Shown: in pieces, positions 1 to 46,329 of the stretch
Layout of the letters: the number at the start of each line of letters is the position of its first letter
How positions within the stretch are numbered: the stretch's first letter is position 1
Source of the DNA: an uncultured Bacteroidota bacterium
Lineage (GTDB): Bacteria; Bacteroidota; Bacteroidia; Chitinophagales; Saprospiraceae
Length of the DNA: 46,329 nucleotides
Reading direction: 5' to 3'
NCBI GenBank assembly: GCA_937870795.1
Contig: CALMWS010000039.1
Span: 1 to 46,329, forward strand
The notes under the pieces: model-generated
The model's input: the letters and a program-made list of their open reading frames with translations, nothing else
Databases searched by the model: none
What the model was told of the DNA's origin: nothing
Translations under genes and position numbers: made by a program

Positions 1-2
1 TT

Positions 3-50
3 AGGGTGGTCAATTAAAATTGGATTGAGGTGGTCAATTAGAATGGATTT
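3..50. repeat. Two tandem 24-bp repeats at the window edge
   Basis: Two adjacent near-identical 24-bp units share GGTGGTCAATTA followed by a GGATT-like end. Similar GGTGGTCAATT repeats are, from general knowledge, found at the ends of IS21-type elements in Bacteroidota, so this could be the edge of such an element lying outside the window. No istA or istB gene is visible here, so the identity is an inference. The remainder up to 307 is AT-rich and I see no gene in it. Confidence 0.35.
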
Positions 51-307
51 TACATAATACTTGATATCTGAGGCATTTCATTTAAAATAAATTATTGATT
101 TGTAAAATCATCATAAATATACAATAATTATTTTGAGTAATATTTTTCTACTATCCTTATATATTTTACTCCAATACACTTTTCAGATTGGTGATGTAAA
201 ACTAAAAATAGTGTTTTATGGTGATCCGGAATATCACTACCATTTTTGGGGTAGCTTACAACAATAAGCTGCTTCATAGAAATTATACATATCAATAATC
301 TAATTTT

Positions 308-1141
308 TTAATCTGATAATGGATCTAAGCCCACTTGTTTTCTCCATTCATTTGTCATATTCATATTTTCTAATTTATAAAGCCCTAAAATATTTCCAAA
401 TGAATCAACTTCAAATTGAGTTCCATATCTTTGATACCCCTTTTCTTTTAGACTTATTTTATCCCAAAGCAGAGCAAACATTTCCCAGCTTATTTCTTTA
501 TCTTCGCACGCCTTCTGGAACAATGGCAGGTATTTTTTTTGGTATATTAAATTATCACTATGAATCACAATAAAAGGAATTACGTCATTGCCTCTTGTTC
601 CGAATTTTTCTTTTGATGGAAATCCCATATTATTATAAATTAAATCTGCCTCTAATTCTAATTTATGTTGGTGTTTGCCATCTAAAATAAAATCACATTT
701 AGTTTTATTAAAATCGCCAGTATAATTTAATACCGTATAGTGATTTATTGCCCGATACTTCTGATCTTCACACCATAGGGAATCTAGTGAAAAACTCAGA
801 GTATTATTTTTATAAAATCTATTTTTTATCCTATCTTCTAATCGCTTTTTCATTTTCATATTTTTTATCTCAATTGTCCAACAATCAAATAAACTATAAA
901 TTGCAGAGTTTTTTGTTACATTTTTTAACCAAAGTAGCAAATTTTTCCACGCAGTATGGTCATCATTTCTATTGAGCGCACACATAGCTTCTGTGTAGTA
1001 TTTTTGAAAAAGTTTATCTTCTGATTTCTTTATGTTTACTTTCCTATCATTTCTATTTATTTCCTGCATTGAATATTTTTCACCATGAATTTGGGTAATG
1101 ATTTGATTAGAATCTATACCAACTTCAATCAATTTAGCCAC
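308..1141 (-). CDS. C-terminal half of a split OmpA/DUF6624 protein
   Basis: This 277-codon frame begins with the tail of an OmpA-like peptidoglycan-binding domain (VAKLIEVGI, then NRNDRKVNI, the equivalent of the family's NRRVEI end). It continues into a region resembling DUF6624: an IHSDN segment (the family's QHAD-like block), then KYLPLFQKACEDKEI, FALLWDKI and a closing YQRYGTQ. The function of DUF6624 is unknown. The first codon is GTG, lying five codons after, and in the same frame as, the TAA that ends the frame upstream (1157-1984). I therefore read it as the 3' part of one interrupted gene rather than an independent gene. Independent translation from the GTG is possible but would give half an OmpA domain. 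Confidence 0.6.
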   Translation of the reverse strand: MAKLIEVGIDSNQIITQIHGEKYSMQEINRNDRKVNIKKSEDKLFQKYYTEAMCALNRNDDHTAWKNLLLWLKNVTKNSAIYSLFDCWTIEIKNMKMKKRLEDRIKNRFYKNNTLSFSLDSLWCEDQKYRAINHYTVLNYTGDFNKTKCDFILDGKHQHKLELEADLIYNNMGFPSKEKFGTRGNDVIPFIVIHSDNLIYQKKYLPLFQKACEDKEISWEMFALLWDKISLKEKGYQRYGTQFEVDSFGNILGLYKLENMNMTNEWRKQVGLDPLSD

Positions 1142-1156
1142 AACTGATTCTACTCT

Positions 1157-1984
1157 TTATTTACTAAGGTCTAAATTTTTATCGCCCGATTTATCGGTGT
1201 ATGAGTTTAAAATTAATATATCTTGATCTGATACTACTTTCTTTAAGTCATAAAATAATGAATCATAGCTTTCGTCAATAGTGTATTCATTCAAAGAAAA
1301 GTAAAGTGAAGTATCAATTCTATTTAACAATATTTTATTTGAATTGTTAAAAACAAAATCATTACATACATATTCGAAATTTCTCTCGCCATCCATTCGC
1401 TTTGAAACAAGAAGATCATGTAATTCAAATTTATAAGAACAAAATGCACATGGTTTTTTGTTTAATTCTTCATTACTATGAAAGACACCAATAACAATAT
1501 AGTTAGGTTTACACAATGGTCTAAAATTAAATTCAACTTGAAAAATGGAATCCGTTACTAAATTATCTAGATGATAAATTTTTTCACTCCAAATTTCATA
1601 CGGATTATTAATAATATATTTTGTAAACGCAACTCCTAAGTGTTTTTTATAAAATTCAGAATAATTATAAGAGTCAAAGACTTTTATTTTTAAAGAAATC
1701 TTGTATTCTATACCTGGTTCAATTAAGTTATTCGTTGACAAGTAAATATAAGATCCATATCCTACTCCAAACTTATTACTAGAAACCCAAGGAGTTGGTG
1801 AATAAACACCTGTTATAGGGTAATTTTTGTACTCCTTTTTAGTCATATAAAATTCGGTTAATTTTGCACTATTAGAAATTTTACTATTATAAGTAATTAA
1901 GTTTTGTGCAAAACCAATATGAATAATACACATAAATGTGGAACCTAAAAATGCATTTTTTATAGCTATACTATTTAATAACAT
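1157..1984 (-). CDS. N-terminal half of a split OmpA-family envelope protein
   Basis: The 275-aa frame starts with a signal peptide (hydrophobic residues about 10-25, ending FAQN), so the product should be exported. Residues about 30-215 are an unrecognised beta-rich region with several cysteines. From about residue 220 an OmpA-like domain starts: FSLNEYTID, then LNSYTDKSGD and LDLSK, the block that in the family continues LSxxRAESV. The frame stops at TAA right after LSK, in the middle of the domain, but codons for RVESV follow in the same frame and join the next frame at 1141. The gene is thus truncated by a single nonsense codon. A change from CAA or AAA to TAA would explain it. OmpA domains anchor outer-membrane proteins to peptidoglycan. 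Confidence 0.65.
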   Translation of the reverse strand: MLLNSIAIKNAFLGSTFMCIIHIGFAQNLITYNSKISNSAKLTEFYMTKKEYKNYPITGVYSPTPWVSSNKFGVGYGSYIYLSTNNLIEPGIEYKISLKIKVFDSYNYSEFYKKHLGVAFTKYIINNPYEIWSEKIYHLDNLVTDSIFQVEFNFRPLCKPNYIVIGVFHSNEELNKKPCAFCSYKFELHDLLVSKRMDGERNFEYVCNDFVFNNSNKILLNRIDTSLYFSLNEYTIDESYDSLFYDLKKVVSDQDILILNSYTDKSGDKNLDLSK

Positions 1985-2083
1985 AAAACATTAATGATTG
2001 TTTTATACTTTTCATTAATGTGTTGTAAACAATTAAAAACCGGTATCAAAATATATTAGTTTGATCCGATTATTATCTGTATG

Positions 2084-2296
2084 TTATCCACAACACATGT
2101 AAACTCCAAGATCAGGATCATTCTCGGTAGATGCAGGTCGTCCAGTAGTCTCTACTACATGAACAGCACCGGTCGATGTTGTATGTGCCCAATCTCTTCT
2201 ATTTGCAGAAGCTGTATCTACACCACCTCCATAAATATACTTTGAGTTTAAAAATTCGTACTTTAGTAATTTTTTAAATTCATCAAACTTTAACAT
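2084..2296 (-). CDS. Small peptide with double-glycine-type leader, RiPP precursor candidate
   Basis: The product has 70 aa. Residues 1-22 form a charged, amphipathic leader (MLKFDEFKKLLKYEF, then NSKYIY) followed by GGG at 23-25. The remainder is polar, Gly/Thr/Asp rich, and ends in CCG. A leader of this kind, with F and L spaced before GG, is what Bacteroidota peptides cleaved by C39 peptidase transporters look like. No modification enzyme, transporter or immunity gene is visible nearby. It lies between the broken HTH gene and the OmpA gene on the same strand. A purine-rich GAGAAGGAGAAG stretch sits about 20 nt before the ATG. It could also be an unrelated small protein; the core matches no family I know. 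Confidence 0.5.
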   Translation of the reverse strand: MLKFDEFKKLLKYEFLNSKYIYGGGVDTASANRRDWAHTTSTGAVHVVETTGRPASTENDPDLGVYMCCG

Positions 2297-2389
2297 AATT
2301 TATAAATTATAGTTACACTTCTCCTTCTCTTTTCATCCGCTCTCGACAATGGTCGGCCAAGCATGGTTAAGGAGTTATTCCTTTCAAAG

Positions 2390-2798
2390 CTACAACATTT
2401 CTACGACGTCTATTAGATTTATTTTCACTTTTGCTGATACAAACTTACATTGCCCTTGACCGATAAAATCGGATAATGAAATGATTTTTAAAAATATCCT
2501 CATATAGTTCTGCTCGCCTTTGATTTTGGATTTATCCACAAAGCCACTGGCAAACACTTTTTCTGTTTTGTAATAAAACCTTTTCCGGGTCTTGCAGTAT
2601 TTGATATCCGCATCCATGCTCTTCATGCATTCTATTATTTCATATACGGTACTTCTTGTCAATCCCAATTTTATAGCCAACTCATCAGGTGTTCCTGTGG
2701 CTTTTAATCTTATTAATTGATCAACTCGCTCTATTGTTTTTTAATTTTTCTAAAGCTTCTGAGGTCTTCTCTTCAGAGATATAAATAGATTTTTTCAT
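2390..2798 (-). pseudogene. Small HTH regulator, frameshifted at a T6 run
   Basis: Reading from the ATG at 2798 gives MKKSIYISEEKTSEALEKLK and then stops at TGA after NNRAS. In the next frame the protein continues without a break as TIERVDQLIRLKATGT, PDELAIKLGLTRSTVYEII and IKYCKTRKRFYYK, a compact helix-turn-helix domain, to the stop at 2390. The two frames meet at a run of six T on the plus strand (2737-2742); one extra base would restore a gene of about 136 codons. Short HTH proteins ending in an IxYxxxRxxFYY motif are common in Bacteroidota and of unknown role. The break may be a real mutation, a homopolymer assembly error or slippage; the sequence alone does not decide. Confidence 0.55.
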
Positions 2799-2814
2799 TA
2801 AAATATTTCCCAAA

Positions 2815-2945
2815 TATTTCACTCGATGCCTTACAAACAAATTCCATGCTTTTGGTAGCAGACCATTCTATCCTAGATGGTAAATTTAGGAAATTGTAGG
2901 TGATGTTTTGGGTTTTGTGGTTTGAATTTCTGGAAAAGAACTGAC
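2815..2945 (-). pseudogene. Decayed fragment of an RHS core, duplicate of 5820-5945
   Basis: On the minus strand this stretch encodes, with one frameshift, a degenerate version of the RHS core segment seen intact at 5820-5945 (FKPQN, then TYNFLNLPS and IEWSxTKSxEF). The DNA match is high up to the edge of the hairpin array and fades near 2815, where the broken HTH gene begins. An extra base near 2905 breaks the frame. It is therefore a leftover from duplication or recombination of the RHS locus, not a gene. Confidence 0.7.
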
Positions 2946-2968
2946 AGTAGCTTCAAAGGAGGAAATGC

Positions 2969-3451
2969 AAGCCCTACAGGCTTGGTTTTTTCCTTTCTTT
3001 CATCTCCGCACTTCGTGCGGTCATTCACGTGGAAGCCCTTTAGGCTTCTTCATGTGAATCCGTTTTTATGTAAGCCCTACAGGCTTGGTTATTTATTTTT
3101 TTCTTCTCCGCACTGCGTGCGGTTATTCACGTGGAAGCCCGTTAGGCTTCTTTTTTTTCATGTGGAAGCCATGTAGGCTTCTTCTCCGCAGTTCGTGCGG
3201 TTATTCACGTGGAAGCCTTGCAGGCTTCTTTTTTACTCACGTGGAAGCCTTGCAGGCTTCTTTTTATTCACGTGGAAGCCTTGCAGGCTTCTTTTATTCA
3301 CTTTGAAGCCTTGTTGGCTTCTTTTATTCATGTGCAAGCTATTTAGGCTTCTTTTGTCGGAAACATTCAAGCCCGAAGGGTTTGAATGTGAATTGCCTCG
3401 CATTCCATGCGAGGCAATTCATGAAGAGGTTTTGCAAGCCTGTAGGGCTTG
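2969..3451. repeat. Hairpin array 1 (AAGCC/GGCTT and CCGCAC/GTGCGG families)
   Basis: About sixteen short palindromes in series. Most are GAAGCC-loop-GGCTTC or AAGCC-loop-GGCTT with conserved stems and loops that differ (CTACA, CTTTA, CGTTA, ATGTA, TTGCA, TTGTT). Others are CCGCAC-loop-GTGCGG, usually followed by TTATTCACGTG. The array ends with TTCAAGCCC-GAA-GGGTTTGAA, a perfect 14-bp palindrome (GAATTGCCTCGCAT, loop TCC, then its complement, 3390-3420), and CAAGCC-TGTAG-GGCTTG. Open frames crossing it on the plus strand only translate the repeat. It abuts the 3' end of an IS200-like transposase gene. Conserved stems with variable loops resemble REP/BIME-type DNA. Confidence 0.85.
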
Positions 3452-3470
3452 TATGTGAAATCTTCCTCTT

Positions 3471-3917
3471 CTATTCAAGATATCTCTCATCATATTGAAT
3501 GTTGTTTTCTTCAAGAGCCAACAGCAATTCATCTTTAGATGTGAGCTTTTTATGGTGTGCCTCCTGATTTTTGACATATTCTATCAGGTTATTTAAGGCA
3601 GAATTGCTATAAGTTATTGCACAATAGCCATTTTGCCAGCCCTGAAAATCGGGAAAGAGCTGGGTTTCTTTTATAAAATTGCTTGATGACACTTTGATGC
3701 ATTGCACCAATGTGGAAAGGGCCACCGTTGGGTGCAGGTGGGTAAGAATATGAATGTGATCCTCAACGCCATTTATTCGATATAAATGACAGTTTTTGTT
3801 CTTTATTAAGCCTGCAATGTGTTTAAACAGTTCTTCCCTACCTTCCTTTTTTAGGCAAGGGGCTCGGTGTTTTGGGCAAAATACAATTTGATATAAAATT
3901 TGGGTGTACGTGCTCAT
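3471..3917 (-). CDS. tnpA: IS200/IS605-family Y1 transposase (TnpA)
   Basis: The product has 148 aa, the usual size for the single-domain HUH transposases of IS200/IS605 elements, which act on hairpin-bearing single-stranded DNA. Visible signatures are the N-terminal YQIVFCPKHRAPCL, the metal-binding HUH block VEDHIHIL (His-Ile-His), and a C-terminal helix with the likely catalytic tyrosine in NLIEYVKNQEAHH. No tnpB partner is present, as in IS200 itself. The stop codon lies 19 nt from the last hairpin of array 1, so the palindromes start where the element's right end would be expected. It is not a canonical RAYT (no MPNHVH motif), but the association with repeated hairpins is similar. It appears intact. 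Confidence 0.85.
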   Translation of the reverse strand: MSTYTQILYQIVFCPKHRAPCLKKEGREELFKHIAGLIKNKNCHLYRINGVEDHIHILTHLHPTVALSTLVQCIKVSSSNFIKETQLFPDFQGWQNGYCAITYSNSALNNLIEYVKNQEAHHKKLTSKDELLLALEENNIQYDERYLE

Positions 3918-4157
3918 AGCGTTTTATTTCAAAGTTATTGGATAATGATCAAAAAGGCAAGTACTTTAACTTTTTAATAATATATCTAAGTTACCGCTTT
4001 ATTGCCTATCACTTCTTACTTTGACACAACCTTTCTGTCAGGGAAACGTGAAATACGAATGCATTTTGAATGTTTAGGTATCTGAATGGATTTTCACTAG
4101 TTTATAAATCACAAATACAGAAGTTTACTATTCCTTAACATAATTCCACTATTCAGG

Positions 4158-4463
4158 CTATTTCAAATAACCCAATTCAACAGCTCGCACCAAATCTCGA
4201 ATTAAGAGCTTTTTGTAAACAGGCACAGCTTTAAGTCCCAAGAATTCCATTAGACTAAAACCTTCTCCTTTAAAATACTCATCAAAATTAAAGTATTTAA
4301 TATCCACATTGAATCGTTTAGCAAATAAACTTATAAACTCAGAAGCATCATCACCATATATATTTAAATCGCTTTGCAGGTCAGTAGTCAAAAAAATAGA
4401 ACCCCTATCCAAGCCAAATTCAGAATCCAAAATCTCAACAATCTTTAAAAAATTATTCTCCAT
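4158..4463 (-). CDS. DUF1493-like (acyl-carrier-protein-like) protein
   Basis: The product has 101 aa and resembles the DUF1493 family, whose members look like acyl carrier proteins. Visible blocks are TDLQSDLNIYGDDASEFI, then FAKRFNVDIKYFNFDEYF, spaced as in that family. Function is not established. It starts 23 nt after the stop of the RHS module on the same strand, the position normally taken by the immunity gene of a polymorphic toxin. An immunity role is therefore worth considering, but it rests only on position. The frame is intact although the RHS gene before it is broken, which would fit retention of an immunity gene. Confidence 0.65.
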   Translation of the reverse strand: MENNFLKIVEILDSEFGLDRGSIFLTTDLQSDLNIYGDDASEFISLFAKRFNVDIKYFNFDEYFKGEGFSLMEFLGLKAVPVYKKLLIRDLVRAVELGYLK

Positions 4464-4486
4464 ATTTTATAAAATTATAAACCAAC

Positions 4487-5434
4487 TTACATAAGTCCAA
4501 GATAAATATCTCTCAGCTCGCTATCTTTCTTAGCTTCATCCATTGCATAACGATTTATATCATACCATGTCAAAGCAACTCCAATAGGTTGAACAGTTCT
4601 ACCAAGAAACCTCCCTAAAGAGTTAGTCCCAGTTAATTTAACCAAGCTCTTACCAAATTGTCCATTTCCAAATAATTTAGTAAATCTAATAGGTAGAAAT
4701 TTACCCAATATTAAAGAAGAAAATGAAGAACCAGTTTTGGAACCTAAATACCCATAAGGCTTAAGAAAGTTAAATTTTTTGCCAGATAAAAATAACAATG
4801 GACCTTTACTATTCCATACTAAGTTTCGCCATTCTTTGTTGCTTAAAACAGTCCAATTATCATTTTCACAAGGAGGTTTTCCTTGACACCCACAATTACA
4901 ATTAAAAGTTGTACTTTCGTTTTCCGCATCTTCAATATCTGTTGGTATATTTCCCTTTTTCTTTCCTATAACAACTCTGATTGGCATACCATTCTCATCT
5001 CTTATGATCTCACGAGATTCTTCACCATCATCTGAATTTGCTTGATTGTTATTTGTATTCCCGCTTAGACTTCTAACATTCGGATCATTCATCGCCGCAT
5101 TAAAAAGTGCATCCTCAGATGCCATGCCAGTAGGGTCTATACTAATAATTGGGTTATTTTCTACATAATTATAGGGTGACCATGAAGATGAAATCTCCCC
5201 CATCGGGTCCACCACATGCCACCTGCCTATCACCGCATCATAAAACCTGGCTCCGTAATCGTACCACTTGAGGTCGTGGTCGGCGTTGAGTTCTTTGTAG
5301 TTGTAGAGGTAGTTGTTATCCTTTGGTTCCATTGGCATTAGCAGTAAAAATAAGCTTTTAGTCCCAAAGTAGATTTCTCGATGCTGCGATCCGGTTGGTC
5401 GCAGTTCCCTCCCTATCGAGTGCCTTTGTGGCAC
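4487..5434 (-). CDS. RHS core end plus variable C-terminal tip (3' part of a broken gene)
   Basis: The product carries the end of an RHS repeat-associated core: YLYNYKELNADHDLKWYDYG, ARFYDAVIGRWHVVDPMGE, PYNYVENNPIISIDPTG. The roughly 210 residues after DPTG form the variable tip. It contains an acidic Asn-rich linker, a CNCGCQGKPPC cysteine cluster and a hydrophobic end (LGRTVQPIGVALTWYD). I recognise no toxin fold. The first ~35 codons come from an inserted three-hairpin element (5375-5465) and are not RHS sequence, so the annotated start is artificial. The rest of the core lies upstream in another frame. In RHS systems the tip is the effector and the next gene often the immunity protein (here the DUF1493-like gene). 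Confidence 0.65.
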   Translation of the reverse strand: MPQRHSIGRELRPTGSQHREIYFGTKSLFLLLMPMEPKDNNYLYNYKELNADHDLKWYDYGARFYDAVIGRWHVVDPMGEISSSWSPYNYVENNPIISIDPTGMASEDALFNAAMNDPNVRSLSGNTNNNQANSDDGEESREIIRDENGMPIRVVIGKKKGNIPTDIEDAENESTTFNCNCGCQGKPPCENDNWTVLSNKEWRNLVWNSKGPLLFLSGKKFNFLKPYGYLGSKTGSSFSSLILGKFLPIRFTKLFGNGQFGKSLVKLTGTNSLGRFLGRTVQPIGVALTWYDINRYAMDEAKKDSELRDIYLGLM

Positions 5435-6017
5435 TCGATTTTTGCCTTGCAGGCAAAATCAGTCGGTCATTCATCATCCACGGCCCTTCATGCGCCATGC
5501 CGAAAGCATAGTAGTGGTTCTCCTGGTTGATTTCATTGGTAGTTGCATTATTGGTTACGTCAATTTTACCGTTTGCGTCGAGATCTGTAAACGTTACCCT
5601 GGCGTTACCAAGATGGTCCTTTATACTAAATTCCGTGCGGTAAGTAGGTGTAGTGGTACCTGTATTGGTATTAAAAAACCTGCCTTCACCATGATAAATG
5701 GCTTCTACCCTGCGGTTCAGGCCGCTGGCGCTGTTGTACTCAATGCCTCCTACGTAGTGTTGGATGTAGTTGATGGTAGCTCCCGTTTTTACTGTTTTTG
5801 CCAATTTTTCTCCCGATGCTGAATAAATAAATTCTATGCTTTTGGTAGTAGACCATTCTATCTTGGATGGTAAATTTAGGAAATTGTAGGTGAGTTTTAG
5901 GTTTTGTGGTTTGAAATTCTGGAAAAGAACTGAGTATAACTTAAAACGAGGATATGCAAGCCCTACAGGCTTGGATTTTTTCTTTCTTTCATCTCCGCAC
6001 TTCGTGCGGTTATTCAC
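5358..6017 (-). pseudogene. RHS core, 5' part of the broken gene
   Basis: The residues from about 25 on are RHS/YD-type core: FKPQNLKLTYNFLNLPS, FIYSASGEKLAKTVK, YIQHYVGGIEYN, FSIKDHLGNARVTF, NHYYAFGMAHEGPW. The first ~24 codons only translate hairpin array 2, so the gene has lost its true 5' end at about 5950. At the 3' side the frame runs into a three-hairpin element after MMND and stops at 5358, while the core resumes in a different frame as KDNNYLYNYKELN. The gene is thus truncated at one end by the array and interrupted by an inserted palindromic element. It probably makes no functional toxin; orphan RHS tips can, however, be reactivated by recombination. Confidence 0.7.
5375..5465. repeat. 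Three-hairpin element inserted in the RHS gene (copy A)
   Basis: Three stems follow one another on the plus strand: CTGCGA...TCGCAG (5384-5404), ATCGAGTGCC-TTTGT-GGCACTCGAT (5415-5439, perfect 10 bp) and TTTTGCCT-TGC-AGGCAAAA (5440-5458). Read on the minus strand, the order and linkers (ATCGAG, then GATAGGGAGGGAACTGCGA) match a second copy at 16305-16390. The element sits exactly where the RHS frame is lost. Confidence 0.75.
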
Positions 6018-6440
6018 GTGGAAGCCTTTGCAGGCTTCTTCATGTGCATTCGTTTTTATGTAAGCCCTTCAGGCTTGGATTTTTTCTTTCTTTCATCTCC
6101 GCACTTCGTGCGGTTATTCACGTGGAAGCCTTTGCAGGCTTCTTCATGTGCATTCGTTTTTATGTAAGCCCTTCAGGCTTGGATTTTTTCTTTCTTTCAT
6201 CTCCGCACTTCGTGCGGTTATTCACGTGGAAGCCTTGCAGGTTTCTTATCCGCACTGCGTGCGGTTATTCACATGGAAGCCTTGCAGGCTTCTTCTCTGC
6301 ACTCTGTGCGGTTATTCACGTGGAAGCCTTTTAGGCTTCTTTTATAGGATGCATTCAAGCCCGAAGGGTTTGAATGTGAATTGCCTCGCATTGCATGCGA
6401 GGCAATTCATGAAGAGGTTTTGCAAGCCTGAAGGGCTTGG
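5958..6440. repeat. Hairpin array 2, paralogue of array 1
   Basis: It has the same stems as array 1 (AAGCC/GGCTT, GAAGCC/GGCTTC, CCGCAC/GTGCGG) and the same closing block, including the 14-bp palindrome at 6378-6408 with loop TGC instead of TCC. Its first part is a direct repeat of a 104-bp unit (about 5958-6060, 6061-6164, then a partial third copy) holding four hairpins per unit. Like array 1 it is joined to an RHS core fragment on one side. No transposase gene is adjacent to this copy. Frames crossing it are not genes. Confidence 0.85.
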
Positions 6441-6509
6441 ATGAGATTTTATCCGGACCCCCAAATTGACTGGACCAAAATTTTAATTTTCTTTGTCGGA
6501 TCCTTGCGA

Positions 6510-6602
6510 ATTCGTAATTGTCCCCACCCCTTAATTCGTAATTGACGAATTCGTAATTACTCCAATCTCGTAATTCGTAATTGACAAATTCGTAATTCTC
6601 CA
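6510..6602. repeat. Short AATTCGTAATT repeats
   Basis: Five or so copies of AATTCGTAATT, some followed by G and some doubled, lie between hairpin array 2 and the next gene. The same word builds the longer tandem repeat at 16430-16686. Its role is unknown. The repeats occupy the region where the promoter of the 6643 gene would be expected. Confidence 0.7.
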
Positions 6603-6642
6603 CCTTTTTTCTTATCATTGTACTCCATTAGGGATCCTGGGT

Positions 6643-9600
6643 ATGAAGCACATTATTAGCAACTCCTTTCTTTGGCTGGCCTCTTTGGCGCTTACCTTGT
6701 TTTTTCGCCTCCCTTCCACCGCCCAAAACTGCAATTTTACCATCACCGTGCCAGACGACATTACCCTCTGCAACGAAGGATTTGTAAATCTCAACGGACA
6801 GATCACAGGGGATTATCTTACTTTTCACTGGAATGGCAGCAATGGCTACTACAATGACCAAAGCCTCAACCCCAATGTGTGGGTCACTGAAACAACAACT
6901 TTTACATTGGCAGCGGGCTATAATTCTACGACCAACCTGATCAACAATGGCGATTTTGAGGATGGGGCAACGGGCTTCACCACTCAATATGCGCTGACTT
7001 TTCCGGGCTATACCTGTCCCAACGGCAACCAGGTATGGGGATTGCTGGGCTGTGAGGGTACTTATTTTGTAGGGCCAAGTTCCTCAGCTGTGCATACCAA
7101 TTTTGCCAATTGTACACCCCACGGTGGTAGTAATATGATGATGCTCAACGGTGCTTCTTCGCTGCAGGAACTGTGGTGCCAGACCATTGCTGTAATGCCC
7201 AATACAGACTATGTATTCCAGGCATTTGCAACATCCATCGAAAGCAGCAGTCCCGCCATCCTTCAATTTGCCATTGATGGAACCCTGCTGGGCTCGCCGT
7301 TTGCGCTTTCTGCCACTACCTGCAACTGGCAGGAATTTTATGAAATTTGGAACTCAGGGTCCAATACCAGCATAGAAATTTGTATTACCAATCAGAATAC
7401 TGCGGGTGGAGGCAACGATTTTGCACTAGATGACATCTTTTTTGGGCCTATTTGTAAAGATTCGATGGACTTTACGGTCTATGTATCTGAAATGCAAGTA
7501 GAGCCGCCTTCGGATGGTTTCATCGATTGTACCACTCCAGCGACACAGCTGGAAGTAACAGCTTTGCCAACAGGTAATAACTATGTATATGAATGGCAAA
7601 CTACCAACGGCAATATTACTTCTGATCCCTTTGCTTCGGTCATTGAGGTAGATGAAGCTGGACTGTATCAGGTAACTGTAACCGATGAATTGGGTTGCTC
7701 ATTAAGTAATTTCGCTTATGTAGATGCCTTCCTCGATGAACCGGTACTTGATATTTCGGGTGATGATGAAATTTCATGCGCTGAACCTTCCGCAATCCTG
7801 GAGGCAGGAGCCAATGAGGCGGTTGATGAATTTGTATGGACCCTACCCGATGGCAGCATGGCGACCGGTATTGAAATTACCACCACACAGGAAGGATGGC
7901 ACTATGTGGAAGCCCAAAACAGCAATGGTTGTACGGGACTTGACTCTTTCTATGTTTCTTACCTCAATACTCAATTTGTATATGACGTACAGTCATCAGG
8001 ACCGCTGAGTTGCTCCGATTCATTGACAACGCTGCACATCAACAGCAACAGCCTTTACGATAGCATTGCATGGTCAGGGCCCGGCATAGTGAATGTCTCG
8101 GCAGATCAAACAACGGCGCAGGTAAATGTAGCTGGTACCTACCAATTTACTTTTTACTACGGAGAAAGTTGTCATTATTCCGATGCAACAACCGTAGCGG
8201 CGATTGCTCCCAACTTTCAATACAGCCTTCTTTCACCAGATACGCTGGATTGTCATACACTTCAGGTCGCGCTTTCATCAACATCATCAAATGGAAATTC
8301 CGTAACATGGAGTTTTAATGGTCAAATATTGCCAGGAGCCTTGGCGGATACAGTAGGTATTTACACCGCCACCATCCGGGATGCAAAGGGCTGTATAAAA
8401 CAAGATAGTGTAATTGTAGCCGGAAATTATACCTTGCCCAACGCGACGGTAACTGTGGATACCATCGACTGTATTACCAATTCGGGTTCCTTTCACATTG
8501 ACACTACCAGTGCTGAGACCTGGCTTTGGCACGGACCCGGTGGCCAGAAACAAGATGAAATCTTGACCAACTTCTCAACAGATGGCAACTATACCCTGGT
8601 GTTGGAAGGAATAAATGGATGCAGAGATAGCCTCCTTTATAACCTGCCATCAGACATAAACTTTCCATCCATTGAATTTATTACCCAAGGCATCACATGT
8701 GCAAATCCTGAAGGCAAAATCGACATCCAAAGCAACCTACCCGCCAACATCCGGTGGCAAAGATGGGATGGGCTTACCGGCACAGGTAATCAGATTGCCT
8801 CGCAGGTAGCTGGTAATTACACAATCTGGGCTACTACTCCCCAGGGCTGTGAAGCGCAGGCAGAGGTTGTGTTGCCCATTGATACCCTTGCACCAGTTGT
8901 TTTTGCTTTTGTAAGCGACACACTCAACTGCATTCGTAATTTTTGCAACCCGACAGTATCAGCATCCGCCCACCAACACTTCTTATGGCAAGGTCCTGCT
9001 GTACTTGACTCTACCCTGCTACCCGCCTTTGGAGCCGGTGGCATTTACACGCTAACCATAACGAGTGCCAATGGTTGTAAAAAGAGCACCCAGGTGGTGG
9101 TTCCCACCGATTACGAAAAACCTAATGCGAGCATTCAATTTTCTGATCTCAGTTGCCTGCAGCCGGTAACCGAACTTATCATCAACGAAGATGCGGCTTA
9201 TCTGTACCAGCTTACCTATCAAAATATTACCCAAACCATTGGCCACAACCACAACCTCTCTGAGCCTGGCGGCTATATTCTCCACGTAATCGCCAACAAT
9301 GGCTGTGATACCAACCTGGTATTTGATGTAAAAGGACACTTTGAAAAACCGGATATTGATATCCGAAATATTCACCTCGATTGTTATCATCCCAAAGAAA
9401 TGGTAAGCAATCAGGCCATTAACTCCAACTTTGTTAATTATGAGTGGAAGCTGGCCAATGGCATTATAACCACCCCTATTGTTGAGGTATCTGAAGCCGG
9501 CACCATAGAGCTAACGCTCACCAATGAATGGGGATGCATCTCTGCAGACACAGCACAGGTTACGGTCGACTTCACCCCACCCTCCATCCTGCTGAGTCCG

Positions 9601-10587
9601 GAACGAACCATCTTATGCAGTAAATCCGATCTCGACATCCTTGTAACAAATGTGATGGATGGCTATCAATACGGTTGGAGAGACAGTGTAGGAACCATCG
9701 TATCGTCGCAGTCGGCTATTAAAGTAACAAAACCCGGTACTCTGGACTTACTTGTCATTAACACCATCAATGGCTGCAAAGAAAGTGTGGAGTTAACTGT
9801 ACACCATCAAGGTAAACCCGAAGAAATTAATTTTGAAGTAGAGCAGGCCATTTGTTTTGGTGACAAGGCAAGTCTTGTGGTAAATGACATCAGTGGAGGA
9901 CAGTCCCCCTATGTTATTCAATGCAATGAAAATTCACTTATAACCGGTAAAGATCATGTATTAGAAGCAGGCAACTACTTGCTTTCTGTAGTCGATAAAA
10001 ACGGATGTAAAACGGATACCCAGTTGGTAGTAGATGCGGTATATCCTTTTAAAGTTTATGCAGGCGAGGATACAGTTATCCAATTGTTCAGCACTTACCA
10101 GCTGGAGGCAAGTTATCAATTAAATGGCAACACCATCGATCAATTGGTGTGGCACGCCGATCCCAGCTTAAGTTGCACAGCATGCGAGTCGCCTCTTGCC
10201 AGTCCCCAGGGCCAAACCTCTTACATTGTTGAGCTTACCAATCAGAATGGCTGTGTGGATCGCGACACGGTTACCATTCGAGTGCGGTTTGACAAGGGAG
10301 TCAGCTATCCCAACATCATAAGGTTTGATCAGGGTAGCAATCATCGTTTTACGCTATACAATAAATACGCTTCCATTGATAAGATCAACTTCTTACGCGT
10401 CTACGACCGATGGGGCAACCTGGTCTTTGTAAGAGAGCAATTCCCCGACAGCCAACCCGATCTCGGCTGGGATGGCAGTTTCAATGGCAGGCCACTGGTT
10501 CCGGGGGTCTATGTATGGGTGGCAGAAATTACCTATAAAGACGGCAGTGAAGAAGCCCTCAGGGGGGATGTTACTGTAGTTCGGTAG
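6643..10587 (+). CDS. Large T9SS surface protein with CHU_C-type C-terminal sorting domain
   Basis: The product has 1314 aa. A signal peptide (about 1-27, ending STAQ) is followed by an Ig-like stretch and a jellyroll-like segment (about 105-270: NLINNGDFEDG to FALDDIFFGPIC) of the kind found in carbohydrate-binding modules. Many Ig/PKD-like repeats of roughly 85-95 residues follow, each with a DTxxC or ISC-type start and a GxYxxxVTxxxGC end. The last ~85 residues (YDRWGNLVF, GWDGSFNGRPLVPGVYVW, GDVTVVR) are the gliding-motility-associated CHU_C domain that routes proteins through the type IX secretion system. It is expected on the cell surface or released, possibly binding glycans or acting in adhesion; the ligand is unknown. 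The ATG at 6643 directly precedes the signal peptide. Confidence 0.85.
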   Translation: MKHIISNSFLWLASLALTLFFRLPSTAQNCNFTITVPDDITLCNEGFVNLNGQITGDYLTFHWNGSNGYYNDQSLNPNVWVTETTTFTLAAGYNSTTNLINNGDFEDGATGFTTQYALTFPGYTCPNGNQVWGLLGCEGTYFVGPSSSAVHTNFANCTPHGGSNMMMLNGASSLQELWCQTIAVMPNTDYVFQAFATSIESSSPAILQFAIDGTLLGSPFALSATTCNWQEFYEIWNSGSNTSIEICITNQNTAGGGNDFALDDIFFGPICKDSMDFTVYVSEMQVEPPSDGFIDCTTPATQLEVTALPTGNNYVYEWQTTNGNITSDPFASVIEVDEAGLYQVTVTDELGCSLSNFAYVDAFLDEPVLDISGDDEISCAEPSAILEAGANEAVDEFVWTLPDGSMATGIEITTTQEGWHYVEAQNSNGCTGLDSFYVSYLNTQFVYDVQSSGPLSCSDSLTTLHINSNSLYDSIAWSGPGIVNVSADQTTAQVNVAGTYQFTFYYGESCHYSDATTVAAIAPNFQYSLLSPDTLDCHTLQVALSSTSSNGNSVTWSFNGQILPGALADTVGIYTATIRDAKGCIKQDSVIVAGNYTLPNATVTVDTIDCITNSGSFHIDTTSAETWLWHGPGGQKQDEILTNFSTDGNYTLVLEGINGCRDSLLYNLPSDINFPSIEFITQGITCANPEGKIDIQSNLPANIRWQRWDGLTGTGNQIASQVAGNYTIWATTPQGCEAQAEVVLPIDTLAPVVFAFVSDTLNCIRNFCNPTVSASAHQHFLWQGPAVLDSTLLPAFGAGGIYTLTITSANGCKKSTQVVVPTDYEKPNASIQFSDLSCLQPVTELIINEDAAYLYQLTYQNITQTIGHNHNLSEPGGYILHVIANNGCDTNLVFDVKGHFEKPDIDIRNIHLDCYHPKEMVSNQAINSNFVNYEWKLANGIITTPIVEVSEAGTIELTLTNEWGCISADTAQVTVDFTPPSILLSPERTILCSKSDLDILVTNVMDGYQYGWRDSVGTIVSSQSAIKVTKPGTLDLLVINTINGCKESVELTVHHQGKPEEINFEVEQAICFGDKASLVVNDISGGQSPYVIQCNENSLITGKDHVLEAGNYLLSVVDKNGCKTDTQLVVDAVYPFKVYAGEDTVIQLFSTYQLEASYQLNGNTIDQLVWHADPSLSCTACESPLASPQGQTSYIVELTNQNGCVDRDTVTIRVRFDKGVSYPNIIRFDQGSNHRFTLYNKYASIDKINFLRVYDRWGNLVFVREQFPDSQPDLGWDGSFNGRPLVPGVYVWVAEITYKDGSEEALRGDVTVVR

Positions 10588-10599
10588 ACCGGATTACCG

Positions 10600-11125
10600 C
10601 TGACGGCTGTCCGGCAACCGCCGTCCGGCAACCGCTGTCCGACGACCGCTGTCCGACGACCGCTGTCCGACGACCGCTGTCCGACGACCGCTGTCCGGCC
10701 TGTCTAACTGGCGTTAGCCAGGTAGATGTCCGTTAGCCGTGAGCTATCATCGGTTATCCGTTGTCCGTGAGCCGCCTGTCTAACTGGCGTTAGCCAGGTA
10801 GATGAGCGGTTGGCCGTGAGCCGTCATCGGTTGGCCGTGAGCCGTCATCGGTTGGCCGTGAGCCGTCATCGGTTGTCCGTGAGCCGCCTGTCTAACTGGC
10901 GTTAGCCAGGTAGATGAGCGGTTGGCCGTGAGCCGTCATCGGTTGTCCGTGAGCCGCCTGTCTAACTGGCGTTAGCCAGGTAGATGAGCGGTTGTCCGTG
11001 AGCCGTCATCGGTTGTCCGTGAGCCGTCATCGGTTGTCCGTGAGCCGCCCCCTACACCGCTAGTGCGGCGTAGGGACAAGCCTGTCTAACTGGCGTTAGC
11101 CAGGTAGATGAGCGGTTGGCCGTAA
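10600..11125. repeat. GC-rich tandem-repeat and hairpin tract
   Basis: This tract holds (i) several copies of a 14-bp unit CCGCTGTCCGACGA (10610-10697), (ii) many copies of a 21-bp unit built on GGCCGTGAGCCGTCATCGG, and (iii) five copies of a hairpin block with CTGGC-GTTA-GCCAG inside CTGTCTAA...GGTAGATG (starts near 10699, 10775, 10887, 10957 and 11081). A separate palindrome CCCTAC-CCGC-loop-GCGG-GTAGGG lies near 11050-11075. Base composition is clearly richer in G and C than the flanks. I see no gene. It follows the 6643 gene directly and could affect its mRNA end. Confidence 0.85.
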
Positions 11126-11644
11126 GCAGTTAAAAACACGTATAAATACGTATAGCGGGCTAAGGGTAGTAATTTAAATTTGCCACATCTTTTCAGACAG
11201 AAAGTCTCAGAAAAGAACACTTACACCTAAAGCACTTTTTGTTTGTGAAGCCGGAAATGCCTGTTTTTTTTTTGAATCTTCAACAAGTGAGCACGACGTT
11301 TGTAGTCATGTAAACTTGTGAAAATGAATGGTTCTTCCCAAAAAGTTTTCCTGTAAAAATGGCGTTTCCGGCCTAACTCTTAAGTAAAAGGTAAACATAG
11401 ATCTTGTCAAGACCCCATAGACGAGACTGAAAATAGCCGAATCCGGCGTATATAAAATCTGACAATAGAAAGGAGGCAGCATTGCTGGGCATGTATTCAT
11501 GCTTTTGAGAGCTTACTCAGTTGTGCAAGACCCTAATGCATTATACATTATCAAAAAATGTCATCTGTTATCAGAATTATTGTATTTTTATGCCTTCCCA
11601 GGCACGTTATTTGAATTTTATCAAACTTAAAATACTATTTTATC
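11126..11644. other. Intergenic stretch without a convincing gene
   Basis: Between the GC-rich tract and the lipoprotein gene I see no convincing coding frame. It contains an ACGTATAAATACGT site (listed separately) and a 12-nt inverted pair, GCCGGAAATGCC at 11250 and GGCGTTTCCGGC at 11361, with one mismatch and about 100 nt between the arms. The AT-rich 150 nt before 11645 probably hold the promoter of the sensor operon. Confidence 0.5.
11136..11153. promoter_or_regulatory. Near-palindromic ACGTATAAATACGT site, copy 1
   Basis: ACACGTATAAATACGTAT. The core has 6-bp dyad symmetry (ACGTAT / ATACGT). A second copy in inverted orientation lies at 14197-14214, just behind the NarL-type regulator gene, so the two copies bracket the sensor operon. 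NarL/LuxR-type regulators bind short dyads, so this is a candidate operator; function is inferred. Confidence 0.4.
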
Positions 11645-12046
11645 ATGAAATTTAAGACTATTTTACCCTTATTTGGCATTGTATGCACGATTCTGGCTTG
11701 CAATCCCTCTTCTGATCCCAAGCCTCATGAATCACCGGCACCCAAAGTTACTTTAGACGCCGATACCATCTCTCAAGCACAATTTGATATGTGGACAGCA
11801 GCCTGGGATTCAATGGGATCTAATTATTCTGATACCGCGCTGGTAAAATACTATACCATGCCTGTTGTTGATCTGGCAGCCGTTTTAGGAGAGAGGGCTA
11901 CCGGTGTGCGATTTTATCAGGGCTTGGAAGTGATTGCTCCTGGCCAGTTGAAAGCACACCTGATTGCGGTTGGGCTGGATGAGAGTAAAACCATAATACC
12001 CAAGTATTACGACTATTCAAACCCTTGTCCACCATACTGCCAATAG
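11645..12046 (+). CDS. Small lipoprotein of unknown function
   Basis: The product has 133 aa with a lipoprotein signal peptide (hydrophobic core about 5-18, lipobox ILAC, modified Cys about 19) and a Pro-rich spacer (residues about 22-33). The remainder is soluble, with an FDMWTAAWDSMG segment, MPVVDLAAVLGE, and a C-terminal YDYSNPCPPYCQ containing two cysteines. I do not recognise a family. It should sit on the periplasmic face of a membrane or on the outer membrane. It precedes the seven-TM gene by only 9 nt and may belong to the same operon, for instance as a periplasmic or surface partner of that sensor; this is inference from position. Confidence 0.7.
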   Translation: MKFKTILPLFGIVCTILACNPSSDPKPHESPAPKVTLDADTISQAQFDMWTAAWDSMGSNYSDTALVKYYTMPVVDLAAVLGERATGVRFYQGLEVIAPGQLKAHLIAVGLDESKTIIPKYYDYSNPCPPYCQ

Positions 12047-12055
12047 TTTAAAGGT

Positions 12056-12727
12056 ATGTTGCTAAGCTTTATGCAGGTAGGTCTTTTTGTAGGCAAAATT
12101 TCCATCTTTATTGGCTTGTTGGTATCATTGTTGATCTTGATTGACTTTAAAAAACTGCCTGTATTTTTCAGACTACTGGCCCTGTTTTATATAGGGTCAG
12201 CTTCTATTGATCTTATCAACCACAGCTTTGCAGTATCCGGGCTCAACAATCTTTTGTTTGTTCATTTATTTACCTTCATAGAGTTTTGTACCATGACTTT
12301 GTTTTTCAGAGAGGTAAGTAAGATGCACAATTCGAGGCTAAATTTTGAGCTACTGATCTGGCCGGGCCTAATTTTTATCATTTTAAATACCTTGTTCATC
12401 CAGGGCCTGGATATGTTTAGTTCCTATTCGGCTTCCATGGTGGCGGCAATGGTCATTGTTTTGTCTGTCCGATTTTTGTACCACACCATGGATTCAGAAC
12501 CAAGCCACCAGCTTACTTTATCTAAAAAAGTGATTGGGTTGTTGTTGGTGTATTATTCAATTTCGCTGGTAGTGATAACCTTCTCCAATGAAATGTTGTC
12601 CATTCCCAGAGAGTGGCAAAATGGGGTCTGGTTTATCCGTGGCATTGTATTATTGTTATTTAGGGTAATGATAGGAATCTATTACTGGCAATATTTTAAG
12701 CATTCAAATTTATTGTCCGCAGCATGA
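12056..12727 (+). CDS. Seven-TM inner-membrane protein, candidate sensor partner of the kinase
   Basis: The product has 223 aa with seven hydrophobic segments (about 9-30, 34-57, 63-84, 96-115, 121-142, 155-178, 189-213) and short loops, with no soluble domain. It resembles the membrane-sensing half of Bacteroidota kinases, but here it is a separate protein. Its stop codon overlaps the start of the kinase gene (ATGA at 12724-12727), so the two are translationally coupled. The following kinase has only one N-terminal TM helix and no sensor domain, which supports the idea that this protein supplies the membrane input. The ligand is unknown. I recognise no transporter motif. Confidence 0.7.
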   Translation: MLLSFMQVGLFVGKISIFIGLLVSLLILIDFKKLPVFFRLLALFYIGSASIDLINHSFAVSGLNNLLFVHLFTFIEFCTMTLFFREVSKMHNSRLNFELLIWPGLIFIILNTLFIQGLDMFSSYSASMVAAMVIVLSVRFLYHTMDSEPSHQLTLSKKVIGLLLVYYSISLVVITFSNEMLSIPREWQNGVWFIRGIVLLLFRVMIGIYYWQYFKHSNLLSAA

Positions 12728-13515
12728 AAGATGTCAACCTGATCATTACCATATTAAGCGCCTTGATTTTCATGATGGGTATATCTTTGTTGGTTATATG
12801 GTTTTTCAGCAAAGGACAGAAAAAAATCATGAAAGCCAGGATGCTGCAAAAGGAACAGGAACTCAACTTCCAGAAAGAGTTGCTCGACAATACCATCCGC
12901 ATCCAGGAAGAGGAACGAAATCGAATAGCCTCAGAATTGCATGACGACATCACCTCTCAGCTCAACATCATCCACCTCAATTTGCATGTGCTTAAAAAAG
13001 ATTTGGGAGGGCCAAATCACAACAATCCTGTGTTGGAGCAAATTGAGTCTTCTCTTGCATCGAGTATCGACAGGTCGAGAAAAATGGCGCATGAGCTCAT
13101 GCCACCCCTGCTTCAAAAATTTGGAATCACGTATGTGCTACAGGAATTGGAGAATAGTGTGAATCAATCCATGGCACTTCAAATGCAAGTATCTTCCAGC
13201 CACCTCATTGGCTTCGAAACGGTGCATGACCAATTGCACCTTTATCGCATCATTCAGGAATTGATCAACAATACATTAAAATACGCCAACGCTAAAAACA
13301 TCAAAATATCTTTTAAAAACGAAGGTGACCAGCTCTGCATGAATTACAGCGACGATGGCAGGGGCTTTGTACCTTCTGAAATTAAACCAGGGTCGGGCTT
13401 AAAAAATATCCAAAGCCGATGCCAGTTGCTCAAAGGAAGTTTTGAAATCAACCCAATGCATGAGAAATCCGGATTTCACGCAAAGTTCTTATTCTCAAAA
13501 AATGGAAACAATTAA
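12724..13515 (+). CDS. HisKA_3-type sensor histidine kinase
   Basis: The product has 263 aa: one TM helix (about 5-29), a coiled-coil linker (about 30-60), then the HisKA_3 dimerisation box EEERNRIASELHDDI with the likely phospho-acceptor His73. The ATPase follows, with ELINNTLKYANAKNI (N box), DDGRGF (G1) and GSGLKNIQSRCQLL (G2). This is the NarX/DegS-like class that pairs with NarL-type regulators, and such a regulator gene follows with a 14-nt overlap. It has no sensory domain of its own; the coupled seven-TM protein may provide it. All catalytic blocks are present. Confidence 0.9.
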   Translation: MKDVNLIITILSALIFMMGISLLVIWFFSKGQKKIMKARMLQKEQELNFQKELLDNTIRIQEEERNRIASELHDDITSQLNIIHLNLHVLKKDLGGPNHNNPVLEQIESSLASSIDRSRKMAHELMPPLLQKFGITYVLQELENSVNQSMALQMQVSSSHLIGFETVHDQLHLYRIIQELINNTLKYANAKNIKISFKNEGDQLCMNYSDDGRGFVPSEIKPGSGLKNIQSRCQLLKGSFEINPMHEKSGFHAKFLFSKNGNN

Positions 13516-14167
13516 AATTGGCATCGTAGACGATGAAAAATTATTTATAAAAGGAATGCAAATGATCCTCGAAGCAGAGCAAGATCTAAATGTGTGTTAT
13601 GTTGCTCCCAATGGCAATGTATTTCTTGAAGATGTCAAAGCAGGTCGATGTCAAATTGATGTGGTCTTACTTGATTTGTCAATGCCCGAAGTAGATGGAG
13701 TGGATGCCTTACAAAAATGTGTCGGTCTCAATGCACCTTTCAAAATCATCATCCTCACATCCCATTTCAATGATAGCATGATCATCAAGATGCTGGATGA
13801 AGGTGCTTCCGGCTTCCTGGCCAAAAATGAAGATCCCGTAGTGGTGATTGATACCATTCGTAAAGTCATACAAAAAGGCTTTCATATCAATGATTACATT
13901 CTAAACCTGGTCCGCCACCGCAGGTTAAATAGCAAAAAGAAGGTAATTCAAACTGATCTTTCCCTTCGAGAAATTGAGGTGCTAAAATTGATTTGTGAAG
14001 AATACACCAATAAAGAAATTGCAGATAAACTTTTCATCTCCACCCGCACAGTAGAAGGCCACCGCAAGAGCCTGCTCGAAAAAATTGAATGTAAAAATAC
14101 GGCCGGCTTGGTCATTTATGCCATCGAGCATGGATTGATTGAGGTAAATGTTTTGAGGTTTCGATAA
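13502..14167 (+). CDS. NarL/LuxR-type response regulator
   Basis: The product has 221 aa from the ATG at 13502, chosen because METIKIGIVDDE starts the receiver exactly; an upstream in-frame ATG at 13442 would add 20 residues lying wholly inside the kinase gene. The receiver has acidic pocket D10/D11, phospho-acceptor D58 (VVLLDLSMP), the T of ILTSHF and K of FLAKNE. The output is a LuxR-type HTH (LSLREIEVLKLICEEYTNKEIA, then STRTVEGHRKSLLEKI). It should be phosphorylated by the preceding kinase and bind DNA as a dimer. The dyad sites at 11136 and 14197 are candidate targets. Confidence 0.9.
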   Translation: METIKIGIVDDEKLFIKGMQMILEAEQDLNVCYVAPNGNVFLEDVKAGRCQIDVVLLDLSMPEVDGVDALQKCVGLNAPFKIIILTSHFNDSMIIKMLDEGASGFLAKNEDPVVVIDTIRKVIQKGFHINDYILNLVRHRRLNSKKKVIQTDLSLREIEVLKLICEEYTNKEIADKLFISTRTVEGHRKSLLEKIECKNTAGLVIYAIEHGLIEVNVLRFR

Positions 14168-14196
14168 GAAGCCATAATTCCGCAAAGCAGCAAGCA

Positions 14197-14214
14197 ATAC
14201 GTATAAATACGTGT
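14197..14214. promoter_or_regulatory. Near-palindromic ACGTATAAATACGT site, copy 2
   Basis: ATACGTATAAATACGTGT, the inverted counterpart of the site at 11136-11153; the two agree over 14-16 of 18 positions depending on orientation. It lies 30 nt after the regulator stop codon, followed by T6, and close to a weak ACCCC/GGGGT pairing (14219-14247). It could be an operator or part of a terminator region. The remaining intergenic DNA up to 14454 shows no gene. Confidence 0.35.
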
Positions 14215-14454
14215 TTTTTCACCCCCAAAAACTACGTATCGGGGTCCAAAAATGAAAGAATATCTTTGTAAGCATGTTGGAATGGAAATGCCTCTATTTC
14301 AATTTTAGGCCACCTTATTCTAATACAGGTGCTAACTGTAAGAAGAAGAAAGGCGTGAAATACTATCTGTGTTGCCAAATGCCATGAATTAGTGCCGATG
14401 ACTAAGTCCAAGAGTATAGTCGTTCAATATCCTCAATTCAGCTACCAGTAAAAT

Positions 14455-15132
14455 CTATTGAACACTATCTCCTGTTCTGTTGGCAAGCAGTGAAACCATA
14501 TCTTTGTATTCCAGTATATTTTTTGAAGGCTGCTCCATTTTCAGAGCTGCCACTACCATTGCACTGGCCACAGCTTTTGCATCAATGGGTTTGTATCTGG
14601 ATGGAATTAAAAAAGAAAGTGATTTCATCAATGCCTGTCCGATCCTTTCACCCAGTCGGAATTCATTTCTTTGTCCCAACAACATAGAAGGACGGAAGAT
14701 AGATATAAATGGAATGGAAGTCGATAAAACAGCATCTTCAACCTCGCCTTTGATTTTTAAATAAAAATTGGAAGCCCTGGCATCTGCACCTACCGATGAT
14801 ACCAGTAAAAAATGTTTACAACCCTGGCTTGCTGCATAGGCGGCGGCATTGACGGGAATGTCATAATCCACTTTGCGATAAGCCACCAGATCGCCCTTTA
14901 CTTTTGCCTGGGTAGTGCCAATCGAGCAAAAGACCACATCAACACCCGATAACGCATTTCGAAAGGAGGTTTCGTTTTGAAAATCAACGTGAATCTGACG
15001 CACTTTTTGCGATGAAATATCAAGTTCTTTTCTAACCAAAAGTACAATTTCAGATATAAATCCACTTTTGATCAATGTATCTACAATATGCCCTCCAATT
15101 AAGCCGGAGGCTCCAATAACAGCGGCCTTCAT
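14455..15132 (-). CDS. NAD(P)-binding atypical short-chain dehydrogenase / epimerase-like protein
   Basis: The product has 225 aa from the ATG at 15132, chosen because MKAAVIGASGLIGGHIV starts the Rossmann fold directly; longer frames extend into the upstream peptidase gene. The dinucleotide-binding motif GASGLIGG is at residues 7-14; VFCSIGTTQ, VDYDIPVNAA and LLVSSVGAD follow in the order seen in TIP30/HTATIP2-like atypical SDRs, then YLKIKGEVEDAV (probable YxxxK) and FRPSMLLG. It is cytosolic and probably an oxidoreductase or NADPH-sensing protein; the substrate cannot be read from sequence. It begins 4 nt after the stop of the peptidase gene, so the two form an operon. Confidence 0.8.
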   Translation of the reverse strand: MKAAVIGASGLIGGHIVDTLIKSGFISEIVLLVRKELDISSQKVRQIHVDFQNETSFRNALSGVDVVFCSIGTTQAKVKGDLVAYRKVDYDIPVNAAAYAASQGCKHFLLVSSVGADARASNFYLKIKGEVEDAVLSTSIPFISIFRPSMLLGQRNEFRLGERIGQALMKSLSFLIPSRYKPIDAKAVASAMVVAALKMEQPSKNILEYKDMVSLLANRTGDSVQ

Positions 15133-15136
15133 TTTT

Positions 15137-16162
15137 TTATTTCGTTGTTTTGTTAATAAATTGAATGACACCTTCCATGAATACTTTTTGATCGTCCCAC
15201 ATAGCCAAGTGACTGCCATTGGGGCAATAGAGGTATTGTCCATTTTTCACCATCTTACTCTGCGCTTCCATTGCCTTTGGATCCATGGTATCGTGTTTGG
15301 CTCCAACCATAAGGGTGGGTACCGTGATTTCAGGCAACCTTGTGCGAATGTCCCACTCAGCCAAACGACCGCTGATGCCAAATTCTGAAGGACCCTGCAT
15401 AAGGGTATAAACAGTACCATTGACATGTTTCATAGCCCGGTTCAGGCCATCTGGCCACTTTTCGAGCCTGCAAATGTGTTGTTTGTAATAATTGGGAATC
15501 AGCAATTCCATATAACGAGGATTGGCAAAATCTTTTGCTGCCTCCAGTGCCCTGATTTCTTTGAGAACAGCTGCATCCATCTGCGGACCCAGTACATCGT
15601 TGGCATACTTTCCATATTCCGGCGCACTGGCCATCATATTGGCTACAATGAGCGCCTTCAGGTTTTTTTGATACTTAAGCGCATATTCCATTGCAAGGAT
15701 GCCTCCCCACGAATTGCCCAAAACAATAAAATTGCTACTGTCTGCTCCTATGGCCTTACGCACCTGCTCCACCTCTTGTACAAACCTTTCGGTGGTCCAA
15801 AGGCTGGAATCGACAGGCTGATCGCTGTAGTAAGATCCCAGCTGATCGTATTGGTAAAACTCATAACCCTCTTTCAGAAAGGGCAGTTCAAAACACTCCA
15901 TATACTCATGCGTCATAGCAGGGCCACCATGGAGCAGCAACACCTTTACTTTTGCATTGCTTCCAAAACGTTGGGTCCAAACTTCAAAATTGCCCACTGG
16001 CGTACTTATTGGAATACGCCTTACCCCGGAGGCGTCATACTCGGGTGGATAGGTAAAATAAGTAGCCATTTTCTCACAAGTCTGCCCTTCTTTGTGACCA
16101 CACCCCATTGCCAAAATCAATAAGGAACAAACTATGATGCTTTGTAGGATTCTTCTCTTCAT
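15137..16162 (-). CDS. Lipoprotein alpha/beta hydrolase, proline iminopeptidase-like (S33)
   Basis: The product has 341 aa. The start is ATG 16162 (MKRRIL); a TTG two codons earlier is less likely. The N-terminus is a lipoprotein signal peptide with lipobox LAMGC, so the enzyme should be membrane-anchored outside the cytoplasm. The hydrolase part shows the oxyanion loop LLHGGPAMTH, the DQLGS block, the nucleophile elbow GNSWGG (Ser), an acid in GAKHDTMDP and the His in NGSHLAMWD. This is the proline iminopeptidase branch of family S33, which releases N-terminal proline from peptides. The actual substrate is not proven. It is translationally close to the NAD(P)-binding gene downstream. Confidence 0.85.
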   Translation of the reverse strand: MKRRILQSIIVCSLLILAMGCGHKEGQTCEKMATYFTYPPEYDASGVRRIPISTPVGNFEVWTQRFGSNAKVKVLLLHGGPAMTHEYMECFELPFLKEGYEFYQYDQLGSYYSDQPVDSSLWTTERFVQEVEQVRKAIGADSSNFIVLGNSWGGILAMEYALKYQKNLKALIVANMMASAPEYGKYANDVLGPQMDAAVLKEIRALEAAKDFANPRYMELLIPNYYKQHICRLEKWPDGLNRAMKHVNGTVYTLMQGPSEFGISGRLAEWDIRTRLPEITVPTLMVGAKHDTMDPKAMEAQSKMVKNGQYLYCPNGSHLAMWDDQKVFMEGVIQFINKTTK

Positions 16163-16304
16163 GTGCAAATTTATTTTAAGAATAAGCTAAATAATTCTCC
16201 TCTTCCACTTTTAAAATGGAAACCAATTTACACCTTTTTCCTATTCAATGTTAAAAAAAATTCCTTATCCCCCTCTGACTCCTCGTAATTTGAACTTCAT
16301 GACT

Positions 16305-16390
16305 GACAGGTTGCAGCTAAGCTGCAAATCGAGATCCTAAATGGATCGAGATAGGGAAGGAACTGCGAAATACCTTTCGCAGCAACTCCG
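16305..16390. repeat. Three-hairpin element (copy B)
   Basis: Stems on the plus strand: TTGCAGC-TAA-GCTGCAA (16311-16327, perfect 7 bp), GATCC-TAAAT-GGATC (16333-16347) and CTGCGAAA-TACC-TTTCGCAG (16363-16382, perfect 8 bp). The linkers ATCGAG and GATAGGGA-GGAACTGCGA match copy A at 5375-5465 read on the minus strand, while the first stem has a different sequence in each copy but stays self-complementary. It lies downstream of the hyp operon, in non-coding DNA. Confidence 0.7.
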
Positions 16391-16429
16391 GCACCAATTC
16401 AGACCTACCATCTTTTAACTCCTAATCAA

Positions 16430-16686
16430 TTCTCGTAATTTGAAATTCGTAATTGATCCGTAATTTTATAATTCGTAATTGATTTGTAATTCGTAATTGA
16501 ATCCGTAATTTGTAATTCGTAATTGAATCCGTAATTTGAAATTCGTAATTGAACCCGTAATTTGAAATTCGTAATTAAATCCGTAATTTGAAATTCGTAA
16601 TTAAATCCGTAATTTGAAATTCGTAATTAAATCCGTAATTTGAAATTCGTAATTGAATCCGTAATTTGAAATTCGTAATTGAATCC
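16430..16686. repeat. 26-bp tandem repeat built from CGTAATT half-units
   Basis: About nine to ten head-to-tail copies of a 26-bp unit with core CGTAATTTGAAATTCGTAAT and a GAATC or AAATC joint. Each unit is itself two related ~13-bp halves. Copies near the hypE end are most uniform; those at the far end are degenerate (for example near 16460). It ends 12 nt before the hypE stop codon on the other strand. A single related copy occurs at 16283. The same word occurs at 6510-6602. No coding function is seen. Confidence 0.85.
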
Positions 16687-16697
16687 CCAAAACTTGC

Positions 16698-17741
16698 TCA
16701 ACAAATTCTCGGCAGCTGTTCCCCCTGTAAAAAATTGACCACCCTGCTACCACCGATCTTACTTTGCATAACCACCTTACCCCGATGTTCGCTCGTGGTA
16801 TGACCAATGATAGCAGCGGCACCACAAACATCATGGGCACGAAGAATGGTAAGTGCTTCATCTGCTCTTTCTGCTTTGACAACGGCTACGAAAACACCTT
16901 CATTGGCAACGTACAAAGGATCAAGGCCCAACATTTCGCAGGCACCACTCACTTCTTCAGCAATGGTTATGTCTTTTTGCCGGATATCTATGCCCAGACC
17001 TGTAATCTCGCTTAGTTCATTGAGTACCGATGCCAGGCCTCCTCTTGTAGCATCCCGTAAAAAATGAACATCTTTGCCCAGAAAATCAAGCATAGCCAAT
17101 ACAGGGTTTTTTAGTGAACAGGTATCACTTTTTACGGAGGTCTCAAATTCCAGTCCTTCACGAAGGCTCATTATGGCCACTCCATGCGCTGCAATGGGAC
17201 CACTAAGGATGACCACATCACCCGCTCCTACCCTTTGGTGGCGGATATCGGCATGGGCGTGAACAACACCCACCCCCGTTGTATTGATGAAAATTTTATC
17301 CCCCTTGCCCTTTTGCACTACTTTTGTATCCCCGGTTACAATATCAATGCCGCAGTTGTCAGCTGCCCGACGGATGGACATGAGTACTTCCTTAAATTCA
17401 TCAATGGCAAGGCCTTCTTCAAGGATGAAGGATAGGGTAAGGTAGCGCGCAGAAGCACCACACATAGCCAGATCATTGACAGTGCCGTGAATGGCCAGGT
17501 CTCCTATATTTCCTCCCGGAAAAAAAATTGGAGAAACCACGTATGAATCGGTGCTGATGGCCAGCTTGCCATGCAGGTCGAGGATGGCACCATCGTGCTG
17601 TTGATCGAGCATTGGATTTTTCAATACATCAAAGACTCCACTCTTCAGCAACTTGTGCGTAAGAATACCACCGCTGCCATGGCCCAGATTGATATGATCA
17701 AAATCAAATTGAGGTACCGGACATTCCAAATTCATTTTCAT
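16698..17741 (-). CDS. hypE: Hydrogenase maturation protein HypE
   Basis: The product has 347 aa from the ATG at 17741, which overlaps the hypD stop (ATGA). HypE dehydrates a carbamoylated C-terminal cysteine to a thiocyanate, giving the CN ligands of the NiFe centre, with HypF as partner. The sequence shows the PurM-like N-terminus ([16 protein letters not shown]), [21 protein letters not shown], a GDTKVV block (nucleotide site) and the invariant C-terminus LPRIC, with Cys347 as last residue. It is full length and is the last gene of the maturation operon. The downstream tandem repeat begins 12 nt after the stop. Confidence 0.96.
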
Positions 17742-18850
17742 GATACTTCTATTGTAGGGTTGTTCCAGGCGGAAGAATAATGGAAGTAAGCCGCACATGC
17801 GCCTTCACTGCTTACCATGGGAGCACCAAGTGGATGCTCGGGCCTGCACTTTACACCAAAATTTGGACAGTCCATTGGCTTTTTAAGGCCCTTCATGATG
17901 GCTCCACTGATGCAATCCTTGTCCTCATCTACGGTGTCGAGGTTGAGATTAAATTTAAGTCTGGCATTAAATCTCTTATAACGATCGCGCACTTCAAAGC
18001 CGCTCATGGGTATAGGGCCAATGCCCCTCCACACTTTATCCGTAACTTCAAAAACATCAGTCAGGGTTTGTCTTGCCACTGTATTACCCGCTTCCTGTAC
18101 ACTCCTTACATATTGATTTTCTACCTCGTGTCTGCCTTCTTCCAATTGCGTAATGGTCATCAATATGCCCTGCAACAAATCAATGGGTTCAAAACCTGTG
18201 ACCACTATAGGGCATCGGTATTTTTCGGCAATAGGGTAATACTCATCCAGTCCCATGATGGTGCAAACATGGCCGGCAGCCAGAAAACCATCGATCTTAT
18301 TTTCAGGATCAGACAAGATGGCTTCCATAGCCGGGGGCACCAAAACATGGGATGCCAGAATGCTGAAATTTTCTGCACCCGCTTTATCGGCATGGACCAC
18401 AGCAAGTGCATTGGCGGGAGCTGTGGTTTCAAAACCCACAGCAAAAAACACTACCTGTTTTTCGGGGTTGGCCATGGCCAGTTGCACCGCTTCCAAAGGC
18501 GAATAAAGAATGCGAACATCGGCGCCTCTGGCTTTTACTTCCAGCAGACTCAGATGGCTGCCCGGCACGCGCAACATATCTCCATACGAGCACAAAATCA
18601 CATCTTGTCTTTGAGCCAGGTGGATGGCTTCGTCGATCACACCCAGGCTGGTAACACAAACCGGACAGCCCGGACCATGAACCAGGGTGAGCTCCTTGGG
18701 CAACAAATCTACAATGCCATTTTTAACAAGGCTGTGGGTCTGGCCTCCGCAAATTTCCATGAGGGTCCAGGGCCTACTCACCTTTTTGTGGATCTCTTGC
18801 ATCAACACATCAAAGAGGTGCGGATCTCTGTATTCGTCTAAGTGTTTCAT
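17738..18850 (-). CDS. hypD: Hydrogenase maturation protein HypD
   Basis: The product has 370 aa from ATG 18850; the codon before it is TTG and not needed. HypD carries a 4Fe-4S cluster and, with HypC, assembles the Fe(CN)2CO unit. Conserved blocks are [67 protein letters not shown]. All expected cysteines are present. It lies 37 nt after hypC and overlaps hypE by 4 nt, so stoichiometric co-production is likely. Confidence 0.97.
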
Positions 18851-18886
18851 CAATGAAATTTAATCGTGGAATTGTAATGAATTTTA

Positions 18887-19147
18887 TCAACCATCGTTGC
18901 CCTCCAACTGTTCTGTTACTTCACCCATCTGCAAAAGATAGTCAAAGGTCCTCCGGGCTTCTTCCTCATCCACTACGCTGATGGCTACGCCTACGTGAAC
19001 CATTACATAATCCCCAACTTTTGCTTCTGGTGTCATATACAGGTTTACTTCTTTGGCAATGCCTCCAAATGAAACCTTTGCGGTACGAAAGATTTCATCC
19101 AATTGTGCGGTGATCTCCAATATTTTTCCGGGAATGGCTAGACACAT
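18887..19147 (-). CDS. hypC: Hydrogenase maturation chaperone HypC
   Basis: The product has 86 aa and begins MCLAIPGKI; the Cys2 exposed after removal of Met is the residue that binds the iron unit and the large-subunit precursor. It then has GGIAKEVNLYM and GDYVMVHVGVAISVVDEEEA, as in the OB-fold HypC/HupF family. The start codon overlaps the hypF end by 10 nt. It delivers the Fe(CN)2CO group from HypD to the hydrogenase large subunit. Confidence 0.97.
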   Translation of the reverse strand: MCLAIPGKILEITAQLDEIFRTAKVSFGGIAKEVNLYMTPEAKVGDYVMVHVGVAISVVDEEEARRTFDYLLQMGEVTEQLEGNDG

Positions 19148-21453
19148 GGTATTGCTGTTTTTAATTTTATTGCTGAATGATTTTTTTTGGTCAACTGGTA
19201 CAACGCCAATTGTCCTAAAGCTATATTTTCATCATTGGGGCTAAATTCTTTGTGGAGAAAAATTTGGTTTTTCCCTTTATTCCGAGCAAACAAAGCATCA
19301 ATCAGATATGCATTCTGGAATACACCTCCACTAAGGGCAATGCGATGGCAATTTGTATGATCTGCCTGCTCCAAAATTAATATGGCAAGGCTGTGCCAAA
19401 AGGTAGCGGCCATCGTTTTGGCATCTTTTGCTGCCTCAAGATCCAATATCCATTGCTCTGCTGCACTGCTGTAATCAATAATATTCCCTTTGATGGTAAA
19501 TACATATGGTTCTTGGTCGTCTACCTCTCCCGCCTGCCATGCCAATGCTTCCAGTTTCATGGCTACTTCACCTTCATAACTTTGCACATCACCCAGATCA
19601 AGCATAGCTGCAAAGGCATCAATTAATCTACCCATAGAGGAGGTAAACAAAGGTGCCTTATTTCGTAATCTTGTATAATACTTCCACTCCTCTTCAGAAA
19701 AGCAATGACCCATTCGTACTGCAGCTTGATTTGATCCGCCAAAAACGGATAAAGCCGATAAACGTGGCTCCTGGCTCATCCTATCTCCTGCAAGCTGCGG
19801 AAAATAGGATAGTGAAAATATTCTTTTTATTTCTCCTCTTTCAAGACTAAAGGTCTCACCGCCCCATATCTGACCGTCATCGCCATAACCTGTGCCATCC
19901 CAGATCACCCCGAGGATCGGCTCTGTTGATTGCAATAAATGGTGTTCTGCCAGTACAGCCGCAAAGTGGGCTTTGTGGTGTTGAAAAGACAATTCACCGG
20001 CATGCCCCTCCTCCGCTATGGTGACACCAAGGGCTTTGCTGTGGTAGTTGGGGTGTGCATCTGTAAGTACAAACGACGGCTTTGCTTCGGTGAGTTTTAG
20101 CATATGATCAATGACCATTTGAAGCTGAACGATGCTTTCATACGATCCCAGCTTGCCAAGGTATTGACTTACATTGATGTTGCTACCTATGTGCAGCGCA
20201 AAACAGCTTTTCATATCGGCACCCATGGCCAACAAAGGTTCAAAAGCGGGCTCCAATATTTGGTCCATCACCGCGGGCGCAAAACCACGACTCCTCCTGA
20301 TTAAGATCGGATGACCAGCCGTTGTGCAGCGCAATACGCTGTCATCCTGAGGTACTACAATTTCACGGTTGTTTATCAAAAAATAATCGGCAATGCCTGC
20401 CAGGTTGTCTAAGGCTAGTTTGTCTTTGTATTCGATTGGGCAGCCACTGATATTGGCACTGGTTGCCACAAGCGGCTTTTGAAAATGATCACTGATCAGT
20501 GCCAATAATGGGCTATAGGGCAGCATAACACCCAGATGTGCCAGGCCTGGAGCTACTTCTTCTATTGCAATGCCACTCCGGGTTTGGGATCTTAAACGAC
20601 ACAGTACGATGGGAGAAGCTGGTGAAAGCAACCAGTTTTTCTCATGGCTGTTAATTTCCACATCTTGTTGTGCGGCCCGCAAATGCGGATACAAAATAGC
20701 CAGGGGTTTGCGCGGACGCATTTTGCGATATCTCAAAGCAGACACCACATCTGCCCGCGTAGCGTCACATATGAGCAGGTAGCCGCCAATGCCTTTCACC
20801 GCCACAATGCTCCCGGCCATCAATGCACCTGCCACAGCAGGGATGATGGCATTTTGTCTTTCTTCGACAATGGCACCACTGGCAGTTACAAATGACATCA
20901 TTACGGCACAGTCAGGACAAGAGTTGGTCTGGCTGTAAAAACGCACATCGTTGCTGCGATTATATTCCTGATTACAGCCAGGACATATCTGAAAATCTGC
21001 CATTGATGTATTTTCTCGTTCGTAGGGTAAGGCCTTCATGATCGAATACCGCGGACCACAATTGAGACAGGTAGTAAATGCGTATTGATAACGCCTGTTT
21101 TGAACATCCTGGATGGCAAGCCTGCATGCTTCACAAAGAGCCAGATCGGGGGTAATCCACAAGTCGAAACTTTGTTTGGGACTGCTCTGAATTATTGAAA
21201 AATCTGTAAAATGGGTAAAGGGTACAATTTCCGTTTGAATATCTGCCATAACAGCCATAGCCGGAAGTTGATTCTGCAAGGCATGGAGAAATAGCTGGAA
21301 GTCCTCATCATTTGTATTGACATAGATGTGTACGCCGTCAACAGCATTGGCTACTGTGCCGTTAAGATGCATCTCACGGGCAATGCGATACACGGCAGGA
21401 CGAAAGCCCACACCCTGAACCCTGCCGCTGATATGTAGATGGCGGGTTTTCAT
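19138..21453 (-). CDS. hypF: Carbamoyltransferase HypF
   Basis: The product has 771 aa, usual for the family. Domains in order: acylphosphatase-like (about 1-90, GRVQGVGFRPAVYRIA), two Cys4 zinc fingers (CEACRLAIQD...CLNCGPRYSI and CPGCNQEYN...CPDCAV, about 108-183), YrdC-like (about 200-385, VAVKGIGGYLLICDA, RPRKPLAI, PIVLC) and Kae1-like (from about 400, QHHKAHFAAVLAEH, GVIWDGTGYGDDG, ALSGGVFQN). It uses carbamoyl phosphate and ATP to carbamoylate the HypE C-terminal cysteine. All domains look intact. It lies 14 nt after hypB and overlaps hypC. Confidence 0.97.
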   Translation of the reverse strand: MKTRHLHISGRVQGVGFRPAVYRIAREMHLNGTVANAVDGVHIYVNTNDEDFQLFLHALQNQLPAMAVMADIQTEIVPFTHFTDFSIIQSSPKQSFDLWITPDLALCEACRLAIQDVQNRRYQYAFTTCLNCGPRYSIMKALPYERENTSMADFQICPGCNQEYNRSNDVRFYSQTNSCPDCAVMMSFVTASGAIVEERQNAIIPAVAGALMAGSIVAVKGIGGYLLICDATRADVVSALRYRKMRPRKPLAILYPHLRAAQQDVEINSHEKNWLLSPASPIVLCRLRSQTRSGIAIEEVAPGLAHLGVMLPYSPLLALISDHFQKPLVATSANISGCPIEYKDKLALDNLAGIADYFLINNREIVVPQDDSVLRCTTAGHPILIRRSRGFAPAVMDQILEPAFEPLLAMGADMKSCFALHIGSNINVSQYLGKLGSYESIVQLQMVIDHMLKLTEAKPSFVLTDAHPNYHSKALGVTIAEEGHAGELSFQHHKAHFAAVLAEHHLLQSTEPILGVIWDGTGYGDDGQIWGGETFSLERGEIKRIFSLSYFPQLAGDRMSQEPRLSALSVFGGSNQAAVRMGHCFSEEEWKYYTRLRNKAPLFTSSMGRLIDAFAAMLDLGDVQSYEGEVAMKLEALAWQAGEVDDQEPYVFTIKGNIIDYSSAAEQWILDLEAAKDAKTMAATFWHSLAILILEQADHTNCHRIALSGGVFQNAYLIDALFARNKGKNQIFLHKEFSPNDENIALGQLALYQLTKKNHSAIKLKTAIPCV

Positions 21454-21467
21454 TTCTCTGATGATCG

Positions 21468-22190
21468 TCAGACCGTTGTGGTCTGCTGTTGTTTTACTTT
21501 AAGCCACTCATACCATAAATCCATGCCTTCCCCTGTAAGGCTGCTGACTTCAATGATCTCTAATTCCGGGTTGACCCTGCGCGCATTTTCCTTTGCCTTT
21601 TCAATGCTGAAAGGTACATAGGGCAACAAATCAATTTTGTTGATGATGCACAGATGGGAGGAATAAAACATATCCGGATATTTCAGTGGCTTGTCGTCGC
21701 CTTCTGTAACACTCATGACCACTACCCGATACTTTTCACCGAGATCAAACATTGCAGGACAAACGAGATTGCCAACATTTTCAATGAAAAGTACAGAATC
21801 TGATTCAGGCTTTAGCCCCTGAAGCGTATGGTAGACCATGTGGGCATCTAGGTGACAGCCTTTGCCCGTATTGATCTGTGAAACTTTGGTACCCGTAGCA
21901 TGGATGCGGTCTGCATCATTGGTGGTTTGCTGATCTCCTTCAATAACAGCAAATGGCAGTGTATCTTTGAGATCAGTGAGGGTTTTTTCCAGCAGGGATG
22001 TTTTGCCCGAGCCGGGAGAACTTACCAGATTCAAACACAATATCTCCTTGGCATCAAAGTAACCTCGATTACGTTCAGCCAAAAGATTGTTTTGATGCAA
22101 AATGTCTTTTTCTACATCGATAATTTTGTGTGAATCTATGTGTTCATGATCGTGGGAATGGCCGCCTCCGCAGCCGCAGCTTACACACAT
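21468..22190 (-). CDS. hypB: Nickel-insertion GTPase HypB
   Basis: The product has 240 aa. The N-terminus is MCVSCGCGGG followed by the short His-rich HSHDHEH, the high-affinity nickel site and a modest metal store. The G domain shows the P-loop SSPGSGKTSL (57-66), EGDQQT, a CHLDAHM metal site (Cys112, His113), ENVGNLVCP (Cys144) and NKIDLLPY. With HypA it loads nickel into the large subunit after the iron group is in place. It starts 22 nt after the hypA stop. Confidence 0.97.
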   Translation of the reverse strand: MCVSCGCGGGHSHDHEHIDSHKIIDVEKDILHQNNLLAERNRGYFDAKEILCLNLVSSPGSGKTSLLEKTLTDLKDTLPFAVIEGDQQTTNDADRIHATGTKVSQINTGKGCHLDAHMVYHTLQGLKPESDSVLFIENVGNLVCPAMFDLGEKYRVVVMSVTEGDDKPLKYPDMFYSSHLCIINKIDLLPYVPFSIEKAKENARRVNPELEIIEVSSLTGEGMDLWYEWLKVKQQQTTTV

Positions 22191-22212
22191 ATTTGTAATA
22201 TTTTAAGTTTTA

Positions 22213-22554
22213 TCAGTCGATGAGCAGGGACTTAACCCTTAACTCTTTTCCTGAAATGATGTCTTTGAAATAACTATTGCAAACAGGGCAGATGTCGTAA
22301 ACCTGGACCATATTGAAATCACAGCCACAATCCAGGCAACGAGCTTTGCCGGGGGGTCTGGAGATTTCCAATTTGGATCCATCGAGTACGGTGCCCTTGA
22401 TGGCTTGTTGCCAGGCAAAATCAAAGGAAGCCAACTCTACCCCGCTGAGTTCTCCAATCACCAGTTCTATGCCGCTGAATTTGTCGACCCCAGCCTTGAC
22501 GGCTTCTTTATCGGCAATTTCAACGATGCCCATGGCGATGGAAAGTTCGTGCAT
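22213..22554 (-). CDS. hypA: Nickel metallochaperone HypA
   Basis: The product has 113 aa and begins MHELSIAMGIVE; His2 and Glu3 belong to the nickel site. The zinc domain has RCLDCGCDF and ICPVCNSY, two CxxC pairs. HypA passes nickel with HypB to the hydrogenase large subunit. It is placed 3 nt after the gene for the small His-rich membrane protein and directly before hypB. Confidence 0.97.
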   Translation of the reverse strand: MHELSIAMGIVEIADKEAVKAGVDKFSGIELVIGELSGVELASFDFAWQQAIKGTVLDGSKLEISRPPGKARCLDCGCDFNMVQVYDICPVCNSYFKDIISGKELRVKSLLID

Positions 22555-22557
22555 AAA

Positions 22558-22782
22558 TCAGGCCTTGGTGGCTTTTGATTTGGGACGAAAAACGAAGGCA
22601 AGCACAAGAGAAATCACAATGGCAACTGAAACCAGTGCGTGTTCCGGTTGGGTAAAATAGTGGATTACACTCCAACCATTGTGTGTATGGTCACCATGAC
22701 CGGGGTGGGCGCTGGCCAATGCAGGCAGAGACACGATGATCAACATCCAGGCTGCTTTCAGATAATTGAGTATTCCTTTCAT
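22558..22782 (-). CDS. Small His-rich membrane protein, first gene of the maturation operon
   Basis: The product has 74 aa: an N-terminal signal-like helix (about 8-25, ending ASAHPGHG), a short periplasmic His-rich loop HPGHGDHTHNG, then IHYFTQPEHALV and one TM helix (about 48-66) with a basic end. The HPGHG element recalls the start of HupE/UreJ nickel permeases, but this protein is far too short to be one. Being the first gene of the hyp operon, 3 nt from hypA, it may bind or guide nickel at the membrane; this is inference. Similar mini-proteins seem to accompany Bacteroidota hydrogenases, from memory only. Confidence 0.7.
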   Translation of the reverse strand: MKGILNYLKAAWMLIIVSLPALASAHPGHGDHTHNGWSVIHYFTQPEHALVSVAIVISLVLAFVFRPKSKATKA

Positions 22783-22890
22783 GTTTATTTAGATTGATTA
22801 AAAATGAGGATATCAAATAGTATTACAAAACTATAGAACGAAAGTATATAGCACGGCTTATGTAGGTTATGACCCAAATCATATTCTGCG

Positions 22891-22904
22891 CTGATCATAA
22901 TCAA
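22891..22904. promoter_or_regulatory. FNR/CRP-type box in the divergent hydrogenase promoter
   Basis: CTGATCATAATCAA matches the FNR consensus TTGAT-N4-ATCAA at 9 of 10 positions. It lies in the 184-nt gap between the maturation operon and the structural genes. A Bacteroidota-like -7 element (TAATTTTC at 22927, one mismatch from TAnnTTTG) follows about 30 nt downstream, putting the box near -40 of the structural operon. This would fit activation by an FNR-like protein at low oxygen. No such regulator is encoded in the window. Confidence 0.45.
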
Positions 22905-22966
22905 CAGAATGTGCTAAACCTGTATCTAATTTTCCGATGTTTTTTAACCTTCAAATCAAAAGGCCA

Positions 22967-24109
22967 ATGTCAAAACACAAGTTATCTGAGGAAAAGTGGT
23001 TTGAACAACCCACTTATTATGACGAGATCCGCTTTAAGGGATACACGCGCAGGGATTTTATGAAATTCGCCAGTATGATGGCAGCTTTTATCGGATTGGA
23101 ATCTTCGGCCATTGGCCAGGTAGCAAAAGCGATGGAAACCAAACCCAGGCTACCGGTCATCTGGCTGCACTTTCAGGAATGTACCTGTTGCAGCGAAAGT
23201 TTTATCCGTTCTTCCCACCCTATCGTAGCCGATATTTTATTGGATAAAATTTCGCTGGATTATTCTGAGACATTGATGGCTGCATCGGGTACTCAGGCAG
23301 AAGCAGCCTTAAAAAATACACTCGAAAAATACAAAGGCCAATATATATTGTGTATCGAAGGCAGTGTGCCTACCGGTGCCGATGGAGTATATTGTATGAT
23401 TGGAGGTAAAACATCTATGCAGATTTTGGAAGAAGTAGCAGAAAATGCGGCAGCCGTGATTGCATGGGGCAGTTGTGCCAGCAATGGTTGCGTTCAATCA
23501 GCCAAACCCAATCCAACCTCTGCCACCCCTATCCACAAACTGGTCAAAGGCAAACCAGTGATAAAAGTACCTGGCTGTCCTCCAATTGGAGAAGTTATGG
23601 CGGGTGTGATTGTACACTACCTTACTTTTGGAACCATTCCTGAACTCGACCGATTGGGCAGACCCAAAGCATTTTACAGCAAACGCGTTCACGATACTTG
23701 TTACAGACGTCCATTTTACGATGCAGGCTTGTTTGTAGAAACATTTGATGATGAAAATGCTAAAAAAGGATATTGTTTGTACAAAGTAGGATGCAAAGGT
23801 CCAACCACTTACAACGCATGCGGCGTAATGAAATGGAACGAAGGAACCAGCTACCCAATCCAGTCTGGTCACCCCTGCATAGGCTGTAGCGAAGAAAACT
23901 ACTGGGACAATGGCAGATTGTATCAAAGGGCTTCTTCTTTTGCCGGTTTTGGCATTGAATCAGATGCCGACACTTTGGGCAAATACGCATTGGGCGCCAC
24001 CGGAGTTGCGTTGGCAGGTCACGCCATCTTGACCAATATTAACAAACGAAAAGACATCAACACCCTTACAGCCGAAGGCGAAGCCGGTGATGTAGATGTA
24101 ATTGAATAA
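22967..24109 (+). CDS. [NiFe] hydrogenase small subunit, membrane-bound uptake type
   Basis: The product has 380 aa from ATG 22967 ([10 protein letters not shown]); a frame starting at 22937 only adds ten unlikely residues. A Tat signal ([13 protein letters not shown], twin Arg at 28-29) shows export with the large subunit. It carries electrons by three Fe-S clusters from the active site to cytochrome b. Proximal-cluster cysteines are 72, 74 and 75 (ECTCCSES), 170 and 175 (GSCASNGC) and 204 (VPGCPP): six, the pattern of O2-tolerant 4Fe-3S enzymes. The distal cluster has HDTCYRR; the medial cluster lies in [12 protein letters not shown]...HPCIGC. A C-terminal TM helix (about 335-353) anchors it. 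It forms an operon with the next three genes. Confidence 0.96.
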
Positions 24110-24128
24110 ACCATAAAAACCAGGTATA

Positions 24129-25853
24129 ATGGGAAAAAGAATAGTTGTCGATCCTATCACCCGTATCGAGGGACACTTAAGGATTGAAGCCGATATTGAA
24201 AATGGTAAAATCAAAGACGCCTACAGCTCGGGAACGATGGTGCGTCTTATTGAAGAAATTCTGAAAGGACGGGATCCCCGCGACGCATGGGCATACGTTG
24301 GAAGGGTTTGTGGTGTTTGCACATCTACACACTCCCTCACCTCTGTCCGCACAGTTGAAGATGCGCTGAAAATAAACATACCTGCGAATGCAGAGTTGGT
24401 GAGAAACATCATGCATTGCACACTCTATATGCACGATCACGTGGTGCACTTTTATCACCTACATGCCATGGACTGGGTGGATGTAGTAAATGCATTGAAA
24501 GCTGACCCTAAAAAAACTTCAGAACTTGCACAAAGTCTTTCACATTGGCCCAAAAGTTCTCCCGGTTATTTTAGCGACATCCAGGCTCGTATTGGCAAGT
24601 TTGTGGCCAGCGGTCAGCTCGGCATTTTTGCCAACGGTTATTGGGGACACCCTGCCTACAAACTGCCGGCCGAAGTAAACCTGATAGGTCTTGCACACTA
24701 TCTTGAAGCATTGGAGTGGCAGAAAGAAATCGTAAAAATCCATGCCATCTTCGGTGGTAAGAACCCCCACCCCAACTATTTGGTGGGTGGTATGGCCTGC
24801 TCAATCGGGCTCGATGATGTAAGCGGTATCAATGCAGAAAGACTGGCCATGGTGGATCGCTTGCTGGAAGAAGGCAAACAATTCATTGAACAGGTTTATA
24901 TTCCGGATCTGATGGCCATTGCTTCCTTCTACAAAGACTGGGGCGGCATAGGTGGAGGTTTGGGCAACTACCTTGTTTACGGGGACCTGCCTACAAAAGG
25001 CATCAACGATCCTTCTTCGTTCAAATTCCCTGGGGGAGCCATCCTCAACAAGGACATCAGCAAGGTCTACGACGTGGATCTCAAAAAAGATGACGAAATT
25101 CAGGAATTTATCAAACACTCCTGGTATGACTACAGTGGTGGCGATGAGCAAGGCCTTCACCCATGGAAAGGCGAAAGTAAGATCAACTATACCGGACCCA
25201 AACCACCATTTGAACACCTTGATGTAAAGGATAAGTACTCTTATCTTAAGACACCAAGATGGAATGGCAATGCCATGGAGGTAGGACCGCTGGCACGTGT
25301 GCTGGTAGGTTATGCCAAAGGCATCGAAGAATACCGTGCTGTAGTTGACAAAGCGCTTACAGACCTGAATGTACCGGTTACAGCCCTGTTCTCAACATTG
25401 GGAAGAACGGCAGCCAGAGGTTTTGAATGCGCATTGACTGCACAGTGGGGCAGAGAATTCTTTGACCAGTTGATCAGCAATATCAAAAACGGTGATACGA
25501 GAATGGCAGACACCAGTCTGTTCAATCCGGAAACCTGGCCTAAAACAGCCTTTGGAGTAGGATTTGCCGAAGCGCCAAGAGGTGCACTTGCCCACTGGAT
25601 CAACATCGAAGATCAGAAGATTGCCAATTATCAGCTGGTAGTCCCTACCACATGGAATGCTTCACCCAGAGATACCAAAGGCCAGATGTCGGCTTATGAA
25701 TCATCACTGATCGACACACCGGTAGCCGATGAAACACAACCACTGGAAATCATCAGAACCATCCACAGTTTTGATCCTTGTATGGCCTGCAGCGTTCACC
25801 TTTATGATGAAGAAGGCACAACCGTAAGCAGGGTCAATGTAGTAGGTGATTAA
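24129..25853 (+). CDS. [NiFe] hydrogenase large subunit, membrane-bound uptake type
   Basis: The product has 574 aa. N-terminal signature VDPITRIEGHLRIE; NiFe ligands RVCGVCTSTHS (Cys61, Cys64) and DPCMACSVH near the end (Cys551, Cys554, His557). It splits H2 and is exported with the Tat-borne small subunit. A 17-residue tail after His557 (LYDEEGTTVS and on) is the segment expected to be removed by the maturation protease encoded two genes later. It lies 19 nt after the small-subunit gene. Length and motifs are normal for group 1 uptake hydrogenases. Confidence 0.97.
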   Translation: MGKRIVVDPITRIEGHLRIEADIENGKIKDAYSSGTMVRLIEEILKGRDPRDAWAYVGRVCGVCTSTHSLTSVRTVEDALKINIPANAELVRNIMHCTLYMHDHVVHFYHLHAMDWVDVVNALKADPKKTSELAQSLSHWPKSSPGYFSDIQARIGKFVASGQLGIFANGYWGHPAYKLPAEVNLIGLAHYLEALEWQKEIVKIHAIFGGKNPHPNYLVGGMACSIGLDDVSGINAERLAMVDRLLEEGKQFIEQVYIPDLMAIASFYKDWGGIGGGLGNYLVYGDLPTKGINDPSSFKFPGGAILNKDISKVYDVDLKKDDEIQEFIKHSWYDYSGGDEQGLHPWKGESKINYTGPKPPFEHLDVKDKYSYLKTPRWNGNAMEVGPLARVLVGYAKGIEEYRAVVDKALTDLNVPVTALFSTLGRTAARGFECALTAQWGREFFDQLISNIKNGDTRMADTSLFNPETWPKTAFGVGFAEAPRGALAHWINIEDQKIANYQLVVPTTWNASPRDTKGQMSAYESSLIDTPVADETQPLEIIRTIHSFDPCMACSVHLYDEEGTTVSRVNVVGD

Positions 25854-25871
25854 TCCTCTAAATGTAAAACA

Positions 25872-26609
25872 ATGGCAGAAAAACTATTAAGGGTACACCG
25901 GCTCAGGCGAATTTACGTGTGGGAGTTACCCGTAAGAATATACCACTGGATCAATGTACTGGTTTTGCTGGTACTGGTGGTCACCGGATTTTACATTGGC
26001 AACCCACTGGCCTTGCTGAGTGGCAAAGAAGCTTCAGAGGCCTATACCATGGGCTGGTTCAGATTCCTGCATTTTGCAGCCGCGTATATTTTCTTTTTCA
26101 ACTTTGTATTCCGGATTTACTGGGGCTTTGTGGGAAATAAATATGCCAACTGGAAACAGTTTATTCCCACCTCCAAAGCATTCTGGAAAGAATTGAAAAC
26201 GGTATTGAAAGTAGATATCCTTCAGATGAAAGGAGACAAGGAAGAAAGAGAACACCTGAGTATTGGTCACAACGCGCTTGCCGGTCTGACCTACTTTGGC
26301 ACCTTCCTTGCCTTCCTGCTCCAATGTCTTACCGGCTTTGGACTCTATGCATCCATGGCTTCCTGGTGGTTTCCCAAGCTTTTTGCCTGGGTACCCTTCC
26401 TTTTGGGAGGCGATATCCTTACACGACAGATCCACCATTGGACCATGTGGTTTTTTATCCTTTTTGCAGCCATCCACGTGTACCTGGTATTTTACCATGA
26501 CTACGTAGAAGGCAGAGGTGAAATCAGCAGCATGGGCGGAGGATGGAAATTTATTGAAGAAGAATTTTTCAAAAAGAATAAATCCCATACCCCAAATCCA
26601 GAGGCATGA
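25872..26609 (+). CDS. Hydrogenase b-type cytochrome subunit
   Basis: The product has 245 aa and matches the Ni/Fe-hydrogenase b-type cytochrome family (HyaC/HupC). The start is VWELPVRIYHWINVLVLL, with later helices FRFLHFAAAYIFFFNFVFRIYWGF, LTYFGTFLAFLLQCLTGFGLY and HHWTMWFFILFAAIHVYLVFYHDY. Histidines in RIYHW, FLHF, IHHW and AAIH are the likely ligands of two haems b. The conserved tail EGRGEISSMGGGWKF is present. It passes electrons from the distal cluster of the small subunit to the quinone pool. Its stop overlaps the next gene (ATGA). Confidence 0.96.
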   Translation: MAEKLLRVHRLRRIYVWELPVRIYHWINVLVLLVLVVTGFYIGNPLALLSGKEASEAYTMGWFRFLHFAAAYIFFFNFVFRIYWGFVGNKYANWKQFIPTSKAFWKELKTVLKVDILQMKGDKEEREHLSIGHNALAGLTYFGTFLAFLLQCLTGFGLYASMASWWFPKLFAWVPFLLGGDILTRQIHHWTMWFFILFAAIHVYLVFYHDYVEGRGEISSMGGGWKFIEEEFFKKNKSHTPNPEA

Positions 26610-27085
26610 TCAATACCAACAACAAGCCTGTACTCCTCCTCGGCATCGGCAATATTCTCATGGGCGATGAAGGCGTAGGCATACACGCTATCGAACGGGC
26701 AGAATCCTTCGATATCCCCGAATGGATGGATACCTTAGACGGAGGTACCGGAGGATTTCACCTGCTCGAATATTTTGAAAAATACAGGCATGTAGTCATG
26801 ATTGACGCAACCTTGGATGATAAAACCACAGGTAGCTGGCGAAAAATTACCCCCCGATATGCATCCGACTTTCCACGCGCCATGAGTACCCACGACATTG
26901 GTCTTAAGGATCTCGTAAGCGCATTGCACCTATCAGGTCGTTTGCCGGAAATCACGTTATACGTAATCAGTATAGAGAGTATACAACAGCAAGGTATTTA
27001 TCTTACGGATAAAGTAAATAAAGGAATGGAAGAAGTATTGCAAGATATTTTGGCAACTGTACATGAACCTCTTGCAGTGGTGTAA
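26606..27085 (+). CDS. Hydrogenase maturation protease (HyaD/HupD family)
   Basis: The product has 159 aa. LLGIGNILMGDEGVGIHAIE is the family start. Nickel-sensing residues equivalent to those of HybD are Glu22, Asp67 (VVMIDAT) and His96 (STHDIGL). The enzyme clips the C-terminal tail of the large subunit after the last NiFe ligand, once nickel is in place. It overlaps the cytochrome gene by 4 nt and is the last gene before the terminator-like hairpin at 27146. Confidence 0.95.
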   Translation: MINTNNKPVLLLGIGNILMGDEGVGIHAIERAESFDIPEWMDTLDGGTGGFHLLEYFEKYRHVVMIDATLDDKTTGSWRKITPRYASDFPRAMSTHDIGLKDLVSALHLSGRLPEITLYVISIESIQQQGIYLTDKVNKGMEEVLQDILATVHEPLAVV

Positions 27086-27145
27086 AGTACTAAAACACAA
27101 ATAATGTAATGACTTGTTGTTTTGAGCAGGAAGTTATAATGAGTG

Positions 27146-27194
27146 AAGGCTTCAAATCTTTATCTAAAAGTTCAGGATTGGAAGCCTTTCCTTT
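27146..27194 (+). terminator. Terminator-like hairpin after the hydrogenase operon
   Basis: AAGGCTTC (27146-27153) pairs with GAAGCCTT (27181-27188), 8 bp with a 27-nt loop, and is followed by TCCTTTTT. It lies 60 nt after the protease stop codon. The long loop makes it a weaker candidate than the other terminators in the window. Confidence 0.5.
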
Positions 27195-27255
27195 TTAAAA
27201 GCCCTCCTATTACTAAACTTCAGTTATATTCTTACCATTGAATAAATCCCTCAAG

Positions 27256-27274
27256 AGTGTAAAAAAGTATTAAA
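27256..27274 (-). promoter_or_regulatory. 19-nt motif TTTAATACTTTTTTACACT, site 1 (reverse orientation)
   Basis: It is identical over 19 nt to sites 2 (31939-31957) and 3 (37771-37789). Here it reads on the minus strand, 62 nt before the GTG at 27337 of the hybrid kinase gene. Orientation relative to the regulated gene is the same as that of site 2 relative to the OmpR-type regulator gene. It is a candidate operator for that regulator, which would make the kinase autoregulated. Confidence 0.55.
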
Positions 27275-27336
27275 AAGCCAGGGTGGCAGGCAATGAAGCT
27301 AGTCCAATTGTCAATTTGACAGTATCTTGCATTAAA

Positions 27337-30300
27337 GTGCAAATTTTGAGGCTTCAATTCATCATTTATATCATTTTAGGATGTTTTTTTGAGACAACGC
27401 TCAATGGTCAGTCCTTTAAGACTCGATTTGAATACTTGAGTGATGATCAAGGACTTCCTCAAAATCATGTGTTTAGTGTATCACAGGACAGTGATGGGTT
27501 TATTTGGTTTTGCACCATGGGTGGATTAGCCAAGTACGATGGCTTTCAATTCACCAATTTCACATTTGACGAGCAGGATTCAACCACCGTATCTGCCTCC
27601 TACATTGACCAGATTCTGGAAGACAGCAAACACAGGTTTTGGGTTGGCACCTTGAATGGCTTTAACCAAATGGATCGCAAAACAGGCAAATTCAAGAGGT
27701 ATTTGCACAATGAAAATGATGTCAATAGCCTTGGCCACAATAAAACCAAAGGACTGGCAGAAAGAAAGGATGGGAAAATATGGATCGTACATAATGATGG
27801 TATTGATTGTTTTGATCCTCAAACAGAAAAATTTGTCCACTATTTACATGATGATTTTGAAATCAGCAGACATTCCGGACACGTTTTTATTGACCGCAAA
27901 AACCGAATTTGGGTAATTGGCACCAAAGGCGTTTTTTTGGTAAATGAATCCAGACAAAACCTTGAATATATAGGGCAACCTGCCGTTAAATCTGAAATAC
28001 CATTGGAAGGAAGGAAGTTTTATGAAGACTCTCAAGGCAATTTGTGGGTGGGATTCAACAGGTGTTTGGCACTATTCAATACTGAGAACCGAAGTTTTAC
28101 CTTATCTCCCATAGGCAAAAATGGGCTCGATGTATCCCAAGTACTGGAATACCCGAAAGGAACACTGGCGATTGGCACACACGGAGATGGATTAATCATG
28201 TATTCGCTTAAAGAAAGAAAAATCATACAACAATACAATTATTCTCCTTCAGATCCCGGGGGTATTAGCGGGTCATCCATTTACAGCATGCATGTTGACA
28301 AACAAAACAATCTATGGTTAGGCTTATTTTATGGGGTCAATAAAATAAATCCGGGCAGCGATCGATTTCCATTGATGACACATGCACCGGGCATACACAA
28401 CCTGGCCAATTATAGTTTGTTGTTGCACCAGGACAACTATGGTGGCATCTGGAACAACACGATGAAGGGACTCTTTTATATAAAGAATTCCAGTTCACCT
28501 TATATTTCAATGTTAAGCCCCCCTCAATTCTCACAGGGCTTTAATAATTTGAAACCCATATTTTCCGACAATCAAAAATTGTATTTCAGCATACTCAACA
28601 AGGGTATTTTTGCTTATTCTTTTTCGAAGAAAACCATAGAAACCATTGCCCCTGATAAAAATCTGGGGGAATTGGTAGTGCAAAAATTTGAAATACACCC
28701 AAAAAAACCTACTGCTCTTTTTATAGGATGTGTGCAGGGACTTTGCAAGCTGGATCTTTTATCCGGTGATACAACCTGGCTGCTGCCCAAGCGCATGGAT
28801 CAAAGACTTTCGGGTAATTATGTGGGACGATTTTATTCTCCTGATGGAAATCAATTTTATTTTATTAATACAGAAAAACTTTGTGTCTATGACTGGGATA
28901 AGAAGACAATGCGATCCGTATCCTCACCTTATCCCATAAAGGGTACAATTTTTAATATTAAGAAAAACAACAACCAACTATGGATTGCCAGCACCTATCA
29001 AATATACATTTATAATATAAATAATAATACATGGAAAAATGTAGTTCGCAAGGATGACGGATCACGTCTTCCTTCTGCGGGTTTGGAAATAGACAAACAG
29101 GGTTACATTTGGAGCATTACTGATTCCGAAATCAGTAGGATTGATCCGAATGGAAAGGTAACACACCACTATCACTCTCCCACAGGATTTACAAATGGAA
29201 ACAATGCACAAGGCAGGGATGGTACGTTGTTTTTTGGAGGCAATGAAGGGGGTGTGATATTTCATCCTGAACGATATTTCAAAGATACGATTGCACCTAA
29301 AATAATATTTACAGGCCTTGAAATTGCCAACAAAGCTGAAGACCTTGGCATACAAAATGAATACGTAAGCACATTCCGCCTGAAGCACAACCAAAAAACA
29401 TTCTCTCTCAATTACGCTGCTTTGCATTTTATCAACAGAGAAGCCATTCGTTATCACTACAGGCTTCTGGGCTTCGACAAGGACTGGATTTACGGGGGAA
29501 GTAAAAGAAGGGTCACCTACACCAATCTCTCACCGGGAACATATACCTTTGAAGCGATTGCCACAACTGAAGATGGGATAAGTTCTAAAATGCCATTAAA
29601 AATTACCATCATTATAGAAGCCCCTTTTTACCGAACATGGGCTTTCTATGCTTTGATTGCTTTCCTTATAGCTTTGCTTTCCTATCTTTTTTACGATATA
29701 AGAAAGAAAGCCGCTGAAGCGGAAAAGAAGAGAGAACTGGCAGAACAAAATGCCAATTACAAATCTATGTTTATGGCCAATATGAGCCATGAAATACGGA
29801 CACCCATGAATGCCATTGTAGGCCTGAATCAATTGTTGATGGACACGCCTTTGACACCCAAACAAATGGAATATGTAAAGGCCATCAATATTTCATGTGA
29901 AAATATGCTTTGGATAATTAATGATATTCTGGATCAGGCCAAAATTGAAAGCGGTAAATACACCATTGTTCACAAAGATTTCAACCTGATGCAAATGTTG
30001 GAACAAATCAGAACTTTATTTGCGGCCAGGGCGGGCGAAAAGGATTTGGTTTTTGATCTAAAGATAGATAACGATGTCCCTCTCTTATTGAAAGGAGATC
30101 AGGTGCGCTTATTTCAAATTCTTGCCAATCTTCTGGGCAATGCTATTAAGTTCACCAACCAAGGTAAAGTAAATTTACAGGTAGGTATTTACCAGACCAT
30201 CTCCAATGGTTGTGAATTGCGATTTGATGTAAGAGATACCGGCATTGGTATACCCAGAGAAAAGCTGGAAGAAATTTTTGATAGCTTTAGCCAGATTCAG

Positions 30301-30867
30301 GAATTAGAAAATACGGGTAATCAGGGAACCGGACTTGGCTTGTCTATTGTAAAACAGTTGTGCTCTTTGTTGGGTGGTAAAATCAGCGTAGAGTCAACCC
30401 ACGGTCAGGGATCCAACTTCACTTTAATCCTGCCTTTCGAATTTGCAAGTCAGCATAATATTATCCAGGAGGGCAAGACCAAAGCAAAGACCATGTATGG
30501 ACTCCATATTTTACTGGTAGAAGATGCCCCTCTAAACCAATTGGTGGCCTCAGAATTGCTTTACAAACACTTTGAAGGCTTAAATCTGGATATTGTTTCA
30601 AATGGAGAAGAAGCCTTGAAAAAATGCAGTACTACCCAATATGATGTAGTTTTAATGGATGTTAAAATGCCGGTTATGGATGGCTTAGAGGCAACGCGTC
30701 AATTGCGTAAGATGGGATACAGTTATCCCATACTGGGATTAACTGCTAATGCCATACCCCAACAGCTGGAGGAATGTAAAAAAGCAGGTATGGATGAAAG
30801 TACAACCAAACCCATTAAAATAGGGGAATTAGTGGAAAAAATACAAGCCTTGGTAAACCGTGATTGA
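27337..30867 (+). CDS. Hybrid sensor kinase: propeller sensor, Y_Y_Y, HisKA, ATPase, receiver
   Basis: The product is about 1176 aa from GTG 27337; a GTG at 27283 or a TTG at 27346 are alternatives, none of them ATG. The order is signal peptide or N-terminal TM, two-component propeller repeats with xFxxLSxxxGLxxNxVxxIxxDxxGxxWxxT-like blades (FEYLSDDQGLPQNHVFS; later blades less regular), a Y_Y_Y domain (HYHYRLLGFDKDW, YTNLSPGTYTFE) and TM helix WAFYALIAFLIALLSYLFY. Then come HisKA (MANMSHEIRTPMNA, His at 29788-29790), HATPase (LLGNAIKFT, DTGIGIP, GTGLGLSIVK) and a receiver with Asp at 30658-30660 (VVLMDVKMPVMDG). It lacks the AraC-type HTH of typical hybrid systems, so the signal must pass on to HPt. 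Ligand unknown. Confidence 0.9.
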   Translation: MQILRLQFIIYIILGCFFETTLNGQSFKTRFEYLSDDQGLPQNHVFSVSQDSDGFIWFCTMGGLAKYDGFQFTNFTFDEQDSTTVSASYIDQILEDSKHRFWVGTLNGFNQMDRKTGKFKRYLHNENDVNSLGHNKTKGLAERKDGKIWIVHNDGIDCFDPQTEKFVHYLHDDFEISRHSGHVFIDRKNRIWVIGTKGVFLVNESRQNLEYIGQPAVKSEIPLEGRKFYEDSQGNLWVGFNRCLALFNTENRSFTLSPIGKNGLDVSQVLEYPKGTLAIGTHGDGLIMYSLKERKIIQQYNYSPSDPGGISGSSIYSMHVDKQNNLWLGLFYGVNKINPGSDRFPLMTHAPGIHNLANYSLLLHQDNYGGIWNNTMKGLFYIKNSSSPYISMLSPPQFSQGFNNLKPIFSDNQKLYFSILNKGIFAYSFSKKTIETIAPDKNLGELVVQKFEIHPKKPTALFIGCVQGLCKLDLLSGDTTWLLPKRMDQRLSGNYVGRFYSPDGNQFYFINTEKLCVYDWDKKTMRSVSSPYPIKGTIFNIKKNNNQLWIASTYQIYIYNINNNTWKNVVRKDDGSRLPSAGLEIDKQGYIWSITDSEISRIDPNGKVTHHYHSPTGFTNGNNAQGRDGTLFFGGNEGGVIFHPERYFKDTIAPKIIFTGLEIANKAEDLGIQNEYVSTFRLKHNQKTFSLNYAALHFINREAIRYHYRLLGFDKDWIYGGSKRRVTYTNLSPGTYTFEAIATTEDGISSKMPLKITIIIEAPFYRTWAFYALIAFLIALLSYLFYDIRKKAAEAEKKRELAEQNANYKSMFMANMSHEIRTPMNAIVGLNQLLMDTPLTPKQMEYVKAINISCENMLWIINDILDQAKIESGKYTIVHKDFNLMQMLEQIRTLFAARAGEKDLVFDLKIDNDVPLLLKGDQVRLFQILANLLGNAIKFTNQGKVNLQVGIYQTISNGCELRFDVRDTGIGIPREKLEEIFDSFSQIQELENTGNQGTGLGLSIVKQLCSLLGGKISVESTHGQGSNFTLILPFEFASQHNIIQEGKTKAKTMYGLHILLVEDAPLNQLVASELLYKHFEGLNLDIVSNGEEALKKCSTTQYDVVLMDVKMPVMDGLEATRQLRKMGYSYPILGLTANAIPQQLEECKKAGMDESTTKPIKIGELVEKIQALVNRD

Positions 30868-31216
30868 TCTCTCAACGCTTTTTGGTTTATTTGATGATGA
30901 AGCTTTAGTAGTTAAGTTCCTTTCATTGTTTCAAAAAGAAGTGCCACTGTTGATGGTTCAGCTAGAAAATAATATTTTAGAAAAGGAACCTGAAAAAGCC
31001 AATATCAATGCACATACTATAAAAAGTCAGCTCAAATATCTTGGGGCCACCGATGCAATAAAACTGGCAGAAAGTCTTGAGCATGCATGTGAACCTAACG
31101 CGGGTTATTCAGTAGAAAAACAGCTGGAAACACTGGAGGCATTGAAAAAAGAAATTACTTTAGTACTGCTGTGCACTCAAAACTGGCTCAACGGAGCAAA
31201 GATTGTCAAGCCTTAA
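30860..31216 (+). CDS. Stand-alone histidine phosphotransfer (HPt) protein
   Basis: The product has 118 aa. It is a four-helix HPt protein: FDDEALVVKFLSLFQKEVP, then INAHTIKSQLKYLGA with the likely phospho-His52, then LAESLEHACE. Its start overlaps the end of the hybrid kinase gene by 8 nt, so the two are translationally coupled. It should take the phosphate from the kinase receiver and give it to a response regulator, the obvious candidate being the OmpR-type protein encoded convergently and overlapping its 3' end by 11 nt. Confidence 0.88.
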   Translation: MIDLSTLFGLFDDEALVVKFLSLFQKEVPLLMVQLENNILEKEPEKANINAHTIKSQLKYLGATDAIKLAESLEHACEPNAGYSVEKQLETLEALKKEITLVLLCTQNWLNGAKIVKP

Positions 31217-31895
31217 CAACCATCTGATAGCCACTGCCATGGATGTTGAGAAAAGAAATTCGGCCATCTTCACCCAAGTAAGTCCTAAGCTTGCTTACAT
31301 AAACATTTAAACTGCGCTCCCTGAAATTGTGCTCATCATCCCAAATGAGTTTCAAAGCCATGTCCCTTTCAATGATCCCGTCCGCAGCATCGCAAAAAAG
31401 CTTCAGTAGCTTGGCTTCAATGGCACTCATTCGCTGAATCCTATCTTCATTTTTTAATTCACGGGTAGAAGCATTAAATTCGTAGCCTCCTATCTGATAA
31501 ATTTGCGCCTCACCCTTTTTACGGGAGGGAGCCTCTACCCTTCTCAATATGGCCTGTACCCTTAGATGTAGTTCCTGCATACTGAAGGGTTTTGTAATGT
31601 AATCATCAGCCCCCAATTCCAATCCCTGTATTCTCTTTTCCTTTTCAATCTCACCGGTGAGAAATAAAAATGGGATCTCTGGCTGAAGCAATTTCATTTC
31701 TGATGCCAATTCAAATCCTGTTTTTAACGGCATACGCACATCCAGGATACAAAGACCATAGGATTGCTTTTTAAATGATTCAAGACCTTCAAATGCATTG
31801 TGGAAAAGATCACAATTAAAACCCTTGGCTTCAAGGTATTCTTTCACCAGTGGACTCAGGGTACGATCGTCGTCAACCATTAAAATTCTTGTCAT
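31206..31895 (-). CDS. OmpR/PhoB-type response regulator, probable end of the phosphorelay
   Basis: The product has 229 aa from ATG 31895, where MTRILMVDDD starts the receiver; a longer frame begins at 32030 in the divergent promoter and is unlikely. The receiver has D8-D10, phospho-Asp52 (LCILDVRMP), T of FLFLTGE and K of YITKPF. The output is a winged helix (YEFNASTRELK, MSAIEAKLLKLF, LNVYVSKLRTYLGEDG, IHGSGYQMV). It is placed tail to tail with the HPt gene and head to head with the TANFOR-like gene, and a copy of the 19-nt motif lies 44 nt before its start. It probably binds that motif and controls itself, the kinase and two surface-protein operons. Confidence 0.9.
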   Translation of the reverse strand: MTRILMVDDDRTLSPLVKEYLEAKGFNCDLFHNAFEGLESFKKQSYGLCILDVRMPLKTGFELASEMKLLQPEIPFLFLTGEIEKEKRIQGLELGADDYITKPFSMQELHLRVQAILRRVEAPSRKKGEAQIYQIGGYEFNASTRELKNEDRIQRMSAIEAKLLKLFCDAADGIIERDMALKLIWDDEHNFRERSLNVYVSKLRTYLGEDGRISFLNIHGSGYQMVVKA

Positions 31896-31938
31896 GAGCA
31901 GAGGCTGTTGAAATACAAAAATAATCAAAGACCCGTGT

Positions 31939-31986
31939 TTTAATACTTTTTTACACTTTTTACCTTTTACTAACATATTTCCCGCA
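31939..31986 (+). promoter_or_regulatory. 19-nt motif, site 2, with extended promoter match
   Basis: TTTAATACTTTTTTACACT (31939-31957) followed by an extended match to site 3: TTTTTA, then TTTT, CT, ACAT, TTT and C at the same spacing. It lies 50-97 nt before the ATG of the TANFOR-like gene and 44 nt from the divergent regulator start, so one site can serve both. The T-rich direct repeats look like a PhoB/OmpR-type tandem site plus a basal promoter. Confidence 0.6.
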
Positions 31987-32035
31987 TCAGCCATTGCCAA
32001 CTTTGCCTTGCAATTAACTACAAACATCAACTGTC

Positions 32036-35000
32036 ATGCGATTACAAACATTTTTTAAGCTGGGTCTGATATCCCTTGTGTTGCTGCCCACAGTGCTGGT
32101 TAGCCAAAATATAAATGTAAGTCTCATCTTTCCCCCTCCGGCACCCAGTTCTGTGGAGGCACTTGTAAAACTCAACGGACAAGCCATCATTACGCTGTCA
32201 AATGCAGGTGCTCAAAGCCATAGCCTGAAATTACTGGTAAGCCTGGATGGAAACAACGGTGTAAAAGCCAATATGACCAATGACTATGTTCCCTCTACAA
32301 TCATCACCCTCGGTGCCGGAGAGAGCAAGGTTTTGACAGGAACCATGTTAAATGCCCATTATGCCAATCTGACTGAAAATCACCTTCAATACAGTGGTGT
32401 TACCAAAAATACCATTCTACAAACTGAAAAACTTCCGGAAGGCGTATATACCATCTGCGTGAAAGCTTACGATTACAATACCGGTGTACTTTTATCCTCT
32501 TCCTTTGGAGGATGCACCACCATCATGGTCACTCAATACGACCCTCCTATGATTTTACTTCCAACGCATAACAGCACCGTCCTTGCGTCACAACCCACCT
32601 TTACCACAATGAGTTGGACTCCCTCCGGCATTCCCGGAACAACCCGATATAAAATGGAATTGATAGACATGGATCTCAATCACCTGCTCAATCCCAATGA
32701 AGCTTTCGACAATCCGGCCATTATCCTGCATTTTAAAAAGGATAATTTAATTACCACCAATTTCGTTTACGATGCCTCGCTGCCCAAGTTGACCCCCGGA
32801 CATCACTATGCCATGCGCGTCACAGCCTATGATCCACAAAACAAACTGAATTACAAAAACAAAGGAAAAAGCCCTGTCATTTCTTTTCTTTATAAATTTC
32901 CTGAGATCAACAACAATCCTCCTAAGAACAATGGACTGGAGCCCGGAAACTTTGATGTTAAAAACAATAACCAAAATGTATACAGCTTGGCTTCCTGTCA
33001 GCAAAATATCAACATTGCCGACAACGTAGCAATAGCCGGCAATGGCATTATAAAAAAATACGATGTTATAACCATCGGTCAGTTTAAACTCAAATTGACA
33101 GAAGTCAACTGGAACAACACAACGCTGTCAGGTAAAGGAAAAATCATACAATCCTGGTTCAAAGTACCTATACTGGTAGAATTTACAGATCTGAAAATCA
33201 ATAAAAATAAAATTGTAATCGACGGCAGCGCTATTGGCAGAAATGACAACAATGTGCCTTCAGACTGGATCAATGATCTGGGCAACATCTCCTTTGGAGG
33301 GCCCCAGATCGAAGCTTTATTCAACAAACTTTTGGGCAGCCCGCAAAGAGTAATGACCTGGCCTTATGAAAACATGGATAGCATTGGACTGGGCATGCCC
33401 ATAGGCATAAAAAGAAATTTTGGAGGAGCCGACCAGACAATAGCCATCGTAGGTATGGTGTTTTCTGCCAAGGGTGCCGGTTTAAATGCGGTTTCACAGG
33501 TCAAAATGCCTGCTTACAATCAGAAAATCTCTGTAGCAGCATCCGGAGTTTGCATCGATGAAAAAGGCTTTACCAAAGAAGCTTTATTGTATTTGATCGA
33601 AGAACTGACCCTCAATCAAAACGGCAATCTTAAACTCAAATTATTCGAAGGAGAACCGGGCAATCTCCAAAAAGGGACCTACCTCAAAATGGATACCAAA
33701 GGGTTCGCCGGCATGCAGTTGGATGGAAAATTTGTAATTGACAGCAAGGTTGCCAAACCGGTAGACCCTCAACTTTCATCAGTGGATGCGGTGTTTAAGA
33801 TTACCGTTGAGAACCCATCAAATTTTATTCTCAACAACATCAGTGTCACCCCTTTCACCCTGGTGAAATTGCCGGAATTCCAAATGACAGTTTCCGGTCT
33901 GTCAATTGATCATTCAGACCTCCAAAATCCTGATGGCATTACCTTTCCATCACCGGGATACAATGATAAAGGCAATCTATGGCAAGGCTTTTACCTTAAA
34001 AATATTACTGTGAAAATTCCTTCGAGGTTCCACAACAATCAAACCATAAGCTGCCAGCATTTTGTCATTGACCAGGCAGGTTTCAGCGGAATGGTGGATG
34101 TGCCGATAGTTTTTGATAAGAACAAAGGAGAAATGGGAGAGAAAAAGTGGAAATACTCCATGAAAGGTCTTTACATCAAGATCATTAAAAATCAATTCAA
34201 CGAAGGCAAATTCAACGGGGAAATCAGGGTGCCTGTAACTTCAAAAGATTTGTATCTAACGTACCATGCCGCCATGAGCCTAAATGCGAATAATAAACTA
34301 CTATATAATCTTACCCTTACCAATCAAAATGACATAACCTTCCCTGCCATATTTGCCAAAGGCAGCATCAATCCGGATACTGAACTGCAATTGGAAGAAG
34401 AAGGCAATGGTTTCGATCCCGAACTTCATCTTTATGCGACCCTCACATTTAACCGAACCTACAGCTACGAAATTCAGGGTTTCAATTTCGACATTTCAGA
34501 TGTAGAGGTGCAAGATCTGATCATTTCTAAAGAGGGTGTTGCCATGGGTCCCAACGGAGGATTTTCGCACAGCTATGAATCCGACCAAAGAAGCCTGAAT
34601 GGCTTTGACATAAGCATAGATACCTTCTATTTTAAAAAGAAAAATCAAATGTATGTAGGCTTTTCTATTTCACTGGTTGGTGAAGACAATGCAGTGGGTG
34701 GGAATGCAGGGTTTACTGTCAATACCTCCTATCAACCCGACCACATGATGACGGGAGCCATTCAATTGCAGGAAATAGGCATCCATGGAGATATTTCCGT
34801 AGCAACCATCGATGGTAAAATTGTCATCATGGAAGATGATCCTGTATACGGCGATGGCTTCAAAGGAAGTGTTTCCGTAAAATTAAATCTGGGGGAAAAG
34901 GGTAGCTCTATTGGAGGGTCAGTAAACATCATCTTCGGCAAAATGCCTGCCCTTAACAATGTAGACCCATACCGTTACTTCTTCTTTAAAGGTGAAATGT

Positions 35001-37648
35001 TTGCAGGTAACGGTATACCCCTTACTGCCTCTTTGAGAATGTATGGCTTGATGGGTGGCATCTATTACAATATGATCCAGGATGACCCATGGGTAGATCC
35101 GGTACCCTACAAAGAATCCAATGCCGATTCCAAATTTGGTCTGCTGGCCGGAGTAGACATTGGTCTTGTTGCCAAACGTGCGTTCCATGCCAAACCACAA
35201 TTTAAAGTGCAATTCGGAACACAGTCTGGACTTGATATCATTCAGATATTTGGCGATGCCTATGCCTTTACAGAGTGGCAGCCCACCTTCATACCCTATG
35301 ATGAAAGTACTACCCCTATCCACATCAGCATGAATGCCAAATTGGATTTTAAGAAAAAAGTATTCGATTTTGATAGTGGCATCTCCATTAAATACCCTGT
35401 AAGCACTCCGCTGATTGAAGCTGAGGGAAGCATTAAAATGCATGTTGCAGGAGCAAAAAAATGGTTTATAAAAATCGGTGAACCCGGCCCTTCCACCAAT
35501 ATTGGGGTCAAACTTACTTTCCTGCCTGTAAAGAAAAAACATTATTTTATGGCAGGGTATGATTTACCGGGCATGCCGCCTATACCCCAGGAAATTCAGG
35601 AAAAACTGGACAAACCCTATATCGGAGACCGTACCGATGTATCAGATGGAGAAAACGAAAATCTGCGATTTGCATTGGGCAGTTTAATGGATTTCAGTAC
35701 AGGTGATTTGAATGCCTGGATTTTTTACGCCAACTTCGCCGCCATTATGGGTTATGATGTTGCCATGAGCAACGGCTGGGGAGATTGTGGTTTCAACAGC
35801 TGGTACATCGAAGGCAGAGCCTATGCCATGCTTTCTGCAGAAGTAGGCATCAAAGCTAAAATTTTCAAAAAAGAGAGAAAATTCAAAGTCGCCTCATTGA
35901 CAGCCGGAATCATAGCAGACGCAGCTTTGCCCAACCCCACCTGGTTTCATGGCACTGTATTCGGAGAAGCTACCTTCCTTGGCATCATTAAAGGAAAATT
36001 TACCTTTGAAGTGGATTACGGCACCAAATGCAGCTACAATCCAAACCCTAAAAATACAGACGCCCTCGAAGGGTTGAAGTATGTACAGGACATTAGTCCA
36101 AAGGGCAATAATGTAAAAGTATTTACCGATCCTGAAATTTCGCTTTTGTTCAGCAGCAATGAGAATAAGATTTATACATTACAGGAATACGAAAACGACA
36201 AACTTATTGAGCGCAAATTCCGCTTTCCGGTCAAACAGGCAATTGTAAAAATTGATGATGCTGCCAGCAAAGAAAATGGTAAAATACTCGCCAAATGGGG
36301 CGACAATGCTTCATACGAAGGGTATTGGAAAACGAATAATACAGGTGATATTTTAAGTTACTATTCCAAAAAAGCATTACCTCCAAAAACCAAGATCCGT
36401 GTAATTGCCGAAGTTGAAGTTTGGGAAAATATAGGTGGCAATTTCAAATCCATCGAGGCGAATGGAACCAAAAAAGAATTGGTATTTACCACCGCCGAGG
36501 ATCCCGATAGAATTGTGGATGAAAACATCGAAGAACTCTATCCGGCCAACGGTCAAAGATACTACCTCCAGAATGATCGGTTCCAAAAGGGGTACATTCA
36601 ACTGAAAGATGATCAGGACAACATTTTTGTATCCAATGGCCCTGCCATGATGGCACCAGCATTCAAAGTTAAGTTGATACCGGTCGGAGGAGGACAGGTG
36701 TTGGAAGGCAAATTTGAGGGATATCAAAACAATCGCGTATCTTTTTCACATCCCAAACTAGCCAACAACAAAACCTATGTATTCCAGCTTATCAAAGTCA
36801 ATTTGGGCGGTACATTTACCAGTAACGAAAACATAGAAAAGAAAGAACTTCAATTCACAGCTGCAGAATTCAAAACCAATTTAACACAGGAACAAAAATT
36901 ATTGAATGAATTAAAAACATCCATCAAGGAAAAAGAAATTTATAAGTTTATCTTCAGGACATCCATGTACAACAGCCTGAACGACAAATTGTCTAAAATC
37001 AATGAAGGTACAGGTCAGCTGCAATGGATTGGTCCAAATGCCACCGCCATCAAAGCTACTTTTTCTGGTGGAATGGAAGCTTTTGATGCAGCCGATGTAG
37101 CACAATTGCATCCTGAGTGGTATCTGGGTCAAACAACCGGTGGTCCCGCCATTCCGGTAACTGACAAAGGAAAGACTTTTGCCGTAAATTATCAATACGA
37201 AAAGATAATCAAGCCGTGGAATGAAATTTTAATCCCGGAAGCTTACCCTAATCTGCAACCTCTAAAAATAAACTACAATGCCTATATTTTGAATGCACAG
37301 CCCCTGATCAGTCAACAGGAAATTAATGCTATGCTAAAACAGCCTGCTAATCCGGGCTTCAACATAGCCTCTCCACCTGCTATGGTAAGTCAGGAAATCA
37401 TGATGACAGATTGTGGCATAGCACACATGCAATACAACCAGTTCATGGCTAAAATGCTGGACCCTGAAACCAAGGGAAAAGCTGCCCTAAACAATATTAT
37501 GGGCAAACCCAAACTTTATACCTTTTTCATGAGCTTTATGTTTGATGCTGATTTCCGCAATGCATTTAAACCACCGGTAAAAGGAAGCTATCATTTAATC
37601 CTTCACCGGGATCCGGCATATCACTACCGTAAAACCTGGAAATTGTAA
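32036..37648 (+). CDS. Giant exported protein, TANFOR-like
   Basis: The product has 1870 aa. Signal peptide about 1-24 (LLPTVLVSQN). Residues about 25-160 resemble the TANFOR (Tannerella forsythia) domain: INVSLIFPPPAP, ALVKLNGQAIITLSNAG, a LPEGVYTICVKAYDY block and GCTTIMV; an Ig/Fn3-like segment follows (PPMILLPTHNSTVLASQPTFTTMSWTP). The central ~1000 residues are beta-rich repeats with no family I recognise. The C-terminus (about 1750-1870) contains KAALNNIMGKPKLYTFFMSFMFDADFRNAF and no T9SS sorting domain, so the route to the surface is unclear. It is a separate transcription unit with its own terminator. It shares its promoter motif with the Fn3/barrel operon that follows, which suggests co-production as one surface assembly. 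Confidence 0.75.
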   Translation: MRLQTFFKLGLISLVLLPTVLVSQNINVSLIFPPPAPSSVEALVKLNGQAIITLSNAGAQSHSLKLLVSLDGNNGVKANMTNDYVPSTIITLGAGESKVLTGTMLNAHYANLTENHLQYSGVTKNTILQTEKLPEGVYTICVKAYDYNTGVLLSSSFGGCTTIMVTQYDPPMILLPTHNSTVLASQPTFTTMSWTPSGIPGTTRYKMELIDMDLNHLLNPNEAFDNPAIILHFKKDNLITTNFVYDASLPKLTPGHHYAMRVTAYDPQNKLNYKNKGKSPVISFLYKFPEINNNPPKNNGLEPGNFDVKNNNQNVYSLASCQQNINIADNVAIAGNGIIKKYDVITIGQFKLKLTEVNWNNTTLSGKGKIIQSWFKVPILVEFTDLKINKNKIVIDGSAIGRNDNNVPSDWINDLGNISFGGPQIEALFNKLLGSPQRVMTWPYENMDSIGLGMPIGIKRNFGGADQTIAIVGMVFSAKGAGLNAVSQVKMPAYNQKISVAASGVCIDEKGFTKEALLYLIEELTLNQNGNLKLKLFEGEPGNLQKGTYLKMDTKGFAGMQLDGKFVIDSKVAKPVDPQLSSVDAVFKITVENPSNFILNNISVTPFTLVKLPEFQMTVSGLSIDHSDLQNPDGITFPSPGYNDKGNLWQGFYLKNITVKIPSRFHNNQTISCQHFVIDQAGFSGMVDVPIVFDKNKGEMGEKKWKYSMKGLYIKIIKNQFNEGKFNGEIRVPVTSKDLYLTYHAAMSLNANNKLLYNLTLTNQNDITFPAIFAKGSINPDTELQLEEEGNGFDPELHLYATLTFNRTYSYEIQGFNFDISDVEVQDLIISKEGVAMGPNGGFSHSYESDQRSLNGFDISIDTFYFKKKNQMYVGFSISLVGEDNAVGGNAGFTVNTSYQPDHMMTGAIQLQEIGIHGDISVATIDGKIVIMEDDPVYGDGFKGSVSVKLNLGEKGSSIGGSVNIIFGKMPALNNVDPYRYFFFKGEMFAGNGIPLTASLRMYGLMGGIYYNMIQDDPWVDPVPYKESNADSKFGLLAGVDIGLVAKRAFHAKPQFKVQFGTQSGLDIIQIFGDAYAFTEWQPTFIPYDESTTPIHISMNAKLDFKKKVFDFDSGISIKYPVSTPLIEAEGSIKMHVAGAKKWFIKIGEPGPSTNIGVKLTFLPVKKKHYFMAGYDLPGMPPIPQEIQEKLDKPYIGDRTDVSDGENENLRFALGSLMDFSTGDLNAWIFYANFAAIMGYDVAMSNGWGDCGFNSWYIEGRAYAMLSAEVGIKAKIFKKERKFKVASLTAGIIADAALPNPTWFHGTVFGEATFLGIIKGKFTFEVDYGTKCSYNPNPKNTDALEGLKYVQDISPKGNNVKVFTDPEISLLFSSNENKIYTLQEYENDKLIERKFRFPVKQAIVKIDDAASKENGKILAKWGDNASYEGYWKTNNTGDILSYYSKKALPPKTKIRVIAEVEVWENIGGNFKSIEANGTKKELVFTTAEDPDRIVDENIEELYPANGQRYYLQNDRFQKGYIQLKDDQDNIFVSNGPAMMAPAFKVKLIPVGGGQVLEGKFEGYQNNRVSFSHPKLANNKTYVFQLIKVNLGGTFTSNENIEKKELQFTAAEFKTNLTQEQKLLNELKTSIKEKEIYKFIFRTSMYNSLNDKLSKINEGTGQLQWIGPNATAIKATFSGGMEAFDAADVAQLHPEWYLGQTTGGPAIPVTDKGKTFAVNYQYEKIIKPWNEILIPEAYPNLQPLKINYNAYILNAQPLISQQEINAMLKQPANPGFNIASPPAMVSQEIMMTDCGIAHMQYNQFMAKMLDPETKGKAALNNIMGKPKLYTFFMSFMFDADFRNAFKPPVKGSYHLILHRDPAYHYRKTWKL

Positions 37649-37651
37649 AAT

Positions 37652-37685
37652 AAAAGCCGTCTGATTGATTTCAGACGGCTTTTTA
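37652..37685 (+). terminator. Rho-independent terminator after the TANFOR-like gene
   Basis: AAAAGCCGTCTGA-loop-TCAGACGGCTTTTT: a perfect 13-bp stem with a 6-nt loop ending in five T, 4 nt after the stop codon. The flanking A and T runs could make it work in both directions. Confidence 0.9.
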
Positions 37686-37770
37686 ATTTGCAGAACAATG
37701 GCATTACGGGTGTCCTATTTGACTACTATTTAAATCACCGGATTGAATAAAACGGTGACTGGGTTTCCAA

Positions 37771-37818
37771 TTTAATACTTTTTTACACTTTTTATTTTTT
37801 GCTTACATGTTTACTCGT
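37771..37818 (+). promoter_or_regulatory. 19-nt motif, site 3, with extended promoter match
   Basis: TTTAATACTTTTTTACACT (37771-37789) plus the extended similarity to site 2 (about 48 nt in total). It lies 41-88 nt before the ATG at 37859, a spacing similar to site 2. An inverted pair TGAGAC...GTCTCA (37823-37842) follows. It is the probable promoter/operator of the four-gene operon 37859-43430. Confidence 0.6.
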
Positions 37819-37858
37819 GCTTTGAGACGCAATTTTGTCTCATCAAATACTACAGACT

Positions 37859-39925
37859 ATGAGACGGCAATTTAATTTCATGACCTTATTGTTGGGGTTG
37901 TTGACAGCCGGAACACTTCCGGCCCAAAATCAACCATCCAACGTCCACTTGATCTCCCGCGTAACAAAAAATGAGATCAAACTTAGATGGGCTCCCACCG
38001 ATGCGGAAACCTGGAGGGAGAGCACTGTAAAAGGTTATTATTTATTGAGAGCAACGGTGCCCACAGACACACTGGGTCTGGCAACCTATGCGTATGATAC
38101 ACTGGCAAACATGATATTACCACTTCCATCTGCTCAATGGGAAAAGTTGGTTGATGAAGATACCTATTGTGCAGCAGCCTGGACCTCTCTATATGAAAAA
38201 AAACCAGCATCATCCGGAAACTTGATACAACAAATTAAACAACAGGACGACATTCTCAATAAGGCTTATTTTGTGGCTATGCTGGCAGCCGATCAATCCC
38301 AAAAAGCTGCCAATGCCATGGGTTTACAATTTACAGACAAAACCGCAGTAACCGGAAAACAATACATTTATAAAGTGGGCATTCATGGGCTAAAAAATGA
38401 CTACTCCACAACATATGCAGATACGAAAACAATTTTCAATCTTGCAAGTCCCCTTCCACCTGTGTCTATCAGTAAAGAAAAATCCATTACCATCAAATGG
38501 GACCCTTCTGCGGATCAATGGGGTTATACTACCTACCATGTAGAAAGATCAGAGTCTCTTGAAGGTTCCTATAAGCGTCTTACGAGTACTCCCTTCTTAC
38601 ATTTGCAAAATCCCAATGGGAACAGTTCTGAGTATAGTTATTATACAGATACAATTGGCGTCAATTATAAAGTTTTTTATTACAGATTGGTAGGCATTGA
38701 TCCTTTTGGCGAAGAAAGTATACCTTCAGTAGCCGTAGCAGGGATGGGCAAGGACCTAACCCCACCTCCCAGTCCTGAACATTTGACTGCTACTACAATT
38801 GAAAACAAAATGGTTAAACTGGAATGGTCACAGCCAGCTTGCCCGGACATCAAAGGATATCAAATAAGCAGAGCAGAAGATTTTGAAGCCACTTTTACTC
38901 CTCTACATGCAGATCTATTACCCATCAACACACTGGAGTTTATTGACTCCACCCCGAATCCGGCACTCAACAATTATTACCTGGTCAGTGTAGTGGATAC
39001 CGCAGGCAATGTAAACCACTCTGAGAGCATTTATGCATTCTTCAAAGACAACACGCCACCTCCAACACCTACCCTGCTTACAGGACGCATCGACAGCACC
39101 GGTCTGGTCACCTTGAAATGGAATAAAGTGGCGGATCCAGCATTGATTGGCTACAGGGTTTACTACTCCAACAGCCCTAACCATACCTTTATTATGCGCA
39201 GTGGGGACCTCATTACAGACACCTTTTATCAGGAAAAATTATTTTTAAATACCTTGAGTGAGAGAATCCTTTACAAAGTAGCAGCCGTTGATATAGGTTA
39301 TGGCCATTCTCTGCCCACGGCAGCTCTGGAACTTAAGAAACCGGATAAAATCAAACCTGCTTCGGGCTGCTTCAAAAGGGTAGAAGTGATCGACCAAAGT
39401 GCTATGCTCACCTGGGCCCCCGGCTCCTCCTCAGATTTGGTCTTACAAGAACTTTGGAGAGAAAACGACTTACTTCAAAAAACAAAAATGGCCAGCTTCG
39501 ATAACGCTACTACCACATATACCGACACTACGCTTGCAGAAGGACAAAGCTACACCTATTATTTACGCAGCCGGGACGATGATGGTCTGTATTCCGACTT
39601 TTCCACTCCTGTAAGTGTTCAAAGTTCACAAAAGGAATTGGCAGCCGTAAATGATCTGCAGGCAATCTGGAATGAAGAAAGCAAAAGCATCTCTCTCAAA
39701 TGGTACTGCCCGACGAAGAATGTTCAATATATCATATACAGATCCATAGGTGATGGAGCTCTTATCACTTACGACAACACAAGTACAACAGATTTTACCG
39801 ATAATTATGTATCAGAGAGTACAAAATACAGATACGCCGTGGTGGTCATGGATGAAAACGGAAGGCAGTCTGGTCTATCCGCTATCACCGAAGTAATGGC
39901 AGGAAAAAGTCAGTTGACAAAATAA
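37859..39925 (+). CDS. Exported fibronectin type III-like repeat protein
   Basis: The product has 688 aa from ATG 37859 (MRRQFNFMTLL); a TTG at 37835 is not needed. Signal peptide with GTLPAQN. At least five Fn3-like modules of ~95 residues follow, with IKLRWAP, ITIKWDPSADQWGYTTYHVERS, VKLEWSQPACPDIKGYQISRA, VTLKWNKVADPALIGYRVYYS and ISLKWYCPTKNVQYIIYRS. These are typical Trp/Tyr-Asp strands of the fold, linked by Pro-rich joints (DLTPPPSPEH, DNTPPPTPT). There is no sorting domain at the C-terminus. It probably sits in the periplasm or on the outer membrane and makes protein contacts, being encoded 19 nt before the barrel gene. Confidence 0.82.
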   Translation: MRRQFNFMTLLLGLLTAGTLPAQNQPSNVHLISRVTKNEIKLRWAPTDAETWRESTVKGYYLLRATVPTDTLGLATYAYDTLANMILPLPSAQWEKLVDEDTYCAAAWTSLYEKKPASSGNLIQQIKQQDDILNKAYFVAMLAADQSQKAANAMGLQFTDKTAVTGKQYIYKVGIHGLKNDYSTTYADTKTIFNLASPLPPVSISKEKSITIKWDPSADQWGYTTYHVERSESLEGSYKRLTSTPFLHLQNPNGNSSEYSYYTDTIGVNYKVFYYRLVGIDPFGEESIPSVAVAGMGKDLTPPPSPEHLTATTIENKMVKLEWSQPACPDIKGYQISRAEDFEATFTPLHADLLPINTLEFIDSTPNPALNNYYLVSVVDTAGNVNHSESIYAFFKDNTPPPTPTLLTGRIDSTGLVTLKWNKVADPALIGYRVYYSNSPNHTFIMRSGDLITDTFYQEKLFLNTLSERILYKVAAVDIGYGHSLPTAALELKKPDKIKPASGCFKRVEVIDQSAMLTWAPGSSSDLVLQELWRENDLLQKTKMASFDNATTTYTDTTLAEGQSYTYYLRSRDDDGLYSDFSTPVSVQSSQKELAAVNDLQAIWNEESKSISLKWYCPTKNVQYIIYRSIGDGALITYDNTSTTDFTDNYVSESTKYRYAVVVMDENGRQSGLSAITEVMAGKSQLTK

Positions 39926-39944
39926 CCCATCAAAAATAGTAAAG

Positions 39945-41627
39945 ATGAAATCCTTATCTCGAGTAGGGCTGCTATGCCTTTGTCTATGGGTTACCTTTCC
40001 TGTGTTGGCACAAACAGAAAACACAACGTCCAGGCCCTCACCGTGGAAATTTTCAGGCGGTCTGCAGTTGGGAACTCAATTTTACCGTGTCTATGGCATT
40101 ACCCCTCGGGTGGTCAGTCCTGCATGGAACATATATGGCAATGCAGCTATCAATTTTAAAAATGTAATTAGTGTACCTTTTTCTTTCACCCTGGGCCAAC
40201 AAGGCAATAGCGCCACCTACCCCAGTTTTAGGCAAATGGGAGTTTCTCCCAAAATGGGGGCGCTTACGCTGCACGCCGGTTGGCGAAGAATGCGTTTTTC
40301 AGATTACACACTCTCGGATCATACCTTCGCCGGTGCAGGTTTTGAATTTAATCCCGGAAAACTCAGACTGGCAGCTATGACAGGCAGACTTCGAAAAGCT
40401 GCAACAGCCAGAACCCTTGCCGGAGAAAACTACGGTGCACAATTCAAAAGAACAGCCACCGCTTTTAAGCTCGGTTATGGAACGGAAAATAGCTACCTAG
40501 ACCTCATTTTCATGAAAGCAAAAGATGATGCCGGATCTCTTCCACAATCCAAAATTGATAGCACCCTTACTGCAGCAGAAAATGCACTAGCCGGTATAAA
40601 CATGAGAATGGCAGCATCTTCCAACTTCAGTTGGTATGGTGAATTTGTGGTGAGTGCATTCACCCGAAATGTAGAATCTTCGATCATTGATCAGGGTAGT
40701 GGGCTCTCATCATTTTTCGGAAAAGTCCTTCAGCCCCGATTGTCAACCAAGACCAACTATGCACTGAAAACGGGAGTGGATATAGGCAGCCAGGCGCTAA
40801 GATGCAAATTGCAATACGAACGAATTATGCCCGAATTTGAAACCATGGGCGCCTTTTTCTTTATGAATGATATGGAAAACATAAGCATCCTTCCCAACCT
40901 TTCTCTCTTTGATTATAAATTGCGCATCAACGGCCAGCTAGGCATTCAGCGCAATAACCTGCTAAATACAAGGAGTGAAACCACCAAAAGATTATTGGGA
41001 AATGGCAATATAAGTTTTCAAGCAAATGAAAAATTTGGGATTGATTTCACCTTCAACAGCATCAACATCAATCAGGAACAAGCCCGGATCAGATTCGCCG
41101 ATTCTATCCGAATAGCCATGGTAACCAGGAGCTACATGTTGGGTCCTAGATGGATGTGGCTCAAAGACAGCACCCTGATTCAAACTTTGACAACATCGGT
41201 CAACTACCAGGAACTCAACGATCGCAATCCGTATACACGATTATATACCAATATGAAAACATGGTTTGCTCTTGCTCAATACAGCTACAGCATGCCGCTG
41301 AGAAAAACTACGTTGTCAGCAGGAATCAATTACAACATCATTGACTTACCCGAGCTAAGAACCACCAGAATGGGGGTAAGCATTGGCTATGACAAAAGCA
41401 ATAAAGCCAATAGCCTCACAGTATCTTCTTCTCTTAGTTATAACCTTAGCTTTCTGGAATCCGGGCTGGACGGAAGTCTGGTTTCAGGCAATCTGACCGC
41501 ATCCATAGTTCCCCTGAAAAGACACACCCTGCAAGCCGGGTTTAATATGCTAATCAACCATTCATCTCAATATGACAGTTACACAGAAATCATTGCTCAA
41601 TTGACCTATGGTTATCAATTTCAATAA
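39945..41627 (+). CDS. Putative outer-membrane beta-barrel protein
   Basis: The product has 560 aa. Signal peptide about 1-23 (FPVLAQTE). The rest is a long run of alternating amphipathic strands with aromatic girdles (WKFSGGLQLGTQFYRVYG, SVPFSFTLGQQ, GALTLHAGWRRMRFSDYTLSD). It ends QLTYGYQFQ, a C-terminal strand with Phe before the last residue, as in outer-membrane barrels. It is larger than PorP/SprF proteins (~300-350 aa) and I do not place it in that family. It lies between an Fn3 protein and a T9SS cargo in one operon, and may anchor or display these partners or the TANFOR-like protein. Confidence 0.7.
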   Translation: MKSLSRVGLLCLCLWVTFPVLAQTENTTSRPSPWKFSGGLQLGTQFYRVYGITPRVVSPAWNIYGNAAINFKNVISVPFSFTLGQQGNSATYPSFRQMGVSPKMGALTLHAGWRRMRFSDYTLSDHTFAGAGFEFNPGKLRLAAMTGRLRKAATARTLAGENYGAQFKRTATAFKLGYGTENSYLDLIFMKAKDDAGSLPQSKIDSTLTAAENALAGINMRMAASSNFSWYGEFVVSAFTRNVESSIIDQGSGLSSFFGKVLQPRLSTKTNYALKTGVDIGSQALRCKLQYERIMPEFETMGAFFFMNDMENISILPNLSLFDYKLRINGQLGIQRNNLLNTRSETTKRLLGNGNISFQANEKFGIDFTFNSININQEQARIRFADSIRIAMVTRSYMLGPRWMWLKDSTLIQTLTTSVNYQELNDRNPYTRLYTNMKTWFALAQYSYSMPLRKTTLSAGINYNIIDLPELRTTRMGVSIGYDKSNKANSLTVSSSLSYNLSFLESGLDGSLVSGNLTASIVPLKRHTLQAGFNMLINHSSQYDSYTEIIAQLTYGYQFQ

Positions 41628-41645
41628 CTACAAAATCAAATAAAT

Positions 41646-43430
41646 ATGAAAACAATCACTTCTACCTTTTTATTTTACTTTCTTGTCCTGTATGGACAAA
41701 ACCTGAATGCGCTGAACATCACCATTTCACCACAGAATTTTAGTTGCGGAAGTTACATTGTACAAGTTCAAACAGCTTGTAGTTTTGATGGCATCCTTAA
41801 TGCCAGCCTACCGGCAGGTCCGCTTGGCATTCAAGTCACAAATATAAGTCCTGTGGTTGCCGGCACTTGCACACTCAGCTTGTTGGTGGAACCGGGTGCC
41901 CCTGAAAACACCGATCTTATTTTTGAAGTAATAAGCAGCAATGACCCAACAGGCTGTGCCCTCGCCGGGCAAACCCAAATTGTATCTCTGGTGACAAACT
42001 GCGCCTGCAATCTGGCGATAGAAGCTGAATTCAGTGATGAATCGTGTTACCAGTGTCAAAACGGAAATATTGATTTAATTATCTCCAATGGAAAAAATCC
42101 TCAATATTCATGGTCTAATGGATCGAATAATGAAGATTTAGAAAACCTTAGCCCCGGCAATTATACAGTTACTATAACCGATGGCAGTGTATGTGAAGCT
42201 ACTGCCAATTTCACCATTGATCCTTATATTTGCAGCGGTTTCAATATTTTTGCAAGTCAGCAGGAAAATAATTGCGCAGGTGGTCAATCAGCTTCTTTGC
42301 AAATCGAAGGCCTCAGCAATATGAGCAGCTCCTTTAGCGTAGCCTGGAATACAGGCTTAAATACCTTTGCCATAGATAGTCTTACTGAAGGAACTTATTC
42401 AGTTATAGTGACCGACAACGACTTTTGTACAGAAACCGCAACATTCACCCTCACAGATCCACCAGCTATTGTGGCAGCTGGTCAAAGCATAACCAACTTC
42501 AGCAATCTTACCCAAAACGGTATGATTACCATTTCAGCCAATGGTGGTACAGGAAACCTTATCTATGAAATTCTGGATGGAAATACTGTGTTTGCTCAAA
42601 ACAATACAGGGATGTTTGGCAACCTTACACCGGGTTGTTATTCGGTAAAGATTATAGATGGCAATTTATGTTATTTCGAAATCCCAAATCTCTGTGTTGA
42701 ATTGGAGTGCCTTCCACTTACCATTCATACTACTGTCTCAGATGAAAGCTGCAGCGGTTTTGTGGATGGAAGTATCGTTGTTGATTCCTTGTCATCCGGT
42801 ATCTCTGCCTTTACCTGCGAATGGAATACTGGCCAAAATACAAATGTGATAGATTCTTTAAGTCCCGGCAATTACACAGTGATCGTTACTGACAATTTTG
42901 GGTGCGAATCCAATGGCTCCTTTGCTGTGGGAGGTGTACTACCCATAAGCATTATCATCGACAGTATTCAGGCGCAAACATCAGCCGCTGCCGGTAGCAT
43001 TTTTGCCAATGCTACAGGAGGACACGGGAACTTTCAGTATTTGTTGTTGCAAAACAATGATACGATAGCTGTTCAGACGAATGGTACTTTTACCGGACTC
43101 AATGCGGGATGTTACCAAATGATAGCTGAAGATCCTACAGGGTGTTATACTGAAATAAATGATGTATGTGTAGGTTCCACAACCTCCAACAAAGATTGGC
43201 TCTGGGAAAAAATGAACATTTACCCCAATCCGGCCATGGATGCCGTGCATTTTTCTCAAGACATTCCTTCTGCCACGGTCATTGTTATAGGAACAGATGG
43301 CAAAATTTGGTTAAACATGCCATTCAGCCAGCGAATGGATGTTGGGCAGATCCCAACAGGAACTTACATTGTGCAAATTAAGGATGGCGACCATCTCTGG
43401 AATCAACTTCTGGTCATCAACCGATCTTAA
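41646..43430 (+). CDS. T9SS cargo with SprB-like repeats and type A sorting domain
   Basis: The product has 594 aa. Signal peptide about 1-22. Then three SprB-like repeats with the hallmark SPGNYTVTITDGSVCEA, TEGTYSVIVTDNDFCTET and SPGNYTVIVTDNFGCES, each preceded by a SWSNG or EWNTG segment. Similar looser repeats (LTPGCYSVKIIDGNLC, LNAGCYQMIAEDPTGC) alternate with them. The last ~75 residues (MNIYPNPAMDAVHF, GTYIVQIKDG, LLVINRS) form a type A T9SS sorting domain. SprB repeats occur in surface adhesins used for gliding. It is the last gene of the operon, 18 nt after the barrel gene, and is followed by a strong terminator. Confidence 0.87.
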   Translation: MKTITSTFLFYFLVLYGQNLNALNITISPQNFSCGSYIVQVQTACSFDGILNASLPAGPLGIQVTNISPVVAGTCTLSLLVEPGAPENTDLIFEVISSNDPTGCALAGQTQIVSLVTNCACNLAIEAEFSDESCYQCQNGNIDLIISNGKNPQYSWSNGSNNEDLENLSPGNYTVTITDGSVCEATANFTIDPYICSGFNIFASQQENNCAGGQSASLQIEGLSNMSSSFSVAWNTGLNTFAIDSLTEGTYSVIVTDNDFCTETATFTLTDPPAIVAAGQSITNFSNLTQNGMITISANGGTGNLIYEILDGNTVFAQNNTGMFGNLTPGCYSVKIIDGNLCYFEIPNLCVELECLPLTIHTTVSDESCSGFVDGSIVVDSLSSGISAFTCEWNTGQNTNVIDSLSPGNYTVIVTDNFGCESNGSFAVGGVLPISIIIDSIQAQTSAAAGSIFANATGGHGNFQYLLLQNNDTIAVQTNGTFTGLNAGCYQMIAEDPTGCYTEINDVCVGSTTSNKDWLWEKMNIYPNPAMDAVHFSQDIPSATVIVIGTDGKIWLNMPFSQRMDVGQIPTGTYIVQIKDGDHLWNQLLVINRS

Positions 43431-43457
43431 AACCCGTTTGACGGTTTTGTAGTCTGT

Positions 43458-43491
43458 AGCCCCGGCTCTTTGAGTTCGGGGCTTTTTTTTT
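43458..43491 (+). terminator. Rho-independent terminator ending the Fn3/barrel/SprB operon
   Basis: AGCCCCG (43458-43464) pairs with CGGGGCT (43477-43483), 7 bp with a 12-nt loop, followed by a run of eight further T. It lies 28 nt after the stop codon. Confidence 0.88.
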
Positions 43492-43579
43492 CAGTGATTT
43501 AATATCGGAAATTAAGATAGAAATGACACCCAAATATTGAAAATAAATACAATAACCTTTATATTGGAACAAAATATTT

Positions 43580-46279
43580 TTGGCTTTGCATCAATATTTA
43601 ATTGCCTTTTGCGTCTGGATGTTGGCTTCAGCAACCCTCGTGGCTCAAACTCCGGTTTTTGAAACCTATTCCCTGGGTTTTGTATACAATACTGCACAAC
43701 ACCCTCTTTGCCTTACAGATATGGATGGAGACCTCCGCGATGAATTGGTAAGGGTAGGCACAGATGGTCTTTACATTGATTATTTTGAAGATGCCGATGC
43801 CCGATACACCCGCAGGATTGAGATACCCTCTTTGAACTTACCTAAATGGAGCATCTGTGCGGGAGATCTGGATGGCAATGGCTTCATTGATTTTCTTTTG
43901 GGAGGAGACAAAAAAGCATCTGCACTTATTCAACATGGCAGGACTTACAATCAACAAATTGCCAATGGGCAACTGGTCAGCCAACGTACCACCTTGCACG
44001 ATATTGATAACGATGGAGACCTGGATGCCTTTGTCTGCAATGACGAGGGTGCGTCTTTGCTCTACAAAAACAGGGGCGACGGCATGCTGGAGGATGGTAA
44101 AAAAATTCAAGGATTTTCTGAATTAGCAGGCAATTATTCTGCCATATGGACTGACTACAATAATGATCGGCGCATTGATGTATACATTTCTAAATGTTTA
44201 GCAGAAACCAATGTCAACGACCCCCGTCGCATTAACCAACTTTATAAAAACATGGGAGACGGATCCTTTATCGAGGTGGGCAATACAGCAGGCCTGGCAG
44301 ATTCTGCGCAAACATGGACAACGGCCTTTGAAGATTTCGATAATGATGGAGACATGGATGCCTATGTGGTAAATCACGACATCAGCAACCGCCTGTTTAG
44401 AAATAACGGAGATGGTAGCTTTACCAATGTAATAGCCCATTCCGGCCTGATTGCCGATGACTTTACGGCTTTTGAACTTAATACTGCGGATCTCAACAAT
44501 GATGGTTATATAGATATAGTGACTGATCAAAAAACTTCTCTTTTTCTGGGAAACGGAGACTTAACTTTTCGACCCGTTGACTCACCGGTAAAAGCCGGTG
44601 CCATGGGCGATGTAAACAACGATGGCTTCCTGGACCTGGCCAAGGGCAGAAATTTGTGGGTGCAGCAAGCCAATGAAAATCACTGGATCAAATTTAAATT
44701 AAATGGCATTCAAAGTAATTTAATGGGCATTGGCGCTTGGATTGTGATTTATACCAAAGACCAAATCCAGCTTCGGGAACTCAGGGCCGGGCAAGGATAT
44801 GCCGCCATGTCGAGTCTGCAAGTACATTTTGGACTTGGCTCAAAAGCATCCATCGACAGCGTACTTGTTTATTGGCCGTCCGGTCTTATCTCAAAGCTAA
44901 AGACACTCAAAAGTGATGCCCTTTATGAAATCACAGAATGTGCCGGAGAAACCATTGCCCAAAAGCCAATGGATGTGGATACCTTGATATGCGAAATTCC
45001 CATGCTATTGTCAGCTTCAGGCATTCAAGGTAAGTTACTTTGGTCGCAAGGAGACACCAGCAATACGATTGCCGTAAACCAGGCAGGTATTTATACTTTA
45101 TACCACAAAAAGAACACCAATTGCTGGCAGCCCATCATTCGTTACCGTGTTCAAAATGAAAATGATTCGCCACCCGTTTTTTTGCGGGATTCCATTGCCT
45201 CCGTAATATGCAATGGAAGTGAGGCGAGGGTGCCCTGGTATGCTGATGGTGATGTAGTAGCATCCTCAGTTTGGGAAGGTAAAAAATATTTAGCCATTAC
45301 TTCACCCGGTGTTTATACCATCGAAAAAACGCTGCATTGTGCATCCGGTCAACCATTATATGATACATTGACGGTGGACTTCGTGGATGTGGAAAAACCT
45401 ACCCTGGATTCCATTCAGTGGCCAGCTGATTCCATCACTTTCTATAGTTCAGCCAACAATACACTTTGGTACAAAGAATTTGACGACATACAGCCGCTTG
45501 CGGAGGGCAGAACCTATACGGGAGCCCTGTCTGTCCTTTTTAATAAAATATTTTATGAAGCGTATGCCCAGCTTCCACAACCTATGCAAAGTGCAGGCAG
45601 GAAAACGGCAATAGGAGCGCTCGCTACTTTCCCCCACAAAGACATGTACTTCACGATCCATGAAGACCTTATTTTACATAGCATTGATATGTATGTGCTG
45701 AACAAAGAAAATGAAGGCACGCGAAAAATTACGATAACCACCCATGAAGGGAATATACAGACTGCTGTATTTCCATTGCTGACAGAAGGCAAAAATACCG
45801 TACGTTTTGATGTGAATTTGTCACCCGGTAAATACACAATAAACTGTGACCGCAGCGACCAGGCAATGAATGCCGGAGATTACAATTACCCATATCCGCT
45901 TGGCGGCATAGGCAGCATAGATTCATGCTCGGGTAATGCCAATTTTTACCCCTATTTTTACAACTGGCAATTTTCAAGTCCGCCGCAAAGGTGTAAATCT
46001 GAAAGAAATATTTATACATGGCTGGCAACCAACGATGCAGAAGACAGCGATGGCATTGTTATTTATCCCAACCCCAGCCATGACTATATATTAGTTGATC
46101 ATGGTAACCATGATATAATCTCGTATACCATTTTTCATTCAAATGGAAGAAACATGGCAGAAGGTATATTGCACGAGAAGGATGGCATAAATGTGACGGG
46201 TTTTTCACCCGGTGTGTATTTGTTGATATTAAAAACCAGCGAGGGAAAAATTATCGCAAAAAGGATTTCTATTTTTTAA
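43580..46279 (+). CDS. T9SS cargo with FG-GAP/VCBS repeats, UnbV domain and type A sorting domain
   Basis: The product has 899 aa as read from TTG 43580; TTG 43586 is an equal choice, since no ATG precedes the signal peptide (VWMLASATLVAQT). Residues about 45-360 carry FG-GAP/VCBS-like blades with calcium-loop motifs (DMDGDLRDE, DLDGNGFIDF, DIDNDGDLDAFV, DFDNDGDMDAYV, DLNNDGYIDIV, DVNNDGFLDLA), a beta-propeller. Residues about 365-450 match ASPIC/UnbV (GIGAWIVIY, LRELRAGQGYAAM, VHFGLG, VYWPSG). Ig-like segments and a C-terminal type A sorting domain (IVIYPNPSHDYILV, GVYLLILKT) follow. It is secreted and probably surface-bound. It is separated from the preceding operon by the terminator; 150 nt upstream show no copy of the 19-nt motif. 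Confidence 0.87.
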   Translation: MALHQYLIAFCVWMLASATLVAQTPVFETYSLGFVYNTAQHPLCLTDMDGDLRDELVRVGTDGLYIDYFEDADARYTRRIEIPSLNLPKWSICAGDLDGNGFIDFLLGGDKKASALIQHGRTYNQQIANGQLVSQRTTLHDIDNDGDLDAFVCNDEGASLLYKNRGDGMLEDGKKIQGFSELAGNYSAIWTDYNNDRRIDVYISKCLAETNVNDPRRINQLYKNMGDGSFIEVGNTAGLADSAQTWTTAFEDFDNDGDMDAYVVNHDISNRLFRNNGDGSFTNVIAHSGLIADDFTAFELNTADLNNDGYIDIVTDQKTSLFLGNGDLTFRPVDSPVKAGAMGDVNNDGFLDLAKGRNLWVQQANENHWIKFKLNGIQSNLMGIGAWIVIYTKDQIQLRELRAGQGYAAMSSLQVHFGLGSKASIDSVLVYWPSGLISKLKTLKSDALYEITECAGETIAQKPMDVDTLICEIPMLLSASGIQGKLLWSQGDTSNTIAVNQAGIYTLYHKKNTNCWQPIIRYRVQNENDSPPVFLRDSIASVICNGSEARVPWYADGDVVASSVWEGKKYLAITSPGVYTIEKTLHCASGQPLYDTLTVDFVDVEKPTLDSIQWPADSITFYSSANNTLWYKEFDDIQPLAEGRTYTGALSVLFNKIFYEAYAQLPQPMQSAGRKTAIGALATFPHKDMYFTIHEDLILHSIDMYVLNKENEGTRKITITTHEGNIQTAVFPLLTEGKNTVRFDVNLSPGKYTINCDRSDQAMNAGDYNYPYPLGGIGSIDSCSGNANFYPYFYNWQFSSPPQRCKSERNIYTWLATNDAEDSDGIVIYPNPSHDYILVDHGNHDIISYTIFHSNGRNMAEGILHEKDGINVTGFSPGVYLLILKTSEGKIIAKRISIF

Positions 46280-46329
46280 ATAAAATATCAACGATTTATA
46301 TATAATTATTTTCATTAATACATATATGT

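What the first reader, a model, noticed from the sequence alone, without database searches (positions are those of the whole stretch)
27256..37818. Four-step phosphorelay with an identical 19-nt motif at its own genes and at two surface-protein operons
TTTAATACTTTTTTACACT occurs, without a mismatch, three times: 27256-27274 (minus) before the hybrid kinase, 31939-31957 between the OmpR-type regulator and the TANFOR-like gene, and 37771-37789 before the Fn3/barrel/SprB operon. Sites 2 and 3 stay similar for about 48 nt and have nearly the same distance to the ATG (97 and 88 nt from motif start). For kinase and regulator the motif is upstream in reverse orientation. Gene content gives kinase, receiver, HPt, then OmpR regulator. 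A propeller-type kinase that ends in a receiver and passes on to HPt differs from the usual AraC-fused hybrid systems. Together this reads as a self-contained regulon for a surface assembly.
Basis: partly seen in the sequence, partly recalled or inferred. Interest (0 to 1): 0.78.

Follow-up and report, generated by a model that had tools for sequence, protein, structure and literature searches.

The report
Phosphorelay regulon for surface proteins
A bacterium of the Saprospiraceae type carries a relay of sensor and regulator proteins next to the surface-protein genes it most likely switches on, and the same DNA switch, at the same distance from the promoter, recurs at matching genes in many related genomes.

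Summary
In detail: the three exact motif copies are the only exact copies in the 4.5 Mb genome. The motif is a 10-bp tandem repeat, TTTWAYMCTT x2, the site shape of OmpR-family regulators (recalled). The regulator has orthologs in 27 other genomes among 398 of the family. In the loci fetched, 42 sites found without using promoter sequence lie forward of a gene; 33 have a -7-type box (AnnTTTG) at offset 40-42, 25 exactly at 41, as at window sites 2 and 3. Site plus box at <=1 mismatch occurs 39 times in 22 of 28 regulator-bearing genomes and 0 times in 28 without it. Of 15 such hits outside the first loci, 7 precede TANFOR, Fn3, barrel or SprB genes. HPt His is conserved in 21 of 21; four relatives fuse HPt to the kinase. 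Best reading: a kinase-receiver-HPt-OmpR phosphorelay activates TANFOR and Fn3/barrel/SprB promoters from a site near -61.5 and autoregulates through reversed sites. Binding, phosphotransfer and sign of regulation are untested. New variant of a known kind.

The parts
27255..27274 (-). Site 1, tandem-repeat operator in reverse orientation upstream of the kinase
   Evidence: Exact 19-mer; no gene in the forward direction within 420 nt in the map; reversed sites at 9 of the 10 kinase genes that have a site
27337..30867 (+). Hybrid sensor kinase: Reg_prop propeller, Y_Y_Y, HisKA, HATPase_c, receiver; no DNA-binding domain found; start codon uncertain
   Evidence: Pfam; translation P0008; H box SHEIRTP and receiver Asp VVLMDVKMP
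30860..31216 (+). Stand-alone HPt phosphotransfer protein
   Evidence: Pfam Hpt 33.8 bits; active-site His aligned in 21 of 21 rows
31206..31895 (-). OmpR-family response regulator (receiver + Trans_reg_C)
   Evidence: Pfam; Asp52, Lys102, Asp8, Asp9 in 28 of 28 orthologs, recognition-helix stretch RSLNVYVSKLR
31916..31923 (-). Candidate -7 box TATTTTTG of the regulator gene; the reversed site 2 would cover its -33 region (inference)
   Evidence: no fixed spacing for regulator genes in relatives
31939..31958 (+). Site 2, operator forward to the TANFOR-like gene, reversed to the regulator gene
31999..32005 (+). -7-type promoter box AACTTTG at +41 from site 2; inferred transcription start about 32010
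   Evidence: box position -12 to -5 from PMC9723704 (passages)
32036..37648 (+). Large TANFOR-like protein (1870 aa), secreted by the look of its start
   Evidence: TIGR02542 20.2 bits, below its cut-off of 67; relatives; terminator-like hairpin and T run at about 37655-37690 (by eye)
37771..37790 (+). Site 3, operator forward to the Fn3-barrel-SprB operon
37831..37837 (+). -7-type promoter box AATTTTG at +41 from site 3; inferred transcription start about 37842
37859..39925 (+). Fn3-repeat protein (688 aa)
   Evidence: fn3; conserved neighbour in relatives
39945..41627 (+).
   Evidence: No Pfam or NCBIfam family; no convincing PDB match; its 13 best genomes of 398 all carry the regulator
41646..43430 (+). 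SprB-repeat protein with T9SS type A C-terminal signal
   Evidence: SprB 46.3 bits, Por_Secre_tail 42.8 bits; terminator-like hairpin at about 43460-43490 (by eye), so the FG-GAP gene at 43580 is probably outside the unit

Best explanation
The locus encodes a dedicated four-step phosphorelay. The propeller sensor kinase autophosphorylates on His, passes phosphate to its own receiver Asp, then to the His of the separate HPt protein, then to Asp52 of the OmpR-type regulator (order inferred from domain content and fusions). The phosphorylated regulator binds two 10-bp direct repeats, TTTWAYMCTT x2, as a head-to-tail dimer. Forward sites lie at about -71 to -52 from the start of transcription (centre about -61.5), a fixed 40 nt from the -7 box, and activate the TANFOR-like gene and the Fn3-barrel-SprB operon. 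Reversed sites before the regulator and kinase genes give autoregulation of unknown sign. Shown by sequence: genes, residues, sites, spacing, co-distribution, targets on other contigs. Inferred: binding, activation, direction of phosphate flow, ligand.
For: Exact sites unique to this locus in the genome. Tandem 10-bp repeat in the matrix. Fixed -7 spacing: 33 of 42 forward sites at offsets 40-42, 6 box hits at all other offsets out to about 100. 39 composite hits at <=1 mismatch in 22 of 28 regulator genomes, 0 in 28 others. Of the 15 composite hits at <=1 mismatch outside the first loci, all opened, 7 begin with TANFOR, Fn3, barrel or SprB genes. Recognition-helix stretch RSLNVY in 27 of 28 orthologs against RSMDVF in 13 of 14 paralogs. 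HPt-kinase fusions in four loci (Pfam-checked in L153). Conserved His and Asp. Kinase ortholog in 26 of 28 regulator genomes.
Against: No experiment. The matrix was trained on the loci it scans, and the reversed matrix still gives 7 hits against 53 at score 14, as the motif is T-rich. Six of 28 regulator genomes have no composite hit at <=1 mismatch. Two of 28 lack a kinase hit at 1e-90. Only 10 of 29 kinase hits have a site of their own; one of them (G291) is forward, without a box. A TANFOR-like gene was seen in 15 of 28 regulator genomes only. Eight of the 15 outside hits lead to other genes, four of them beta-lactamase-fold hydrolases. The locus-level controls are weak: many of those loci do not reach the gene's own promoter.
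Confidence: 0.85

Rival explanations
1. The sites are real operators, but another regulator with the same distribution binds them, for example one of the related OmpR-type paralogs.
For: No binding data. Related paralogs (about 40-45% identical; called RprY-like here, not themselves scanned) are nearly universal: 194 of 199 genomes have a match at E<=1e-45.
Against: The composite site follows the regulator clade, not the near-universal paralog: 22 of 28 genomes against 0 of 28. The recognition helix differs between the groups.
Confidence: 0.07
2. The regulator represses at these sites, or activates at some and represses its own and the kinase gene.
For: Reversed site 2 would cover the -33 region of the regulator's candidate promoter in the window. 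Reversed sites have no fixed promoter spacing.
Against: Forward sites at a fixed upstream distance (about -61.5) are typical of activation (recalled); a repressor site would more often overlap the promoter.
Confidence: 0.2
3. The kinase-HPt pair feeds a different regulator, and the OmpR-type regulator answers another kinase; adjacency misleads.
For: In the window the regulator gene is convergent to kinase-HPt, so there is no shared operon. Two regulator genomes lack a kinase hit at 1e-90.
Against: Kinase ortholog in 26 of 28 regulator genomes; HPt beside the regulator even where the kinase is on another contig (L039); the same operator at kinase genes, also on other contigs (L208, L274).
Confidence: 0.09
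4. Sites 2 and 3 are a chance T-rich repeat or a recent promoter duplication without regulatory meaning.
For: T-rich motif; 38 of 48 identity between two neighbouring promoters.
Against: The same site and spacing in genomes whose regulators are 46-64% identical to this one.
Confidence: 0.01

Closest known systems
ArcB/ArcA and TorS/TorR phosphorelays (recalled; the kinase core matches the TorS, BarA and ArcB models below their cut-offs)
   Same: His-Asp-His-Asp flow onto an OmpR-family regulator that binds tandem direct repeats
   Different: HPt is a separate protein (fused in four relatives); the sensor is a Reg_prop/Y_Y_Y propeller; the regulon is surface and secreted proteins
Bacteroidota hybrid two-component systems (propeller kinase fused to AraC-type HTH; recalled)
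   Same: Reg_prop/Y_Y_Y propeller, kinase and receiver in one chain
   Different: No DNA-binding domain found in the kinase; output would pass through HPt to a separate OmpR-type regulator
RprY (NCBIfam NF051850)
   Same: Best-scoring named regulator family (246.8 bits)
   Different: Below the cut-off of 370
PorX/PorY-SigP control of T9SS (PMC4800418; outline, abstract and opening text seen)
   Same: Two-component control of T9SS-linked functions in Bacteroidota
   Different: Acts through an ECF sigma factor on secretion-machine genes; here an OmpR-type regulator with its own operator at surface-protein genes
TANFOR polymorphic toxin class (Jana et al. 2020, PMC7073777; outline, passages, sections 6 and 9 seen)
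   Same: TANFOR-like protein next to SprB-repeat, Fn3 and T9SS-signal proteins
   Different: The window protein scores below the TANFOR model cut-off and no toxin domain was recognised; 'two-component' does not occur in the paper's main text

Membership tests
His-Asp-His-Asp phosphorelay | Hybrid kinase with H box and receiver Asp | tested here: met
   SHEIRTP and VVLMDVKMP in the window kinase; both motifs found in 19 of 19 kinase ORFs printed
His-Asp-His-Asp phosphorelay | HPt with phospho-accepting His | tested here: met
   His in 21 of 21 aligned rows, 17 separate and 4 fused
His-Asp-His-Asp phosphorelay | Phosphotransfer demonstrated in that order | not testable with these tools
   needs an in vitro assay
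OmpR/PhoB-family response regulator | Receiver plus winged-helix Trans_reg_C, conserved Asp and Lys | tested here: met
OmpR/PhoB-family response regulator | Binds tandem direct repeats of about 10 bp | tested here: inconclusive
   Operators have exactly this form; binding not tested
RprY | NCBIfam NF051850 cut-off 370 bits | tested here: not met
   246.8 bits
AraC-fused hybrid two-component system | C-terminal AraC-type HTH in the kinase chain | tested here: not met
   no HTH family reported by Pfam at E<=0.001
TANFOR domain protein (TIGR02542) | Score above cut-off 67 bits | tested here: not met
   20.2 bits
TANFOR polymorphic toxin | C-terminal toxin domain and downstream immunity gene | tested here: inconclusive
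   No Pfam match in the protein; next gene is Fn3. The last 270 residues diverge more among 10 homologs, 0.15-0.22 mean identity against 0.25-0.47 before
T9SS substrate | Type A C-terminal sorting domain | tested here: met
   41646-43430: Por_Secre_tail 42.8 bits; none reported for the TANFOR-like, Fn3 or barrel proteins

The most novel reading that the evidence does not exclude
A horizontally spread or repeatedly lost phosphorelay regulon dedicated to a TANFOR-class secreted apparatus, in which the orientation of one operator encodes its use: forward at -61.5 switches on the apparatus, reversed feeds back on the relay's own genes. It would be the first transcriptional control of TANFOR-type systems that I know of.
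Probability: 0.42. Interest if true: 0.7.

Novelty: new variant of a known kind. Interest (0 to 1): 0.62.

Why it matters
TANFOR-containing proteins have been proposed as a class of polymorphic toxins, possibly exported by T9SS (PMC7073777, sections 6 and 9), and nothing on their control turned up in the searches made here. A defined operator, its promoter spacing, its regulator and its sensor make such control directly testable and let regulons be read from sequence in uncultured Saprospiraceae. The case also shows a propeller kinase that apparently passes its signal through HPt to a separate OmpR-type regulator.

Tried and rejected
Chance repeat: rejected. Simple promoter duplication: rejected, since the site recurs in distant genomes and on other contigs. 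FG-GAP/UnbV gene (43580-46279) as part of the operon: unlikely, because a terminator-like hairpin and a TATTTTTG of its own stand in between (by eye). The 3-mismatch hit at 11651 lies just inside an ORF (11645-12046) and was not pursued. Other TANFOR paralogs of this genome as further targets: no composite site at <=2 mismatches outside sites 2 and 3. A fixed promoter spacing for reversed sites at regulator genes was looked for; boxes lie at scattered offsets, four at 50-51, so no rule is claimed. PDB comparison of the barrel profile gave one weak, unrelated hit. One translation was in the wrong frame and was repeated. No structure prediction was run: the orthologs wanted for the alignment came from the fetch from genomes, which is not among the sources that tool names.

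Controls I no longer lean on: 20 loci with TANFOR homologs from genomes outside the regulator set (18 from genomes searched for the regulator, L012 and L027 from order-level genomes not searched) have no site above 13.6, and 15 barrel loci of regulator-less genomes none above 11.4. But these loci reach only 1,500 nt beyond the match, often short of the gene's promoter, and barrel genes of regulator genomes mostly lack a site nearby too (2 of 15 loci have one), as barrels are usually inside an operon. Two TANFOR loci from regulator genomes (L011, cut by its contig end, and L017) also lack the site.

Literature: ten searches ran. 'TANFOR domain' gives one paper. Saprospiraceae with two-component system and type IX secretion gives none. 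Reg_prop with HPt and Bacteroidetes gives none. Only this library was searched.
Full report
What is there. The window holds, from 27.3 to 43.4 kb, a hybrid sensor kinase (about 27337-30867 +), a stand-alone HPt protein (30860-31216 +), an OmpR-type response regulator (31206-31895 -), a large TANFOR-like protein (32036-37648 +) and an Fn3 - barrel-like - SprB/T9SS-signal operon (37859-43430 +). Against the relaxed consensus TTTWAYACTTTTTDAYACT they are again the only matches at <=1 mismatch.

What the motif is. TTTAATACTTTTTTACACTT divides into TTTAATACTT and TTTTACACTT, 8 of 10 identical. A matrix seeded with window and L039 sites and iterated over 33 loci of 28 regulator-bearing genomes settled on the same 10-bp unit twice, TTTWAYMCTT. 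Head-to-tail 10-11-bp repeats are the usual site form of OmpR/PhoB-family regulators (recalled). The reversed matrix, as control, gives 7 hits against 53 at score 14 and 23 against 59 at score 10, so T-richness yields some false hits.

Regulator distribution. An ortholog at E<=1e-62 occurs in 28 of 398 family genomes including the window's own, in 14 of 112 genera; none of the 5 other genomes of the same genus has one. The family is Saprospiraceae by inference: contig G183:C92 has the length and match coordinates of JARGNR010000145.1, titled a Saprospiraceae MAG. A quick unrooted tree groups the 14 paralogs apart from the 28 orthologs, with G341 nearest to them. The recognition-helix stretch reads RSLNVY in 27 of 28 orthologs (G285 HSMNVY), RSMDVF in 13 of 14 paralogs and RSLDVF in one.

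Promoter geometry. In these loci 47 sites score >=16.9 and lie within 420 nt of a gene start; 42 are forward to a gene. The matrix did not include downstream sequence. Of the 42, 33 have AnnTTTG at offset 40-42 after the site (25 at 41, 5 at 40, 3 at 42); all other offsets out to about 100 nt hold 6 hits together. A second element, TTAAA/TTGAA, stands at +13 to +17 (commonest letters 32, 28, 27, 23 and 22 of 42). The box resembles the Bacteroidota sigma-A -7 box TAnnTTTG at -12 to -5, described in a Flavobacterium (PMC9723704, passages), often with C in place of the first T. This puts the 20-bp site at about -71 to -52, centre -61.5, and the window transcription starts at about 32010 and 37842 (inference). 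The five reversed-only sites have no such box; one of them, L039:7105, has TTTG at the right distance and may serve a gene about 490 nt away.

Co-occurrence and controls. The composite pattern (site, 40 nt, AnnTTTG) at <=1 mismatch occurs 39 times, in 22 of 28 regulator genomes, and 0 times in 28 family genomes without the regulator; at 2 mismatches one control genome, G003, has one. At <=3 mismatches the regulator genomes hold 85 hits against 14 for the backward pattern, the control genomes 20 against 23 (summed). Six regulator genomes (G168, G285, G315, G387, G402, G413) have only weaker sites. The barrel's 13 best genomes of 398 all carry the regulator; the 14th does not, and barrel homologs at 1e-15 occur in 141 genomes, so only the closest ones follow the regulator. 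The locus-level controls are weak, as told under Tried and rejected.

Targets elsewhere. Of the <=1-mismatch composite hits, 15 lie outside the loci first fetched; all 15 were opened, with three weaker ones that I picked (L197, L209, L210) and L208. Of the 15, seven begin with TANFOR (L201, L206), Fn3 (L192, L203), barrel (L196, L202) or SprB (L200) genes; four (L198, L199, L204, L207) precede beta-lactamase-fold hydrolases, two T9SS-signal proteins (L193, L205), one a rhodanese-domain protein about 390 nt off (L194) and one a small protein (L195). Of the three picked, L197 (TANFOR and Fn3) and L210 (TANFOR) fit and L209 is unclear. L196 and L202 lie on the regulator's contig 17-20 kb away; the others lie on other contigs, which in drafts need not mean far apart. 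In G243 and G068 the target lies more than 40 kb from both contig ends, so it is truly unlinked. Spacing in these hits is by selection; the identity of the genes is not. A TANFOR-like gene was seen in 15 of 28 regulator genomes (10, 5 more).

Orientation. In the 33 loci no TANFOR, Fn3 or barrel gene has a reversed site (9, 6 and 1 forward). Regulator genes have a site in 18 loci plus the window, 19 of 28, all reversed; in many of them the site is forward to a divergent neighbour. Of 29 kinase hits, 10 have a site of their own; 9 are reversed (G000, G017, G031, G033, G146, G159, G243, G278, G419) and G291 is forward without a box. In G146, G243 and G419 a divergent ORF could explain the orientation; in the other six none was seen nearby. 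Several kinases lie inside operons behind a forward site or behind target genes (G281, G183, G089, G414).

Phosphorelay. H box and receiver Asp motifs are found in 19 of 19 kinase ORFs printed, the HPt His in 21 of 21 HPt domains of these loci, and the regulator's Asp52 and Lys102 in 28 of 28. Kinase orthologs occur in 26 of 28 regulator genomes at E<=1e-90. In L153, L155, L156 and L157 the HPt domain is joined to the kinase (Pfam-checked in L153; L155 is cut by its contig end and L157 lies in a kinase split by a stop). This supports kinase - receiver - HPt - regulator flow, which remains inferred.

Comparison. It works like ArcB/ArcA or TorS/TorR (recalled), with a split HPt and a Bacteroidota propeller sensor. 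It is not an AraC-fused hybrid (no HTH reported), not RprY by score and, by score, not a TANFOR-model protein. Jana et al. 2020 (PMC7073777, sections 6 and 9) reported TANFOR genes near SprB, Fn3 and T9SS-signal genes; 'two-component' does not occur in its main text. PorX/PorY (PMC4800418, abstract and opening text) is a different route of T9SS control. What is new here is the dedicated relay, its operator and the fixed geometry.

Limits. All is sequence evidence; the genome is a draft of 460 contigs; the matrix was trained on the loci it scans; related genomes (one genus gives 10 of 28) are not independent; the sign of autoregulation and the ligand are unknown.

Noticed in passing
L083:8994-9587 (-), L084:8960-9520 (-), L146, L147, L152, L153, L206 and others (alignment A1): A small family of apparent membrane proteins (about 175-207 aa) stands next to the regulator in 14 regulator genomes and next to the kinase in G414; 14 of these 15 have a forward operator. 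Two members tested had no Pfam match. Absent from the window's genome; weaker homologs in 4 of 28 control genomes.
   Followed up: partly
L198, L199, L204, L207, L080:16075-17271: Operators in front of beta-lactamase-fold serine hydrolases (PF00144) in three regulator genomes, G031, G033 and G159.
   Followed up: partly
L083:6331-8874 (-), L153:11323-13878 (+): Forward operators precede Peptidase_S74 proteins that are followed by proteins with T9SS signals.
   Followed up: partly
L149:2201-5191 (+): Forward operator in front of a large protein with a caspase-type Peptidase_C14 domain.
   Followed up: no
L147:5697-5726 (-): Three half-repeats in a row (TTTAATACTT TTTTACACTT TTTAATACTT) before the kinase of G291, in forward orientation and without the usual box.
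   Followed up: no
L206:5390 (-) and 5417 (+): Two back-to-back composite operators between a membrane protein-kinase-HPt cluster and a TANFOR-like gene, while the regulator is on another contig.
   Followed up: no
window 19138-27085: NiFe hydrogenase genes: HypF, small and large subunits, cytochrome b and maturation protease, directly upstream of the kinase.
   Followed up: no
window 43580-46279: FG-GAP/UnbV_ASPIC protein with T9SS signal and a TATTTTTG of its own upstream, probably outside the regulon.
   Followed up: partly
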